Positions 1 to 64,000 of a stretch of 64,000 nt of DNA are shown piece after piece; position 1 is the stretch's first letter, and every line of letters begins with the position of its first letter. This stretch comes from Stella humosa (GTDB lineage: Bacteria > Pseudomonadota > Alphaproteobacteria > ATCC43930 > Allostellaceae). The position numbers and the translations under genes were made by a program. The stretch is from positions 2,554,001 to 2,618,000 of the forward strand of contig NZ_AP019700.1 of the NCBI RefSeq assembly GCF_006738645.1, in the 5' to 3' direction. Below the pieces are notes generated by a model. That model worked only from the letters and a program-made list of their open reading frames with translations. It was not told the DNA's origin and ran no database searches.

Positions 1-728
1 TGAAGGCCAATCCCAACACCCGCGACATCCCGGTCATCTTCCTGACCTCGCTGGCCGAGGAGGTGGACGAGGAGCGCGGGCTGGGCCTGGGCGCCATCGA
101 CTACATCACCAAGCCCTTCAGCGTCCCGGTCGTCCGCGCCCGCGTGCGCAACCACCTGGAGTTGCAGCGCCAGCGCGACCTGCTCGAGCGGCTGTCCAGC
201 ATCGACGGGCTGACCGGCATCTCCAACCGGCGGGCCTTCGACCGGGCGCTGGAACGCGAGTGGCTGCGCGCCCAGCGCCACGAATCGCCGCTGTCGCTGC
301 TGATGATCGATGTCGACCTGTTCAAGCAGTTCAACGACGGGTACGGCCACATCGCGGGCGACGAGTGCCTGAAGGCGATCGCCCGCACGGTGGCCGACCA
401 GGCCGGCCGGGCGGCCGACCTGGTGGCGCGCTACGGCGGCGAGGAGTTCGCCTGCATCCTGCCCGACACCTGCCGCGGCGGCGCCGTGCGCGTGGCCGAG
501 AAGATCCGCCAGTCGGTGCTGGACCTGGCCATACCGCACGCATTCTCGTCCGTGTCGCCGCTGGTGACGGTCAGCATCGGCGGCGCCACGGCGCGGCCGA
601 CCAACGACCTGGACCTGGAAGAGCTGGTGCGCCGCGCGGACGCCCGGCTCTATGAAAGCAAGAATGCCGGCCGCAACCGGATATCCTTTGCCGCCGAGTG
701 CGGCGGCCCCTGCCCGGACGACAAATAG
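1..728 (+). CDS. Response regulator with GGDEF domain (diguanylate cyclase), 5' end outside window
   Basis: The reading frame is open from the first bases (frame starting at base 3), so the gene begins upstream. What remains is the end of a receiver (REC) domain, including the conserved lysine in the ITKPF segment, followed by a GGDEF domain. The signature is GGEEF (bases 435-449), an active-site form compatible with c-di-GMP synthesis. An RxxD motif (RAAD) lies exactly five residues before it, which is the product-inhibition I-site. The architecture is PleD/WspR-like: phosphorylation would promote dimerisation and synthesis of c-di-GMP from two GTP. A hairpin without a T-run (730-749) follows the stop. 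The number of upstream REC domains cannot be judged. Confidence 0.93.
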
Positions 729-729
729 G

Positions 730-749
730 CCACCCTCCTGATAGGGTGG
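730..749 (+). terminator. Short hairpin after the GGDEF gene
   Basis: The arms CCACCCT (730-736) and AGGGTGG (743-749) pair perfectly around a 6-nt loop, right after the GGDEF stop codon. There is no T-run, so it would be a weak intrinsic terminator or only an RNA-stabilising structure. Confidence 0.35.
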
Positions 750-783
750 ATGCCAGACCCGCCGCAGCAGCCGAAGGCCGTCA

Positions 784-1638
784 ATGACACCCGAAACGCA
801 ATTCGTCTCCTGCCTGGGCGCCAAGGGCTTCCACCGCGTGGCCTACCATCGCTGGCAGGGCAGCCTGGACCGCCCGCCGGTGATCTGCGTCCACGGGTTG
901 ACGCGCAACGGACGGGATTTCGATTTCCTGGCCCAGGCCCTGGTGGCGCGCGGCCGCACCGTGATCTGCCCTGACATCGTCGGCCGCGGCGACAGCGGCC
1001 ACCTGGCGGACGCGGCCGAGTACGGCTATCCGCGCTACATGGCCGACATGGCGACCTTGATCGCGCGGCTGGACGTCGAGACGCTCGATTGGGTCGGCAC
1101 CTCGATGGGCGGCTTCCTCGGCATGCTGCTGGCGGCCACCCGCGGCCAGCCGATCGGCCGCATGGTGCTGAACGATGTCGGCCCGTTCATTCCGCAGGCA
1201 GCGATGGAGCAGATCGGCACCTATGTCGGCCGCGATCCGCATTTCGCCACGCTGGAGGAAGCCGATGCCTACCAGCGCACGGTGGCGGCGGGTTTCGGCC
1301 GGCTGACCGACGCGCAATGGGCACACATGGCCCGCCACATGACGCGGCCCGACCCGGCCGGCGGCTTCCGGCTGGCCTACGACCCGGCCATCGCCCATCC
1401 CTTCCGCAACCTGCCGATGAAGGATGTGGACATGTGGCCGGTGTGGGACCGCGTGAAGGTGCCGGCGCTGGTGCTGCGCGGCGCCGAATCCGGTCTGCTG
1501 CTGGCCGAGACCGCCCAGGAGATGACGACGCGCGGGCCGAAGGCGGAGTTGGCGGTGATCGCCGACTGCGCCCACGCGCCCGCACTCATGGACCCCGCTC
1601 AGATCGCGCTGGTGGTGGACTTCCTCGATCGCGGCTGA
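784..1638 (+). CDS. Alpha/beta hydrolase
   Basis: This 284-residue protein has the alpha/beta-hydrolase fold order: an oxyanion HG motif (VHGLTRNG, about residues 37-44), the nucleophile elbow GTSMGG with Ser107, a cap region at about 135-200, and a candidate catalytic His264 near the C-terminus (DCAHAP). The acid residue is not obvious. The family includes esterases, C-C bond hydrolases (MhpC/BphD) and haloperoxidase-like enzymes, and the substrate cannot be read from sequence. It has no signal peptide and is probably cytoplasmic. Its last 40 bases overlap tail-to-tail with the convergent EamA transporter gene. Confidence 0.85.
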   Translation: MTPETQFVSCLGAKGFHRVAYHRWQGSLDRPPVICVHGLTRNGRDFDFLAQALVARGRTVICPDIVGRGDSGHLADAAEYGYPRYMADMATLIARLDVETLDWVGTSMGGFLGMLLAATRGQPIGRMVLNDVGPFIPQAAMEQIGTYVGRDPHFATLEEADAYQRTVAAGFGRLTDAQWAHMARHMTRPDPAGGFRLAYDPAIAHPFRNLPMKDVDMWPVWDRVKVPALVLRGAESGLLLAETAQEMTTRGPKAELAVIADCAHAPALMDPAQIALVVDFLDRG

Positions 1639-2525
1639 GCCGGCGGCTCGCGCAGCGCCAGCCACAGGCCGAGCAGGACGGCGGCCAGCCCCAGCAGGGC
1701 CGGCCAGCCGGCAGGCTCGTCCAGGAGGACCGCCCCCAGCAGCGTGGCCGTCACCGGCCCGAGGCCGAGGAAGACGGTGACGCGGGTGGGCGTGCCGTGG
1801 CGGAGCGCCCATAGCCATGCGACATAGCCGCTGCCGCTGCCGACCCCGATGAAGAGGATCGCTGCCCAGCCGCCCCAGCCGATCTGCGGCACGGCGCCGA
1901 GGATGCCCTCGCCCAGCGCGGGCAGGGCCAGGAAGGCGACCGACGCCAGCATGGCGACGGCGCCCACCGGCAGCGCGCCATAGCGGGCGACGTGCGGACG
2001 ATAGAGCACGGTGCAGACCGCCCCGCACAGGGCCGCTGCCAGCACCATGCCCTCGCCGAACCAGCCGATTCCGGCCGCCCCATCGAGCCGGTCGGCCAGC
2101 GCCAGACCGACACCCAGGATGGTGACGAGCACGCCGGCACTCTTGCCCGCCGTCAGCCGTTCGCGCCCGAGCAGGGCCGCCACCAGCATGGTCAGGAGCG
2201 GGAAGGTGGCGAAGACCAGCGAAGCCCGCCCGGCCGGGATATGGGCCAGGCCGATGTTGATCAGTGCGATCAGAACCCCGAACTGCAGGATGCCGAGGCC
2301 GGCGATCGGCAGCAGGTCGCGCCAGGCGACCCGCATGGAGCTGCCGGTCGCGACCAGCACCGGCACCAGGCAGAGGAAGCCGATGGCGTAGCGCAGCAGC
2401 GCCAGCGAGGCGGGGCCGAGTTCGCCGACCACGGCCCGGGTCGCCACCATGGCGGCGCCCACCTGGATGCCGGTGAAGGCGGCGGCCAGGACGACCGCCG
2501 GCGACAACCGGCCTGGGGCCGTCAC
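1599..2525 (-). CDS. EamA/DMT-family transporter
   Basis: This is a 308-residue polytopic protein with about ten hydrophobic helices arranged as two EamA repeats, the usual size for drug/metabolite transporters that export amino acids or other small metabolites from the cytoplasm. I chose the GTG at 2525 because it overlaps the TGA of the upstream MarR-GNAT gene (GTGA), which implies translational coupling. Translating further upstream gives low-complexity residues that are a shadow of that gene. The partner gene suggests export of a compound that the GNAT domain may acetylate or that the MarR domain senses. This is inference. Confidence 0.88.
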   Translation of the reverse strand: MTAPGRLSPAVVLAAAFTGIQVGAAMVATRAVVGELGPASLALLRYAIGFLCLVPVLVATGSSMRVAWRDLLPIAGLGILQFGVLIALINIGLAHIPAGRASLVFATFPLLTMLVAALLGRERLTAGKSAGVLVTILGVGLALADRLDGAAGIGWFGEGMVLAAALCGAVCTVLYRPHVARYGALPVGAVAMLASVAFLALPALGEGILGAVPQIGWGGWAAILFIGVGSGSGYVAWLWALRHGTPTRVTVFLGLGPVTATLLGAVLLDEPAGWPALLGLAAVLLGLWLALREPPAQPRSRKSTTSAI

Positions 2526-3451
2526 AGCGCCAGCGTCCAGGTCTCCGCCACGAGGTCCTGGCCGTAGCTGCGCTCCGGCACGGATTGTTCGAGCTGGAAT
2601 CCGGCCTGCTGGTAAAGGCCCCGGGCCGCCGCCAGGCAGCTGTAGGTCGACAGCGTCATGCGGGCGAAGCCGGCGCGCCTGGCAAAGGTGATGCACTCTG
2701 CCACCAGCCGCCGGCCGACGCCCAGGCCGCGCGCCTCTGCGTCGACGATCAGGATACGGAGCTGCGCCAGGGCCGGCGTCTTGGCCACAACCGCGACCGA
2801 TCCGATCCGCCGGCCGTCCTTCTCGGCGATCCAGCAGGCATCGGTCGCGGGATCGAAACTGGCAATGATGTCGGCCGCGATGCCGGCGACCACGCCCTCG
2901 AAGCGCTGGTCCCAGCCATATTCGGCCGAGTAGATCTCGCCATGGCGCTGCACGATCCAGCCGAAATCGCCCGGCCGGTGCGGGCGCAGCAGCCAGCCGG
3001 CGCCGCGGTCGGCCGTTCCCTCCAGCAGGGTCTGGATCGTTGCCATGGCCGCCAGCAGCCGGTCCTGCTCGGCCAGGGAAAGGGCGGCCAGCAGGCGGCC
3101 GATCTCGTCGCTGGCGACCTGCTCCAGCGGGTCGAAGGTGGCAGCCCCGTGCTCGGTCAGGAACAGCCGGCTCTGCCGGGCGTCATCGGGCGAGGCCTCC
3201 CGCCGTAGGTAGCCCTTGGCCTCGAAGCGGGCGAGCAGGCGGCTGAGATAGCCGGGATCGAGCCCCAGTTCCCGGCCCATGGCCGCGGCGGCCAGGCCCT
3301 CGCGGTGGCGCAGCTCGTAGAAGACGCGGACCTCGGTCAGCGAGAAGGGGCTGTGGAGATAGCCCTTCTCCAGCACGCCGATGGCCTTGGTGTAGAAGCG
3401 GTTGAAGGCGCGGACGGTCTCGGTGCGAGACTGGAGATCGCTGTCGGGCAT
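2522..3451 (-). CDS. MarR regulator fused to GNAT acetyltransferase
   Basis: The protein has 309 residues. Residues ~10-145 form a MarR winged helix-turn-helix (recognition region LGLDPGYLSRLLARFEAKG, wing KGYLRREAS.DDAR). Residues ~155-309 form a GNAT N-acetyltransferase with an acetyl-CoA P-loop (ARGLGVGRRLV) and a typical C-terminal LYQQAGF. MarR-GNAT fusions are a known architecture in which a DNA-binding sensor carries its own acetylation activity. The gene is the first of a two-gene operon and is coupled through GTGA to an EamA exporter. Overlapping inverted repeats just upstream (3501-3531) are likely its own operator, so it probably represses its operon. The ligand and the acetyl acceptor are unknown. 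Confidence 0.9.
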   Translation of the reverse strand: MPDSDLQSRTETVRAFNRFYTKAIGVLEKGYLHSPFSLTEVRVFYELRHREGLAAAAMGRELGLDPGYLSRLLARFEAKGYLRREASPDDARQSRLFLTEHGAATFDPLEQVASDEIGRLLAALSLAEQDRLLAAMATIQTLLEGTADRGAGWLLRPHRPGDFGWIVQRHGEIYSAEYGWDQRFEGVVAGIAADIIASFDPATDACWIAEKDGRRIGSVAVVAKTPALAQLRILIVDAEARGLGVGRRLVAECITFARRAGFARMTLSTYSCLAAARGLYQQAGFQLEQSVPERSYGQDLVAETWTLAL

Positions 3452-3500
3452 GCATGGCCTCCGCCGGGATGGTCCCAGCAGGATAGCCCATTAGATGCGT

Positions 3501-3528
3501 TCGGCAACCATATAGTTGCCGATGGCAA

Positions 3529-3531
<3 letters not shown>
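3501..3531 (-). promoter_or_regulatory. Putative MarR operator: two overlapping inverted repeats
   Basis: TCGGCAAC (3501-3508) pairs with GTTGCCGA (3515-3522), and TAGTTGCC (3513-3520) pairs with GGCAACTA (3524-3531). Both repeats have perfect 8-bp arms and share the middle half-site, giving three GGCAAC/GTTGCC half-sites in 31 bp. They lie 50-80 bp upstream of the MarR-GNAT start and overlap the hemB stop codon. MarR dimers classically bind such palindromes over their own promoter. The assignment to this regulator is inference from position. Confidence 0.6.
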
Positions 3532-4586
<1,055 letters not shown>

Positions 4587-4757
4587 ATATTTCCCCAGGC
4601 GCGCTGGGGACAATCGCGCCTTCCGTCGCATGTCTGCCGCTTTCTGCGCTGCTTCCTGCCTCTCGGCCAGGCTGTATGATCGGGCCAAGCTCGACGCTTG
4701 ATTCGCGCGGCGGAAATGCAAGAAACGACCAAATAGGAAATTGGGGAGGGGGCCGCC

Positions 4758-4946
4758 ATGGCCGATAGCGAGGAACTGTCGCCGTCATCCGCCCAAGTGG
4801 TTGCCGAATGGGCCGGTCTGCCGTGCGACGAGGCCCGGGCGGCGCGCCTGCACGGCCTGCTGGTCGCCCAGAAGGAGCGCATGCAGCGCTTCTACGACGA
4901 GGATGTCGCCGGCTTCGAGTTCGACTTCCTGATGCCGCGCGGATAG
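4758..4946 (+). CDS. Small AtzG/GatC-like subunit (DUF4089-type)
   Basis: This is a 62-residue acidic, helical protein. Its pattern is an N-terminal helix with a short SPSSAQVVAEWAGLP segment, a second helix of Arg/Glu-rich residues, and a C-terminal FEFDF patch. It resembles the small GatC/AtzG-type proteins that form complexes with amidase-signature enzymes. It starts after a strong GGGGAGGGGG ribosome-binding site and ends six bases before the amidase start, so the two are surely co-expressed. In the characterised AtzG-AtzE complex the small subunit stabilises the amidase. Here the same role is inferred from size and position; sequence similarity is only moderate. Confidence 0.65.
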   Translation: MADSEELSPSSAQVVAEWAGLPCDEARAARLHGLLVAQKERMQRFYDEDVAGFEFDFLMPRG

Positions 4947-4951
4947 GGCCG

Positions 4952-6370
4952 ATGCGTGACGCCGACCTCGATGAACTGACCATCGCCAGCGCCGGCCGCC
5001 TGATGCGGGCGGGCTCGCTTTCGCCGGTGGCCCTGACCGAGGCGACGCTGGCGCGGATCGAGCGCCTGCAGCCGCGCCTCAACGCCTTCATCACCGTCAC
5101 CGCCGATGTCGCCCGCCAGCAGGCCCGGGCAGCAGAAGCCGAGATCAAGGCCGGCCACTGGCGCGGGCCGCTGCATGGCGTGCCGATCAGCCTGAAGGAC
5201 CTCTACTGCACGGCCGGCATCCCCACGACGGCCGGCTCGGTCATCCTGAAGGACCATGTGCCGGATTTCGACGCTCCCGCCGTGGCCCGCCTGCTGGCGG
5301 CGGGCGCCGTGCTGGTCGGCAAGGCCAACATGCACGAATGGGCCTGCGGGGTGACGAACGACAACCCGTTCTTCGGCCGCTGCCATAATCCCTGGCGCCA
5401 GGGCTACATCCCGGGCGGTTCGTCGGGTGGGTCCGCGGCGGCCGTGGCGACGCGCCAGGGGCTGGGCAGCCTGGGCAGCGATACCGGCGGCTCGATCCGC
5501 ATCCCCGCGCACATGTGCGGCCTGGTCGGCCACAAGCCGACCCATGGGCTGGTGCCCCGCTTCGGTGTCTTTCCGGAAAGCTGGTCCTTCGACCATGCCG
5601 GGCCGATCGCGCTGACGGCGGAGGATGCGGCCATCCTGCTGGAGGTGATCGCCGGGCCGGACCCGCGCGACCCGTCGAGCCTGCCCGGCCGGCCGCCGGC
5701 GCTGCGGCCCGGGCTACGCCAGGGCGTGCGCGGGCTGAAGCTGGGCCTGCCCGCCGACGTCTATTTCGACGACTGCCACCCCGAGGTGCAGGAAGCGGTC
5801 ATGGCCGCGGTCGAGGTCTATCGCAGCCTGGGGGCGGAGATCGTCGCCGTGCCGATCCCCGAGGCCCGGCATGGACTCGACCTCTGCCTGACCATTGCCT
5901 GGGCCGAGGCCGCCCATTTCCATCGCCGCTGGCTGCAGACGCGGCCCGACGACTACGGGCCGGACCTGGTCGAGACGCTGGCCTCGGCCTCGGCCTACAC
6001 GGCCGTCGACTACTTGCAGGCCCAGCAGGTGCGCGCGAAGGTGCGCCACGCCTATCGCCGGTTGTTCGAGCGGGTCGATCTGCTGATCTCGCCGACCGGC
6101 CCCCTGCCGGCGACGCCACACGACGTCGACGCGGTGATGGTGCAAGGGCGCAGCGCGTCCGTGCTGGGGCTGGCCGCCGGCCTGACGGCGGTGGCCAACG
6201 CCACCGGCGAGCCCGCCTGCTCGGTGCCTTGCGGCTTCACCGAGGACGGGCTGCCGATTGGCCTGATGATCCATGGCCCGCGCCTGGCCGATGGCCTGGT
6301 CCTGCGCGCGGCCCATGCCTACGAGCAGACCCAGGAGTGGCACCGGCAGCGCCCCTCGCTGCGCCGGTGA
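4952..6370 (+). CDS. Amidase-signature hydrolase (AtzE/GatA family)
   Basis: This is a 472-residue amidase-signature enzyme. It carries the Ser-cisSer-Lys triad: Lys in GVPISLKDLY, and the glycine/serine-rich segment GGSSGGSAAAVATRQGLGSLGSDTGGS, which holds the cis-Ser and the nucleophile. Such enzymes hydrolyse amides, ureas or biurets in the cytoplasm. The start is the ATG at 4952, six bases after the stop of the small AtzG-like gene; more upstream codons in frame are a shadow of that gene. No gatB is nearby, so a role as the tRNA amidotransferase subunit is unlikely. AtzE (1-carboxybiuret hydrolase) relatives are the closest guess, but the substrate is not proven. Confidence 0.88.
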   Translation: MRDADLDELTIASAGRLMRAGSLSPVALTEATLARIERLQPRLNAFITVTADVARQQARAAEAEIKAGHWRGPLHGVPISLKDLYCTAGIPTTAGSVILKDHVPDFDAPAVARLLAAGAVLVGKANMHEWACGVTNDNPFFGRCHNPWRQGYIPGGSSGGSAAAVATRQGLGSLGSDTGGSIRIPAHMCGLVGHKPTHGLVPRFGVFPESWSFDHAGPIALTAEDAAILLEVIAGPDPRDPSSLPGRPPALRPGLRQGVRGLKLGLPADVYFDDCHPEVQEAVMAAVEVYRSLGAEIVAVPIPEARHGLDLCLTIAWAEAAHFHRRWLQTRPDDYGPDLVETLASASAYTAVDYLQAQQVRAKVRHAYRRLFERVDLLISPTGPLPATPHDVDAVMVQGRSASVLGLAAGLTAVANATGEPACSVPCGFTEDGLPIGLMIHGPRLADGLVLRAAHAYEQTQEWHRQRPSLRR

Positions 6371-6386
6371 GCGGCGGGGACGGCGG

Positions 6387-6866
6387 CTACTTCGCCGCCG
6401 CTGCCCGCTTTGCCCGCCTGGCCGCGGCATCGGCCAGCGTCACCACGCCGTCCTTGTCGTCGTCCTGCTCGGCAAAGGCGGCCGCCCCCGACGTGTCGTA
6501 TTCGGCACGGTCGATGCGCTGGTCCTTGTTCTTGTCCAGCGCCCCGAATCGGACATGGGCCTGGCGAACCTGGCGCTGGCGCTCCTCGGTCTTCTTCTCG
6601 GCGGTCAGGTCGGACGCGGCCAGCTGGGCGTCGAGTCGGACGGTGTACTCGCCGACATACTCCGCCTCGTCGAGCGTGCCGTCGCCGTTGGCGTCGGTCG
6701 CCTTGAAGCGCACGTCCCGGACGGCGTCGAACTCGGCCCGGGTCACCTGGCCATCGCCATTGGTGTCGTAGTCGCGGATGAAGGCGTTGCCCCCATGCGG
6801 GGCGGCAACGGCGACCGACGCGATGAGGCCGAGGGCGGTCGCCGCGGCAAGGAGTCGATAGGTCAT
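6387..6866 (-). CDS. Secreted EF-hand calcium-binding protein
   Basis: The protein has 159 residues: a signal peptide (about 1-22, ending AVAA-PH) followed by four EF-hand loops at residues 34-45, 58-69, 111-122 and 135-146. Each has the D-x-D/N-x-D/N pattern; the third has Gln instead of the loop Gly. I chose the ATG at 6866 because GGAG lies 6 nt before it; an in-frame ATG at 6878 would add MEQS. The gene ends a three-gene minus-strand operon behind a TonB receptor and a DUF4198 protein. It is presumably periplasmic and could buffer or sense divalent metal. The combination with the receptor is unusual. Confidence 0.85.
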   Translation of the reverse strand: MTYRLLAAATALGLIASVAVAAPHGGNAFIRDYDTNGDGQVTRAEFDAVRDVRFKATDANGDGTLDEAEYVGEYTVRLDAQLAASDLTAEKKTEERQRQVRQAHVRFGALDKNKDQRIDRAEYDTSGAAAFAEQDDDKDGVVTLADAAARRAKRAAAAK

Positions 6867-6890
6867 GCTCTGCTCCATCGGAGACGCGTT

Positions 6891-7679
6891 TCAGATCGCG
6901 TCGAAGGCCAGGGTGTAGGTGTAGCTGCGATAGGGGGTCTCGGCGCCTGCGGGAGCGGCCGCCCGGTGGCGCACGAGAACGAGGTAGGTGCCGGCACCCT
7001 CCGGTCGAAAGGCGAAGCCGCCGCCGGCATCGGTGGTCGCCTTGGCCGCGACCTTGCGGCCGTCATAGACCCCGGCGCTGCGGAACACGGTGACCTCCAG
7101 CCCGGCCAGCGGCGCGCCGTCGAACAGGACCCGGAACGTCGCATCGGCACCGACCGAGAGACCGTTCGGATGGGTCAGGGCCTGGATCTCCAGCGCCACG
7201 CCGTACGGCTTCAGCGCGGCGTCGCTGGGGCGGCCGCGGGTGACGTAGGCTTCGGCCAGGGTGGTGCTCTGGACCTCGACCAATTCGACCCCCGCCGGGG
7301 TGCGGCCGCCTTCGCCGCCCATCTTCCACTGGTCGCCATCCTTGTACATCCGGCCCTTGCGCCCAAGGCGCTGGCCCGATGTGAGGCGGTAGGTGCCCTC
7401 GGCCTTCAGGTCGGCTTCGAACACCGAGACGTCGCGCAGGTAGCTGACCGGACCGACCGCGCCTTGCTGGCCATCGGGCGCGATCAGGTGGAATGGCGCG
7501 TCGCGCATGGCGATGTCCGGCACGAAGGCATCTTCGGTGAAGGAGGCCTGGACCAGGATGTGGCCGCGCTGGCCGACATCGAAGATGGACGGCAGCACGT
7601 AGGGCATGTGCGCCTGGACGCCGCTAGCCAGGAGCAGTGCCGCTGCTGCCAGGGCGGCCGGTCGGCAGATGGATGGCAT
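6891..7679 (-). CDS. DUF4198 family periplasmic protein
   Basis: This is a 262-residue protein with a cleavable signal peptide (MPSICRPAALAAAALLLAS..VQA-HMPY) whose mature part begins with His, as is common in DUF4198 proteins. The rest is beta-rich, with an Ig/carboxypeptidase-regulatory-like C-terminal part (TDAGGGFAFRPEGAGTYLV). The ATG at 7679 is preceded by GGAGAACCGCC, a good ribosome-binding site, so the longer upstream frame is rejected. DUF4198 proteins repeatedly occur next to TonB-dependent receptors and metal transporters. Here it lies between the haem-type receptor and the EF-hand gene, which suggests a periplasmic metal or haem handling role (inference). Confidence 0.82.
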   Translation of the reverse strand: MPSICRPAALAAAALLLASGVQAHMPYVLPSIFDVGQRGHILVQASFTEDAFVPDIAMRDAPFHLIAPDGQQGAVGPVSYLRDVSVFEADLKAEGTYRLTSGQRLGRKGRMYKDGDQWKMGGEGGRTPAGVELVEVQSTTLAEAYVTRGRPSDAALKPYGVALEIQALTHPNGLSVGADATFRVLFDGAPLAGLEVTVFRSAGVYDGRKVAAKATTDAGGGFAFRPEGAGTYLVLVRHRAAAPAGAETPYRSYTYTLAFDAI

Positions 7680-7727
7680 GGCGGTTCTCCCCATAACGCG
7701 ACTGCAACGCATTAGCATCTTTGGACC

Positions 7728-9812
7728 CTAGAATTTGGCTTTCGCGGTGACCAGGAAAGTTCGGCCGCGCCCGGTCGCGAGGCCCGCGATCCCGGGCGAT
7801 GTGCTGAGGGCGGGCGAGTAGGACTTGTCGAACAGGTTCGTCACGTTGGCACCCAGTTCCAGATTGTCGGTCATCTGGAAGTTGGTGAAGAGGTCGACGG
7901 TGACATAGCCCTTCTCGTGCGGGTCGGTGCCGGGCGCCACGTTGACCTCGCCGACATAGCTCTTGCTGACGGCATAGAGCCGACTGCCGAGCGTCAGGCG
8001 CTGGTCGAAGAGGCGGGCACCCACCGTAGCCGAGAAGATGTGGTCGGGCAGGTAGCTCTGGGCGCCGAAGCCGTTCACCTGCGAGGGCAGTTCGGAGTGG
8101 GTGTAGGTGTAGCCCAGGCTGGCAAAGGCGAAGCCGGCGTCGTAGGCCGCCTGGACCTCGACGCCCTGCACCACCGACGTGCCGGGATTGTTGACGAAGT
8201 GGACGCCGCCGGCCATCTCGGCGGTGATGTAGTTGTCGATGTTGTTGTAGAAATAGTTGCCCTTGAAGCGCAGCCTGTCGCCCTTGGCGAGGACGTCGTT
8301 CTTGCGGATGTTGGCACCGATCTCCCACCCCTTGGAGATTTCCGGCTGCAGGAAGGGATTGGGGAAGAACGACTGGCGCGGGCCGCCGGCCTGCGAGGGA
8401 TGGCTGCCGCCAACCAGGCTCTCGGAGATCGTCGGCGCCCGGAACGCCTCGGCGTAGGTCACGAAGGGCTGGAGCCAGGGCAGGGGGTTCAGTGCCAGCG
8501 TCACCTTGGGATTGAGGCGCCCGGCCGAGCGATCGAGGTCGTAGGGCCCCGCCGGCATGCCGAGCGGGTTTTCGGCCACGACCGAGCCCTGGCCGTCGAG
8601 CGTGTACCGGTCGTAGCGCAAGCCCACGATCAGGTCCGCCATGCCATAGGTGAAGGTGGTGGCGGAAAAGACGCTGCCGATCGCGTTCTTGCCGCTGGCG
8701 TTCACGCCGCGGTCGGGGACGGCCGTGCTGTTGCGGACGTCGACATCGTCGTGGAAGTACTCGACCCCATAGTTGGCCGACACGGCCAGGGGGCCGAGCC
8801 GGAAACGCGACGTGTTCGAGATGTCGAAGCCGAGCCCGGTATCGTCGATCCGTCGGCCCACGGCGCTGAGCGCGGTAAGCGCGCCGTCATAGTTCATGCG
8901 GACGCGGTTGTAGTGGGCGTTGACCCGGAGATCGATCAGGTCGCTGTCCGGCGTATAGGTGTAGTTGGCGGTGAACTGCCGCGAGTCGATGTCCTGGAAG
9001 TAGGAGTTCGCGTAGAACTCGTTGCGATAGATGTTGCCGCCGAACTTCAGGCTGTGGTCGGCACTGGGCGTGAATTCCAGCTTCAGGATGCCGGACGCGA
9101 TGTCCTGCACGGTGTAGGGGACGGTCTCGCCGTCGCCGTTCTTGTAGTTGCGCGGGTCGCGCTTGCTGATGCCGCCGGCGATCGCCACCGTGTCGTTGAA
9201 GCGATAGGCACCGGCAACCGACTCCGACCAGCCGGCACCGTTGGTACCATAGGTGGCCGTCGCCTGGGCGCCCCAGTTTCGCCCCTTCGAGATGAGGTCC
9301 GAAACACCGATCGTGCGGAAGTTGACGGTGCCCGCCAGTGCGCCGGCGCCACCCGCGCCGGAGACCGCGCCGCGGTTGATGTCGACGCCGACGATGAAGG
9401 CCGGGTCGACATAGGCGAAGCCCTGGGCCTCGTGGCCGGTGAAGCGGAAATTCTGGCGCACCCCGTCGATCATCATGTTGACGCGGCCGGACCCCTCCAG
9501 CCCGCGGATGTTCACTGCGATGCCGGGGTTCTGGACGCTGTCGCGGGTGAAGACGCCGGGGGAGGCGCGCAGCACGTCGTCGAGGCTCTGCCCGCCGAAC
9601 TGGTCGATCTCGTCGCGGCCGATGCGGCTCGTGGCGGCCGGCCTGGCGTAGGGGTCCTCGACCGTCTCGGCCTCGACCACGACCGGGGAAAGATAGGTGG
9701 CGGCCGTCTGGCGATCGGCTGCCGGCACCGGCGCCTGCGCGTGCCCGGTCGTGGTCAGGAGCAGCAGCGCCGTCCCCGATAGCAGGGCCGTGCGGTAGCG
9801 TTGCGTGGTCAT
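7728..9812 (-). CDS. TonB-dependent receptor of the haem/haemoglobin type
   Basis: This is a 694-residue outer-membrane receptor: signal peptide (1-~25, ending GHA-QAP), plug domain (about 55-165, with RDEIDQFGGQSLDDVLRASPG and NIRGLEGSGRVNMMIDG), then a 22-strand barrel ending in ...VTAKAKF with the terminal aromatic residue. A FRAP motif, a following His (SHP) and NPFL are in the order typical of haem/haemoglobin receptors. It would import haem, or another iron or metal chelate, using TonB energy. No haem ABC importer or hmuS gene is in the window. A Fur-like sequence (9873-9887) lies 61-75 bp upstream of the start, suggesting iron repression. Confidence 0.9.
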   Translation of the reverse strand: MTTQRYRTALLSGTALLLLTTTGHAQAPVPAADRQTAATYLSPVVVEAETVEDPYARPAATSRIGRDEIDQFGGQSLDDVLRASPGVFTRDSVQNPGIAVNIRGLEGSGRVNMMIDGVRQNFRFTGHEAQGFAYVDPAFIVGVDINRGAVSGAGGAGALAGTVNFRTIGVSDLISKGRNWGAQATATYGTNGAGWSESVAGAYRFNDTVAIAGGISKRDPRNYKNGDGETVPYTVQDIASGILKLEFTPSADHSLKFGGNIYRNEFYANSYFQDIDSRQFTANYTYTPDSDLIDLRVNAHYNRVRMNYDGALTALSAVGRRIDDTGLGFDISNTSRFRLGPLAVSANYGVEYFHDDVDVRNSTAVPDRGVNASGKNAIGSVFSATTFTYGMADLIVGLRYDRYTLDGQGSVVAENPLGMPAGPYDLDRSAGRLNPKVTLALNPLPWLQPFVTYAEAFRAPTISESLVGGSHPSQAGGPRQSFFPNPFLQPEISKGWEIGANIRKNDVLAKGDRLRFKGNYFYNNIDNYITAEMAGGVHFVNNPGTSVVQGVEVQAAYDAGFAFASLGYTYTHSELPSQVNGFGAQSYLPDHIFSATVGARLFDQRLTLGSRLYAVSKSYVGEVNVAPGTDPHEKGYVTVDLFTNFQMTDNLELGANVTNLFDKSYSPALSTSPGIAGLATGRGRTFLVTAKAKF

Positions 9813-9872
9813 GGTTCCCCCGTGATCGATATCTCAGCAGGCCTTGCAGGGGCGTCGATGCTTTATTGCGAC

Positions 9873-9887
9873 TGATTCTTATTGTCA
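9873..9887 (-). promoter_or_regulatory. Putative Fur-type box upstream of the TonB receptor
   Basis: Read on the minus strand, the 15-mer TGACAATAAGAATCA matches the 7-1-7 Fur half-site pattern TGANAATNATTNTCA at all but two defined positions. It stands out as an AT-rich patch in a GC-rich intergenic region, 61-75 bp upstream of the receptor start. Iron control of such receptors is standard. Binding by Fur rather than Irr or RirA is inference. Confidence 0.45.
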
Positions 9888-9997
9888 ATTAATCGCGTCG
9901 ATCGCAGTGGCCGCGTTGAACGCCGCCGGCCCGGTCGATATCATCGCCGACCGACCGAGCCTGGAGAGACACCACCGATGCCGACCGCAGCCCGCGC

Positions 9998-11044
9998 ATG
10001 ACCGACGATATCCGCATCGAAACCGCCGACGGCATTGGCACCGTCACCCTGGACCGCCCGAAGGCCCTGAACGCGCTGACCCTGCCGATGATTCGCGCGA
10101 TGGCACCCGCGCTGGCCGCGTGGGAGGCTGATCCCGCCATTCGCGCGGTCATCGTCAAGGGGGCGGGCGAGCGCGCCTTCTGCGCTGGCGGCGACGTGCG
10201 GGCGATCTGGGAAGCCGGGCGCAACGGCCGCGACGGCTCGCCCGATCATCCGACGCGCGCTTTCTTCCGCGAGGAATATCAGCTCAATCGTCAGATCCAC
10301 CGCTACTCCAAGCCCTATGTCGCGCTGCTCGACGGCATCACGATGGGTGGGGGCGTCGGCCTGTCGGTGCACGGCTCGCACCGCATCGTCACCGAGAAGA
10401 CGATGTTCGCGATGCCGGAGACGGCGATCGGCCTCTTCCCCGACGTTGGCGCCACCTGGTTCCTGACCCGCTGCCCGGACGGGATCGGCACCTATCTGGC
10501 GCTGACCGGCGCGCGCCTGAAGGGGGCGGACGTGCTGGCGGCCGACACCGGCGCGCATTTCGTGCCGAGCGCCGCCATCCCGGCCCTGGAAGCCGCCATC
10601 CGCGCCGGCACCCCGGTCGACGATGCCGTGGCCGCCCATCGCGCCGATCCCGGGCCGGGCACGCTCGCCCCCCATCTCGACACGATCCGGCGCTGCTTCG
10701 CGCACGGCACGATCGAGGACATCCTGGAGGCCCTGTCGCGCGACGGCAGCGACTTCGCCCGCGAGACGCGCGACGGCCTGCTGCACCGTTCGCCCACCAG
10801 CCTGCGCGTGGTGCTGGAGCAGATGCAGCGCGGCCGCGGCCTGTCGATCGAGGATGCGCTGGTGATGGAGTACCGGCTGGTCCAGGCCTGCATGGACGGG
10901 CACGACTTCTTCGAGGGGATCCGGGCGGTCCTGGTCGACAAGGACCACGCGCCGAAATGGCAACCGGCCAGCCTGGACGAGGTCGGGCCGGACCTGGTGG
11001 CGCGGCATTTCGCCCGGCCGGCCGAGGGCGACCTCAGCTTCTGA
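9998..11044 (+). CDS. 3-hydroxyisobutyryl-CoA hydrolase (enoyl-CoA hydratase family)
   Basis: This 348-residue crotonase-fold enzyme has the ECH_2/HIBCH length and C-terminal extension rather than the ~260 residues of an ordinary enoyl-CoA hydratase. It has the oxyanion loop AFCAGGDVRA (61-70), the MGGGVGLS turn, Glu141 (PETAIG) and Asp149 (FPDVG), characteristic of 3-hydroxyisobutyryl-CoA hydrolases. It releases 3-hydroxyisobutyrate from its CoA ester in valine breakdown. The next gene, mmsB, oxidises that product, so the pair covers two consecutive steps. The gene is divergent from the TonB receptor; mmsB follows after 57 bp. Confidence 0.9.
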   Translation: MTDDIRIETADGIGTVTLDRPKALNALTLPMIRAMAPALAAWEADPAIRAVIVKGAGERAFCAGGDVRAIWEAGRNGRDGSPDHPTRAFFREEYQLNRQIHRYSKPYVALLDGITMGGGVGLSVHGSHRIVTEKTMFAMPETAIGLFPDVGATWFLTRCPDGIGTYLALTGARLKGADVLAADTGAHFVPSAAIPALEAAIRAGTPVDDAVAAHRADPGPGTLAPHLDTIRRCFAHGTIEDILEALSRDGSDFARETRDGLLHRSPTSLRVVLEQMQRGRGLSIEDALVMEYRLVQACMDGHDFFEGIRAVLVDKDHAPKWQPASLDEVGPDLVARHFARPAEGDLSF

Positions 11045-11101
11045 CAAACGAGACATCCGGGGCCGTCGGATGCGATGGCGGCTCCGGCAGGGAGAGCGAA
11101 C

Positions 11102-11989
11102 ATGGCGACCATTGCCTTCATCGGCGTCGGCAACATGGGCGGCCCGATGGCCGCCAACCTCGTCAAGGCGCAGCACAAGGTGCTGGCCTTCGACCTGTCG
11201 AAGGACAATCTCGACCGCGCGGAGGCGGTCGGGGCCGAGCGCATGGCCTCGATGGCGGACGCCGTGGCGGCCGCCGAGATCGTCGTGACGATGCTGCCGG
11301 CCGGGCCGGAGGTGCGCGCGGTCTATCTGGGCGAGGGTGGCATCGTCGGCCAGGTGAAGCCCGGCACGCTGCTGATCGACGCGTCCACCATCGACGTGGA
11401 ATCGGCGCGCGCGGTGGCGGCCGGGGCCGCGGCCGCGGGGCTGGAGATGCTGGACGCGCCGGTGTCCGGCGGCGTCGGCGGGGCGTCGGCCGGCACGCTC
11501 ACCTTCATGGTCGGTGGAACGGCGGATGCCTTCGCCAAGGCCGAGGCGGTGCTGGCGCAGATGGGCAAGACCATCGTCCATGCCGGGGCGTCGGGCGCCG
11601 GGCAGGCGGCCAAGATCTGCAACAACATGATCCTCGGCATCTCGATGGTGGCGGTCAGCGAGGCCTTCAACCTGGCCGACAAGCTGGGCCTCGACCGGCA
11701 GAAGCTGTTCGACGTGGCCAGCCGTTCTTCCGGCCAGTGCTGGTCGCTGACGAGCTATTGCCCCGTGCCGGGCCCGGTGCCGACCTCGCCCGCCAACCGC
11801 GACTATCAGGCGGGCTTCACCGCGGCGATGATGGCCAAGGACATGCGCCTGGCCCAGCAGGCGGCCCAGGCCGCCGGGGCCGTCACGCCGCTGGGGGCTG
11901 CTGCCGCGCAGATCTATGGCCTGATGAACGCGGCCGGCCACGGGCAGCAGGACTTCTCGGCCGTGATCCGGCTGCTGGCCGGGAAGTAG
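11102..11989 (+). CDS. mmsB: 3-hydroxyisobutyrate dehydrogenase
   Basis: At 295 residues this is the usual MmsB length. The Rossmann motif GVGNMGGPMAANL (8-20) is at the N-terminus, then the substrate motif DAPVSGGVGGASAGTL (118-133) and the catalytic Lys171 in GAGQAAKICNNM. It converts 3-hydroxyisobutyrate to methylmalonate semialdehyde with NAD+ in valine degradation. The ATG at 11102 follows a GGGAGAG ribosome-binding site; the in-frame ATG at 11075 has none. It follows the 3-hydroxyisobutyryl-CoA hydrolase and precedes a CorA gene by 10 bp. The methylmalonate-semialdehyde dehydrogenase mmsA is not in the window. Confidence 0.93.
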   Translation: MATIAFIGVGNMGGPMAANLVKAQHKVLAFDLSKDNLDRAEAVGAERMASMADAVAAAEIVVTMLPAGPEVRAVYLGEGGIVGQVKPGTLLIDASTIDVESARAVAAGAAAAGLEMLDAPVSGGVGGASAGTLTFMVGGTADAFAKAEAVLAQMGKTIVHAGASGAGQAAKICNNMILGISMVAVSEAFNLADKLGLDRQKLFDVASRSSGQCWSLTSYCPVPGPVPTSPANRDYQAGFTAAMMAKDMRLAQQAAQAAGAVTPLGAAAAQIYGLMNAAGHGQQDFSAVIRLLAGK

Positions 11990-11999
11990 GGGGCGGCCG

Positions 12000-13085
12000 A
12001 TGGCCGTCCCAAAGGGGGCTCGCCGGCGCACCAAGATCGTGCCCGGCCTGTCGCCGGGAACGCTCACCGACCAGGTGGCCGGCGTCCGCCGGGTGCGGCT
12101 GCGCGTCTATGACGAGCATGGCGTGGAGACCCGGGACGACCCCGACGAGGCCACCTGCGGGGCGTTCCGGGCCCGCGGCGGGCGCATCTGGCTCGATGTC
12201 GCGGGCGTGCCGGATGCGGGCCTGCTGCGCATGCTGGGGGCCGCCTTCGGCCTGCACCGGCTGGCACTGGAGGACGTGCAACGCGCCGGCGCCCAGCGCC
12301 CCAAGGTCGACAGCTATGACGGGGTGCTGTTCGCCGTCCTGAACGACGTCGAGCGCCAGGCCTCGGGCCTGCTCGAGATCGAGCAGGTCAGCCTCTTCCT
12401 GGGGCCGTCCTTCGTCGTCAGCTTCCATGACGGGGAGGGGGACGACATCTTCGCTCCCGTCGCCCGTCGCCTCGATTCCGCCGACAACCCGATGCGTGGG
12501 CGCGGCTCGGACTATCTGTTCTATGCCCTGGTCGACCTGGTGATCGACCGCAAGTTTCCATTGCTGGAAGACTTTGGCGACCGGCTGGACGCGCTGGAGG
12601 CCGAGGTGCTGGAGCGCGCGACGCCCGATTCCGCCCGCGCCATCCAGCAGGCGCGCCGCTCGCTCCACGTCCTGCGCCGCGCCATCTGGCCGGAGCGCGA
12701 CGTGGTCGCCAACCTGCTGCGCGACGACAACGCGCTCATTCGGCCGGAGACGCGCGTCTACCTGCGCGACTGCTACGACCATGCGGCCCAGGTGATCGAG
12801 GTGCTGGAGACCTATCGCGAGACGGCCTCGGGGTTGATGGACATCTATGTCTCGGCCATCTCCAACCGGCTGAACGACATCATGCGGCTGCTGACGGTGA
12901 TCGCCACCATCTTCATGCCGCTTTCGTTCCTCGCCAGCGTCTACGGCATGAACTTCGACCGCGATGCCGGGCCGCTGGCGATGCCGGAACTGGGCTGGGC
13001 CTATGGCTACCCGGCGATCTGGTGCGTCTTCATCACCGTCGCCATCGGCATGATCGTCTGGTTCCGCCGGCGCGGCTTCTTCTGA
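12000..13085 (+). CDS. CorA-family divalent cation transporter
   Basis: The protein has 361 residues. A large cytoplasmic alpha/beta N-terminal domain (about 1-295, with the long stalk helix near 195-295) is followed by two C-terminal membrane helices. The signature GMN lies in SVYGMNFD at the end of the first helix. CorA/ZntB pentamers carry Mg2+, Co2+ or Zn2+. The loop after GMN ([13 protein letters not shown]) is the usual periplasmic segment. It is spaced 10 bp from both mmsB and the LysE-type gene, so it may be cotranscribed, though no functional link is evident. Ion specificity cannot be told. Confidence 0.9.
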
Positions 13086-13095
13086 GCCATCCGGA

Positions 13096-13719
13096 ATGGA
13101 GCCGTCCGTCCTCCTTGCCGCCGCGGTCGGCGGCGCCATCGTCGTGCTGACGCCGGGCCCGGCGGTGCTGGCGCTCATCGCCATCGGCGCGGCCCAGCAC
13201 CGCCGCGCGGCGGCCGGCTTCATCTTCGGCCACCTGCTGGGCGACCTGTGGTGGACGGTGCTGGCGCTGGCCGCCATGGTGGGGGCGCAGACCCTGGCAC
13301 CCCGGCTGTTCCAGGGCCTGGCGCTGGCCTGTGCCGCCTATCTCTTCTGGCTCGGCCTGCGCGCGCTCCGGGCCAGGCCCGACGCGTCCGGCCGGCGCAT
13401 GCCGCTTGCTCGCCGGCCGTTCGTCAACGGCCTGATCTTCGGCATCACCAATCCCAAGAGCTATCCGGTGACGCTGTCGGTCTTCACCGCGCTGCTCGCC
13501 AACGAGGTGCAGTCGCTGACCTGGGCCAATGCGCCCTTGCTGCTGGCGGCCTGCTTCGTGGGGTTCCTGGTGGCCGACGCCATCCTGATCTGGATCGTCG
13601 GCAGCGCGCCGGTGCGCCGGCTTTATCGCCAGCACGAGATCTGGGTCGTCCGCGGGACGGGCGCGCTCTTCGTGTTCTTCGCCGCGACCACGGTCTGGCA
13701 GGCGTTGGCCGGGGCGTAG
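13096..13719 (+). CDS. LysE/RhtB-family amino acid exporter
   Basis: This is a 207-residue membrane protein with about six hydrophobic helices. The N-terminal TPGPAVL motif and the central [12 protein letters not shown] segment are hallmarks of LysE/RhtB exporters. It probably exports an amino acid or derivative across the inner membrane; the substrate cannot be read. It is the last gene of a plus-strand run that converges on gcdH, and its stop codon lies in the loop of a perfect 12-bp hairpin (13704-13733). Confidence 0.88.
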
Positions 13720-13733
13720 GTGCCCCGGCCAAC
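13704..13733. terminator. Bidirectional hairpin between LysE gene and gcdH
   Basis: GTTGGCCGGGGC (13704-13715) and GCCCCGGCCAAC (13722-13733) form a perfect 12-bp stem with a 6-nt loop that contains the TAG stop of the LysE gene. It lies between convergent genes. There is no long T-run on either strand, so termination may need Rho or other help. Confidence 0.55.
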
Positions 13734-13745
13734 GGCCCGCAGGCC

Positions 13746-14963
<1,218 letters not shown>

Positions 14964-15153
14964 GGGATGGGCTCCAGGAACGGGAATGCAGCGATACTCG
15001 ACCTTATATAGAGCGCGCCTGCCGGCTGGAAGCGGGCAGGCCCGGCGACGTCGCCGCCATCTGCGGCGGGTTGTCGCCGCTCGGCCGGCGCGATAGCTTC
15101 ATTGGCAGGCGGGGAGTCGGCACGGCAGAAGCGACCCCGGCCCAGCGGGGGGC

Positions 15154-16068
<915 letters not shown>

Positions 16069-16075
16069 GGGGCCC

Positions 16076-17526
<1,451 letters not shown>

Positions 17527-17530
<4 letters not shown>

Positions 17531-18390
17531 CCGTCCTGCTGTCGGTCGAGCACCTGACCATGCGCTTCGGCGGCCTGACCGCCATCGACGACCTGTCCTT
17601 CACCGCCGCCGCGCGCGAGATCACCGCCATCATCGGCCCGAACGGGGCCGGCAAGACCACCGTCTTCAACTGCCTGACCGGCTTCTACAAGCCGACGGTC
17701 GGGCGCCTGGCCCTGACCCATTCCGGCACCACCTACCTGCTGGAACAGCTCGACGGCCACTGCATCGCCAAGGATGCCAAGGTTGGCCGCACCTTCCAGA
17801 ACATCCGTCTCTTCCCGCGGATGACGGTTCTGGAGAACCTGATCGTGGCCCAGCACAACCGGCTGATGCGCGCATCGGGCTTCACCATCCTGGGCCTGCT
17901 GGGCCACCCCCGCTATGCCCGCGCCGAGAAAGAGGCGGTGGAGCTGGCCCGCCATTGGCTGGAGCGCATCCGCCTGACCGACCTCGCCGACCGGGATGCT
18001 GGAAACCTCCCCTACGGGGCCCAGCGCCGGCTGGAGATCGCGCGCGCCATGTGCACGCAGCCGACCCTGCTTTGCCTCGACGAGCCGGCGGCCGGCCTCA
18101 ACCCGCGCGAATCGGCCGACCTCAACACGCTCCTGCGCGCCATCCGTGACGAGGACGGGGTCGGCGTGCTGCTGATCGAGCATGACATGAGCGTGGTCAT
18201 GGAGATTTCCGACCATGTCGTCGTGCTCGACTATGGCCGGCGCATCGCGGGCGGACCGCCCGATGCGGTGCGCAACGATCCGGCGGTGATCCGCGCCTAT
18301 CTGGGCGAGGACGACGAGGAACTGCCGCCCGAGATCGCGGCCGACCTGGCCGGGCAGTCCGGCGCGGGCGGGCAGGGGGCGCGGGGCTGA
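17527..18390 (+). CDS. livG: Branched-chain amino acid ABC transporter ATPase LivG
   Basis: This 287-residue ABC ATPase has Walker [10 protein letters not shown] (residues ~39-47), a Q-loop in [10 protein letters not shown], the LivG-type signature [16 protein letters not shown], and Walker [14 protein letters not shown] followed by the H-loop EHDM. The ATG at 17527 overlaps the livM stop. The C-terminus carries an acidic then Gly-rich tail ([14 protein letters not shown]..). It energises import together with LivF. Confidence 0.95.
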
Positions 18391-18391
18391 G

Positions 18392-19098
<707 letters not shown>

Positions 19099-19099
<1 letters not shown>

Positions 19100-19446
19100 T
19101 GCTGGAGGATATCCTCGGCACGCGGCTGCCGGTCTTCATCGGGCTGACGCTGATCCTGTTCGGCGGCACCGCGTTCATGACGGGGCAGGCGGTCGCTTCG
19201 ACCTGGAAGCCCTGGTGGCAGATCGTCCCCTACGCGTTCCTGCTCGGGCTGGGTGATCGCTTCCTGTCCTATGCCCTGTTCCAGGCGGAATTGCTGTCCT
19301 GGACGGGGTATGTGGTCCACTCGCTGATCCTGCTGGCGATCGCCGGGTTCGCCTATCGCGTGACCCGCGCGCACCGGCTGGTCAGCCAGTATCCCTGGCT
19401 TTACGAGCGGGCAGGACTGCTTTCATGGCGCGACCGTCGCGGGTGA
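19099..19446 (+). CDS. DUF6867-type small membrane protein of the liv operon
   Basis: This is a 115-residue protein with three predicted membrane helices (about 13-31, 40-58 and 68-92) and a basic C-terminal tail (RAHRLVSQYPWLYERAGLLSWRDRRG). Its start codon overlaps the livF stop, and livK follows 136 bp later. Proteins of this kind (I recall the name DUF6867) sit downstream of livF in other alphaproteobacteria, but no function is known to me. Strict coupling to the ATPase suggests an accessory subunit or assembly factor of this importer (inference). Confidence 0.72.
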
Positions 19447-19461
19447 TGGCTCGCCTGATTT

Positions 19462-19485
19462 CCGTCGATCGACTAATATCGACGG
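19462..19485 (+). other. Inverted repeat between DUF6867 gene and livK
   Basis: CCGTCGAT (19462-19469) and ATCGACGG (19478-19485) form a perfect 8-bp inverted repeat with an 8-nt loop. A second one follows: GGCGGCG (19532-19538) and CGCCGCC (19546-19552). In binding-protein-dependent operons, intercistronic hairpins before the binding-protein gene can tune mRNA stability or relative output. An operator for livK is the alternative. Confidence 0.35.
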
Positions 19486-19582
19486 CCTCTACCGGTGCCG
19501 GCGGCAGAGCGGCCGCGGCGCCGAATCCACGGGCGGCGAATTACGCGCCGCCGATCGCCAAGACGCTTGAGGAGAGCATTCG

Positions 19583-20707
19583 ATGCGCAGAGTGACAGGA
19601 ATCGTCGCAGCCGCGGCGGCCGTGGTCGGCTTCGGCGGCATGGCGGCGGCGCAGGACATCATCATCGCGTCGGCCGGTCCGATGACGGGGCAGTACGCGG
19701 CCCTGGGCGAACAGCTTCGCCGCGGCGCCGAGATGGCCGTCGAGAACATCAATGCCAAGGGCGGCGTGCTCGGCCGCAAGCTGAAGCTGGAGATCGGCGA
19801 CGACGCCTGCGATCCCAAGCAGGCCGTGGCCGTCGCCAACCAGCTCGCCGCCAAGAAGGTGGCCATGGTCGCCGGCCATTTCTGCTCGTCCTCGTCCATC
19901 CCGGCCTCGGCCGTCTACAACGAGAACGGGATCCTGCAGATCACGCCCGCTTCCACCAACCCGGCCTTCACCGAGGAAGCCGCCAAGAAGGGCTGGAAGA
20001 ACGTCTTCCGCACCTGTGGGCGCGACGACGCCCAGGGGCTGGTCGCCGGCAAGTATCTCGCCACCAAGTACAAGGGCAAGCCGGTCGCCATCCTCCACGA
20101 CAAGTCCGCCTACGGTAAGGGCCTGGCCGACGAGACCAAGAAAGCCATGAACGCCGCCGGCCTCAAGGAGGCGATGTACGAGGCCGTCACCCAGGGCGAC
20201 AAGGACTTCACCGCGCTCATCAGCAAGATGAAGGCGGCCAAGGTCGAGGCGATCTATCTGGGTGGCTATCACACCGAAGCGGGCCTGCTGGTGCGCCAGG
20301 CGCGCGAGCAGGGCTTCAATGCCCAGATGATCTCGGGCGACGCGCTCGTCACCGACGAGTTCTGGAAGATCACCGGCAAGCCGGGCGAGGGGACCCGGAT
20401 GACCTTTGCGCCCGATCCGCGCCGGTCGCCGGATGCCAAGGATGTGGTCGCCCAGTTCAAGGCGAAGAACTACGACCCCGAGGGCTATACCCTCTACACC
20501 TACGCTGCGGTCCAGGCCTGGGCGGATGCGGCGACCAAGGCCAAGTCGATCAAGACCGCCGACGTCGCCAAGGCGCTGCGCGGCAACAAGTACAAGACCG
20601 TGATCGGCACGCTCGACTTCAACGACAAGGGCGATATCGTCAATCCGCAGTACGTCTTCTACGAGTGGAAGGACGGGAAGTACGCGGAGATCGGCTCGGG
20701 CACCTGA
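19583..20707 (+). CDS. livK: Branched-chain amino acid ABC transporter substrate-binding protein
   Basis: This 374-residue periplasmic binding protein has a signal peptide (1-~23, ending AAA-QDI) and a type I periplasmic-binding fold (IASAGPMTGQYAALGEQLRRGAEMAVENINAKGGVLGRKL). Cys70 (DDACDP) and Cys95 (GHFCSSSSIPAS), plus Cys150 in FRTCGRDD, resemble LivJ/LivK family positions. It captures leucine-type amino acids for LivHMGF. A strong hairpin terminator (20736-20763) follows the stop. It closes the liv operon and converges with mucR. Confidence 0.94.
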   Translation: MRRVTGIVAAAAAVVGFGGMAAAQDIIIASAGPMTGQYAALGEQLRRGAEMAVENINAKGGVLGRKLKLEIGDDACDPKQAVAVANQLAAKKVAMVAGHFCSSSSIPASAVYNENGILQITPASTNPAFTEEAAKKGWKNVFRTCGRDDAQGLVAGKYLATKYKGKPVAILHDKSAYGKGLADETKKAMNAAGLKEAMYEAVTQGDKDFTALISKMKAAKVEAIYLGGYHTEAGLLVRQAREQGFNAQMISGDALVTDEFWKITGKPGEGTRMTFAPDPRRSPDAKDVVAQFKAKNYDPEGYTLYTYAAVQAWADAATKAKSIKTADVAKALRGNKYKTVIGTLDFNDKGDIVNPQYVFYEWKDGKYAEIGSGT

Positions 20708-20735
20708 TCCTGCTCTGACGGTCGCGGAACAGCGA

Positions 20736-20765
20736 ACGGCCCGGCGGGAAACCGCCGGGCCGTTT
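20736..20765 (+). terminator. livK intrinsic terminator
   Basis: ACGGCCCGGCGG (20736-20747), GAAA tetraloop (20748-20751) and CCGCCGGGCCGT (20752-20763) form a perfect 12-bp stem followed by TT. It lies 28 bp after the livK stop and mirrors the mucR terminator at 20807-20834. Confidence 0.8.
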
Positions 20766-20806
20766 CGATTCTGGCGATGAGTCCGGCAGTCGCACTCCAA
20801 ACGACG

Positions 20807-20834
20807 ACGGCCCGGCGGTTTCCCGCCGGGCCGT
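20807..20834 (-). terminator. mucR intrinsic terminator
   Basis: Read on the minus strand this is the same 28-base hairpin as the livK terminator, with identical stem and GAAA loop, followed by CGTCGTTT. It lies 28 bp past the mucR stop codon. The two facing copies separate the convergent liv and mucR transcripts. Confidence 0.78.
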
Positions 20835-20862
20835 CTGTCCTTCCGGCCGGGGCCGAAGGGGG

Positions 20863-21312
20863 TTACTTCTTGCTGCCGCGGCGGCCGGTGCTGCGCCCGC
20901 CGGTACGACCCAGACCGATCTTCTTGGCGAAGTCCGAACGCTGGGCGGCGTAGTTGGGGGCGACCATCGGGTAGTCCGGCGCCAGGCCCCACTTTGCCCG
21001 GTACTCTTCCGGCGTCATATTGTAGGTCGTGCGCAGGTGGCGCTTCAGCATCTTCAGCTTCTTGCCGTCCTCGAGACAGATCAGATAGTCGGGATTGACC
21101 GACTTCTTCACCGAAACAGCCGGCTTCAGCGGCTCGGACTTCACTTCGGGCATGCCGCTGTCGAGCGCCTTCAGCGAGGTATAGACCGCGCCGATCACGT
21201 CGGAAATCTGGGTTGCCGGCAGAACATTGTTGCTGACATAGGCGGCGACGACCTCTGTCGTCATCCGCAGCAACTCCTCATGCTGATCGCTGCTCATCTG
21301 CTCTTCATCCAT
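20863..21312 (-). CDS. mucR: MucR/Ros family transcriptional regulator
   Basis: At 149 residues this is the usual MucR length. The Ros/MucR zinc-finger region is CLEDGKKLKMLKRHLRTTYNMTPEEYRAKWGL (about 79-110), with the conserved HLRTTYNMTPEEYRAKWGLP-like core. The C-terminus is basic (GRTGGRSTGRRGSKK). MucR proteins are H-NS-like global regulators of alphaproteobacteria that bind AT-rich DNA. ATG at 21297 (MSSDQ) is an alternative start to 21312. A strong hairpin terminator follows. It is monocistronic, divergent from rpiB across 279 bp. Confidence 0.93.
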   Translation of the reverse strand: MDEEQMSSDQHEELLRMTTEVVAAYVSNNVLPATQISDVIGAVYTSLKALDSGMPEVKSEPLKPAVSVKKSVNPDYLICLEDGKKLKMLKRHLRTTYNMTPEEYRAKWGLAPDYPMVAPNYAAQRSDFAKKIGLGRTGGRSTGRRGSKK

Positions 21313-21591
21313 GGAGAAACATCCCTACAGTCGAGGTAAAGATGATCGGAAAATGGCATGGGCAGACAACGGAAGTCAACGCTTGCAAGTCCTGAATAGT
21401 CTTTCAGACAGGGGATGCACGCCGCAAAATCCCGGAAATCCATCACTTGTCTGCGCGCATGCCACCGTTGCCGCCCCGGATGCCGGCGGATTCTGCGACT
21501 CGCCGGCAATGGCGGCAAAGGCTGGTGGGCTTCTGGCAGCGGGCGTCGACATATGGTATTGGAAGCGAGCAATCTTCAGGAACGGGAAGAC

Positions 21592-22041
21592 ATGCCTGCC
21601 GCGCTGACGACGCCGGAAGTGATCGCCTTGGCCTCCGATCATGCCGGGGCCAATCTAAAGTCGATCCTGGCGGGTGAACTGGAGCGTCTGGGCTTCCAGG
21701 CCCTCGATCTCGGGACCGACGCTTCGAAGCCGGCGGACTATCCCGACATGGCCGAGCGGCTGGCCGACGCCCTGGCCGACGGCCGGGTGCAGCGCGGCGT
21801 GCTGGTATGCGGCACCGGCATCGGCATCTCCATCGCGGCCAACCGCCACCGCCACGTCCGTGCGGCACTTTGCCACGACGTGACGAGTGCCCGCCTGTGC
21901 CGCGAGCACAACGATGCTAACGTTCTGGCGCTCGGCGAACGGCTCATCGGGGCCGAGGTCGCCAAGGAGTGCCTCGCGACCTTCCTTTCGACCGGGTTTG
22001 CCGGCGGGCGACACGTCCCGCGTGTGGCCAAGCTCGGCTGA
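21592..22041 (+). CDS. rpiB: Ribose-5-phosphate isomerase B
   Basis: This is a 149-residue RpiB/LacAB-family protein. It has ASDHAG at the N-terminus, the active-site region VCGTGIGISIAANR with Cys66 region, and the C-terminal EHNDANVLALGERLIG. It interconverts ribose 5-phosphate and ribulose 5-phosphate. The ATG at 21592 is taken because the upstream in-frame part is not conserved. It lies 30 bp ahead of glyA, as in many alphaproteobacteria, and probably forms one operon with glyA and nrdR. Confidence 0.94.
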   Translation: MPAALTTPEVIALASDHAGANLKSILAGELERLGFQALDLGTDASKPADYPDMAERLADALADGRVQRGVLVCGTGIGISIAANRHRHVRAALCHDVTSARLCREHNDANVLALGERLIGAEVAKECLATFLSTGFAGGRHVPRVAKLG

Positions 22042-22071
22042 TACCACCCTACAGCCAGCGGATTTCCATAG

Positions 22072-23379
22072 ATGTCTCTGCCCCAGGCGAATGCGATGGC
22101 CGACGACGGCTTCTTCACTGCACCCCTGTCGGCGTCGGATCCGGCACTGCTGGCAAGCATCACGGACGAACTGCAACGGCAGCGCTCGCAGATCGAGCTG
22201 ATCGCGTCCGAGAACATCGTCTCGCGCGCGGTGCTGGAGGCCCAGGGCTCGGTGCTGACGAACAAGTATGCCGAGGGCTATCCCGGCCGCCGTTATTATG
22301 GCGGCTGCGAGTATGTCGACGTGGCCGAGGAACTGGCGATCGAGCGGGCACGCAAGCTCTTCGCCTGCAACTTCGCCAACGTTCAGCCGCACTCCGGTGC
22401 GCAGGCCAACCAGGCCGTGTTCCTGGCCTTGCTGAAGCCGGGCGACACCATCCTCGGCATGACGCTGGCGGCCGGCGGCCATCTGACCCACGGCGCCCCG
22501 CCCAACCTGTCGGGCAAGTGGTTCAACGCCATCGGCTATGGCGTGCGCCGGGACGATGCGCTGATCGACTATGACGAGGTGGCCCGCCTTGCCCGCGAGC
22601 ATCGCCCGAAGCTGATCGTGGCCGGCGGCTCGGCCTATCCGCGGGTGATCGACTTCGAGCGCTTCCGCGCGATCGCCGACGAGGTCGGGGCCTATCTGAT
22701 GGTCGACATGGCGCATTTCGCCGGCCTGGTGGCCGGCGGCGCCCATCCGAGCCCGCTGCCGCACGCCCATGTGGTGACGACGACGACGCACAAGACGCTG
22801 CGCGGCCCGCGCGGCGGCATGGTGCTGTCGATGGACGAGGAGATCGGCAAGAAGATCAACAGCGCGGTCTTTCCCGGCCTGCAGGGCGGCCCGCTGATGC
22901 ATGTTATCGCCGCCAAGGCCGTCGCCTTCGGGGAGGCCCTGCGCCCGTCCTTCGCCACCTATGCCCAGACGGTGGTCGACAATGCCCGCACGCTGGCCGC
23001 GACGCTGACGAAGCGGGGCCTGGCCATCGTCTCCGGCGGCACCGACACGCACCTGATGCTGGTCGACCTGCGGCCCAAGGGCACGACGGGTCGCGACGCC
23101 GAGAAGGCGCTCGAGCGTGCCTTCATCACCTGCAACAAGAACGGCATTCCGTTCGATCCCGAGAAGCCGATGGTGACGTCGGGCGTGCGTCTTGGCACGC
23201 CGGCCGCCACCACGCGCGGCTTCGGCCAGGCGGAGTTCGCGCGCGTGGGCGAACTGATCGGCGACGTGCTCGAGGAGCTATCCAAGGGGCGGGAGGCCAA
23301 CGGCGCGGCGGAAGCGGCCGTGCGCGCCGAGGTCGAGGCCCTGACGGCAAGGTTCCCGATCTATCCAGGTCTCGCCTGA
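22072..23379 (+). CDS. glyA: Serine hydroxymethyltransferase
   Basis: At 435 residues this is full length. It has the N-terminal [35 protein letters not shown], and the PLP-lysine motif [16 protein letters not shown]. It converts serine and tetrahydrofolate to glycine and methylene-THF. It sits between rpiB and nrdR, a standard alphaproteobacterial arrangement. ATG at 22072 starts [14 protein letters not shown]; an ATG at 22096 is an alternative. Confidence 0.97.
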
Positions 23380-23412
23380 ACGCGGGCGGGAAGCATCCAG
23401 GGGGGAAGTGCG

Positions 23413-23871
23413 ATGCGATGCCCGTTCTGCGGGTCGGACGACACGCAGGTCAAGGATAGCCGGCCGACCGACGACAAGGCGGCGATCCGCCGCCGGCGGT
23501 CGTGCCCCAATTGCGGGGCACGGTTCACCACCTTCGAGCGCGTGCAACTGCGCGAACTGACCATCGTCAAGAAGACGGGGCAGCGCCAGCAGTTCGACCG
23601 CGACAAGCTGGCCCGGTCGATCTTCATCGCGCTGCGCAAGCGCCCGGTGGAGCCCGAGCGGATCGAGCGGGTCATCAACGGCATCGTCCGCCGGCTGGAG
23701 AGCGCGGGCGAGAGCGAGATCCCGTCCGACATGATCGGCCAGTACGTGATGGAGGCCCTGTCGCAGCTCGACCCGGTCGCCTATGTCCGCTTCGCCTCGG
23801 TCTATCGCAACTTCCGCGAGGCCAAGGACTTCGAGGATTTCGTTGGTCGGCTCGGCGGTGACCCAGACTAG
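23413..23871 (+). CDS. nrdR: Transcriptional repressor NrdR
   Basis: This is a 152-residue protein with a zinc ribbon of Cys3, Cys6, Cys31 and Cys34 followed by an ATP-cone domain (about 49-139: [19 protein letters not shown].). NrdR senses ATP/dATP and represses ribonucleotide reductase genes through NrdR boxes. No nrd gene is in the window. Its end overlaps the most likely ribD start (GTG at 23858) by 14 bases. Confidence 0.96.
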
Positions 23872-24997
23872 GGCGCCAGATCCGGGATCCGACGATGTCC
23901 GCCACATGCGGGCGGCCCTGGCGCTGGCGGATCGCAACCTTGGCCGCGTATGGCCCAACCCGTCCGCGGGCTGCGTCATCGTGCGCGCCGGGCGCGTGGT
24001 CGGCCGCGGCTGGACCCAGCCCGGCGGCCGGCCGCATGCCGAGGTCGAGGCGCTGGGACGGGCAGGGGCGGCCGCCCGCGGTGCCACGGTCTATGTCTCG
24101 CTCGAGCCCTGCTGCCATTGGGGACGCACGCCACCCTGCACCGACGCGCTGACGGCGGCCGGCGTCGCGCGCGTCGTCTATGCCGTCGACGACCCCGACC
24201 CGCGCGTCAGCGGCAAGGGGGCGGAGCGGCTGCGCGCGGCCGGCATCGACGTCCGTTCCGGCGTGCTGGCAGCGGAGGCCGAGGCGCTCAACGAAGGCTT
24301 CTTCCGCCGCATGCAGGACGGCCGGCCGCTGGTGACGCTGAAGGTCGCGACCAGCCTGGACGGCCGGATCGCTGCCCATACCGGCGCCAGCCGCTGGATC
24401 ACCGGCGCGCCCGCCCGCGCCCACGGCCATCTGCTGCGCGCGCGCCATGACGGCGTCATGGTCGGCATCGGCACGGCGCTGGCCGACGAACCACAGCTCA
24501 CCTGCCGGCTGGCCGGCCTCGAGGACCGCCACCCGGTGCGCATCGTCGTCGACAGCCGCCTGCGCCTGCCGTTGACCGCCCGGCTGGTCCAGGAAGCGGC
24601 CGAGGCGCCGGTCTGGCTGTTGACGCTGCCCGATGCCGACCCGGCCCGCCGCCATGCCTTCGAGGATTGCGGCGTCACCGTCATCTCCGTATCGCCGCGC
24701 GAGACCGGCACGCTCGACATGGCGGCCGCGATGGCGGCCCTGGCCGGGCGCGGCCTCACCCGGGTGCTGGTGGAGGGCGGCGGCCGGCTGGCGGCGACCC
24801 TGCTGCGCGACGACCTGGTCGATCATCTGGAGTGGTTTCGTGCCCCCACCATCATCGGCGGGGACGGGGTGCCGGCGGCGGTCGCCTTCGGCATAGTCCG
24901 GCCCGACGACGCGCCGCGGTTCGAGCGCGTCGCGGTGCGGGAACTGGGCGTGGATATCCTGGAGCGTTACCGGCGCCTTCGTCATGAACGGGTTTGA
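23858..24997 (+). CDS. ribD: Bifunctional riboflavin deaminase/reductase RibD
   Basis: The protein has about 379 residues. The N-terminal deaminase domain carries the zinc motif HAEVEAL plus [15 protein letters not shown]; the C-terminal reductase domain begins around [23 protein letters not shown]. It catalyses two steps from the GTP-derived pyrimidine to 5-amino-6-ribitylamino-uracil phosphate. I chose GTG 23858 because the conserved family start ([20 protein letters not shown]) requires residues before the ATG at 23906. This start overlaps nrdR. No FMN riboswitch is visible upstream, so expression likely follows the glyA-nrdR transcript. Confidence 0.93.
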
Positions 24998-25124
24998 CGC
25001 GCCGGGCGGGAAGCCTTAGACCGCCTCCCGCATCGACCGCCGCCCGTCCCTGGCGAAGCGGCGGGTGCGGCACCAACTGAAGCGATGCCGAGGCCCGCCG
25101 GGCCCAATCCAGGATCGAGGCACC

Positions 25125-25718
25125 ATGTTCACCGGCATCACCGTCGATCGCGGCCGTGTCTCCGCAATTGAGGCAAGAGGGGACACTTACCTCACGATCG
25201 ACACAAGGCTGCCGCCGCGCGACCTGGCCGACGGCGCGTCCGTCGCCTGCAACGGCTGCTGCCTGACGGTGATCGCGGCGGGCGAGGGCTGGTTCCAGGT
25301 GTCGGCGTCGGCCGAGACGCTGGCCTGCACGACGCTCGGTGCCTGGCGGGTGGGCACGACCGTGAACCTGGAAGCCGCATTGCGCCTGGGCGACACGCTG
25401 GGCGGCCATCTGGTATCGGGCCATGTCGATGGCCTGGCCATCCTGGCCGACGTCCGGCCGGAGGGCGACAGCGTGCGCATGCTGTTCGACGTGCCCGAGC
25501 ATCTGGCGCGCTTCGTCGCGGCCAAGGGGTCGGTGGCGCTGGACGGGGTGTCGCTGACGGTCAACCAGGTTGACGGTCGCCGCTTCGGCGTGAACATCAT
25601 CCCCCACACCCTCGCCGTGACGACGCTGGGCCAGGCCAAGCCGGGCGACGCGGTCAATTTCGAGATCGACACGATCGCGCGATACGTCGCACGTCTTCTG
25701 GGAAAGGACGCAGCGTGA
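25125..25718 (+). CDS. ribE: Riboflavin synthase alpha subunit
   Basis: This is a 197-residue protein made of two lumazine-binding repeats, each beginning with a motif like MFTGITVDRGRV and LGGHLVSGHVDG. It dismutates 6,7-dimethyl-8-ribityllumazine to riboflavin. ATG at 25125 matches the invariant MFTGI family start. The stop overlaps the ribB GTG (GTGA), showing translational coupling. A 127-bp gap separates it from ribD with no recognisable FMN element. Confidence 0.95.
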   Translation: MFTGITVDRGRVSAIEARGDTYLTIDTRLPPRDLADGASVACNGCCLTVIAAGEGWFQVSASAETLACTTLGAWRVGTTVNLEAALRLGDTLGGHLVSGHVDGLAILADVRPEGDSVRMLFDVPEHLARFVAAKGSVALDGVSLTVNQVDGRRFGVNIIPHTLAVTTLGQAKPGDAVNFEIDTIARYVARLLGKDAA

Positions 25719-26836
25719 GCTTTACCGAGGTCCAGTCGCCGATCGAGCAGATCATCGAGGAGGCGCGCAACGGGCGCATGTTCATCCTCGTCGACGACGA
25801 GGACCGGGAGAACGAGGGCGACCTCGTCATCCCCGGCCAGATGGCCACGCCCGAGGCGATCAACTTCATGGCCAAGCATGGGCGCGGCCTGATCTGCCTG
25901 GCGCTGACCCGCCGCCGGGTGGAGGCGCTGGGCCTGCCGCTGATGCCGCAGCAGAACGCCTCCCGCCTGTCGACCGCCTTCACCGTCTCGATCGAGGCCA
26001 AGGACGGCGTCACCACCGGCATTTCCGCGCCGGACCGCGCGCGCACCATCGCGGTCGCCATCGACCCGGGCGCCGGGGCCGGCGACATCGTCACGCCCGG
26101 GCACATCTTCCCGCTGGTCGCGCGCGACGGCGGCGTGCTGGTGCGCACCGGCCATACCGAGGCCGCGGTCGACATCTCGCGCCTGGCAGGCCTCAACCCC
26201 TCGGGCGTGATTTGCGAGATCATGAACGACGACGGCACCATGGCGCGCCGGGCAGACCTGATCGCGTTCGCCCAGCTACACGGGCTGAAGATCGCCACCA
26301 TCTCGGACCTGATCGCCTATCGCCGCCGCCACGACCGCATCGTCGAGCGCGCGGTGGAAAGCACGCTGGAAAGCCGCTTCGGCGGCGGTTTCCGCATGTG
26401 CGTCTACGTCAACAAGGTGGCCTATGCCGAGCATATCGCGCTGGTGAAGGGCGACCTGTCGGCGCCGGGCCCGGTGCTGGTGCGCATGCATGCGCTGAAC
26501 GTGCTGGACGACGTGCTGGGCGACACCGGCAGCGGTCGCGGCGGCGAGCTTGAAGCCTCCATGCGCGCCATCGGCGAGGCCGGCCGCGGCGTCGTGGTGC
26601 TGATCCGCGAACCCCTGCCTTCCAGCCTGACCGACCGGGTGCGCTCGAAGGTGCGCGGCGAGCCGCAGACGGGTGGCGAGCTGCGCGACTATGGCGTCGG
26701 CGCGCAGATCCTGCTGGATCTCGGCGTGCGCGAGCTGATCTTGCTGTCGAACCGGCCAAAGACGCTGATCGGGGTCGAAGGTTATGGCCTGACCGTGGTC
26801 GAGCAGCGCGCGATTTCCGATGGAACGGATCATTGA
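25715..26836 (+). CDS. ribB: 3,4-dihydroxy-2-butanone 4-phosphate synthase with degenerate GTP cyclohydrolase II-like domain
   Basis: The protein has 373 residues. Residues ~1-205 are a complete RibB domain ([40 protein letters not shown]). Residues ~210-373 are RibA-like, but where active GTP cyclohydrolase II has HSECxTGD..GSxRCDCG this protein reads [22 protein letters not shown], so the zinc cysteines are absent. It therefore probably supplies only the dihydroxybutanone phosphate half (RibBX-type). A separate ribA would be needed elsewhere in the genome. The start is GTG, overlapping the ribE stop. Confidence 0.92.
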
Positions 26837-26837
26837 G

Positions 26838-27296
26838 ATGAAGCAGCCCCATATCCTGATCGTGGAAGCTCGCTTCTACGACGACCTGGCAGATGAACTG
26901 GTGAAGGGCGCCGTCGGCCGGCTGGCCGCCGCCGGCGCAACGCACGACCGCATCTCGGTCCCGGGGGCGTTCGAGATCCCGGCAGCGATCGCGTTCGCCG
27001 AGCGCGCCGGCCGGGCGGTCGCCAGCGCCACCCGCTATGACGGCTATGTGGCGCTCGGCTGCGTCATCCGGGGCGAGACGACCCACTACGACTATGTCTG
27101 CGGCGAGAGCGCGCGCGGCCTGCAGGACCTGGCGGTGCGCGACGGGCTGGCGATCGGCTATGGCATCCTGACGGTCGAGAACGGCGCCCAGGCCTGGGCG
27201 CGTGCACGCGTCAGCGAAAAGAACAAGGGCGGCGATGCCGCCACCGCCTGCCTGGCCATGATCGAGCTGAAACGCAAGCTGGGGCTGCGCTCGTGA
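26838..27296 (+). CDS. ribH: 6,7-dimethyl-8-ribityllumazine synthase
   Basis: At about 152 residues this is the normal RibH length. Motifs include [31 protein letters not shown] and [20 protein letters not shown]. It condenses the RibD and RibB products into the lumazine precursor. ATG at 26838 follows the ribB stop by one base; an in-frame ATG at 26820 would overlap ribB by 17 bases and is less likely. Its own stop overlaps the nusB GTG. Confidence 0.95.
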
Positions 27297-27832
27297 CCGA
27301 CGAGACCCCGACCGCGCCTGCGGCCACCGGCACGACCGGCGCCCGCCGTTCCTCCCGCCTGGCCGCCGTGCAGACGCTCTACCAGATGGAGTTCACCGGC
27401 ACCTCGGCCCGGCTGGCGATTGCCGAATTCATGCGCCACCGCCTGGGCACGACCGCCGACCCGACCGCCGATGCCGGCGAGGAGGAGCCGCTGGAGGCGC
27501 CCGATCGCCTGCTGTTCGCGGCCATCGTCGAGGGCGTGAAGGACCGCACGGGCGAGCTCGACACGCTGATCGGCTCGGCCCTGTCTGGCGAATGGAAGGT
27601 GGAGCGGCTGGAGGTCATCCTGCGCGCCATCCTGCGGGCGGGCACGTTCGAGCTGCTGACCCGGCCCGACACCGCGCCCGCCATCATCATCAACGACTAT
27701 GTCGACGTCGCCCATGCCTTCTTCACGCAGAAGGAGCCGGGCCTGGTGAATGCCGTCCTGGACCGGCTGGGGCGCCGCCTGCGCCAGGGGATGGAGGAGG
27801 GGCGGCGTGCCGGAACCGGCACCGCTGGGTGA
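27293..27832 (+). CDS. nusB: Transcription antitermination protein NusB
   Basis: This is a 179-residue all-helical NusB protein with the N-terminal [19 protein letters not shown] and the C-terminal [29 protein letters not shown]. It binds boxA RNA with NusE in rRNA antitermination. The GTG start overlaps the ribH stop (GTGA). The rib-nusB-thiL order is widely conserved. The thiL start lies within the nusB coding end. Confidence 0.95.
27793..27800 (+). promoter_or_regulatory. Strong ribosome-binding site deciding the thiL start
   Basis: GGAGGAGG inside the 3' end of nusB, 6 nt ahead of GTG 27807, is a near-ideal Shine-Dalgarno sequence and fixes the thiL start inside nusB. Confidence 0.6.
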
Positions 27833-28778
27833 GTTCGACCGGATCCGCCGCCATTTCCGGCCGCTGACGGCGAACAGCCCGGGCGCACTCGACCTGACCG
27901 ACGATGCCGCCCTGCTGGCGCCGTCGGCGGGGCACGAGCTGGTGGTCACGGTCGATGCCTTGGTGGAATCGGTGCATTTCCGCCCCGAGGACCCGCCGGA
28001 CCTGGTCGCGCGCAAGATGCTGCGCGTCAACCTGTCGGACCTGGCGGCCATGGGCGCCCGTCCGCTCGGCTATGTCATGACCACCGCCCTGCCGCTGCGC
28101 TGCGGGGAGGACTGGCTGGCGGCGTTCGCGGCCGGCCTGGCGACCGACCAGGCGGAATTCGCGGTCGGGCTGCTGGGGGGCGATTCGGTGGCGACACCCG
28201 GCCCGATCACCCTGTCGCTCACCGCCTTCGGCGAGGTGCCGGCCGGTGCCGCCATCCGCCGGAACGGCGCCCGCGCGGGCGACACGGTATTCGTCACCGG
28301 CACGATCGGCGACGGCGCCCTGGGGTTGCTGGCGCCGACCGGGCGCCTGGATTTCCTGGACGAAGAGCATCGCCGGTTCCTGGCCGATCGCTACCTGCTG
28401 CCCCGGCCGCGCTGTGCCGTGGGACCGGCATTGCGCGGGATCGCGCACGCCATGCTCGATGTCTCGGACGGGCTGCTGGGCGACCTTGGCCACATCACGG
28501 AGGGTTCCGGCGCCGCGGCCGAGATCGACCGCGACCGGGTGCCGCTGTCGCCGGCCGCCGGGGCGGCCGTCGCGCATGACCCAGCACTGTGGGACGTCGT
28601 GCTCGGCGGCGGGGATGACTACGAGCTGCTGTTCACCGCCTCCGGGCCGGTTCCGCCGATGATCGCCGGCGTGCCGGTGACGTCCATCGGCCGGGTAGTG
28701 GCGGGGTCGGGGGTTCGCGTGCTAGACGGCTCGGGTCGTTCGTTGACGGTGGCCGCGTCGGGCTATCGCCACTTCTGA
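27807..28778 (+). CDS. thiL: Thiamine-monophosphate kinase
   Basis: This is a 323-residue ThiL protein: N-terminal [13 protein letters not shown], the Mg/ATP motif LTDDAALL, RKMLRVNLSDLAAMGARPLGYV, and LLGGDS. It phosphorylates thiamine monophosphate to the active cofactor thiamine diphosphate. The start is GTG 27807, after GGAGGAGG, overlapping the nusB end by 26 bases. It is the last gene of the rib-nusB-thiL operon. Confidence 0.95.
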   Translation: MPEPAPLGEFDRIRRHFRPLTANSPGALDLTDDAALLAPSAGHELVVTVDALVESVHFRPEDPPDLVARKMLRVNLSDLAAMGARPLGYVMTTALPLRCGEDWLAAFAAGLATDQAEFAVGLLGGDSVATPGPITLSLTAFGEVPAGAAIRRNGARAGDTVFVTGTIGDGALGLLAPTGRLDFLDEEHRRFLADRYLLPRPRCAVGPALRGIAHAMLDVSDGLLGDLGHITEGSGAAAEIDRDRVPLSPAAGAAVAHDPALWDVVLGGGDDYELLFTASGPVPPMIAGVPVTSIGRVVAGSGVRVLDGSGRSLTVAASGYRHF

Positions 28779-28812
28779 CGCGGTTCCCCACCTCCGCGGA
28801 AGTGTAGCATCC

Positions 28813-30003
28813 ATGTCTGCGCCCGTTCCGTTCGCCGCGAAGGCGAACGTCGCCCTTCTTGCGCTCTGCCAGGCCCTGTCGATGACCTCCACCAACGTGA
28901 TCATGGTGGTGACGGGGCTGGTAGGGCTGTCGCTGGCCGACGACAAGTCGCTGGCGACCGTGCCGCTCGGCCTGCAGTTCACCGCCATGATGCTGTCGAC
29001 GGTGCCGTCGGCCGTGATCATGAAGCGGTTCGGCCGCCGCGTCGGCTTCACCTGCGGATCGGTCACCGGCATCGCAGGCGCGCTGCTCGCCACCTGGGCA
29101 ATCCTCGAGGCCTCTTTCTGGGGCTTCGCCGGGGCCAGCTTCGTCATCGGCTTCGCCAACGGCGTCTCGCAGCTCTACCGCTTCGCCGCCGCCGACGCCG
29201 CACCCGAGCAGTTCCGCAGCCGCGCCATCTCGCTGGTGATGGCGGGCGGCATCATCTCGGCCTCGTTCGGGCCGGAGTTCGCCAAATGGTCGCGCGACCT
29301 GCTGGCGCCGGTGCTGTTCGCGGGCTGCTTCCTGGTGGTGGCCGCCCTCCATGCCAGTGCTGTCGTGGTGCAGCAGTTCTTGCGCATCCCGCCACCCAGC
29401 CGCGCCGAACGGCGCGACCAGGGGCGCCCGCTATGGGAGATCGCGCGCCAGCCGACCTTCATCGTCGCCGTGCTGGGCGGCATGATCGGCTATGCCGTCA
29501 TGTCGCTGGTGATGACCTCGACGCCGCTTGCCATGGCCGCCTGCAACCTGCCGTTCGAGGACTCGGCCTTCGTCATCCAATGGCATGCGCTGGGCATGTA
29601 CGTCCCGGCCTTCTTCACCGGGCACCTGATCCATCGATTCGGCGTCATCAACGTCATGCTGGCCGGCATCGCGCTGAACGTCGCCTGCATCGTCATCAAT
29701 ATTTCCGGCCTGGATCTCCTCAATTTCTGGACCGGCCTGATGCTGTTGGGCGTGGGCTGGAATTTCGTCTTCGTCGGCGCCACCACGCTCCTGACCCGCA
29801 CCCACACCATCTCCGAGCGCGCGAAAGTCCAGTCTTTCAACGATTTCCTGGTCTTCGGCCTGGTCACGATCGCATCCTTCTCGTCGGGCGCCCTCTTGCA
29901 GAACCTGGGCTGGTCGGCCGTCAACCTGGGCGTGGCACCGCTGCTGCTGGCCGTGCTGGCGGCGATCCTCTGGCTGCGGGCGCGCCAACCCGCCCTGGCC
30001 TGA
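28813..30003 (+). CDS. MFS transporter
   Basis: This is a 396-residue inner-membrane protein with about 12 hydrophobic helices and the major facilitator loop [13 protein letters not shown] between helices 2 and 3. The pattern [36 protein letters not shown] in the second half is typical of a subgroup of uncharacterised MFS proteins. It lies 34 bp after thiL and may be cotranscribed with it. The substrate and direction of transport cannot be told. Confidence 0.88.
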
Positions 30004-30178
30004 GGCCGCGGCGCCCTGCCTAGAAATAGTCACCAAACCGCCTCTTGTTGCGCGGAATTGGGGCTTCTGGCATAACCCGCGCCGCTCTTGGGGGTGCCGG
30101 CCCGCGTGCCAGGAGGAGTGCGCGCGAGCCAGGCGGCAGGACCGTTCGCGGTCCCGGAACGTAAAGAAGGATGGGGCA

Positions 30179-32284
<2,106 letters not shown>

Positions 32285-32307
32285 CGGTCCGAGCAGGACC
32301 GGCGGGC

Positions 32308-32338
32308 AAAGGCCCCGGGGGAAACCCAGGGGCCTTTT
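32308..32338 (+). terminator. hppA intrinsic terminator
   Basis: AAAGGCCCC, one G/A mismatch, GGG, GAAA loop, CCC, GGGGCCTTT and a TTTT end form a classical hairpin. Because the stem starts with AAA it can serve the convergent pxpA (stop at 32351) too. Confidence 0.8.
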
Positions 32339-32350
32339 GTCTGTGCGGGC

Positions 32351-33127
32351 CTACCCGATGAACTGGCTGAGCGGGCGGACGACGACGCCGGCCGCCTCCA
32401 GCTTCTGGCGCAGCATGCGGGCCATGGCCACCGCGCCCTCGGTATCGCTGTGGACCGAGACGGTGTCGATGGCGGCGGGAATGCGCTTGCCCGAGACGCT
32501 GCGGATGGCGCCGTCCTCGATGAAGTCGAGGATGCGACGCGCGCATTCGTCGGCATCGTGCAGCACGGCGCCGGGCAGGTTGCGCCCGACCAGGTTGGCG
32601 TCATCGTCATAGGCGCGGTCGGCGAAGATCTCGCGCGCGATCGGCAGCCGGGCGCGTTCGCCCGCCCGCTCCAGCTCGGTATTGGGCATCGCCATCAGCA
32701 CCAGCCCTGGATCGACGGCGCGCACCGCACGCGCGATGGCGTCGGCCATGGCGGCATCGACGCAGGCCATGTTCGACATGGCGCCATGCGGCTTCACATG
32801 GGTGACCCGGTGGCCGGTGACGTGCGCCATCGCCTGGATGGCACCCAGTTGGTAGACGATCATCTTCTCCAGGTCGGCCGGGCGCTCGCCGACGATGCGG
32901 CGGCGGCCGAACCCCCACAGGTCGAAGAAACCGGGATGGGCGCCGACATCGACGCCGTTGGCCTTGGCCGTCGATACCGTCTCATGCATCACCAGCGGGT
33001 CGCCGCCGTGGAAGCCGCAGGCGACGTTGGCCGAGGTGACGATCGACAGCATCGCCTGGTCGTTGCCGATGCGATAGGCGCCGAAGCTCTCGCCCATGTC
33101 CGAATTGATGTCGACGGTCTTTGCCAT
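32351..33127 (-). CDS. pxpA: 5-oxoprolinase subunit PxpA (LamB/YcsF family)
   Basis: At 258 residues this is the standard length. The N-terminus has the family signature VDINSDMGESFGAYRIGND, and VTSANVACGFHGGDP and HPGFFDLWGFGRR follow. PxpA is the catalytic partner of PxpBC in ATP-dependent opening of 5-oxoproline (pyroglutamate) to glutamate. The gene is read divergently from the TRAP transporter operon that carries pxpB and pxpC, so the enzyme is split on both sides of a common promoter region (33128-33337). Confidence 0.95.
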   Translation of the reverse strand: MAKTVDINSDMGESFGAYRIGNDQAMLSIVTSANVACGFHGGDPLVMHETVSTAKANGVDVGAHPGFFDLWGFGRRRIVGERPADLEKMIVYQLGAIQAMAHVTGHRVTHVKPHGAMSNMACVDAAMADAIARAVRAVDPGLVLMAMPNTELERAGERARLPIAREIFADRAYDDDANLVGRNLPGAVLHDADECARRILDFIEDGAIRSVSGKRIPAAIDTVSVHSDTEGAVAMARMLRQKLEAAGVVVRPLSQFIG

Positions 33128-33337
33128 TCTCGCCTTCTCCGATCAACGTCCCAGCCGCCTCGCAGCTATCGCGGTACCCGCCGCCATGGTCAAGCCGTCC
33201 GCCTTGCAGTGCAGCAACGGCCCTTGACCGTACGCGACCGGCACGCGAACAATGGCAGCTCAGGGGCGGGCGGCAAGCATGTCCGAAGAGACCAGCCGGA
33301 TCGCGCGCTTCATCGTCGCAATAGGGGAGATTTGCGG

Positions 33338-34306
33338 ATGCGTTCGATCGTGACTATGGCTGCCGTTGCGGTGGCAATGTCGGCTGGCGGTGCCGTCGCC
33401 CAGACCAAGTGGAACATGCCGACGGCCTATCCGGACGGCAACTACCACACCCAGAACATCCGCTGGTTCGCCGACGAGGTGAAGAAGGCGACCGGCGGCA
33501 AGCTCGAGATCATCGTTCATTCGAACGCGGCCCTGTTCAAGATGCCGGAGATCAAGCGCGCGGTGCAGACCGGCCAGGTACCGATCGGCGAGATCCTGCT
33601 GTCAGCCTATGGCAATGAGGATCCGATCCTGGAGGCCGACAGCCTGCCGTTCCTGGCCGCCGGCTACGACAATGCCTGGAAGCTCTACCAGGCGCAGCGC
33701 CCCTACATGCAGGCGAACTTCAAGAAGCAGGGCATCACGGTCCTCTATTCCGTGGCGTGGCCGGGCCAGGGTGTCTATTCCAAGGCGCCGATCAACACGC
33801 TGGCCGATTTCAAGGGCATGAAGTTCCGGGCCTACAACGCGGTGACGGCGCGCCTGGCGGAACTGATTGGCGCGCAGCCGGCCACGGTCCAGTCCGCCGA
33901 AGTGCCGCAGGCCTTCTCGGCCGGCGTCATCAGCGCGATGATCACGTCCGGCGCCACCGGCGTCGACACCAAGGCGTGGGAGTTCTCGAAGTTCTTCTAC
34001 GAGACCGAAGCCATGCATCCGCGCAATGGCGTGCTGATCAACGACCGGGCGTTCCGGCGTCTGCCGGAGGCGCAGCAGCAGATCGTCCTGAACATCGCGG
34101 AACTGGCCGAGAAGCGCGGCTGGGAGATGATGCAGAAGGTCTCCGACGACACCAAGATGACGCTCGCGAAGAACGGCATGACGGTGGCCAAGCCGCCGGC
34201 CGCGCTCCAGGCCGACTACCAGAAGGTTGGTGCGGCACTGGTATCCGAGTGGGAGAAGAAGGCCGGCGCAGACGGCGCCGCACTCGTCGCCAAGTACCGC
34301 CAGTAG
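33338..34306 (+). CDS. TRAP transporter substrate-binding protein (DctP family)
   Basis: This 322-residue protein has a signal peptide (1-~21, ending AVA-QTK) and a DctP/SiaP periplasmic fold. Conserved family motifs are QTGQVPIGEILLS, YSVAWPGQGVYS, LADFKGMKFRAYN with the carboxylate-binding Arg, and the C-terminal helix. ATG 33338 follows AGGGGAGA at a proper distance. It captures an organic acid for the TRAP permease. Since pxpB-pxpC follow in the same operon, 5-oxoproline or a related acid is the likely ligand (inference). A strong hairpin (34321-34349) separates it from dctQ. Confidence 0.92.
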   Translation: MRSIVTMAAVAVAMSAGGAVAQTKWNMPTAYPDGNYHTQNIRWFADEVKKATGGKLEIIVHSNAALFKMPEIKRAVQTGQVPIGEILLSAYGNEDPILEADSLPFLAAGYDNAWKLYQAQRPYMQANFKKQGITVLYSVAWPGQGVYSKAPINTLADFKGMKFRAYNAVTARLAELIGAQPATVQSAEVPQAFSAGVISAMITSGATGVDTKAWEFSKFFYETEAMHPRNGVLINDRAFRRLPEAQQQIVLNIAELAEKRGWEMMQKVSDDTKMTLAKNGMTVAKPPAALQADYQKVGAALVSEWEKKAGADGAALVAKYRQ

Positions 34307-34320
34307 ACTGGCATCCAGCC

Positions 34321-34349
34321 GCGGGCCGGCCCGACAGGGGCCGGCCCGC
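34321..34349 (+). terminator. Intercistronic hairpin between TRAP binding protein and DctQ genes
   Basis: GCGGGCCGGCCC (34321-34332), loop GACAG, and GGGCCGGCCCGC (34338-34349) form a perfect 12-bp stem. It lies 14 bp after the binding-protein stop and 39 bp before dctQ. A partial terminator or 3' RNA stabiliser would yield more binding protein than permease, as expected for a TRAP system. Confidence 0.6.
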
Positions 34350-34388
34350 TTCGAATCCGGGCACTGGATTCGCGGAGGAGAGGATCGG

Positions 34389-34940
34389 ATGCGGCGGTTC
34401 CTGGACGGCCTCTACAGGGGCAGCGGAATTCTTGCCTGCGTGTTCATGGTCGGGGTCGCCGTCATGATCCTGGCGCAGATAGCCGGTCGAACGACGGGCA
34501 TCCTCGTGCCGTCGGCGGACGACATATCCGGCTACTGCATGGGCGCATCCACGTTCTTTGCTCTGGCCTACTCGCTGCGGCGCGGCGGGCACATCCGGGT
34601 CGAACTTCTGCTCCAGCGGTTCGGGCCAGGCCTGCGGCGGGTATTCGAGATCTGGTGCCTCGGCATCGCCAGCGCCATGACGGCCTATGCGACCTGGTGG
34701 TGCATCTTCCTCACCTGGGAATCCTTCATGCTGGGCGACGTGTCCCCGGGTGTCGTCCCCATCCCACTGTGGCTGCCGCAACTGTCCATGAGTGCCGGCA
34801 TCACCCTGCTGATGATCGCGTTCGTCGATGACCTGGTGACGGTGCTGCGCGGCGGGCGGGCCTCATACGAGTCCGCCAACGCGACGCTGCTCGAATCCGA
34901 CCGGCTCGGCGATGTCGCCGTCGCCCCCAAGGCCGGCTGA
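34389..34940 (+). CDS. TRAP transporter small permease (DctQ family)
   Basis: This is a 183-residue protein with four hydrophobic helices and the DctQ pattern (ILAQIAGRTTG..VPSADDISGYCMGASTFFALAYSLRRGGHIRVELLLQRF). It is the small membrane subunit that pairs with DctM. ATG 34389 follows GGAGGAGAGGATC. The C-terminal tail after helix 4 is cytoplasmic and acidic. The dctM gene follows after 12 bp. Confidence 0.92.
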   Translation: MRRFLDGLYRGSGILACVFMVGVAVMILAQIAGRTTGILVPSADDISGYCMGASTFFALAYSLRRGGHIRVELLLQRFGPGLRRVFEIWCLGIASAMTAYATWWCIFLTWESFMLGDVSPGVVPIPLWLPQLSMSAGITLLMIAFVDDLVTVLRGGRASYESANATLLESDRLGDVAVAPKAG

Positions 34941-34952
34941 GGAGGGCCCCCA

Positions 34953-36257
34953 GTGGACATCATCGGCATCTCCCTCTTCCTGATCATCCTTCTCTTCCTC
35001 CTGCTCGGCAGCGGGCTCTGGGTCGCGCTGTCGCTGCTGGGCGCCGCCCTGGTGGCGATGGAGTTCTTCGCCGGCACCGAGACCGGAACGGTGATGGCCA
35101 CCAAGTTCTGGGATTCCACGACCGGATGGACGCTGACCGCCCTGCCGCTGTTCATCTGGATGGGCGAGATCCTGTTCCGCACCAAGCTTTCCGAGGACAT
35201 GTTCGAGGGGCTGGCGCCATGGATGGCCCGGCTGCCCGGACGCCTGCTGCATGTGAACATCATCGGCTGCGGCATCTTCGCGGCCGTTTCCGGCTCGTCG
35301 GCGGCGACCGCCGCGACGATCGGCAAGATGTCGCTGCCGGAACTGAAACGCCGAGGCTACGACGAAGGCATGGCGATCGGCACGCTGGCGGGTTCCGGCA
35401 CGCTCGGCCTGATGATTCCGCCCTCGATCATCATGATCGTCTATGGCGTCGCCGCGGACGTCTCGATCGGAAAGCTCTTCATCGCCGGGGTTCTGCCGGG
35501 GATCCTGCTGATCCTGCTTTTCATGGGTTATGTGATCGTCTGGGCCAAGCTGAACCCGTCGCGCGTGCCGCCGGCCGATCACGATTACACATTCAGGCAG
35601 CGCCTGTGGGCATCGCGGCGGCTGATCCCGGTCGTGCTGCTGATCGCGGCCGTCATCGGCTCGATCTATGGCGGTGTCGCCACGCCGACCGAAGCGGCGG
35701 CGCTGGGCGTCGTCGGCGCGTTGATCCTGTCGGGCGTCACCGGCACGCTGAATGCGCGGAGCTTCGGCGACAGCCTGATGGGCGCCACCGTCACGTCCTG
35801 CATGATCGCCTTCATCCTGGCCGGGGCGGCGGTGCTGACGATCGCGATGGGATTCACCGGCATTCCGCGCGTGATGGCGGCCTTCATCGGCGAGATGGGC
35901 CTCAGCCCCTGGAAGCTGCTGTTGGCGCTGACGATCGTCTACATCATCCTCGGCTGCTTCCTGGACGGGATCTCCATGGTGGTGCTGACCACGTCGGTCG
36001 TGCTGCCGATGGTGCAGGCGGCCAATATCGACCTGCTGTGGTTCGGCATCTACATCGTTCTGGTGGTCGAGATGGCGCAGATCACGCCGCCGGTCGGCTT
36101 CAACCTCTTCGTGCTGCAGGGCCTGACGGGCAAGAACATCTTCCGGATAGCCGCGGATACCGCGCCGTTCTTCTGCCTTCTGGTGGCGGCCGTGGTGTTG
36201 CTCTGGTTCTTCCCGGCAATCGCCACCTGGTTGCCCGAGCAGATGATCGCGCGCTGA
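34953..36257 (+). CDS. TRAP transporter large permease (DctM family)
   Basis: This is a 434-residue protein with about 12 helices. It has the DctM motifs FAAVSGSSAATAATIGKMSLPELKRRGYD, GTLAGSGTLGLMIPPSIIMIVYG and the C-terminal EMAQITPPVGFNLFVLQG. It forms the transport core driven by the sodium or proton gradient. The start is GTG after GGAGG. pxpB follows after 4 bp, so transport and 5-oxoprolinase subunits are one operon. Confidence 0.93.
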   Translation: MDIIGISLFLIILLFLLLGSGLWVALSLLGAALVAMEFFAGTETGTVMATKFWDSTTGWTLTALPLFIWMGEILFRTKLSEDMFEGLAPWMARLPGRLLHVNIIGCGIFAAVSGSSAATAATIGKMSLPELKRRGYDEGMAIGTLAGSGTLGLMIPPSIIMIVYGVAADVSIGKLFIAGVLPGILLILLFMGYVIVWAKLNPSRVPPADHDYTFRQRLWASRRLIPVVLLIAAVIGSIYGGVATPTEAAALGVVGALILSGVTGTLNARSFGDSLMGATVTSCMIAFILAGAAVLTIAMGFTGIPRVMAAFIGEMGLSPWKLLLALTIVYIILGCFLDGISMVVLTTSVVLPMVQAANIDLLWFGIYIVLVVEMAQITPPVGFNLFVLQGLTGKNIFRIAADTAPFFCLLVAAVVLLWFFPAIATWLPEQMIAR

Positions 36258-36261
36258 GCAG

Positions 36262-36984
36262 ATGGGGAACGGTGCCTATGACCGCCCGCGCTTCCTGCCG
36301 GCGGGCGACGCGGCGCTGACGGTCGAACTCGGGGATGCCGTCGACGCGGTGGTGAACCGCCGGGTGCTGGAGTTCGACCGGCGGGTGCGGGCGGCCGCCA
36401 TTCCCGGGCTGCTGGAGAGCGTTCCGACCTATCGCTCGCTCTTCGTGCAATATGATCCGGGGCTGGCCGCCTTTGCCGGGCTGGTCGAGGCGTTGGGGCC
36501 GCTCGTGCCGGCCGAGGACGTGCCGGCCGAGGGGCGGCGGTGGCTCTTCCCCGTCTGCTACGGCGGGGAGTTCGGCGCCGATCTGGAGTTCGTTGCCGAG
36601 ACGCACGGCCTGACGCCGGAGGCGGTGGTCGACATCCACCTGTCGGCCGAGTATCGCGTCTACATGATCGGTTTCGCGCCAGGCTTTGCCTATATGGGCG
36701 GGCTGCCGGCGGCGCTGCACACGCCGCGCCGGGCCAGCCCGCGGCTGCGCATCCCCGCCAACTCGGTGGCGCTGGGCGGCATCCAGGCCGGCATCACCTC
36801 GATCCCGGTGCCGAGCGGCTGGCACCTGCTGGGGCGGACGCCGGCGCAGATGTTCGACCTCGGTCGCGGCGACGACGCCTTTCTGCTGGCGGCGGGCGAT
36901 GTGGTGCGGTTCGAGCGCATCGACGCTGCGACCTTCGCCGCGCTGGAGGCGGCCGGCGGCCTCATCGCCCGCCGGGTAGGCTGA
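36262..36984 (+). CDS. pxpB: 5-oxoprolinase subunit PxpB (KipI family)
   Basis: This is a 240-residue protein of the KipI/AHS1 family with FLPAGDAALTVELGD near the N-terminus and the central FAPGFAYMGGLPAALHTPRRASPRLRIPANSVALGG motif. PxpB and PxpC form a complex that activates 5-oxoproline with ATP. It is placed 4 bp after dctM and 3 bp before pxpC. ATG 36262 overlaps nothing, and residues before FLPAGD agree with family starts. Confidence 0.93.
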   Translation: MGNGAYDRPRFLPAGDAALTVELGDAVDAVVNRRVLEFDRRVRAAAIPGLLESVPTYRSLFVQYDPGLAAFAGLVEALGPLVPAEDVPAEGRRWLFPVCYGGEFGADLEFVAETHGLTPEAVVDIHLSAEYRVYMIGFAPGFAYMGGLPAALHTPRRASPRLRIPANSVALGGIQAGITSIPVPSGWHLLGRTPAQMFDLGRGDDAFLLAAGDVVRFERIDAATFAALEAAGGLIARRVG

Positions 36985-36987
36985 GCG

Positions 36988-38010
36988 ATGCCGACGCTGC
37001 TCGTCCGCGAGCCCGGGCTGCTGGCGACCGTGCAGGATGCCGGCCGTGTCGGCTGGCAGCGCTTCGGCGTCGTCGTCGCCGGCGCCATGGACCTGCATGC
37101 GCTGCGTGCCGGCAACGCGCTGGCGGGCAATCCGCCCGGGGCGGCCGCGATCGAATTCACCTTCACCGGCGGCAGCTACGCGGTCGAGGGCGGGCCGGTG
37201 CGCCTGGCCGTGACGGGCGGGGATTTCGCGCTTTCCGTGGATGGCCGGCCGGTGCCGGCCTGGCATTCCTTCCTGCTGCGGCCGGGAGAGGTGCTGGCGA
37301 TCGGCCGCGCGCCCGACGCCCTGCGCGGCTATCTCGCCTGCGCCGGCGGACTCGACGTGCCGGTGGCGCTCGGCAGCCGGTCGACCCATGTGCGCTCGGG
37401 CATCGGCGGCTGGCAGGGCCGGGCCTTGCGCGGGGGCGACGCGCTGCCGCTGGGCTCGGCGGAGACGGACCCCGGCGATCTGGAACTCCCGCCTGACGCC
37501 CGGCCGCGGCAGCGCAACCGCCTGCGGGTCGTGCTCGGGCCGCAGGACGGCTACTTCACGGACGAGGCCATCGCCACCCTGGGTGGCGGCCGCTTCACCA
37601 TCACCGCGGATGCCGACCGGATGGGCTATCGCCTGGCCGGCCCGCCGCTGCGTCATCGCGGCGCGGACAACATCGTGTCGGACGGCATCGCGCTCGGCAG
37701 CGTCCAGGTGCCGGCCAGCGGCCAGCCGATCGTTCTGCTGGCAGATCGGCAACCGACCGGCGGCTATCCCAAGATCGCGACGATCATCACGCCCGACATC
37801 GGCAGCATCGCCCAGTTGGCCCCGGGCACCAGCGTCGCCTTCGAGATCGTCACGCCGGACGAGGCCCGGCGGATCCGCCGCGACTGGGACGCGGCGATGG
37901 AAGGGTTGCCAGCTCTGATGCGCCCGTCCGGCGGTGCCGGCGACCCGTTCGACAGCCAGCGGCTGCTGGCCCTCGACCTGGTCGGCGGATTCCTGCCGGA
38001 CGCGGACTGA
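36988..38010 (+). CDS. pxpC: 5-oxoprolinase subunit PxpC (KipA/AHS2 family)
   Basis: This 340-residue AHS2/biotin-dependent-carboxylase-like protein starts LLVREPGLLATVQDAGRVGWQRFGVVVAGAMD, and has AGGLDVPVALGSRSTH and GADNIVSDGIALGSVQVPASGQPIVLLADRQPTGGYPKIATI, all conserved in PxpC. With PxpB and PxpA it converts 5-oxoproline to glutamate. It ends the TRAP-pxp operon, and the D-aminopeptidase gene converges on it with a 3-bp gap and no visible terminator. Confidence 0.93.
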   Translation: MPTLLVREPGLLATVQDAGRVGWQRFGVVVAGAMDLHALRAGNALAGNPPGAAAIEFTFTGGSYAVEGGPVRLAVTGGDFALSVDGRPVPAWHSFLLRPGEVLAIGRAPDALRGYLACAGGLDVPVALGSRSTHVRSGIGGWQGRALRGGDALPLGSAETDPGDLELPPDARPRQRNRLRVVLGPQDGYFTDEAIATLGGGRFTITADADRMGYRLAGPPLRHRGADNIVSDGIALGSVQVPASGQPIVLLADRQPTGGYPKIATIITPDIGSIAQLAPGTSVAFEIVTPDEARRIRRDWDAAMEGLPALMRPSGGAGDPFDSQRLLALDLVGGFLPDAD

Positions 38011-38013
38011 GCC

Positions 38014-39576
38014 TCAGCTAACCCGCGCATAGTCCAGCCGCCGCGCCAGCCAGCAGCCGACCGCGACGCCATCGACGCGGCCGGCGCTGTCGCGGCGGAA
38101 GGCCAGCGTCCAGTCGCCGGGCGGCGTGTGGTCCAGCGCGCGCGGGCAGGGCAGGGTCCAGAGGTCCGGGCCGACCGGGTCCAGCAGTTCCATCCGGCCC
38201 TGGCCGAGGAAGCCCGAGAAGCCGCCATAGAGCGCGCCGCCGGCATCGACCACGGTCACCTCGGCGTCCAGTTCCGCGCAGCGATAGCGGCCGGCCATGT
38301 CCATGCCGGGCGGACCGTCGCAGGGCACGAGGCGCGAGGTCTGGTTCTCCTGCGGGCGATCCATCCACAGGCCGCCGTCGCCGGCGTGCAGGCGTGTGCG
38401 CACGGTACCCGCACTGCCGTCGGGTTGGAGGTCGACGCGCTCGGCCGCATGGCCGAAGCGCAGCCGCACCTGGCCGGGGCCGGCCCGGTCGATGCGCGCC
38501 GACAGGCCCGTCTCCGGCTCGATGTAGTGGCCGAGCCACTCGGGCATCGGAATGTCGCCCGCGGGCTTGGGCCGCTCGACGCCGAGGGCGGCCGCCAGCA
38601 GGTCCATCATCGCACCGGCGGCATCGGACAGGTGGTTCAGCATGACCACGACCGAGATACGCTCGCCCGGCAGGTAGATGCGGTTGCTGCGCCAGCCGCG
38701 CAGCGCCCCGCCATGGCCGATGGCGGCATGGCCAAGCTCCGTCGAGCGCCCGAGCCCGAAGCCGTAGCCGGCCACGGCGCCGTCCGCGAAATGCACTGGC
38801 GCGGACAGCCGGGCATGCAGCGAGCCCGCGTCCTCGCGCGTGGCGTCGATGTGGCGCTCCCACGCGATCATGTCGTCCAGGCTGGCGCCGATGCCGGCAT
38901 CGCCGGTCCACAGGATCCGGTTCTCGGCGGCGCGGAAGCCGGCCACCTGGTTGCCCTCGTAGCCCTCGGTGCCGTCCGGCATGGCGCGGGTGTCGGCCGC
39001 CACGAAGGCGCCCTCCATCCCGACCCGGTCGAAGATGCGGGCGCGCAGCAGCTCGTCGAAGCTGCGGCCAGTCCGCTCCTGGAGGATCTCGGACAGGATG
39101 CGGAAGTTCTGGTTGCAGTAGGAATAGCGGGTGCCGGGCGCGAACTGGAGCGATCGCGTGGCCGCGATGAGGCGCGCTGCTTCCGTGTCGCCGAATGCCG
39201 ATTCGACGGGCGCACCTTGCAGCATGGCGACCGCCCAGTAGTCGCGCAGGCCGGACTGGTTGTGGCAGAGGTGGAGGGCGCCCGGCGCCGCGCCGTCCAG
39301 CAGCGGCAGGTGGCGCCGCACGTCGCCATCCAGCACGGACGGATCGGGAAAGGCATCCAGCACCAGGCCGCAGGTGAACTGCTTGGTGATGGAGCACATG
39401 CGGAAGGAAGAGCGCGGCGTGAAGGGAATGCGCCGCTCGGCATTGGCCCAGCCCCAGGCATGGCGGACCAGGACTTCGCCCTCGCGCAGCACGGCGGCAG
39501 CGCCGCCCGGGCCGGGATAGGTGCGGGGAAGGGCGGCGAGCGCGCGTTCGAGACGGGCGGGGAGGGTGGCTGTCAT
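38014..39576 (-). CDS. dap: D-aminopeptidase (penicillin-recognising serine hydrolase family)
   Basis: At 520 residues this is exactly the length of Ochrobactrum anthropi D-aminopeptidase. The SxxK motif is Ser62-Ile-Thr-Lys65, YxN is Tyr153-Cys-Asn155, and HxG is His288 (IGHGGALRGW), at or within one residue of the characterised enzyme. Domain order is a beta-lactamase-like catalytic domain (1-~330) and two C-terminal beta-barrel domains. It releases N-terminal D-residues from small peptides and amides. No signal peptide is present, so it is cytoplasmic. It is the last gene of a minus-strand operon with two DHDPS-family genes and a Sel1 gene. Confidence 0.9.
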   Translation of the reverse strand: MTATLPARLERALAALPRTYPGPGGAAAVLREGEVLVRHAWGWANAERRIPFTPRSSFRMCSITKQFTCGLVLDAFPDPSVLDGDVRRHLPLLDGAAPGALHLCHNQSGLRDYWAVAMLQGAPVESAFGDTEAARLIAATRSLQFAPGTRYSYCNQNFRILSEILQERTGRSFDELLRARIFDRVGMEGAFVAADTRAMPDGTEGYEGNQVAGFRAAENRILWTGDAGIGASLDDMIAWERHIDATREDAGSLHARLSAPVHFADGAVAGYGFGLGRSTELGHAAIGHGGALRGWRSNRIYLPGERISVVVMLNHLSDAAGAMMDLLAAALGVERPKPAGDIPMPEWLGHYIEPETGLSARIDRAGPGQVRLRFGHAAERVDLQPDGSAGTVRTRLHAGDGGLWMDRPQENQTSRLVPCDGPPGMDMAGRYRCAELDAEVTVVDAGGALYGGFSGFLGQGRMELLDPVGPDLWTLPCPRALDHTPPGDWTLAFRRDSAGRVDGVAVGCWLARRLDYARVS

Positions 39577-39641
39577 GGCCCAACCCTCGCCCGCCGGCCG
39601 CGGATTTGTAAAGGCGGGACGACGGCCCGCCGGCCGGCTTT

Positions 39642-40022
39642 CTAGCTGCGGCGGCCGCGCATGGCGCGGTACTCGCCCGCCCGGCGCATGCCTTCCTCGA
39701 CCTCGGCCTGGGACATGGTCGGGCCGATCGACTGGATGGCCTCGGCCGCGGTGCGGTCACCCTTGGCGGCCGCGATGGCGAACCACTTGTAGGCTTCGGC
39801 CTTGTCGGTCGGCACGCCCGTGCCCTCGGCGTAGAGCGAGCCGATGCGATACTGGGCGCGCGTCACGCCATTGTTGGCCAGCGGCATCCACTGGTTCAGC
39901 GCGCAGCCGAAATCGTTGAATTCGTAGCACCGCAGGCCGGCCGCATAGTCCTGGGCCGAGGCCGTGGCGGGGGCCGCGAGGGCGAGGGCCGAGGCGATGA
40001 AGGCGATCGAACGAATCCGCAT
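39642..40022 (-). CDS. Sel1-repeat small secreted protein
   Basis: This is a 126-residue protein with a signal peptide (1-23, ending ASA-QDY) and one to two Sel1/TPR-like repeats (YRIGSLYAEGTGVPTDKAEAYKWFAIAAAKGDRTA, about 58-92). A Cys pair at 32 and 40 may form a disulfide. It is probably periplasmic and binds another protein. Position between a DHDPS-family gene (15 bp) and the D-aminopeptidase gene (65 bp) implies cotranscription, but there is no obvious catalytic role. Confidence 0.82.
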   Translation of the reverse strand: MRIRSIAFIASALALAAPATASAQDYAAGLRCYEFNDFGCALNQWMPLANNGVTRAQYRIGSLYAEGTGVPTDKAEAYKWFAIAAAKGDRTAAEAIQSIGPTMSQAEVEEGMRRAGEYRAMRGRRS

Positions 40023-40037
40023 GGCGGGCTCCTGTCG

Positions 40038-40997
40038 TTATTGCGCAGCCGTCGGCAGGGTCCGCCCCATCTCCGCGAGGCGACGCGCCAGCCGTGCCAG
40101 GAGCGTGTCCAGCTCCGCCCGGTCCGTCGCGTCGAGCGCCGGGCCGGGGGCGCGTGTCCTGGCGGTCGCTATAACGCCGTTGCGGCGAAGCAGTTCCTTG
40201 CGGACTGCGAGGCCAAATCCCGGCTGCTGTTCATGCCGTACCAGCGGCAGGTAGGCGTCGAACAGGTCCTCGGCCGCTTCCACGTCGCCGGCATGGAACA
40301 GGCGACAGACCTCGACCAGCATCTCTGGCACGCCGAAGCCCGTCATGCAGCCATCGGCGCCGCGCCGCATCTCCTGCATCAAATAGAGGCCGCCATTGGC
40401 GGTCAGCACGCTGACCCGCCGCCGCAGGCCGGCCGCCTCGTCGGCACGCAGGCGCGTCAGCTTGCGCAGGCCCGGGCAGTCCTCGTGCTTGAAGACGACG
40501 ATGCTGGAATGGTCGGCGATCACCCGGTTGATCGTGGCGACCGACATCCAGACCTGGGATGCCGGCGGATAGTCCTGCAGCACGATCGGCACTGCCTGGC
40601 CGATCTCACCCACGAAGCTGTCGTAGTAGCCGATGACCTGGTCCTCGGTGCGCAGACCCAGCGGCGGCGACAGCATGATGCCACCCGCGCCCAGGTCCAT
40701 CGCCGCACGGGTCAGGTCGCCCGCCAGGCGGTGGCCGGGGGCGCTCACCCCGACCACGACGGGCACGCGACCCGCCACCCGCTTCACCACGCGGGCGGTG
40801 AAGCGGATGCTCTCTTCCTGGCTGAGGCGGGTGTTCTCGCCCATGATGCCGAGGATGGTCAGCCCGTCGACGCCGCACCCCAGATAGTAGTCGACCATGC
40901 GGTCGGTCGATTCGAGGTCGAGGTCGCCATTGTCGGCGAAGGGCGTGGCGGAGATGATCCACACGCCGCGCGCGTTGGCGTCGATGAGGGCTACCAT
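40038..40997 (-). CDS. Dihydrodipicolinate synthase family aldolase/lyase (copy 1)
   Basis: This is a 319-residue TIM-barrel protein of the DHDPS/N-acetylneuraminate lyase family. The Schiff-base lysine is Lys170 (VVFKHEDCPG). The carboxylate loop reads GIMGENTRLSQ instead of the GTTGE of true DapA, and the Tyr motif is QDYPP (Tyr143). The family performs class I aldol cleavage or condensation of 2-oxo acids. The altered pocket argues against lysine biosynthesis. It is 20 bp downstream of a second family member and likely cotranscribed with it and the D-aminopeptidase. The substrate is unknown. Confidence 0.86.
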   Translation of the reverse strand: MVALIDANARGVWIISATPFADNGDLDLESTDRMVDYYLGCGVDGLTILGIMGENTRLSQEESIRFTARVVKRVAGRVPVVVGVSAPGHRLAGDLTRAAMDLGAGGIMLSPPLGLRTEDQVIGYYDSFVGEIGQAVPIVLQDYPPASQVWMSVATINRVIADHSSIVVFKHEDCPGLRKLTRLRADEAAGLRRRVSVLTANGGLYLMQEMRRGADGCMTGFGVPEMLVEVCRLFHAGDVEAAEDLFDAYLPLVRHEQQPGFGLAVRKELLRRNGVIATARTRAPGPALDATDRAELDTLLARLARRLAEMGRTLPTAAQ

Positions 40998-41017
40998 GGC
41001 TTCGGGCTCCCGGACCG

Positions 41018-41962
41018 TCAGGCCGCGATGGCGCGCTGGCCGAGGATCGGCGCGAACTGCGGCTGCTTCTCGAGCTTGCCGAACAACTCGGCCTCCTGGG
41101 CGGCCGGCAGCGGCTTGTTGGGCGGCAGGATGTTGCCCCAGCCCTTGTCGCCGGTGATCTTGCGCATGACCGACTTCAGCCCGGCGATCGGCGGGTAGCC
41201 CTGGAGTGTCAGGCGCGTCTCGGTCAGCTCGGCCTGGAGCTGGTCGGCATCGGCACCCTGCCAGGCCTGGTAGACCTTCTGGGCCAGCGGGCCGGTGACG
41301 TTGGTGGTGGCCGAGATGCAGCCGACGCTGCCGGCGCGCAGGTTCGCCAGCAGGAACTGCTCGGAGCCCGAGAACACGCCGAAGCCGGGGAAGGTCTTGA
41401 TGAAGGAGGCGGTGTTGTCCCAGTTGCCCGAGCTGTCCTTCAGGCCGGCGATGGTTTCGCCCGGATAGGCCTTCTTCAGGCGCTCGACCAGCGACAGGGT
41501 GATCGGGATCACCGCCTGCTGGGGGAAGTGATAGAGGTACATGCGCAGGCGCGGGTCGGCGACCCGCTGCACGATCTCCGAGAAGAAGGCGAAGAGGCCG
41601 TCCTCATCGACGTTCTTGTAATAGAAGGGCGGCAGCAGCAGGACGCCGGCCGCGCCCGCCGTCACCGCCGCGCGCGACACCCGCACCGCATCCGCCAGCG
41701 AGCAGGAGCCCGTGCCGAAGATGGTGCGGTCGCCCGGCAGGCCCGCCTCGGCCGACGCCTCGATCAGGCGCAAGCGGTGGTCGACCGACAGCGAGTTCGC
41801 CTCGCCCGTGGTGCCGAGCGGCGCCAGCCCGTCGCAGCCATTGGCCAGCAGCCAGCGGCTGTGGGCGACGAACGCCTTCACGTCCGGCTCCAGGTTCTGG
41901 TCGAACGGCGTCAGCACGGCGGCATAGACGCCGTGGGGACGGGGGTGGGCGGACGTGGCCAT
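41018..41962 (-). CDS. Dihydrodipicolinate synthase family aldolase/lyase (copy 2)
   Basis: This 314-residue class I aldolase has the loop GTTGE (50-54), Tyr144 in YLYHFP, and Schiff-base Lys175 in GLKDSSGN. ATG 41962 follows GAGAGGAA; the longer frame upstream is not conserved. It is quite different from copy 1, so this is not a recent duplication. DapA for lysine synthesis is usually single and unlinked to hydantoinases, so a catabolic aldolase acting on a 2-oxo acid derived from an amino acid is more likely (inference). It heads a four-gene minus-strand operon, divergent from the hydantoinase. Confidence 0.86.
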   Translation of the reverse strand: MATSAHPRPHGVYAAVLTPFDQNLEPDVKAFVAHSRWLLANGCDGLAPLGTTGEANSLSVDHRLRLIEASAEAGLPGDRTIFGTGSCSLADAVRVSRAAVTAGAAGVLLLPPFYYKNVDEDGLFAFFSEIVQRVADPRLRMYLYHFPQQAVIPITLSLVERLKKAYPGETIAGLKDSSGNWDNTASFIKTFPGFGVFSGSEQFLLANLRAGSVGCISATTNVTGPLAQKVYQAWQGADADQLQAELTETRLTLQGYPPIAGLKSVMRKITGDKGWGNILPPNKPLPAAQEAELFGKLEKQPQFAPILGQRAIAA

Positions 41963-42059
41963 GGGCAAGGTTCCTCTCCGGCGGAAGCGTTTGGATGGCA
42001 TCTGAGGTAGCAGAAATCGTGGCAGGCGGCAAAAGCCGTGCGGGCGGAAGCGGCACCGG

Positions 42060-42065
42060 TATAAT
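42060..42065 (+). promoter_or_regulatory. Candidate -10 element of the hydantoinase operon
   Basis: A perfect TATAAT lies 51 bp upstream of the hydantoinase ATG in the 154-bp divergent region. No good -35 is seen at 16-18 bp, so an activator may be needed. Confidence 0.4.
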
Positions 42066-42116
42066 CCCTGCAACCTTCGCCCGCCGGCCCATCCCTCGTC
42101 CTGCCCAGGAGTGCCC

Positions 42117-43577
42117 ATGACCGCGTTCGATCTCGTCGTCCGCAATGGCCGCGTCGCCACCGCCGCCGACCTGTTCGAGGCCGACATCGGCGTGAAGGAT
42201 GGGGTGATCGTGGCCCTCGGTCGCGGCCTGCCGAAGGGCACGCGCGACATCGACGCTGCCGGCCGGCTGGTGCTGCCGGGCGGCATCGACAGCCATTGCC
42301 ATGTCGAGCAGACCTCCTCCAGCGGCATCATGACGGCCGACGACTTCTACTCGGCCACGCGCTCGGCCGCCGGCGGCGGCACGACGACGATCATCCCCTT
42401 TGCCGCCCAGCATCGCGGCATGTCGCTGCGCACGGTCGTGCGCGACTACCACGCCTGCGCCACGCCCAAGGCCGTGATCGACTATGCCTTCCACCTCATC
42501 GTCTCGGACCCGACCGAGACGGTGCTGGGGCAGGAACTGCCGGCCCTGATCGCCGACGGCTACACCTCGTTCAAGATCTACACGACCTACGACATGCTGA
42601 AGCTGAACGACCGGCAGGTGCTGGACGTGCTGTCGATCGCAAGGCGCGAGGGCGCGCTGACGATGGTCCATGCCGAGAACCACGACATCATCGCCTGGCT
42701 GTCGGATAAGCTGATGGATGCCGGGCTGACCCAGCCCAAGTTCCACGCGGTCGCCCATGCCCGCACCGCCGAGCGCGAGGCGACGCACCGCGTGATCTCC
42801 CTGGCCGAGCTGGTCGACGTGCCCGTGCTGATCGTCCATGTCTCGTCGGCCGAGGCGATCGAGCAGATCCGCATCGCCCAGAACCGCGGCATCCGCGTCT
42901 TCGGCGAGACCTGCCCGCAATACCTGTACCTGACCGAGGACGACCTGGATAAGCCGGGGTTCGAGGGCGCCAAGTGCATGTGCAGCCCGCCGCCGCGCGA
43001 CAAGGCCAACCAGCAGAAGGTGTGGGACGCGCTGTCCCAGGGCGTGTTCCAGGTCTTCTCGTCGGACCACGCGCCCTACCGCTACGACGACCCGGAAGGG
43101 AAGATGAAGCACGGCTCCAACCCGCCCTTCAAGAAGGTGGCGAATGGCGTGCCCGGGCTCGAAGCGCGCCTGCCGCTGCTGTTCCACGGCATCTCGGAAG
43201 GCCGCATCGACCTGCACCAGTTCGTGGGCCTGGCCGCCACCAACGCCGCCAAGCTCTATGGCATCTATCCGCGCAAGGGCACGATCGCCATCGGGTCCGA
43301 CGCCGACCTGGCGATCTGGGACCCCGAGAAGGAAGTGACCATCCGCCAGGCCGACCTGCACGACGCCATGGACTACACCCCCTATGAGGGGCTGACGGTG
43401 AAGGGCTGGCCAGTCATCACCATCTCGCGCGGCGAGGTCGTGGCCGAGGATGGCAAGGTGACGGAGGAGCGTGGCCGCGGCCAGTTCCTGCGCTGCGACC
43501 GCTCGCCGCTGGCACGCTCGACCGGCCGCCGCGTCACCGGCTTCGACCCCGTTTCCGGCCGGCTGCCCGGCCTCTGA
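42117..43577 (+). CDS. hydA: D-hydantoinase/dihydropyrimidinase
   Basis: This is a 486-residue cyclic amidohydrolase with metal ligands His60 and His62 (DSHCHVEQ), the carboxylated Lys153 (TSFKIYTTYD), and the C-terminal NAAKLYGIYPRKGTIAIGSDADLAIWDP. It opens hydantoins or dihydropyrimidines to N-carbamoyl amino acids. ATG 42117 has AGGAG 5 nt upstream; the GTG at 42111 overlaps that site and is rejected. The next gene hydrolyses N-carbamoyl-D-amino acids, which supports D-hydantoinase function over pyrimidine breakdown. The C-terminal tail after the fold is about 25 residues. Confidence 0.92.
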   Translation: MTAFDLVVRNGRVATAADLFEADIGVKDGVIVALGRGLPKGTRDIDAAGRLVLPGGIDSHCHVEQTSSSGIMTADDFYSATRSAAGGGTTTIIPFAAQHRGMSLRTVVRDYHACATPKAVIDYAFHLIVSDPTETVLGQELPALIADGYTSFKIYTTYDMLKLNDRQVLDVLSIARREGALTMVHAENHDIIAWLSDKLMDAGLTQPKFHAVAHARTAEREATHRVISLAELVDVPVLIVHVSSAEAIEQIRIAQNRGIRVFGETCPQYLYLTEDDLDKPGFEGAKCMCSPPPRDKANQQKVWDALSQGVFQVFSSDHAPYRYDDPEGKMKHGSNPPFKKVANGVPGLEARLPLLFHGISEGRIDLHQFVGLAATNAAKLYGIYPRKGTIAIGSDADLAIWDPEKEVTIRQADLHDAMDYTPYEGLTVKGWPVITISRGEVVAEDGKVTEERGRGQFLRCDRSPLARSTGRRVTGFDPVSGRLPGL

Positions 43578-43615
43578 TCCGCCATCCGAACCATCCAGCC
43601 ATTACGAGGCAAGCC

Positions 43616-44554
43616 ATGTCCCGTCTTCTTACCGTGGGTGCGGCCCAGATGGGCCCGATCCAGCGCGCCGAAACCCGCAGCCAAGTGGTGGCCCGCCTGC
43701 TCGACCTGCTGCACCAGGCCCATTCGCGCGGCTGCAACCTGGTGGTCTTTCCCGAACTCGCACTCACCACCTTCTTCCCGCGCTGGCTGCTCGAGGATGC
43801 CAACGAGCTCGACGCCTTCTTCGAGAAGTCGATGCCCAACGCCGACGTGCAGCCGCTGTTCGACGAGGCCAAGCGCCTCGGCATCGGCTTCTACCTGGGC
43901 TATGCCGAGATCGCCGAGGAGGAGGGGCGGAGCTGCCGCTTCAACACCGCCATCCTGGTGGCGCCCAACGGCGACCTGATCGGCAAGTATCGCAAGATCC
44001 ACCTGCCGGGCCATGCCGAGTACGAGCCGCAGCGGCCGTTCCAGCACCTGGAGAAGCGGTACTTCGAGATCGGCAACCTGGGCTGGCCGGTGTGGCGCGC
44101 CTTCGGCGGCATCATGGGCATGGCGATCTGCAACGACCGGCGCTGGCCCGAGACCTTCCGCGTCATGGGGCTCCAGGGCGTCGAGCTGGTCATGCTGGGA
44201 TACAACACGCCGGAGTTCAACGCGGCCATCGTCGAGCCCGGCTATCACCGGATGATGCACCACTACCTGACCTGCCAGGCCGGCGCCTACCAGAACGGCA
44301 CCTGGGTGGTGGCGACCGCCAAGGCCGGCGTCGAGGAGGGCTGCATGCTGATCGGCGGCACATGCGTCGTCGCCCCCTCGGGCGAACTGGTCGCCGTCGC
44401 CTCGACGCTGGGCGACGAGCTGCTGTCCTACACCATGGACCTGGACGCCACGGTGCCGATCAAGACCAGCGTCTTCAACTTCGCCAAGCACCGCCGGACC
44501 GAGCATTACGGCATGATCGTCGAGCGCACCGGCGCCATCCTGCCGCCGGCATAG
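43616..44554 (+). CDS. N-carbamoyl-D-amino-acid hydrolase
   Basis: This 312-residue nitrilase-superfamily enzyme has the Glu47-Lys127-Cys172 triad at exactly the residue numbers of the Agrobacterium D-carbamoylase (FPELAL, KYRKIHLPG, AICNDRRWPE). The product is a free D-amino acid plus CO2 and ammonia. It follows the hydantoinase by 38 bp and precedes a flavin reductase gene by 10 bp. With the racemase-like gene at 47928 the region holds all three steps of the hydantoin pathway. Confidence 0.93.
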   Translation: MSRLLTVGAAQMGPIQRAETRSQVVARLLDLLHQAHSRGCNLVVFPELALTTFFPRWLLEDANELDAFFEKSMPNADVQPLFDEAKRLGIGFYLGYAEIAEEEGRSCRFNTAILVAPNGDLIGKYRKIHLPGHAEYEPQRPFQHLEKRYFEIGNLGWPVWRAFGGIMGMAICNDRRWPETFRVMGLQGVELVMLGYNTPEFNAAIVEPGYHRMMHHYLTCQAGAYQNGTWVVATAKAGVEEGCMLIGGTCVVAPSGELVAVASTLGDELLSYTMDLDATVPIKTSVFNFAKHRRTEHYGMIVERTGAILPPA

Positions 44555-44564
44555 GGGCAGGGGA

Positions 44565-45200
44565 ATGGAGTTCGACTTCGCGACGCTGGCCCCGGCCGAC
44601 CGCTACAAGCTGCTGATCCAGGTGGTGGTGCCGCGCCCCATCGCCCTGGTGACCGCGATCGACGCCGCGGGGCGGGTGAACGCCGCCCCGTACAGCTTCT
44701 TCAACGTGATGAGCCAGACGCCGCCGCTGGTGGTCCTGGGCATCGACGTGCGCAGCGACGGCTCGCCCAAGGATTCCGTGCAGTTCCCGCGCGAGAGCGG
44801 CGAGTTCGTCGTCAACATGGTGGACTTCGCCATGGCCGAGGCGATGAACGTCTGCGCCATCGACTTCCCGCCGGGCGAGAACGAGCTGGCGGCGGCGGGG
44901 CTGGCGACCCTGCCATCCACCAAGGTGGGCGCCCCCCGCATCGCGGCCGCCCCCGCCAGCCTGGAATGCCGCAAGGTCTCGCTGATCGAGGTCGGCCCGA
45001 ACGGCCGCAGCATACTGGTAGGCGAGGTCGTCCATCTCCATATCCGCGACGATGCCATGGCCGATACGGAGCGCCTCTATGTCGACCCGGCCCGCCTCGA
45101 CATCGTCGGGCGGCTGGGCGGGGCCGGATATGTCCGAACGACCGACCGGTTCGACATGAAGCGGATCTCCCACGCAGAATGGCTCGAGCGCCATGGATAA
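44565..45200 (+). CDS. Flavin reductase-like/FMN-binding split-barrel protein
   Basis: This is a 211-residue protein with the FMN-binding split-barrel pattern VPRPIALVTAIDAAGRVNAAPYSFFNVMSQTPPLVVLGI and an NMVDFAMAEAMN segment. The family includes reductases that supply FMNH2 to two-component monooxygenases, and proteins of unknown role. No monooxygenase gene is nearby. It is 10 bp after the carbamoylase gene, and its 3' end overlaps the YcjX gene start by 22 bases. Confidence 0.87.
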   Translation: MEFDFATLAPADRYKLLIQVVVPRPIALVTAIDAAGRVNAAPYSFFNVMSQTPPLVVLGIDVRSDGSPKDSVQFPRESGEFVVNMVDFAMAEAMNVCAIDFPPGENELAAAGLATLPSTKVGAPRIAAAPASLECRKVSLIEVGPNGRSILVGEVVHLHIRDDAMADTERLYVDPARLDIVGRLGGAGYVRTTDRFDMKRISHAEWLERHG

Positions 45201-46645
45201 AGGCCAGGGATAAGGGGGACGGGATCAAGCTACCTGCTGCGTTTCGCCTGCCGCGCCTGGGCTGGGACGACGCGCGCCTGCCGTCCTTTGCGACCGCACT
45301 CCTGCATGGCAGCACCCTCCGCCTGGCGGTGACCGGGCTGAGCCGGGCCGGCAAGTCGGTCTTCATCACGGCGCTGGTCCATGACCTGCTGGCCTTTCCC
45401 CGGCTGCCGTCGCGGTTGCCGCTGTTCGGCGCGTTGGACGACCTGGCCGGCCGGGTGACCGGGGTGGAGGTGGCGCTGCCGGCGGTGGCGGAGATCCAGC
45501 CCTTCCCCTTCGACCGGAACCTGCGGGCGATGGCGGCCGACCCGCCGCGCTGGCCCGACGGCACGCGCGACGTGGCCGAGATCGCGGTCGACATCCGCTT
45601 CCGGCCGCGCGGCTTCCTGCATCGGCGCGACGCCGAGGCGACGCTGCGGGTCGTCATCGTCGACTATCCCGGGGAATGGCTGCTCGACCTGCCGATGCTG
45701 GACCGCGACTTCGCGGCCTGGTCGGCCGACATGCTGGCGATGGCGCGCCAGGGCCCGCGGGCGGCGGCCGCGGCCGACTGGCTGGCCTTCCTGGCCACCC
45801 ATCCGCCGACGGCCACCCATGACGCGCTGGTGGCCGAACGCGCGCACGAACTCTACCGCGACTATCTCCTCGCCTGCCGCGATCTCGGCATGGCCTACCT
45901 GCAGCCCGGGCGGTTCCTGCAGCCGGGCGACTGGACCGATCCCGGGCTGCTGCATTTTTGCCCGCTGCCGCCGGGCGGCGGCCCGGGCTCGCTGGGGGCC
46001 GTCATGGCCGGCCGCTTCGAGGCCTACAAGCAGGCCGCGCGGGCGCGCTTCTTCGACCGCCACTTCCGCCGGTTCGACCGCCAGATCGTGCTGGTGGACG
46101 TGTTGCAGGCGCTCCATGCCGGGCCGGCGGCCTTCGGCGACACCACGCGCGCCCTGACCGAGATCGCGGGCGCCTTCCGCGTCGGCGGCGGGCTGCTCGC
46201 GCGCCTGTTCGGGTCGCGGATCGGCCGCGTGCTCTATGCCGCGACCAAGGCCGATCATGTGCCGGCCATGCAGCGCGAGCATCTCCGCCAGTTGCTGGCC
46301 AACGTGCTGCGGGCGCCGATCCTGGATGCGGATACCCGCGGCGCCGACACCGCCGCCATGGCGATCGCCTCGGTGCGCTGCACCGTGGAGGACGAGGCCG
46401 TTCTCGACGGCCGGCCGACCCCGGTCGTGCGCGGCGTGCCGCTGACCGGCTTCCGCCAGGTGAAGTTCTTTGCCGGCACCATCCCGATCAAGCCGCCGCC
46501 GCCGGACGACCGGTTCTGGAGCCGGCCGTTCTTTGCCATGCCCCGTTTCCAGCCGCCCCGCCTCGACCCCGACGTGAACGCCGGCATCGGCCATGTCGGC
46601 CTCGACGAGGCGCTCGACTTCCTGCTCGCGGATCGCCTGCGATGA
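45179..46645 (+). CDS. ycjX: YcjX-family GTPase-like protein
   Basis: This is a protein of about 488 residues with a P-loop GLSRAGKSVF near the N-terminus and the family features VIVDYPGEWLLDLPML, KADHVPAMQREHL and GFRQVKFFAGTIPIKPP. The usual YcjX/DUF463 length is 460-490. The ATG at 45179 overlaps the preceding gene by 22 bases; no later start retains the conserved N-terminal LPRLGWDDARLPSFATALLHG. YcjX and YcjF genes are paired in many proteobacteria and have been linked to envelope stress, but the function is unclear. The pair interrupts the hydantoin cluster. Confidence 0.85.
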   Translation: MARAPWIKARDKGDGIKLPAAFRLPRLGWDDARLPSFATALLHGSTLRLAVTGLSRAGKSVFITALVHDLLAFPRLPSRLPLFGALDDLAGRVTGVEVALPAVAEIQPFPFDRNLRAMAADPPRWPDGTRDVAEIAVDIRFRPRGFLHRRDAEATLRVVIVDYPGEWLLDLPMLDRDFAAWSADMLAMARQGPRAAAAADWLAFLATHPPTATHDALVAERAHELYRDYLLACRDLGMAYLQPGRFLQPGDWTDPGLLHFCPLPPGGGPGSLGAVMAGRFEAYKQAARARFFDRHFRRFDRQIVLVDVLQALHAGPAAFGDTTRALTEIAGAFRVGGGLLARLFGSRIGRVLYAATKADHVPAMQREHLRQLLANVLRAPILDADTRGADTAAMAIASVRCTVEDEAVLDGRPTPVVRGVPLTGFRQVKFFAGTIPIKPPPPDDRFWSRPFFAMPRFQPPRLDPDVNAGIGHVGLDEALDFLLADRLR

Positions 46646-47640
46646 CCAATCAGCCCCCCTGGCAGCGTTCCCCGCACGAGGATGCCCCGCCGCTCGGACC
46701 GATCCTGATCGAGACCGCCGACGAGGGGCGGATCGCCGACCTGCCGCCCGATCCGCTGCCGGCCATGTTGCCCGAGCCGGCGCGCGCCCGCCGGTCGCCG
46801 CTGCGTACCGGCCTCTGGGGCATCGGCATCCTCGTGGCCGGGCTGCTGGCACTCGACATCGCGGGCTTCGTGGTCGACCAGTTCGGCCGCGATCCGGCGC
46901 TCGGCTGGGCCACGGTCGCCGTCGCTGCCACGGGCATCGGCGCGGTGCTGGCCTGGATCGTGGCCGAGTACCGCCAGCTTCGCCGGCTGCGCCACCTCCC
47001 GGAGGTGCAGGCCCATTTCGTCGCCGCCGGCGTAGAGGGCCAGCCCCAGGCGGTCATCGTCGCCGCCCTGGAAGAGGCCGGCGCCGCCCTCGGCAATGGT
47101 GGCCCGGCCCGCGCGCGGATGGCGGTCTGGCGCCGGCAGGTGCAGCCGCACCACGGCAACGCCCAGGCAATCGAACTCTTCGAGCGGACCGTGCTGCGCC
47201 CGCTCGACCTGGAGGCGGAGCGCGCGACCTGGCGGGCGGTCGGCCAGGTCTTCGCCATCAACGTCGTCAGCCCCTCGGCGACCATCGACACCCTGGCCTT
47301 CGTCGCCCGCAGCCTGCGCCTGGTGCGCGAGGTGGCGGCGATCTATGGCCACCGCCCGGGGCTGGCGGCGACCCGGTTGCTGGTCGGGCGGATTCTGGTG
47401 AGTGCCAGCTTCGCCGGAACCGCCAATGCGGTCGCCCATTTCGGCACGCGCATGGTCGGCCACTGGATGGCGCGCTTCGCCGGCGACGCGGTGGCGAGCG
47501 GGCTGGCGGCCCAGCGTATGCAGCGCATCGGCCGGCTTGCCATGATCGTGTGCAGGCCCGTGCCGCTGAAGGCGGCAGATGCCCAGATTACGTCCACTTC
47601 CCCGTCGCCATCCAGCGCAGGACATATTCCCGGTGGCTGA
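46642..47640 (+). CDS. ycjF: YcjF/TIGR01620 family membrane protein (DUF697)
   Basis: This is a 332-residue protein: N-terminal proline-rich cytoplasmic region, two hydrophobic helices (about 57-77 and 86-110), and a C-terminal DUF697-like domain (FAINVVSPSATIDTLAFVARSLRLVREVAAIYGHRPGLAATRLL). The ATG overlaps the YcjX stop (ATGA). The end of the protein (QITSTSPSPSSAGHIPGG) looks non-conserved and overlaps the convergent GHNNGPP gene by 53 bp, so the native C-terminus could have been extended by loss of an earlier stop. Confidence 0.85.
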   Translation: MTNQPPWQRSPHEDAPPLGPILIETADEGRIADLPPDPLPAMLPEPARARRSPLRTGLWGIGILVAGLLALDIAGFVVDQFGRDPALGWATVAVAATGIGAVLAWIVAEYRQLRRLRHLPEVQAHFVAAGVEGQPQAVIVAALEEAGAALGNGGPARARMAVWRRQVQPHHGNAQAIELFERTVLRPLDLEAERATWRAVGQVFAINVVSPSATIDTLAFVARSLRLVREVAAIYGHRPGLAATRLLVGRILVSASFAGTANAVAHFGTRMVGHWMARFAGDAVASGLAAQRMQRIGRLAMIVCRPVPLKAADAQITSTSPSPSSAGHIPGG

Positions 47641-47821
47641 TGCCGAGCTGCTCGGCCCGCGCCATCTGGCGCATCAGCACCTCGCGTGGTGGGTTCTTCC
47701 AGGCCCGGCGGTGGGCCTTGCGCCAGCACACCAGCTTCCAGTCGGGCATGGCATCCATCGGCGGGCCATTGTTGTGGCCGATGCCGACGGGCTGGTTGGC
47801 AACTTTGCTGGCGGAGGACAT
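47588..47821 (-). CDS. Small conserved GHNNGPP-motif protein
   Basis: This is a 77-residue protein with an N-terminal IGHNNGPPMDAMPDWKLVCWRKAHRRAW motif and a helical C-terminus (REVLMRQMARAEQLGISHREYVLRWMATGKW). ATG 47821 has AGGAAG upstream. Small proteins with this GHNNGPP start recur in alphaproteobacteria and have, to my knowledge, no function. Trp and Lys/Arg richness suggests nucleic-acid or membrane contact, but this is a guess. The gene converges on and overlaps ycjF by 53 bp. Confidence 0.7.
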   Translation of the reverse strand: MSSASKVANQPVGIGHNNGPPMDAMPDWKLVCWRKAHRRAWKNPPREVLMRQMARAEQLGISHREYVLRWMATGKWT

Positions 47822-47927
47822 GGCGCTTCCTGACTAGCCTGGCGATTTTCCCACGCAAGAGCCGTTCCCGGCTGGCGGCGCCGGACAGGCCGGCTATGAT
47901 CCGGCCGCAGCAACCGGAGGGCCGCCC

Positions 47928-48611
47928 TTGACCCAGCGCATCCTGGTCATCAACCCCAACAGCACGGCCGCCGTCACCAGCGGCATCGACCAGGCGATGG
48001 CGCCGCTGCGGCTCGAAGGCGGCCCGCGCATCGACTGCGCCACCCTGGCCGAAGGGCCGCCCGGCATCCAGAGCCAGCGCGACGTCGACCATGTCGTGCC
48101 GCCGCTCTGCCGCCTGATCGAGCGCGAGCACAACGCGACCGACGCCTTCGTCATCGCCTGCTTCTCCGACCCCGGCCTGCACTCGGCGCGCGAGACCACC
48201 GACCGGCCGGTGTTCGGCATCATGGAGGCGGGGCTGACGACGGCCCTCAACCTCGGCAACTCCATCGGCATCATCGCCATCCTGCCGACCTCGGTCGCGC
48301 GCCACCTGCGCTTCGTGCGCGCAATGGGCCTGTCGCAGCGGGTGGCGGGCGACCGTGCCGTCGGCCTCAACGTCGTCGAATTGTCGGACGAGGCCCGCAC
48401 CTACGGCCGGCTGGTCGAGACCGGGCGGGCGCTGCGCGACCAGGACGGCGCCGACGTCATCGTCATGGGTTGCGCCGGGATGGCCCGCTATCGCGAGCGG
48501 ATGGAGGACGCGCTGGGCGTGGCCGTCATCGACCCCAGCCAGGCCGCCGCCTCCATGGCGATCGGCGCCATTCGCCTCGGCTATCGCACGGGCCGCCGCA
48601 GCGCGGCCTGA
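47928..48611 (+). CDS. Aspartate/glutamate/hydantoin racemase family protein
   Basis: This 227-residue protein starts LVINPNSTAAVTSGID, with the two catalytic cysteines Cys78 (IACFSDPGL) and Cys182 (VMGCAGM) that act as a two-base racemase pair, close to those of hydantoin racemases. It would interconvert D- and L-hydantoins so that the D-specific hydantoinase can use both. The start is TTG with GGAGG 7 nt before it. It is followed by an SDR gene (36 bp gap) and separated from the hydantoinase by the YcjXF block. Confidence 0.88.
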   Translation: MTQRILVINPNSTAAVTSGIDQAMAPLRLEGGPRIDCATLAEGPPGIQSQRDVDHVVPPLCRLIEREHNATDAFVIACFSDPGLHSARETTDRPVFGIMEAGLTTALNLGNSIGIIAILPTSVARHLRFVRAMGLSQRVAGDRAVGLNVVELSDEARTYGRLVETGRALRDQDGADVIVMGCAGMARYRERMEDALGVAVIDPSQAAASMAIGAIRLGYRTGRRSAA

Positions 48612-48647
48612 CCCAACAAGAATCCGCCAAAGGGAGAACCCGCCGCC

Positions 48648-49400
48648 ATGAACCAGATCGACCTGAAGGGCCGCCGCGCGGTCATCACCGGCGGTGCCCG
48701 CGGCATCGGCCTTGCCATAGCCGAGCGGCTGGTCGCCAGCGGTGCCGCCGTCGCCCTGTGGGACCGGGACCTGGCCGCCGCCAACGCGGCCGCAACCGCG
48801 CTCGGCGCGACCGGCAAGGCGATGGCGGTTGCCGTCGACCAGACCGAGGATGGCGAGGTGGCCGACGCCACGGCGCGCACCGTGGCCGGCCTGGGCGGCA
48901 TCGACATCCTGGTCAACAATGCCGGCATCACCGGCGGCAACCAGAAGGTGTGGGAATACTCGGTCGAGGAATGGCGCCAGGTGATCGACGTCAACCTCGT
49001 CGGGCCGTTCCTGTGCTGCCGCAACGTGGTGCCGGAGATGCTGAACGCGGGCTATGGCCGCATCGTCAACATCGCCTCGGTGGCTGGCCTGGACGGCAAC
49101 CCCAACGCCTCGCACTACAGTGCGTCGAAGGCGGGCGTGATCTCGCTCACCAAGTCGCTCGGCAAGGAGCTGGCGGCGACCGGCATCCGCGTCAACGCCG
49201 TGGCCCCGGCCGCGGTCGAGACCGACATCTTCAAGCAGATGAGCCAGCAGCATATCGACTTCATGCTGTCGAAGATCCCGATGGCCCGCTTCGGCCGGGT
49301 GGAGGAGATCGCGGCCATGGTGGCGTGGCTCGCCTCGGAGGACTGCTCCTTTTCCACGGGTGCGGTGTTCGACATCACCGGCGGCCGCGCGACCTACTAG
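48648..49400 (+). CDS. Short-chain dehydrogenase/reductase (SDR)
   Basis: This is a 250-residue classical SDR with the cofactor motif TGGARGIGLA (13-22), NNAG, and the catalytic S-YSASK tetrad part (ASHYSASKAG). The C-terminal GAVFDITGGRATY resembles 3-oxoacyl-ACP reductases and 2-deoxygluconate/threonate dehydrogenases. The Asp-type cofactor residue (WDRDLA) after strand 2 suggests NAD+ preference. It follows the racemase gene by 36 bp, so a role in amino acid derivative catabolism is possible but undefined. Confidence 0.88.
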   Translation: MNQIDLKGRRAVITGGARGIGLAIAERLVASGAAVALWDRDLAAANAAATALGATGKAMAVAVDQTEDGEVADATARTVAGLGGIDILVNNAGITGGNQKVWEYSVEEWRQVIDVNLVGPFLCCRNVVPEMLNAGYGRIVNIASVAGLDGNPNASHYSASKAGVISLTKSLGKELAATGIRVNAVAPAAVETDIFKQMSQQHIDFMLSKIPMARFGRVEEIAAMVAWLASEDCSFSTGAVFDITGGRATY

Positions 49401-49439
49401 CGATGGATATTTGAGCAATAGGGCAGGGGAGGGCTGAGT

Positions 49440-49787
49440 ATGGTGCTACCCATTATTCCTATCGCTTTATTTGGTATTTTTGGAAGCTCTGCAACAGGAC
49501 TAGCCATCTATGCCATGGCAACAAAAAAACAAAAAGACGAATGGAACAAGATTATATCGAGGTGGCTCGGAATTCCCGTAGAAGAGGTAATTCGCCAACC
49601 CGCCAGGGCTAAGAAAGAGTGGTCTCGCCAGGTTCGAGAAGCAGCGATCACTTTATTTGAGCGTGATATAAATGATCTTACACAGGATGAAGTAACACGA
49701 GTCATCGAATATTTATCTCAGAGACAGCCTGCGACCATCGTTCAGCCGGTAAGACCGAAACCGCCGCGAAGAAGAAAAGAGGCATAG
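49440..49787 (+). CDS. Hypothetical membrane-anchored protein, atypical low GC
   Basis: I do not recognise this 115-residue protein. It has one N-terminal hydrophobic helix (about 2-26), then a charged helical region (KKQKDEWNKIISRWLGIPVEEVIRQPARAKKEW..) and a basic Pro-rich tail (RPKPPRRRKEA). A hand count of two 60-base lines gives 42% and 35% GC, against an obviously GC-rich neighbourhood, with rare codons ATA, TTA and AGA in use. It is therefore likely acquired by transfer. An AGGGGAGGG-like site precedes the ATG. DUF1272 begins one base after its stop. Confidence 0.7.
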   Translation: MVLPIIPIALFGIFGSSATGLAIYAMATKKQKDEWNKIISRWLGIPVEEVIRQPARAKKEWSRQVREAAITLFERDINDLTQDEVTRVIEYLSQRQPATIVQPVRPKPPRRRKEA

Positions 49788-49788
49788 A

Positions 49789-50037
49789 ATGCTGCAACTG
49801 CGCCCGGGCTGCGAATGCTGCGACCGCGACCTGCCGCCCGACAGCCGGGAGGCCCGCATCTGTTCGTTCGAGTGCACCTTCTGCCGCGACTGCACGGAGA
49901 CGGTGCTCGGCGGGAAGTGCCCGAACTGCGGCGGCGAGCTGGTGGCCCGCCCGGTGCGGCCGGCCGACAAGCTGGCGAAGTTCCCGCCATCGGCCGAGCG
50001 TATCCATCGGCCCGAGCGGTGCGGCAGGACGGCATGA
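49789..50037 (+). CDS. DUF1272 zinc-ribbon protein
   Basis: This is an 82-residue protein rich in cysteines: CECCDRD (9-15), CSFECTFCRDC (26-36) and CPNCGGEL (44-51). This is the DUF1272 pattern of small zinc-binding proteins with unknown role, probably binding two zinc ions. GC content returns to the normal high value. It starts one base after the AT-rich gene and ends 13 bp before the HAD gene, so it may be cotranscribed with HAD, GNAT and SDR. Confidence 0.9.
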   Translation: MLQLRPGCECCDRDLPPDSREARICSFECTFCRDCTETVLGGKCPNCGGELVARPVRPADKLAKFPPSAERIHRPERCGRTA

Positions 50038-50050
50038 CCGGCGCCGTGCG

Positions 50051-50827
50051 ATGATTTCCGAAGCGGAGCTGGAGCGCACGAGCGGGCTGTTCGGCCGGGT
50101 GCGGGCGGTACTGATCGACGTCGACGGGGTGCTGATCGCGGGCGGCGTGGCGCTGCCGGGTGCGGCCGAGTTCCTGGCCGCACTGGGGCCGCGGGCCTTC
50201 ATCGTGTCGAACAACTCGATCGACACGCCGGCCTCGATGACGGCGAAGTTCGCCCGCCAGGGCCTGATCGTCACGCCCGAGCACCTGTCGCTGGCGGGCG
50301 CGGTCATGATCGACACCATCGCGGTCGAGGCGCCGGCCGACCCGGTGTTTCTCGTGGCGGCACCCTCGCTGACCGCCTATGCGGCCGAGCGCGGCCTGCG
50401 CCTGACCGACGTGGAGGAGGAGGCGCGGATCCTGGCGCTCGCCCGCGACACCGAGCTGACCTATGCGCGGCTCTATCGCGCCGCCCGCGTGCTGCATGGC
50501 GGGGCTCGCTGGATCGTCGCCAACCCCGACCGCATCCACCCCGATACCGATGGCGGCCCGGTGCCGGAGACGGGCGCGCTGATGGCGGCCCTCAGCACCT
50601 GCGTGCCCGGCGCCCAGCCGCGCATCATCGGCAAGCCTGAGCCGTCCCTTTTCCTGGCGGCCATGGCGCTGGCCGGGGTCGGCCCGGGCGAGGCGGTGAT
50701 GATCGGCGACAACCCGGACACGGACGGCGCCGGTGCCGCCGCCCTCGGCATTCCCACCATCATGGTCGGCCCGCGCGGCACGGTGGGCGGCGTCATCGAC
50801 CTGTTGCCCGGCATCGCCCACCGGTGA
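50051..50827 (+). CDS. HAD-IIA family phosphatase
   Basis: This 258-residue protein belongs to the NagD/AraL type of HAD hydrolases. Motif I is LIDVDGVLIAGG, the loop is FIVSNNS, Lys in GKPEPSLF, and the last motif is MIGDNPDTDGAGAAALG. Such enzymes dephosphorylate sugar or polyol phosphates, with low substrate specificity. It is coupled by GTGA overlap to the following GNAT gene. Its proximity to an Ugp-like importer, a phosphodiesterase and a FGGY kinase suggests sugar-phosphate handling (inference). Confidence 0.88.
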   Translation: MISEAELERTSGLFGRVRAVLIDVDGVLIAGGVALPGAAEFLAALGPRAFIVSNNSIDTPASMTAKFARQGLIVTPEHLSLAGAVMIDTIAVEAPADPVFLVAAPSLTAYAAERGLRLTDVEEEARILALARDTELTYARLYRAARVLHGGARWIVANPDRIHPDTDGGPVPETGALMAALSTCVPGAQPRIIGKPEPSLFLAAMALAGVGPGEAVMIGDNPDTDGAGAAALGIPTIMVGPRGTVGGVIDLLPGIAHR

Positions 50828-51300
50828 GCGCCGGTGTCGCAAGCCGGGCGGTCATCGCGCCGGAATCGCCCTATCAGGCGTCGGTCGGAGAGTTGCTGCG
50901 GCGGTCGGATGCCTATTCGCGCTCGCTCTATCCGCCGGCCGCCAGCTACCTGATCGACGCCGACCAGTTGGCGCGGCCCAACGTCCGCTTCCTGGTGGCG
51001 CGGATCGACGGCAATGCGGTCGGCTGCGGCGCGGTCGTGCTGGGCGCCGACGGGGAAGGGGAACTGAAGCGCATCTTCGTGGCCGACGAGGCGCGCGGCC
51101 AGCGGCTGGGTGCGCGCCTTGTCGAGGCGCTAGAGGCGCTCGCGCGGGCGGAGGACGTCCGTTTGCTGCGGCTGGAGACGGGTCCCTACAGCCTGCCGGC
51201 GCTGGCGCTCTATCGCCGGCTCGGCTACCGCGAATGCGCGGCGTTCGGCGACTACCCGGACGACCCGCTGTCGGTCTTCATGGAAAAGAACCTGGTCTAG
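50824..51300 (+). CDS. GNAT family N-acetyltransferase
   Basis: This is a 158-residue protein of the GNAT fold with the acetyl-CoA loop DEARGQRLGARLVEAL (residues ~93-108) and the C-terminal ALYRRLGYRECAAFGDYPDDPLSVFMEK. The GTG start overlaps the HAD stop. The family acetylates amines of small molecules or proteins; the substrate is not deducible. An SDR gene follows after 8 bp. Confidence 0.88.
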   Translation: MSAGVASRAVIAPESPYQASVGELLRRSDAYSRSLYPPAASYLIDADQLARPNVRFLVARIDGNAVGCGAVVLGADGEGELKRIFVADEARGQRLGARLVEALEALARAEDVRLLRLETGPYSLPALALYRRLGYRECAAFGDYPDDPLSVFMEKNLV

Positions 51301-51308
51301 GAGGAAGC

Positions 51309-52046
51309 ATGTATCGTGAACGGTTCCAGCTCGACGGCAAGGTGGCCGTCGTCACCGGCGGCGGCCGCGGCATCGGCCGGGCGATCGTCGAGGCGTTGCA
51401 GGAAGCCGGCGCCAAGGTCATCGTCGGCGACCTGGAGCCGCAGCCGGCGCCAGGTGTCGAGACCTTCAGCCTGGACGTGCGCGACCGCGCGCAAGTGGAG
51501 GCCGCCGCCGCCGACATCCTGGCCCGCCATGGCGCCGTCGACATCATGATCGCCAATGCCGGCATCGCCCGCGGCTCCAACGCCGAGGAGACCGCACCCG
51601 ACGAGTGGCGTGCAGTAATGGACGTCAACCTCGACGGCGTGTGGTGGTCGTGCCAGGCGTTCGGCCGGGCCATGGTCGCCCGCGGCAGCGGCAGCATCGT
51701 GGCGCTCGGCTCCATGTCGGGCCTGATCGTCAACAAGCCGCAGCCCCAGGCCGCCTACAACGCGTCCAAGGCCGGCGTCCATGCGCTGGTGCGCTCGCTG
51801 GCGGCCGAATGGGCCAGCCGTGGCGTCCGCGTCAACGCCGTGGCGCCCGGCTATATCGGCACCGAGATGACCAAGGGCGGGCTGGCCAACGAGGACTGGA
51901 AGCGCACCTGGCTGGAGATGACGCCGATGGGCCGCGTTGGCGAGCCGAAAGAGATCGCCTCGGCCGTGCTGTTCCTGGCGAGCGACGCCGCCAGCTTCGT
52001 CACCGGCTCCATCCTGTCCGTCGACGGTGGCTACACCGCTTGGTGA
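51309..52046 (+). CDS. SDR family polyol/sugar dehydrogenase
   Basis: This 245-residue SDR has TGGGRGIGRA, NAG in MIANAGIARG, and the YNASK catalytic motif (AAYNASKAG). The sequence resembles D-arabinitol/sorbitol dehydrogenases and other polyol oxidoreductases. It ends tail-to-tail with the FGGY kinase gene (16 bp overlap, 52031-52046). A polyol dehydrogenase next to a ribulokinase-type kinase fits conversion of a pentitol to a pentulose and then to its phosphate; this is inference from context. Confidence 0.87.
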   Translation: MYRERFQLDGKVAVVTGGGRGIGRAIVEALQEAGAKVIVGDLEPQPAPGVETFSLDVRDRAQVEAAAADILARHGAVDIMIANAGIARGSNAEETAPDEWRAVMDVNLDGVWWSCQAFGRAMVARGSGSIVALGSMSGLIVNKPQPQAAYNASKAGVHALVRSLAAEWASRGVRVNAVAPGYIGTEMTKGGLANEDWKRTWLEMTPMGRVGEPKEIASAVLFLASDAASFVTGSILSVDGGYTAW

Positions 52047-53620
52047 AGCATCTCTCTTAGCCGCGCCTCCTGCTGCTGGAGATCCAGGAACAGGGCATAG
52101 CGGCAGTCGAAGAAGGACCGTAGCGCCCGGTCGGGCTCCACGACCCGGCCGCTGCGGACCATCGCCAGCCCGGCATCGGCCAAGGACGGATGCAGCCCCG
52201 CCGCCGCCGCGGCCACCGTCGCCGTGCCCAGCAGCACCCCGTCCTCCTGTTCCGGCAGTACCACGCGGCGCCCGGTGGCATCGGCATAGAGGCGCACCAG
52301 GACCGGGTTGGCCGCGTGGCCACCGGTCAGGTGCAGCGTGTCGATAGCGTAGCCGGCCCGGTCGAGGGCGTCGACGATCTGGCGCGTGCCGAGCGCGATG
52401 GCGAGTGCCGTCGCATAGTAGAGCCGGCACAGACCGTCGAACGAGGCGTCGAGCGACAGGCCGAAGATAGCCCCCCGCGCCTCGGGGTCGGCCAGCGGCG
52501 AGCGGTTGCCGTGGAAATCGGGCAGCACGGTCAGCGGCCCAAGCATCGCCGGTCCGTCGACGGCCAGCAGTTCGTCGATGCGCCGGCTGACCCGGTCGTG
52601 GCGATCGGGCCCCAGCCCGCGCCCTTCGGCATGCAGGTCCAGGACGTGGTCGAGCAATGCACCAGAGGCCGACTGGCCGCCCTCGTTCAGCCACAGACCG
52701 GGGACCATGGCGTCGAAATAGGGGCCCCACACGCCCGGCACGGGCCGCGCCTGCGGGGACACCGCCATGTGGCAGGTGGAGGTACCGGCGATCATCGCCA
52801 GTCGCCGGTCCAGCTCTGCGGCCGGCACGCCGCCCAGCACGCCGAGCCCGCCGGCATGGGCGTCGATCAGCCCGACACCGACGACGCAGGCGGTCGTCAG
52901 CCCCAGCGCCCCGGCCGCCGCTTCGGACAACGGCCCGGCGCCGGTGCCGATCGGCAGCGCGCGGTCGGGCAGGGCTGCCTTCTCCGGCAGGTCGGGCAAC
53001 CCGACCAGTTCGAGGAAATCGGCCTGCCAGCCGGGCGCTTCATGGGCCAGGTAGGTCCATTTGCAGGTGACGGTGCAGGCCGAGACTGCGACCCGGCCGG
53101 TCGCCCGCCAGAGCAGGAAGTCCGCCAGGTCCAGCGCCTTTGCCATCCGCGCCCAGGCGGCCGGGGCATGGCGCTTCAGCCACAGCAGCTTGGGCAGTTC
53201 CATCTCGGGCGACATGACGCCGCCGACATGGTCCAGCACGCGGTGCCTGGTCAGGGTCATCTCGGCCGCTTCCGCGGTCGCCCGGTGATCCGCCCACATG
53301 ATGACGTTCCAGCGATCCTCGCCGCCGGGCGACACGCCGACCGGCTGCCCGTCTCCGTCCAGGACGACCAGCGAGCAGGTGGCGTCGAAGGCCAGGCCCG
53401 CCACGCGGGCCGGATCGACCCCGGCCTCGGCCAGGGCGGCGCGCGCCGCCTGGCAGACCGACTGCCAGATCTCGGCCGAGGAATGCTCGGCCCAGTCGGT
53501 CGCCGGCCGGTGGACGGCGAAGGACCGGCTGGCGCGGGCCAGCAGGTGCCCTGCGCGATCGAAGATGCCGGCGCGGGCCGCGGTCGACCCGACGTCGACC
53601 GCCATCACGAGATCGCCCAT
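52031..53620 (-). CDS. FGGY-family carbohydrate kinase (ribulokinase type)
   Basis: This 529-residue kinase starts VMAVDVGSTAARAGIFDRAG (phosphate 1 motif). It has AFDATCSLVVLDGDG, IMWADHRATAEA, the LTGGHAANPVLVRLYAD adenosine motif, and the length of the D-ribulokinase (AraB/YpCarbK-like) branch rather than glycerol kinase. It phosphorylates a ketopentose such as ribulose, or a polyol, at the 5-OH. It is the last gene of the minus-strand operon with a phosphodiesterase and an Ugp-like importer. Confidence 0.88.
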   Translation of the reverse strand: MGDLVMAVDVGSTAARAGIFDRAGHLLARASRSFAVHRPATDWAEHSSAEIWQSVCQAARAALAEAGVDPARVAGLAFDATCSLVVLDGDGQPVGVSPGGEDRWNVIMWADHRATAEAAEMTLTRHRVLDHVGGVMSPEMELPKLLWLKRHAPAAWARMAKALDLADFLLWRATGRVAVSACTVTCKWTYLAHEAPGWQADFLELVGLPDLPEKAALPDRALPIGTGAGPLSEAAAGALGLTTACVVGVGLIDAHAGGLGVLGGVPAAELDRRLAMIAGTSTCHMAVSPQARPVPGVWGPYFDAMVPGLWLNEGGQSASGALLDHVLDLHAEGRGLGPDRHDRVSRRIDELLAVDGPAMLGPLTVLPDFHGNRSPLADPEARGAIFGLSLDASFDGLCRLYYATALAIALGTRQIVDALDRAGYAIDTLHLTGGHAANPVLVRLYADATGRRVVLPEQEDGVLLGTATVAAAAAGLHPSLADAGLAMVRSGRVVEPDRALRSFFDCRYALFLDLQQQEARLREMLHQAV

Positions 53621-53623
53621 GGC

Positions 53624-54406
53624 CTACAGCAGGAAGCGTGGCGAATTGTCGAGGAAGTCGTGGAAATGCACGACCGTCTGGTCCTGGTCGGCCAGCACCA
53701 CGGCATAGGCCGGCGGCTCGTGGCTGCCCGGCACCTTGCCCGCGATCACCAGATCCAGCTCCACCTGGTGGCTCGTCGCGCGCATCGTGCTGAAGGGGAT
53801 GCCGCGCCAGCTCCCGGCGATCGGCCGGTGCAGGTGGCCGAAGAAGAGGTGGCGGATGTTGGTCCGGCCGGACAGGACGCGGATATAGCCCTCGGCCTCG
53901 CGCAGCGAGATCTCGTCCATCCGCTTCAGCCCCACCGGGAAATGCGGGTGATGCTGGAAGAGATAGACCGGGCGGTCGCCGGCGGCATCCAGCGTGCGCT
54001 CCAGCCAGCCCAGCCGGCGCTCGCAGCAGATGCCCCAGGACACGCCGGGCTCGTTGGTGTCGACGCAGACGAAGAGGCCGGCCGCGGTCTCCAGCGTGAA
54101 TTGGACGAAGCCCTCTGCGTCACGAGGCGCGTCCGGGAACTGCGCCTGGAAGTTGCCGCGATGGTCGTGGTTGCCGAGCAGCAGGTGATAGGGCAGGCGG
54201 AGCTGGCTCAGGCACTCGTGCAGGACCGTGTAGGCGGCCGGCTCGCCGCGATGGCAGAGGTCGCCGGTGAAGATGGCGAACTCGGCGTCGGCATGATTGC
54301 GGTTGATGTCGGCAATGCACAGGCGCAGCCGCTCGGCCGGGTCGAGCCCGTAGAGCAGTTCGCCCGAGGGCACGATGTGGGTGTCGGTGACGTGGATGAA
54401 TTTCAT
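53624..54406 (-). CDS. Metallophosphoesterase, GpdQ/CpdA-like
   Basis: This is a 260-residue cyclic-nucleotide/glycerophosphodiester phosphodiesterase-like enzyme. Binuclear metal motifs are complete: DTH (8-10), GDLCHR, GNHDHRG, HHPHF and GHLHR. ATG 54406 (MKFIHVTDTH) is taken as start; ATG 54418 is an alternative. CpdA-type enzymes act on cAMP and GpdQ on glycerophosphodiesters. Placement after the transporter genes and before the kinase favours a nutrient phosphodiester substrate over cAMP. It has 3 bp to the kinase gene. Confidence 0.88.
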   Translation of the reverse strand: MKFIHVTDTHIVPSGELLYGLDPAERLRLCIADINRNHADAEFAIFTGDLCHRGEPAAYTVLHECLSQLRLPYHLLLGNHDHRGNFQAQFPDAPRDAEGFVQFTLETAAGLFVCVDTNEPGVSWGICCERRLGWLERTLDAAGDRPVYLFQHHPHFPVGLKRMDEISLREAEGYIRVLSGRTNIRHLFFGHLHRPIAGSWRGIPFSTMRATSHQVELDLVIAGKVPGSHEPPAYAVVLADQDQTVVHFHDFLDNSPRFLL

Positions 54407-54446
54407 CGGGCGGTCCACGAGGGTTCAGGGCCGGGACAAAGAAATG

Positions 54447-54470
54447 CGGAGAGGTGTCGCCACCTCTCCG
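54447..54470 (-). terminator. Intercistronic terminator after the sugar-binding protein gene
   Basis: CGGAGAGGTG (54447-54456) and CACCTCTCCG (54461-54470) form a perfect 10-bp stem with a 4-nt loop. On the minus strand it is followed by CATTTCTTTGTC, a moderately T-rich tail. It lies 50 bp after the binding-protein stop, before the phosphodiesterase, and would lower downstream expression. Confidence 0.65.
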
Positions 54471-54520
54471 CCAGTTGACCCCTGCTTGGCAAGGGCCCAG
54501 GGAGAAACGTCAGCCGATGC

Positions 54521-55777
54521 TCATTTCGGCACGAGCGCCTGCACGTCCTTCGACATGGAAGTGAGTGCCGTGCGCGGCGGGGTCGAGCCGTCGACCACGC
54601 TTTGCAGGTGGTCTTTGATGACGGCGATGATCTTCAGCCCGTTGTCGCCGGGGAAGGCGTACCAGGGCGTCATGTACTTCTGCTGCTTCAGGGAAGTCAG
54701 GTGGTTGGGCTTGGTCGCGTAGAAGGGCTTCAGGCGGTTCGGGTCGTCGGCCGGCAGGGAGTTGGGCGGCATGTAGCCGCTGCCCTTCACCATGATGGTG
54801 GCGCCGTCGGCACCGGAGATGAACTTCATGAAGGCCCAGGCGCCCTTCTGCTTCTCGGGCGTCGCGGCGAACATGAGGGCGGCCGCCCCGCCGGTCGGCA
54901 GCTTGCCGTCGGCGGCCGGCACCGGGAAGACGGCCGTGCGCCACTTGAACTTGCCGCCGACGCCGTCGTCGGCCACCCGCAGCAGCGAGGTCGATTCCGT
55001 CCAGATGCCGACCTTGCCGGCGAAGAAGCTCTGGCGGGCGGCCTCATGCGCCAGGTTGGGCATCTTGGCCTCGGTCACCATGCGGCCCATCAGGTCGATG
55101 GACTGCTGGCCGCCGGGGCCGTCGAAGGCGACCTTCTTCTCGTCGGCCGACATCATGGCGCCGCCATGCGAGAAGACGAGGCTCTGCCACATCCAGTTCC
55201 CGGTGATCGTCCAGGAGTGGTACATGCCGACCGTGTCGCTGCCGAGCGCCTGGATCTTCTTCGACAGGTCGAAGATGCCGTCCCAGGTGTTGGGGAAGTT
55301 CTCCGGGTCGGCGCCGGCCTTCCGCACCAGATCCTCGTTGAAATAGATGATCGGCGTCGAGACGGCGAAGGCCAACCCATACGGCTTCCCGTTGAAGGTG
55401 CCGAGCGCCATCATCGAGTCCGAGTAGCCCTGGCCCTTCCAGTCCTTCTCCTGGGCGATGAAGGGGCCGATGTCGACGGCGATGCCGCGATCGACGAACA
55501 GGCGCTGCAGGTTGATCGCCTGGAACGATACGTCGGGCAGTTGCTTGGTGATCGACTGCCGCAGGGCCGTCTGGGCCGCGTCCTCATATTCCTTGTAGGC
55601 CGGGCGGTAGAAGACCTCGTAATCGGGGTTCGCCTTCTCGAACTCCGCCTTGATGTCCTTGAACACGGGATCGAAGATGAAGCCCAGCGGGTACTGGACT
55701 TCGATCTTCGTCTTTTGGGCGAGAGCCGGTGAAACCAGGGCCAGGGTGGCCGCGGCAATGAGGCATGGCAGTTTCAT
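54521..55777 (-). CDS. Sugar/sugar-phosphate ABC transporter substrate-binding protein (UgpB-like)
   Basis: This is a 418-residue protein with a signal peptide (1-20, ending ALA-QKT) and a type 1 sugar-binding fold (IEVQYPLGFIFDPVFKDIKAEFEKANPDYEV). It belongs to the UgpB/MalE family of extracellular sugar-binding proteins. It lies 24 bp downstream of the UgpE-like permease gene and is the last importer component gene in the operon. The ligand is not known; the following phosphodiesterase and kinase suggest a phosphodiester or polyol conjugate. Confidence 0.92.
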   Translation of the reverse strand: MKLPCLIAAATLALVSPALAQKTKIEVQYPLGFIFDPVFKDIKAEFEKANPDYEVFYRPAYKEYEDAAQTALRQSITKQLPDVSFQAINLQRLFVDRGIAVDIGPFIAQEKDWKGQGYSDSMMALGTFNGKPYGLAFAVSTPIIYFNEDLVRKAGADPENFPNTWDGIFDLSKKIQALGSDTVGMYHSWTITGNWMWQSLVFSHGGAMMSADEKKVAFDGPGGQQSIDLMGRMVTEAKMPNLAHEAARQSFFAGKVGIWTESTSLLRVADDGVGGKFKWRTAVFPVPAADGKLPTGGAAALMFAATPEKQKGAWAFMKFISGADGATIMVKGSGYMPPNSLPADDPNRLKPFYATKPNHLTSLKQQKYMTPWYAFPGDNGLKIIAVIKDHLQSVVDGSTPPRTALTSMSKDVQALVPK

Positions 55778-55801
55778 GGCGTCCTCCTCCTTGTTGCAGG
55801 A

Positions 55802-56641
55802 TCAGGTCTTCATACCTGTGAATGTTATCCCTTCGATGAACCTGCGCTGGGCAAAGAGGAATGCCGCGACCAATGGCAGGATCACGATGGTGGCAGCCGC
55901 CATCAGGGGGCCGTACTCGGTGCCCTGGTCGTTCAGGCGGAAGAAGGCGACGCCGAGCGGCGGGGTATAGAGTTCCTCGCTGCCGACCACGATCAGCGGC
56001 CAGAAATAATCGTTCCAGTGGGCCACGACCGAGAAGATGCCGAAGGCGATGAGGGCCGGCACGGCGGTCGGCAGCATGATGCGCCAGACGATGCCGAATT
56101 CCCCCAGCCCGTCGATGCGCGCGGCGTCGATCAGGTCGTTGGGCACGGTCATGAAGAACTGCCGCATCAGGAAGATGCCGAAGACCGATACGGCAAACGG
56201 CAGCACCAGGGCCGAGTAGCTGTCGAGCAGGCCCATCTTGTGGAAGAGGATGTAGATCGGGATCGCCGTCGCGTGGTGCGGGATCAGCAGGCACAGCAGG
56301 ACGACCGCGAACAGCACGCCGCGGCCGCGGAAGCGCAGCTTGGCCAGGGCATAGGCGCAGGGCAGGTTCACCAGCACCTGCAATACGAAGATTGCCGCCG
56401 TGACGATGACGCCGTTGATGAGGAAGCGCATCATCGGCACCCGCGTCATCGCCATGCCGTAGTTCTCGACCACGGCCCAGCGGGTCGGCAGGAAATGCAG
56501 CTCCGCCACCAGGATCTCGGCCTGCGGCTTGAACGAGGTCAGCACCATCCAGGCGAATGGCGTGATCATCAGCAAGGCGCCGGTCATCAGCACGGCGTGG
56601 CGCAGGATCGCCCCCACGGGGCCGGGCGGGCGGGACCTCAT
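55802..56641 (-). CDS. Carbohydrate ABC transporter permease (UgpE-like)
   Basis: This is a 279-residue permease with six hydrophobic helices and the MalG-like EAA loop VPNDLIDAARIDGLGEFGIVWRIMLPTAVPALIAF. ATG 56641 overlaps the preceding permease stop (ATGA); the longer frame upstream is a shadow of that gene. It forms the channel together with the UgpA-like protein. Confidence 0.92.
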   Translation of the reverse strand: MRSRPPGPVGAILRHAVLMTGALLMITPFAWMVLTSFKPQAEILVAELHFLPTRWAVVENYGMAMTRVPMMRFLINGVIVTAAIFVLQVLVNLPCAYALAKLRFRGRGVLFAVVLLCLLIPHHATAIPIYILFHKMGLLDSYSALVLPFAVSVFGIFLMRQFFMTVPNDLIDAARIDGLGEFGIVWRIMLPTAVPALIAFGIFSVVAHWNDYFWPLIVVGSEELYTPPLGVAFFRLNDQGTEYGPLMAAATIVILPLVAAFLFAQRRFIEGITFTGMKT

Positions 56642-57552
56642 GCGTAGTGGACCTTGCGATTGATGGCCCAGGTCTTCAGCAGCGACAGGGCCAGCACGAA
56701 CAGCAGGAACACCACCGTGACGGCGGCGGCGTAGCCGGTGCGGAAGAACGAGAAGCCCTCCGAATACATGGTGTAGAGCAGCACCTCGGTCGCGCGATTG
56801 GGGCCGCCCTTGGTCATCACCTGCACGGTGTCGAAGACCTGGAACGAGCGGATGGCGGTGATGACGACGACGAAGAGCGTCACCGGCCCCAGCATCGGCC
56901 AGGTGACGGTGCGGAAGCGGTCGATGCCGGTCCGGGCACCATCGACGGCGGCTGCCTCGTACAGCTCGCCCGGGATGGCCGTCAGGCCGGCCATGAACAG
57001 CACCATGTTGAAGCCGACGCTCTGCCAGATGCCGATGCCGCACAGCGTGAAGAGGGCGGTGCGGCGATCCTGCAGCCAGTTGTAGCCCTCGATCCCGAAC
57101 TCCCGCAGCGTCAGGTTGATCAGGCCAAGCGTCGGATGCAGCATGAATTCCCAGACGATGGCCATGGCGATCAGGGTCGCCATCACCGGCAGGAAATAGA
57201 CCGCGCGATAGAAGGCGCGCAGCGACGTCCCGGCCTCGATCAGCAGCGCCGCGCCAAGCCCGAGCCCGACCGAGGTCGGCACGACGATGGCGACATAGAG
57301 CAGCGTGTTCTGGAGCGAGCGCTGGAACACCCGGTCGGCGAACATCTCCGAATAGTTGCCGAGGCCGACATAGCTGAGCGATGCAGCGCCGAGCTGGTAG
57401 TTGGTCAGCGACAGCAGCACGACCACGACGAGCGGCCCGATCAGGAACATGACCATCAGCGCCACGGCCGGCCCGGCCAGCGACAGGGCGGCCAGCGCCT
57501 CGCCCAGGCTGCGCCGGCGGCGGGCGGCCGAGAGGGCAGCGGCCTCAGCCAT
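56638..57552 (-). CDS. Carbohydrate ABC transporter permease (UgpA-like)
   Basis: This is a 304-residue permease with six core helices and the MalF-type EAA loop IPGELYEAAAVDGARTGIDRFRTVTWPMLGPVTLF. A short Arg-rich N-terminus (RRRRSLGEALAA) precedes helix 1. The ATG at 57552 overlaps the ATPase gene end by 8 bases. Upstream is the ATPase; downstream is its permease partner. Confidence 0.92.
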   Translation of the reverse strand: MAEAAALSAARRRRSLGEALAALSLAGPAVALMVMFLIGPLVVVVLLSLTNYQLGAASLSYVGLGNYSEMFADRVFQRSLQNTLLYVAIVVPTSVGLGLGAALLIEAGTSLRAFYRAVYFLPVMATLIAMAIVWEFMLHPTLGLINLTLREFGIEGYNWLQDRRTALFTLCGIGIWQSVGFNMVLFMAGLTAIPGELYEAAAVDGARTGIDRFRTVTWPMLGPVTLFVVVITAIRSFQVFDTVQVMTKGGPNRATEVLLYTMYSEGFSFFRTGYAAAVTVVFLLFVLALSLLKTWAINRKVHYA

Positions 57553-58750
57553 GACGGCGCATCCCGGCTGCGGCCAGGGGCGCGCGCAGGCGTTTGCCCG
57601 CCTGGTCGAAAATCAGCGTCTGCACTTCGCCGATGCGCATGGTCACGGGCTCGCCCACCGGGAAGCTGGCGATCTCGGCCGGGTCGTGGCGGATGACCAC
57701 GGGGGCGTCGGCGCCAGCCAGCGCCACATGCAGGAACAGATCGGAGCCCAGGTTCTCGCGGTAGGTGAGGGTGCCGGCGAGACCCGGCGTACCGGATGCC
57801 CGCGTTACGGTCGCGGCCGCCGGCCGGAAGCCGACCTGGACCCCCGTGCCAGGGGAGACATGGCCGGCGAACGGCACCTCGACCCCCAGCACGTCGACCG
57901 AGCCGCGGCCGGTCGCCGTGCCGGGCAATATGTTGATCCGCGGGCTGCCGACGAAGCGGGCGACGCGGATGTCCTCGGGGTCTTCGTAGATCACCGACGG
58001 TGGCGCCACCTGCAGGGGCCGCCCGTCCATCATCACCACGACCTGGTCGGACATGGTCATGGCCTCGGCTTGGTCGTGCGTCACATAGATGAAGGTCGTG
58101 CGCAGGCTGCGATGGAGCTGGGCGATCTCCGCCCGCATGTGCACGCGCAGCTCGGCATCGAGGTTCGACAGCGGCTCGTCCATCAGAAAGACGCGCGGTT
58201 CGCGCACCATGGCGCGGCCGACGGCCACGCGTTGCTTCTGGCCACCTGACAACTGGCCCGGCTTGCGCGCCAATAGCGGCTCGATCTGCAAGGTCTCGGC
58301 GACGCGGCGGACGGCCTGGGCGATCTCGCGCTCGGTCTGGCCGACGCCCGGCAGCATGCGGCCGACGATCGGCAGGCGGCGGGCGAAATCGAGCCTGCGC
58401 ATGCGCAAGGGCAGGGCGATGTTGTCGAACACCGTCAGGTGCGGGTAGAGCGCGTAGGACTGGAAGACCATGGCGATGTCGCGCTGGTCGGGGCGCAGTC
58501 CGTCGACCGGGCGTCCGCCGATCGCGACGGAGCCGCCATCCTGCTGCTCCAGGCCCGCCACGATCCGCATCAGGGTCGACTTGCCGCAGCCGGACGGCCC
58601 CAGCACCGTCAGGAACGATCCGTCCGGGATGTCGAGGTCGACGCCGCGCAGCACCGGGGTGGCGCCGAAGCTCTTGGTCAGCCCGCGAATGGCGACGCTG
58701 CCGCGGCCGTCCTCCGTCGCGCGAGAAGCCGCTGTCGACCCGGCCGTCAT
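57545..58750 (-). CDS. Carbohydrate ABC transporter ATPase (UgpC/MalK-like)
   Basis: This 401-residue ATPase has Walker A GPSGCGKST, Q-loop FQSYALYPHLTV, signature LSGGQKQRVAVGRAM, Walker B VFLMDEPLSNLD and H-loop THDQAEAMTMSD. The C-terminal ~130 residues are the TOBE-type regulatory domain found in MalK/UgpC. It energises the importer. It is the first gene of the minus-strand operon, next to a palindromic operator (58825-58842) shared with the divergent LacI gene. Confidence 0.94.
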   Translation of the reverse strand: MTAGSTAASRATEDGRGSVAIRGLTKSFGATPVLRGVDLDIPDGSFLTVLGPSGCGKSTLMRIVAGLEQQDGGSVAIGGRPVDGLRPDQRDIAMVFQSYALYPHLTVFDNIALPLRMRRLDFARRLPIVGRMLPGVGQTEREIAQAVRRVAETLQIEPLLARKPGQLSGGQKQRVAVGRAMVREPRVFLMDEPLSNLDAELRVHMRAEIAQLHRSLRTTFIYVTHDQAEAMTMSDQVVVMMDGRPLQVAPPSVIYEDPEDIRVARFVGSPRINILPGTATGRGSVDVLGVEVPFAGHVSPGTGVQVGFRPAAATVTRASGTPGLAGTLTYRENLGSDLFLHVALAGADAPVVIRHDPAEIASFPVGEPVTMRIGEVQTLIFDQAGKRLRAPLAAAGMRRHG

Positions 58751-58824
58751 GCCCTGGTGTCCAAGTCGTTTCCCCCACCCAATTTTCGCGGTCCCATTGT
58801 TGACGGACCCATTCTTATTTCCGT

Positions 58825-58842
58825 AACGATTAGCTAATCGTT
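58825..58842. promoter_or_regulatory. Perfect 18-bp palindrome, putative LacI operator
   Basis: AACGATTAGCTAATCGTT (58825-58842) is a perfect palindrome in the divergent region between the ABC importer operon and the LacI-type gene. It lies 75-92 bp upstream of the importer ATPase start and 12 bp before the putative regulator start codon. LacI-family dimers bind such palindromes. A -35-like TTGACG (58800-58805) sits before it on the plus strand. Confidence 0.7.
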
Positions 58843-58844
58843 TC

Positions 58845-58849
58845 GGAGG
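58845..58849 (+). promoter_or_regulatory. Shine-Dalgarno site pointing to an ATC start of the LacI gene
   Basis: GGAGG at 58845-58849 lies 5 nt before ATC 58855. No ATG, GTG or TTG exists in that frame between the in-frame stop at 58831 and the GTG at 58921, so this site supports a non-standard start (or a sequence error). Confidence 0.5.
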
Positions 58850-58854
58850 TCGTC

Positions 58855-59904
58855 ATCGTTTCAAATCCCGCAGAGGATGGCAAGAGGCTGCGCAAGGCCA
58901 CGATTCGCGACGTCGCCCGCGTGGCCGGCGTGTCTACGGCCACCGTCTCGGCCGCCCTGAACGGCAGTTCGCCTGTCAGCCTGGCATTGCAGGAGCGGGT
59001 GCGCGCAGCGGTCGACACGGTCGGCTATCGCCCGGACGGCATCGCGCGCAGCCTGCGCCGGGGCGAGACGCGGATGCTGGGCCTGCTGCTGGCGGACATC
59101 ACCAACCCGTTCACGACCGCCGTCGTCCATGCGATGGAGGCGGCCGCCCATGCCCGCGGCTATTCCCTGATGCTGTGCAACAGCGACGAGGATACGGGCC
59201 GCGAGCGGACCAACCTCGACCTCCTGCGCACCCATCGCGCGGACGGGGTGATGCTGATGCCGGTCGGCTTCGGCCGCGACTATGGCCAGGCGGTGCGGCG
59301 CGCGCTCGACCGGCCGGCGGTGCTGGTCGACCGCACGATCCCGGGCCTGCCGCTGGACGCCGTGACGGTTGATGGCGCCACCGGCACCCGGCTGGCGGTC
59401 GCGCACATGATCGCGCATGGCCATCACCGCATCGCCGTCCTGGCCGGTCCGGCCGGCGTCTCAGCCAGCGATGAACGCCTGGCCGGTTATCGCCAGGCCC
59501 TGGCGGATGCGGGCCTGGCGGCCGATCCGGAACTGGTGCGCGACGGCGGCTTCCGGCAGGGACCGGCCTATGCCGCCACGCTCGACCTGCTGCGCGCCGC
59601 ACGGCCGCCGACCGCGCTCTTTGCCTGCAACAACCTGATGGCGATCGGCATGATGCGGGCGGTGGCCGACATGGGCCTGGACTGCCCGGGCGACCTGTCG
59701 GTCGCCTGCTTCGACGATTTCGACTGGGCAGAGGCCTTCCGCCCCCGACTGACCACCGTCGCCCAGCCAACCGACGCGATCGGCACCCAGGCGGTCGAAC
59801 TCTTGCTGGACCGCCTGGGCGGCGACCCACCGACGACGGCACGCCGCCTCATCCTCCAGCCGCGGTTGGTGGTACGCGACTCCTGCGCCGCTCCCCGTCG
59901 CTGA
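58855..59904 (+). CDS. LacI-family transcriptional regulator, non-canonical start
   Basis: This is a protein of about 349 residues. The N-terminal helix-turn-helix reads TIRDVARVAGVSTATVSAALNG; the hinge and a periplasmic-binding-protein-like core follow (MLGLLLADITNPFTTAVVHAMEAAAHARGYSLMLCNSDED). A GTG at 58921 would delete the first HTH helix, so translation must begin upstream, where only ATC 58855 has a good ribosome-binding site. A single missing A near 58882 would alternatively join the ATG at 58877 to the frame (MAKRLRKATIRDV). It is divergent from the ABC importer genes and likely controls them. Confidence 0.85.
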   Translation: MVSNPAEDGKRLRKATIRDVARVAGVSTATVSAALNGSSPVSLALQERVRAAVDTVGYRPDGIARSLRRGETRMLGLLLADITNPFTTAVVHAMEAAAHARGYSLMLCNSDEDTGRERTNLDLLRTHRADGVMLMPVGFGRDYGQAVRRALDRPAVLVDRTIPGLPLDAVTVDGATGTRLAVAHMIAHGHHRIAVLAGPAGVSASDERLAGYRQALADAGLAADPELVRDGGFRQGPAYAATLDLLRAARPPTALFACNNLMAIGMMRAVADMGLDCPGDLSVACFDDFDWAEAFRPRLTTVAQPTDAIGTQAVELLLDRLGGDPPTTARRLILQPRLVVRDSCAAPRR

Positions 59905-59996
59905 CCCCCCAGCGCCCCCGTGTGCGCGGCGCCGGCTTGCCGATCCGGCATTGTGCTACATATCATTCAGTACTGCACACAAATGGGAGCCGCGTC

Positions 59997-60311
59997 ATGG
60001 CCGCCAGGATACTGCCGAAGACGCCGACCGACGCCGGACGGGCGCAGACGACCCCTCGGCGTGCGAGCGGGGCGGAACGCGCCATGGCCGAGGCGCGCCA
60101 GGCCGGCTTGCTGGAGGGAGACAGCACCGAGCATGTCAGCTTTCGTGCACCCAAAGCCCTGATCGAAGCCGCCAAGCGCCAGAGCGGGGTAACCAAGCCG
60201 ACCGAGCTCGGACTGCTGGGGCTGGCCATGCTCGCCCAACCCGATCCGGCTGCCAGCTTCCTCAAGAAGACTCGCGGCAATCTCGGCAAAGACCATCAGC
60301 TTGACTATTGA
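59997..60311 (+). CDS. Antitoxin-like protein of a PIN toxin-antitoxin pair
   Basis: This is a 104-residue small protein with a basic N-terminus and a helical part that may be a ribbon-helix-helix-like DNA-binding module (STEHVSFRAPKALIEAAKRQSGVTKPTELGLLGLAMLAQ, about 42-80). ATG 59997 is the start; the longer frame from 59922 lacks a ribosome-binding site. Its TGA stop lies 11 bases into the PIN gene, the usual coupling of type II antitoxin with toxin. The family name is not certain. Confidence 0.72.
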   Translation: MAARILPKTPTDAGRAQTTPRRASGAERAMAEARQAGLLEGDSTEHVSFRAPKALIEAAKRQSGVTKPTELGLLGLAMLAQPDPAASFLKKTRGNLGKDHQLDY

Positions 60312-60861
60312 CGTCCGGGCAAGCCTGAGGCGTATCAGGCCCGAGAGGCAGCCGGCACAGCGCGCGCCCCGTCCGCTGGACGAACTGGTGGCGGTCACGG
60401 ATCTGCCGGACGAGGGGCGGGCGGCGCTCGTACTGGACACCAATGTCTACATCCGGTCGGCGGCTGGAACGCTTCCTGCCGCAGTCGCGGCACTGCTTGA
60501 TCGCGGCCTGCTGTTCCATTGCTCGGTATGCGTGTCCGAACTGACACTCGGCATTGCCAACGCGGATCCGTCGCGCGGCAACTGGCGAGCGATGCGAGAC
60601 CACTATGTCGCGCTGATCGCGACTTTTTCTCCGACGAGAATCCTTACCCCTGATCCGCAGGTCTGGACCGAAGCGGGCTTGGTCGCGGGAACGCTGGCGA
60701 GGACCCAGCGCTTCCAACGCGAGCAGCGCAGGGAATGCCTGAACGACGCGCTCATCTTTCTGACCGCAGCCAAGGCGGGGCTCCCTGTCCTCACCGCCGA
60801 CCGGGTCGATTTCGACCTGATCCAGCAGGTCGCCCCGCATGGCCGGTTCATTCATTTCTAG
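60301..60861 (+). CDS. PIN-domain toxin (type II toxin-antitoxin)
   Basis: This is a 186-residue protein with a PIN nuclease core: Asp46 (VLDTNVY), Glu80 (VSELTLG), Asp149 (LNDALIFLTA) and Asp167/Asp170 (LTADRVDFD), the acidic residues that bind metal. Such toxins cleave RNA. The length is greater than classical VapC (~135) because of an N-terminal extension of about 40 residues. The TTG start overlaps the antitoxin gene. A 7-bp inverted repeat follows the stop (60867-60890). Confidence 0.82.
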   Translation: MTIDVRASLRRIRPERQPAQRAPRPLDELVAVTDLPDEGRAALVLDTNVYIRSAAGTLPAAVAALLDRGLLFHCSVCVSELTLGIANADPSRGNWRAMRDHYVALIATFSPTRILTPDPQVWTEAGLVAGTLARTQRFQREQRRECLNDALIFLTAAKAGLPVLTADRVDFDLIQQVAPHGRFIHF

Positions 60862-60866
60862 CCAGC

Positions 60867-60890
60867 GTCGCCATGGAACAAGGTGGCGAC
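60867..60890. terminator. Weak hairpin between PIN toxin and YCII gene
   Basis: GTCGCCA (60867-60873) and TGGCGAC (60884-60890) pair around a 10-nt loop between the convergent genes. There is no T-run, so termination strength is uncertain. Confidence 0.35.
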
Positions 60891-60902
60891 CGCCGGCAGG
60901 CC

Positions 60903-61325
60903 TCAGCGATCGCCCAACTTCTCCCGCGTCCGATCGTGCAGATCGGCCACTTCCGGGGTGAGGGCATCGCCGAAGTCGGCCATCTCGTAGACGGGCCGGA
61001 TCTCGAGCTCGCTGGGGCCCGGCATCGGATTGGGGCAGCGCCTGGCCCAGGCGACGGCCTCGTCCATGTCCTTCACCTGCCACATCCAGAAGCCGGCCAC
61101 GAGCTCGTCGGTGGCCGCGAACGGGCCGTCGACCACCGTGCGTCCGGGTCCGTCGAACCGCACGCGCTTGCCCTTGGAGGAGGGGTGCAGCCCATCGCCC
61201 GACAGCATGATTCCCGCGGCGGCCAGCTCCTCGTTGAACTTCCCCATCGCCTCCAGCAGCTCGGTGGAGGGCATGATGCCGGTTTCGCTGTCCGTCGTGG
61301 CCTTGACCAGAACCATGACACGCAT
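60903..61325 (-). CDS. YCII-related (DGPF-type) protein
   Basis: This is a 140-residue protein starting MRVMVLVKATTDSETG with the DGPF-like segment VVDGPFAATDELVAGFWMWQVKDMDEAVAWARRCP. YCII-related proteins have a ferredoxin-like fold; some are associated with sigma factors and stress, but no activity is known for this one. ATG 61325 follows GGAGATGGACA. It is divergent from the nitroreductase gene across a 224-bp region with a clear inverted repeat (61443-61466). Confidence 0.87.
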   Translation of the reverse strand: MRVMVLVKATTDSETGIMPSTELLEAMGKFNEELAAAGIMLSGDGLHPSSKGKRVRFDGPGRTVVDGPFAATDELVAGFWMWQVKDMDEAVAWARRCPNPMPGPSELEIRPVYEMADFGDALTPEVADLHDRTREKLGDR

Positions 61326-61442
61326 TGTCCATCTCCTTCGTCGATGGCGGCCGTTCCGCCTGTCCTGCCCATAGGACGCACAAGCGTCGCCCGGGCCGAC
61401 ACATGGAGTGCAACTTTTCCACCGGACGGCCGGTTCAGTCGA

Positions 61443-61466
61443 CAAGTTGCGAGCGTCTCGCACTTG
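61443..61466. promoter_or_regulatory. Operator-like inverted repeat in the YCII/nitroreductase divergent region
   Basis: CAAGTTGCGAG (61443-61453), CGT spacer, CTCGCACTTG (61457-61466) form an inverted repeat whose arms agree except for one extra T on the left. It lies 84-107 bp before the nitroreductase start and about 120 bp before the YCII start. The form suits a dimeric regulator, and no regulator gene is beside it. Confidence 0.5.
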
Positions 61467-61549
61467 CAATATGTTCGGCGGCAATCCGTGCCTGACTCTG
61501 CCGGCGCCGCCCGTCTGCGCCCGGCTGGTCCCCATAGCGAAAGCCTGCC

Positions 61550-62143
61550 ATGCCCACGCTCGATCTGCTCCTTTCCCGCCGCTCCATCTCGCCGGTCATG
61601 CTGACCGACCCGGGGCCGACGGACGCTGAAATCGACACCATGATCCAGGCGGCGCTGCGCGCGCCCGACCATGGCAACCTGCGCCCCTGGTCGTTCGCCA
61701 TCATCCGCGGCGACGCCCGCCGGGAGCTCGGCGAGGTCTTCGCCAATGCGTTGAAGGCGCGCGATCCCACCTGGACCGAGCCGCTGCTGGAGCGCGAGCG
61801 CGGCCGGCCCCTGCGCTCGCCCTTGGTCATCGCCTGTGGCGCCCGTGTCCGGCCGGATCACAAGATCGCGGAAATCGAGCAGCTCATGGCGGCGGGCGCG
61901 GCCACCATGAATCTGCTGAACGCCGCCCACGCACTGGGTTTCGGGGCGATGTGGGTGACGGGGGCCAACGCCTACGACCAGACAGTCGCCGATGCGCTGG
62001 GCTTCCCGGCCCCGGACCGGCTGGTCGGCTTCGTCTATGTCGGCACGCCGCCGGCCGTGCTGCGGCCGGTCGAACGGCCCGCCACGTCCGACCATTCCAG
62101 CGAATGGACCCAGCCCGTCCGCGCCTTCGGCGACGCCGCCTGA
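61550..62143 (+). CDS. Nitroreductase family protein
   Basis: This is a 197-residue FMN-dependent nitroreductase of the YdjA type (RRSISPVMLTDPGPTDAEIDTMIQAALRAPDHGNLRPWSFAII, then AATMNLLNAAHALGFGAMWVTG). It reduces nitro or quinone-like compounds using NAD(P)H, in the cytoplasm as a dimer. An operator-like repeat lies upstream. An IalB-like gene follows after 17 bp. Confidence 0.9.
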   Translation: MPTLDLLLSRRSISPVMLTDPGPTDAEIDTMIQAALRAPDHGNLRPWSFAIIRGDARRELGEVFANALKARDPTWTEPLLERERGRPLRSPLVIACGARVRPDHKIAEIEQLMAAGAATMNLLNAAHALGFGAMWVTGANAYDQTVADALGFPAPDRLVGFVYVGTPPAVLRPVERPATSDHSSEWTQPVRAFGDAA

Positions 62144-62160
62144 CGCCGGGAGCAGATCAC

Positions 62161-62694
62161 ATGCGTGCCATGATCGCCGGCCTCGCGCTCGGCCTCGTCC
62201 TTGCGGCCGCCGGCACCGCCGACGCCCAGAACCGCCAGCGGAAGCCCAAGGCCGAGGAGGCCCCGGCCGCTGCCAATTCCGAGCGCGTCGGCGACTGGAT
62301 GCTGCGCTGCGACCCCCCGGCCGGCGGGCAGCCCAAGCAGTGCGAGATCGCCCAGATCCTGAGCGACAAGGAAGGCAAGCGCGACCTGCTGCTGCTGCGC
62401 CTGGGCTATGCACCGCAGGAGACGGACGCGGTGGCCCTGATCGTCGTGCCGCTCGACGTGCTGCTGCCGCCCGGCCTGGGCCTGAAGGTCGACGCGCGCG
62501 ATCCCGTGACGGTACCGTTCCGCCACTGCGATACCAATGGCTGCCTCGCGCCCTGGCGCCCATCCCCGGACGACCTTGCGGCGATGAGGGCGGGCAAGGA
62601 GCTGATGGTCCTGCTGCGCAACCGCGAGGGCAAGCAGCTCGGCCTGCCGGTCTCGCTGAAGGGCTTCTCGGCCGCCCACGATCGCTTGCGCTGA
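62161..62694 (+). CDS. Invasion-associated locus B (IalB) family protein
   Basis: This is a 177-residue protein with a signal peptide (1-23, ending ADA-QNR) and an IalB domain: GDWMLRCDPPAGGQPKQCEIAQIL and CDTNGCLAPW. Four cysteines likely form two disulfides in the periplasm. IalB-like proteins are frequent in alphaproteobacteria, and their role outside Bartonella is not known. Its ending, CGCTTGCGCTGACG, is repeated directly after the stop (62701-62714). Confidence 0.87.
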   Translation: MRAMIAGLALGLVLAAAGTADAQNRQRKPKAEEAPAAANSERVGDWMLRCDPPAGGQPKQCEIAQILSDKEGKRDLLLLRLGYAPQETDAVALIVVPLDVLLPPGLGLKVDARDPVTVPFRHCDTNGCLAPWRPSPDDLAAMRAGKELMVLLRNREGKQLGLPVSLKGFSAAHDRLR

Positions 62695-62714
62695 CGCCAC
62701 CGCTTGCGCTGACG
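62683..62714. repeat. 14-bp direct repeat across the IalB gene stop codon
   Basis: CGCTTGCGCTGACG occurs at 62683-62696, containing the IalB stop TGA, and again at 62701-62714 with a period of 18 bp. A related TTTGCGCTGACG is found near 62970. It looks like a small duplication; a regulatory role is not evident. Confidence 0.6.
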
Positions 62715-62742
62715 GCGACCCATCCATAGGATCGCCCGCGAC

Positions 62743-62918
62743 GGTTCCGCCGAAAGGCGGTGAAAAGGGAATTCGGTGAGACCCCCAACGGAGACGGCGG
62801 GGGTCGATGCCGGAGCTGCCCCCGCAACTGTAAGCAGAGAGCGTCCGCCGCTCTGGCCACTGGGAAACTGGGAAGGCTGGTAGGACGCAGCGACCTGCGA
62901 GCCAGGAGACCTGCCGTC
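62743..62918 (+). promoter_or_regulatory. Cobalamin (B12) riboswitch
   Basis: The conserved pieces are in order: GGTTCC near 62743, AAAGGGAA in 62764-62771, the core CTGCCCCCGCAACTGTAAGC (62816-62835), CCACTGGGAAACTGGGAAGGC (62857-62877), and the B12 box GCGAGCCAGGAGACCTGCCGTC (about 62898-62919). It precedes a BtuB-type receptor gene by about 214 nt. Adenosylcobalamin binding would shut off that gene. The 213 bases after the aptamer hold no gene; the expression platform there is not clear. Confidence 0.93.
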
Positions 62919-63131
62919 AAGCGTGCGTCGCGCGACCCGTGGGCGGGGTGCCCCGTGGGGACGGACTTCCGTTTGCGCTGACGCCTGGAGGAAGGCGCGG
63001 CGGGCTATGGGAAGTTCGAAAGGACTCCGAAGTCTCATCGATTCGTGCGGCCGGGATTCGGCATCCCGCCGGCGCGACCGTATTGCCGTTCCACGCCTCC
63101 AGTCGGTTCGACCAGCGAGGCGGGGCATCCT

Positions 63132-64000
63132 ATGGATCGCGCGACAGGCAGCTATTTCTACACGTCGGTAGTCACGAATTCGGTACGGGTCGGGGCAGGG
63201 GCGCTAGCCGGCGCGGTGCTGGCAGCCACACCGGCCACGGCCCAGCAGTTGGTCCAGGGTGGCGCCGCGGTCACGCTGCCGCCCGTGGTGGTGTCGGCCA
63301 ACCTGGTGCCGACGCCGGTCGACCAGGTCGGCAGTTCGGTCACCGTGCTGACGCGCGAGGACATCGAGCGCACGGGCGATGCCCACGTCATCGACCTGCT
63401 GAAGCGGGTGCCGGGCGTCACCATCAACCACAATGGCGGCCCGGGGGCGACGGCGCAGTTGCGCATCCGCGGGTCCGACACCGGCCAGGTGAAGGTGCTG
63501 ATCGACGGGGTCGAGGTGAACGACACCACCGGCACCTCCAACGACTTCGACTTCAACGCCTTCCTCGTCACCGAGATCGAGCAGATCGAGGTGCTGCGCG
63601 GGCCGCAGAGCGCGCTCTACGGCAACGACGCCATGGGCGGCGTCATCAACATCATCACCCGCAAGGGGCAAGGCCCGATGCGCGTGACCGGCCTGGTGGA
63701 GGGCGGCAGCTACCAGACCTTCCGCCAGGCCGTGGGCGTCAGCGGGTCGCTCGATCGCTTTTCCTATGCCCTGTCCGGCGCCAACTTCCAGACCAAGGGC
63801 TTCTCGCGCGTGACCGCCGGCGACGAGAAGGACGGCACCAAGACGCAGGCGCTGAACGGCCGTTTCTCCTACGACTTCAACGCGATCTTCTCGCTGGAGG
63901 CGGCCGGCGGCTTCACCCACATGGTCAGCGAGTACGACCCGTCCTCGACCCGCGACGGGCCGAACGAGATCGAGAAGCACATGGCCCACGGCCGCCTCGC
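63132..64000 (+). CDS. btuB: TonB-dependent vitamin B12 receptor (BtuB-type), 3' end outside window
   Basis: The gene runs off the window end after 289 codons. The signal peptide is long (about residues 1-38, ending ATA-QQ), followed by a TonB-box-like LPPVVVSA, and a full plug domain (DVIDLLKRVPGVTINHNGGPGATAQLRIRGSDTGQVKVLIDGVEVND, EQIEVLRGPQSALYGNDAMGGVINIITRKG), then the first barrel strands. It lies behind a cobalamin riboswitch, which strongly supports B12 as ligand. ATG 63132 has GGCGGGG upstream, a modest site. No cobalamin ABC importer is visible in the window. Confidence 0.93.
   Translation, partial: MDRATGSYFYTSVVTNSVRVGAGALAGAVLAATPATAQQLVQGGAAVTLPPVVVSANLVPTPVDQVGSSVTVLTREDIERTGDAHVIDLLKRVPGVTINHNGGPGATAQLRIRGSDTGQVKVLIDGVEVNDTTGTSNDFDFNAFLVTEIEQIEVLRGPQSALYGNDAMGGVINIITRKGQGPMRVTGLVEGGSYQTFRQAVGVSGSLDRFSYALSGANFQTKGFSRVTAGDEKDGTKTQALNGRFSYDFNAIFSLEAAGGFTHMVSEYDPSSTRDGPNEIEKHMAHGRL

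Follow-up and report, generated by a model that had tools for sequence, protein, structure and literature searches.

A Ugp-like importer grouped with a metallophosphodiesterase and polyol genes in Stella humosa: probable uptake of a phosphorus-linked sugar-alcohol compound

The locus

The window, 64,000 nucleotides of the Stella humosa genome (contig NZ_AP019700.1, positions 2,554,001 to 2,618,000 of the forward strand), contains two converging groups of genes and a divergent regulator. Their content and order can be read directly from the DNA (coordinates are those of the window):

50051-50827, plus strand: HAD-IIA family phosphatase gene (TIGR01460, 98.0 bits; motifs DVDG, GKP, GDNPDTD)
50824-51300, plus strand: GNAT acetyltransferase gene (PF00583; 4-bp overlap with the HAD gene)
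51309-52046, plus strand: SDR gene, polyol dehydrogenase type (top PDB matches 3AWD, 2WDZ; SMSG...YNASK)
52031-53620, minus strand: FGGY pentulose kinase gene, D-ribulokinase-like (TIGR01315; DATCSLV, LIDAHAGG)
53624-54418, minus strand: calcineurin-type metallophosphodiesterase (PDE) gene, GpdQ/SpdA-like (PF00149)
54521-55777, minus strand: Ugp-like CUT1 solute-binding protein (SBP) gene (PF13416)
55802-56617, minus strand: UgpE-like permease gene (PF00528; start codon taken from codon-usage gene calling)
56638-57552, minus strand: UgpA-like permease gene (PF00528)
57545-58750, minus strand: UgpC/MalK-like ATPase gene (match to NF008653, UgpC)
58825-58842, no strand: 18-bp perfect palindrome AACGATTAGCTAATCGTT, likely LacI-type operator (conserved in a sister species)
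58921-59904, plus strand: LacI-family regulator gene (PF00356, PF13377; CytR/RbsR-like)

The minus-strand genes are transcribed in the order ATPase, permease, permease, SBP, PDE, and FGGY kinase, with gaps of -8, 20, 24, 102, and 3 bp. The SDR and kinase genes converge and overlap by exactly 16 bp. A sequence-only reading of this DNA had described this gene content, the two converging operons, and the overlap; coordinates and profile matches bear it out, and every gene it named is present and intact. Its interval, ending at 58750, leaves out the divergent LacI-type regulator and the palindrome. Nor did it list the GNAT gene between the HAD and SDR genes, an acetyltransferase common to all three Stella species. 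The ATPase scores 364 bits against the UgpC profile, below the cut-off of 432. Because the gene order recurs in both alpha- and betaproteobacteria, the arrangement lies far beyond chance.

The palindrome is found at the same place in the locus of a sister species (L106). This putative operator lies upstream of the importer only: a genome search allowing up to 3 mismatches returned no second copy, and none at the plus-strand operon. Since the operator occurs once in the genome, LacI regulation common to both strands is not supported. The regulator matches PF00356 from model position 9; its listed start trims the first helix-turn-helix residues.

Importer and phosphodiesterase

The ligand-contact residues of UgpB (PMC12718374) provide a reference for the binding protein. 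Its equivalents of the phosphate contacts are Y64, S140, S262, and Y335 (Tyr64, Ser143, Ser266, and Tyr342 in UgpB). At the glycerol contacts it has Ala87 for Glu88 and Ile384 for Arg393; of the tryptophan clamp (188/191), Trp188 is kept and Trp191 is gapped. The same division runs through 50 SBPs of the family: the phosphate contacts persist (Tyr64, 49/50; Ser143, 50/50; Ser266, 45 Ser and 4 Thr; Tyr342, 50/50), Glu88 and Arg393 occur in 0/50 each, and Trp191 is gone. Two controls were made. Eighteen true alphaproteobacterial UgpBs keep all nine residues, bar one Glu-to-Asp change, and SmoE-type polyol SBPs have Trp, Glu, Ala, and Trp at the four phosphate positions where this family has Tyr, Ser, Ser, and Tyr. 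Judged by these residues, the importer is Ugp-like yet not UgpB; the phosphate site is retained and the glycerol site is changed. (Assignment as UgpB itself is rejected: 72.9 bits against an equivalog cut-off of 411, with the glycerol contacts lost.)

The sequence-only reading had proposed import of either a pentitol-type phosphodiester or a polyol. The kept phosphate contacts argue for a phosphodiester-type ligand, whereas uptake of a free polyol is not supported, because SmoE-type SBPs differ at all four of these positions. Some other Stella SBPs, with no ligand assigned, also have Tyr/Ser/Tyr at the phosphate positions, and the signature may therefore extend beyond phosphate binders. Structural comparison (VIA-align) places the SBP model closest to Mycobacterium tuberculosis (Mtb) UgpB with glycerophosphocholine (6R1B; Z 44.5, rmsd 2.3); the next non-Ugp structure has Z 41.7, and dinucleotide-binding proteins are among the top matches at Z about 40. 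Structural alignment alone does not separate ligands, as many sugar-binding proteins lie no more than 3-5 Z units from UgpB.

The AlphaFold model of the PDE best matches GpdQ (Z 35.5, rmsd 1.8, 259 residues), and GpdQ and Rv0805 head the structure matches, in keeping with the GpdQ-like assignment made earlier. The class III metal motif (D-GD-GNHD-H-GHxH) is present, and is near-invariant in 126 relatives. The closest NCBIfam match is SpdA (247 bits, cut-off 400); identity with SpdA or CpdA is rejected, the scores lying under both cut-offs. The PDE shares an operon with the importer in 15 of 22 SBP relatives, which were found without using the PDE. In one genome (G001), a PDE 55% identical to that of Stella follows a true ugpBAEC, in the UgpQ slot. 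Such placement, within the importer operon or in the ugpQ slot, agrees with the earlier proposal that a phosphodiester would be cleaved in the cytoplasm after import.

Polyol genes

The closest solved structures to the SDR are polyol dehydrogenases (3AWD, 3e-70; 2WDZ, 5e-70; next family, 3e-48), as the sequence-only reading had suggested, and the classical catalytic Ser-Tyr-Lys is present (SMSG..YNASK). The kinase, previously called ribulokinase-type, scores 539.5 bits against TIGR01315 (FGGY pentulose kinases; cut-off 408.7), with 3GG4 and 3L0Q as top structures (E 4e-143). L-ribulokinase AraB was rejected (190 bits versus 583). The window protein carries DATCSLV, and two relatives DATCSLA; we take TCSLV to be the motif of the D-ribulokinase branch of these kinases. 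Of the 6 class genomes that possess the FGGY kinase, 4 have the SDR gene in the same cluster. The pair recurs in G122, L026, and L027, and also in polyol ABC operons (L157, L158). This linkage supports a recurrent polyol to ketose to ketose-phosphate pair, predicted to oxidize and then phosphorylate, as first proposed.

The HAD protein falls just under the TIGR01460 cut-off (98.0 versus 100.15 bits) with every HAD motif present. In other lineages the PDE gene has a 4-bp overlap with a gene of the HAD-IIA or HAD-IA type. For a PDE-coupled HAD-IIA of Xanthobacter, the one Stella match is the window HAD (41%). These observations favor a link between the phosphatase and the PDE.

Relatives and a phosphonate link

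Outside Stella, the nearest cluster that likewise combines ABC, PDE, kinase, and SDR genes is L026, at 64-78% identity per gene. A sister Stella species (G182) has the importer, PDE, SDR, and HAD; no kinase was found there at E 1e-140. Stella vacuolata has the PDE, kinase, SDR, and HAD with no ABC genes adjoining the PDE, and cluster G122 has the kinase, SDR, and two importers without the PDE. Clusters in relatives also repeatedly hold LicC/PntC-like nucleotidyltransferase and core-MetE-like genes. These were rejected as parts of the Stella system because the nearest Stella homologues are distant (30% and 33% identity) and lie elsewhere in the genome. No account of such a cluster turned up in the literature searched.

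New in this analysis is that the importer family is repeatedly linked to phosphonate catabolism: PhnW, PhnA, PhnY, phosphonopyruvate hydrolase, and PhnCDE. (The sequence-only reading had missed this.) The fullest example is L026, which has on its flanks PhnW (513.7 bits against a cut-off of 400.8), PhnA (534 against 407.55), and a PhnY truncated where the contig ends. PhnA, PhnY, and a PsrA-like Fe-ADH surround a family SBP in G337; a phosphonopyruvate hydrolase lies near another in G056. In betaproteobacteria, PhnDEC occupies a single tight operon with the ABC-PDE-HAD genes, and PhnCDEE adjoins the cluster at L035 and L042. Overall, phosphonate genes occur at 9/46 SBP loci versus 2/56 SBP-free loci (Fisher p 0.02, related loci being counted separately).

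Proposed pathway and alternatives

Together, these results suggest that the Stella gene set probably imports a phosphorus-linked sugar-alcohol compound, cleaves it in the cytoplasm, and catabolizes the polyol. In the main model, the LacI-controlled CUT1 ABC importer would take in an organophosphorus diester that is not simply glycerol-based: a phosphodiester, or a chemically similar phosphonate monoester. The cytoplasmic dinuclear metallophosphodiesterase, positioned like UgpQ in ugp operons, would hydrolyze it. The HAD-IIA phosphatase could strip phosphate from a phosphomonoester product; the SDR would oxidize the freed polyol to a ketose; and the D-ribulokinase-like kinase would phosphorylate the ketose for entry into the pentose phosphate pathway. 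We infer the ligand and every reaction from active-site motifs, conserved linkage, and the state of the binding-site residues, and consider this combined function of importer, PDE, HAD, SDR, and kinase slightly favored over its negation. The pathway first proposed is supported in part: diester import, cleavage, and the SDR-kinase pair are supported, as is the HAD-PDE link, and free-polyol uptake is not; a pentitol as the polyol, and an intermediate of the pentose phosphate pathway as the kinase product, are candidates. Several points count against the main model: a chain with both a phosphatase and a kinase is energetically odd; G182, S. vacuolata, and G122 each lack part of the set; the palindrome is not repeated at the plus-strand operon; and the Tyr/Ser/Tyr signature may extend beyond phosphate binders.

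A special case of the main model, possible but held tentatively, supposes that the ligand is a phosphonate, for instance 2-aminoethylphosphonate, esterified with a polyol (or sugar). In that case the PDE would be a phosphonate monoester hydrolase; PhnW-PhnY-PhnA would receive the phosphonate, and the SDR and kinase would act on the polyol. The gene neighborhoods above favor it, as does a PhnW-PhnA-PhnY set elsewhere in the Stella genome. However, the window holds no phosphonate gene, those for C-P bond breaking being found around relatives (L026, L164, L165); most relatives have no phosphonate genes nearby; in G337 and G056 the PDE is missing from the neighborhood; and the linkage could come from general organophosphorus clustering. 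That this cluster itself imports intact polyol phosphonate esters, for a GpdQ-like intracellular hydrolase to feed PhnWAY with 2-aminoethylphosphonate and the SDR and kinase with the polyol, is rather doubtful.

Could the system simply scavenge glycerophosphodiesters of the glycerophosphocholine type, with SDR, HAD, and kinase as unrelated neighbors? The structural proximity of the SBP to glycerophosphocholine-bound UgpB and of the PDE to the glycerophosphodiesterase GpdQ would fit, as would the PDE within the true ugp operon of G001. This is nonetheless unlikely: the UgpB glycerol contacts are lost family-wide, Stella already carries a separate true ugpBAEC operon, and other lineages also tie the SDR-kinase pair to this importer family. 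A system that imports 2',3'-cyclic nucleotides or short pieces of RNA, for cleavage by an SpdA-like 2',3'-cyclic nucleotide phosphodiesterase, would account for the top NCBIfam match of the PDE and for the dinucleotide-binding proteins near the SBP. It is quite improbable, given the sub-threshold SpdA score, a cluster without nucleosidase, nucleotidase, or ribose genes, and family SBPs that neighbor phosphonate and polyol genes rather than nucleoside genes. Hardly probable at all is a free-pentitol importer with SDR and kinase beside an incidental PDE. SmoEFGK-type polyol operons do contain the SDR-kinase pair, but it is the PDE that accompanies this importer most constantly, and the family differs from SmoE-type SBPs at the phosphate positions.

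Comparison with known systems

The PhnWAY pathway for 2-aminoethylphosphonate is encoded around the closest non-Stella relative and, in Stella, outside the window. No member of that pathway is known to combine a Ugp-like importer and a calcineurin-type phosphodiesterase, and a literature search found none; if real, a dedicated importer and cytoplasmic hydrolase for polyol phosphonate esters would be new. The Agrobacterium acc operon resembles the main model by description: ABC import of agrocinopine, a sugar phosphodiester, precedes the action of a cytoplasmic phosphodiesterase and phosphatase.

The Klebsiella ribitol operon shares with Stella a D-ribulokinase-type FGGY kinase and an SDR polyol dehydrogenase, and the Citrobacter Rbl D-ribulose system shares the kinase type (PMC12307932). 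Unlike Stella, these systems import through a polyol permease or a monosaccharide ABC system, without a phosphodiesterase. The Stella PDE has the fold and class III metal-binding motif of Enterobacter aerogenes GpdQ (24% identity) and of Sinorhizobium meliloti SpdA, which hydrolyzes 2',3'-cAMP and cGMP (PMC4222275), but it scores under the SpdA cut-off and, in contrast to both, is the operon partner of an importer.

Mtb UgpB, the best structural match of the SBP, is about 20% identical to it, and its glycerol-contact Arg and Asp/Glu are absent from the Stella protein. The E. coli ugpBAEC-ugpQ system likewise joins a CUT1 ABC importer to a cytoplasmic phosphodiesterase, and its SBP shares the phosphate-contact residues; the Stella SBP lacks the glycerol contacts, and the Stella importer is accompanied by polyol genes and a LacI regulator. 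Where Ugp operons contain UgpQ, the partner is GDPD-type, whereas that of Stella is calcineurin-type (PF00149). Should the ligand prove to be an ordinary phosphodiester, this module would still be a second, GDPD-independent answer to the job of ugpQ. Conserved in alpha- and betaproteobacteria, with a changed Ugp site and repeatedly beside phosphonate genes, this importer-hydrolase module offers named proteins for direct tests.

Gene content and proposed pathway

The import and cleavage of an organophosphorus diester by the products of this cluster is well supported, and a polyol branch, comprising the SDR and the kinase, moderately so. These are the parts that stand of the sequence-only reading, which proposed import of a pentitol-type phosphodiester or polyol, cleavage, oxidation to a ketopentose, and phosphorylation; a pentitol as the polyol, and entry into the pentose phosphate pathway, are not shown. 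The window occupies positions 2,554,001-2,618,000 of a 5.83-Mb single-contig genome, whose closest named relative is Stella vacuolata (phosphodiesterase identity, 88%). It contains every gene named in that reading, including the convergent SDR and kinase genes with their 16-bp overlap, along with an unlisted GNAT gene that shares 4 bp with the HAD gene:

47928-49400: Asp/Glu/hydantoin racemase and a second SDR, FabG-like, preceding the HAD operon; kept in 3 of 3 Stella species
49789-50037: DUF1272 gene, immediately upstream of the HAD gene
50051-50827, plus strand: HAD-IIA phosphatase
50824-51300, plus strand: GNAT acetyltransferase, between HAD and SDR
51309-52046, plus strand: SDR
52031-53620, minus strand: FGGY kinase
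53624-54418, minus strand: phosphodiesterase
54521-55777, minus strand: Ugp-like binding protein
58825-58842: palindrome
58921-59904, plus strand: LacI-type regulator
59922-60861: small ORF and PIN-domain gene, overlapping; probable toxin-antitoxin type pair

The binding protein

The four ABC genes form a compact run (intergenic gaps, -8 to 24 bp). The ATPase and binding protein are Ugp-like, yet score under the UgpC and UgpB equivalog cut-offs. Fifty members of the window binding-protein family were aligned with Escherichia coli UgpB, with 18 true UgpBs from alphaproteobacteria, and with six further binding proteins. The family retains the four phosphate contacts (Tyr64, Ser143, Ser266, and Tyr342 in E. 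coli numbering), Gly303, and Trp188; among the glycerol contacts, Glu88 is replaced by Gly or Ala, Arg393 by Thr or Ile, and Trp191 is lost. The 18 true UgpBs keep nine of nine contacts, the sole exception being one Glu-to-Asp change. In SmoE-type proteins of two polyol operons (L157 and L158), the phosphate positions are Trp, Glu, Ala, and Trp. The phosphate-contact signature may extend beyond phosphate ligands, since four further Stella binding proteins, with no assigned ligand, match it at most positions. The AlphaFold model (mean pLDDT 92.5) best matches Mycobacterium tuberculosis UgpB with glycerophosphocholine (Z 44.5, rmsd 2.3, 384 residues); the top non-Ugp match scores 41.7. Presumably, a phosphate or phosphonate is part of the ligand, and UgpB's way of holding glycerol is lost.

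The phosphodiesterase and its phosphatase

The phosphodiesterase is calcineurin-type, with a class III metal motif almost invariant across 126 relatives. Its model (pLDDT 95.3) aligns best with GpdQ (259 of 264 residues, Z 35.5, rmsd 1.8), with Rv0805 behind at 32.6. Assignment as SpdA or CpdA was rejected, the scores being under both cut-offs.

Most loci were fetched through the phosphodiesterase; the counts unbiased in this regard are the class-sample kinase and SDR counts and the operon counts for 22 binding-protein relatives, found by a search made without it. A phosphodiesterase-family gene shares the operon in 15 of these 22 and is absent from six; the remaining stretch is too short to judge. 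In one genome (G001), a phosphodiesterase 55% identical to that of the window comes immediately after true ugpBAEC, in the ugpQ position. Cleavage of the imported diester is therefore the simplest role predicted for the enzyme. Stella's true ugpBAEC, at a separate locus, has no phosphodiesterase gene after it.

The ugpQ slot of a true ugpBAEC operon at L198:3679-9848 holds a GpdQ/SpdA-like phosphodiesterase, and a PsrA-type iron alcohol dehydrogenase also lies downstream. Roseovarius and relatives (L053, L055, and L057, near 7170-8855) have tandem phosphodiesterase genes after the importer.

Bosea, Xanthobacter, Pinisolibacter, and a Phyllobacteriaceae MAG each have a HAD-IIA gene that shares 4 bp with the phosphodiesterase gene; the overlapping gene in betaproteobacteria is of HAD-IA type. 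The Xanthobacter HAD has a single match in the whole Stella genome, the window HAD (41%). By this sequence match, the window HAD is the predicted Stella counterpart of the coupled phosphatase, though on the opposite strand.

The SDR-kinase pair

The two closest solved structures to the SDR are polyol dehydrogenases (3e-70 and 5e-70; the next, 3e-48). The kinase scores above the FGGY pentulose kinase cut-off and contains DATCSLV, a motif characteristic of D-ribulokinases. In the class sample, the SDR shares a cluster with a close kinase in four of six kinase-bearing genomes; two of these clusters are the SmoEFGK-type polyol ABC operons L157 and L158, which also have a HAD gene. The pair is thus a movable cassette, predicted to convert polyol to ketose and then to ketose phosphate. 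The polyol may be a pentitol, such as ribitol.

These genes are loosely coupled. The sister species G182 keeps the SDR, phosphodiesterase, importer, and HAD, and lacks the kinase; S. vacuolata keeps phosphodiesterase, kinase, SDR, and HAD, with no importer adjoining the phosphodiesterase; and in another genome (G122), a kinase, an SDR, and two importers occur without the phosphodiesterase.

Regulation

The perfect 18-bp palindrome upstream of the importer, kept in the sister species, is probably a LacI operator. It occurs once in the genome, which places the plus-strand genes outside the importer's operator. The Pfam LacI match to the regulator starts at model position 9, and no in-frame ATG, GTG, or TTG at 58855-58921 lies early enough for the entire helix-turn-helix. 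There, both Stella species keep a GGAGG with an in-frame ATC codon after it, pointing to a non-canonical start.

Partners in relatives and phosphonate linkage

In many relatives the importer is accompanied by an RpiR regulator, a nucleotidyltransferase distantly like CTP:phosphocholine cytidylyltransferase (LicC) and PntC, and a core-MetE-like protein; Stella has no close copies of the latter two. Examples from Reyranella and other relatives adjoin the Ugp-like importer:

L043:3594-6343, L026:1729-3497, L153:6189-8053: RpiR regulator, LicC/PntC-like nucleotidyltransferase, core-MetE-like methyltransferase

L026, a Burkholderiales MAG, has the nearest non-Stella cluster with the complete ABC-phosphodiesterase-kinase-SDR set (64-78% identity per gene). 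It is flanked by PhnW, PhnA, and PhnY (the last cut by the contig end), the 2-aminoethylphosphonate pathway. In a 1.4-Mb alphaproteobacterium (G337), PhnA, PhnY, and a PsrA-type iron alcohol dehydrogenase surround a binding protein of the family; G056 has a phosphonopyruvate hydrolase. The betaproteobacterial ABC-phosphodiesterase-HAD genes come after PhnD, PhnE, and PhnC in a single tight run, and PhnCDEE adjoins the cluster in L035 and L042. Among all loci fetched that were 7 kb or longer, phosphonate genes occur in 9 of 46 with the binding protein versus 2 of 56 without it (Fisher p 0.02, related loci counted separately). No phosphonate genes were found in the window; Stella's PhnW-PhnA-PhnY lie at a different locus.

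A phosphonate ester is a possible ligand, and the most interesting candidate. Because phosphonate monoesters share the P(O)(O-)(OR) face of phosphodiesters, the binding-site result is compatible with both.
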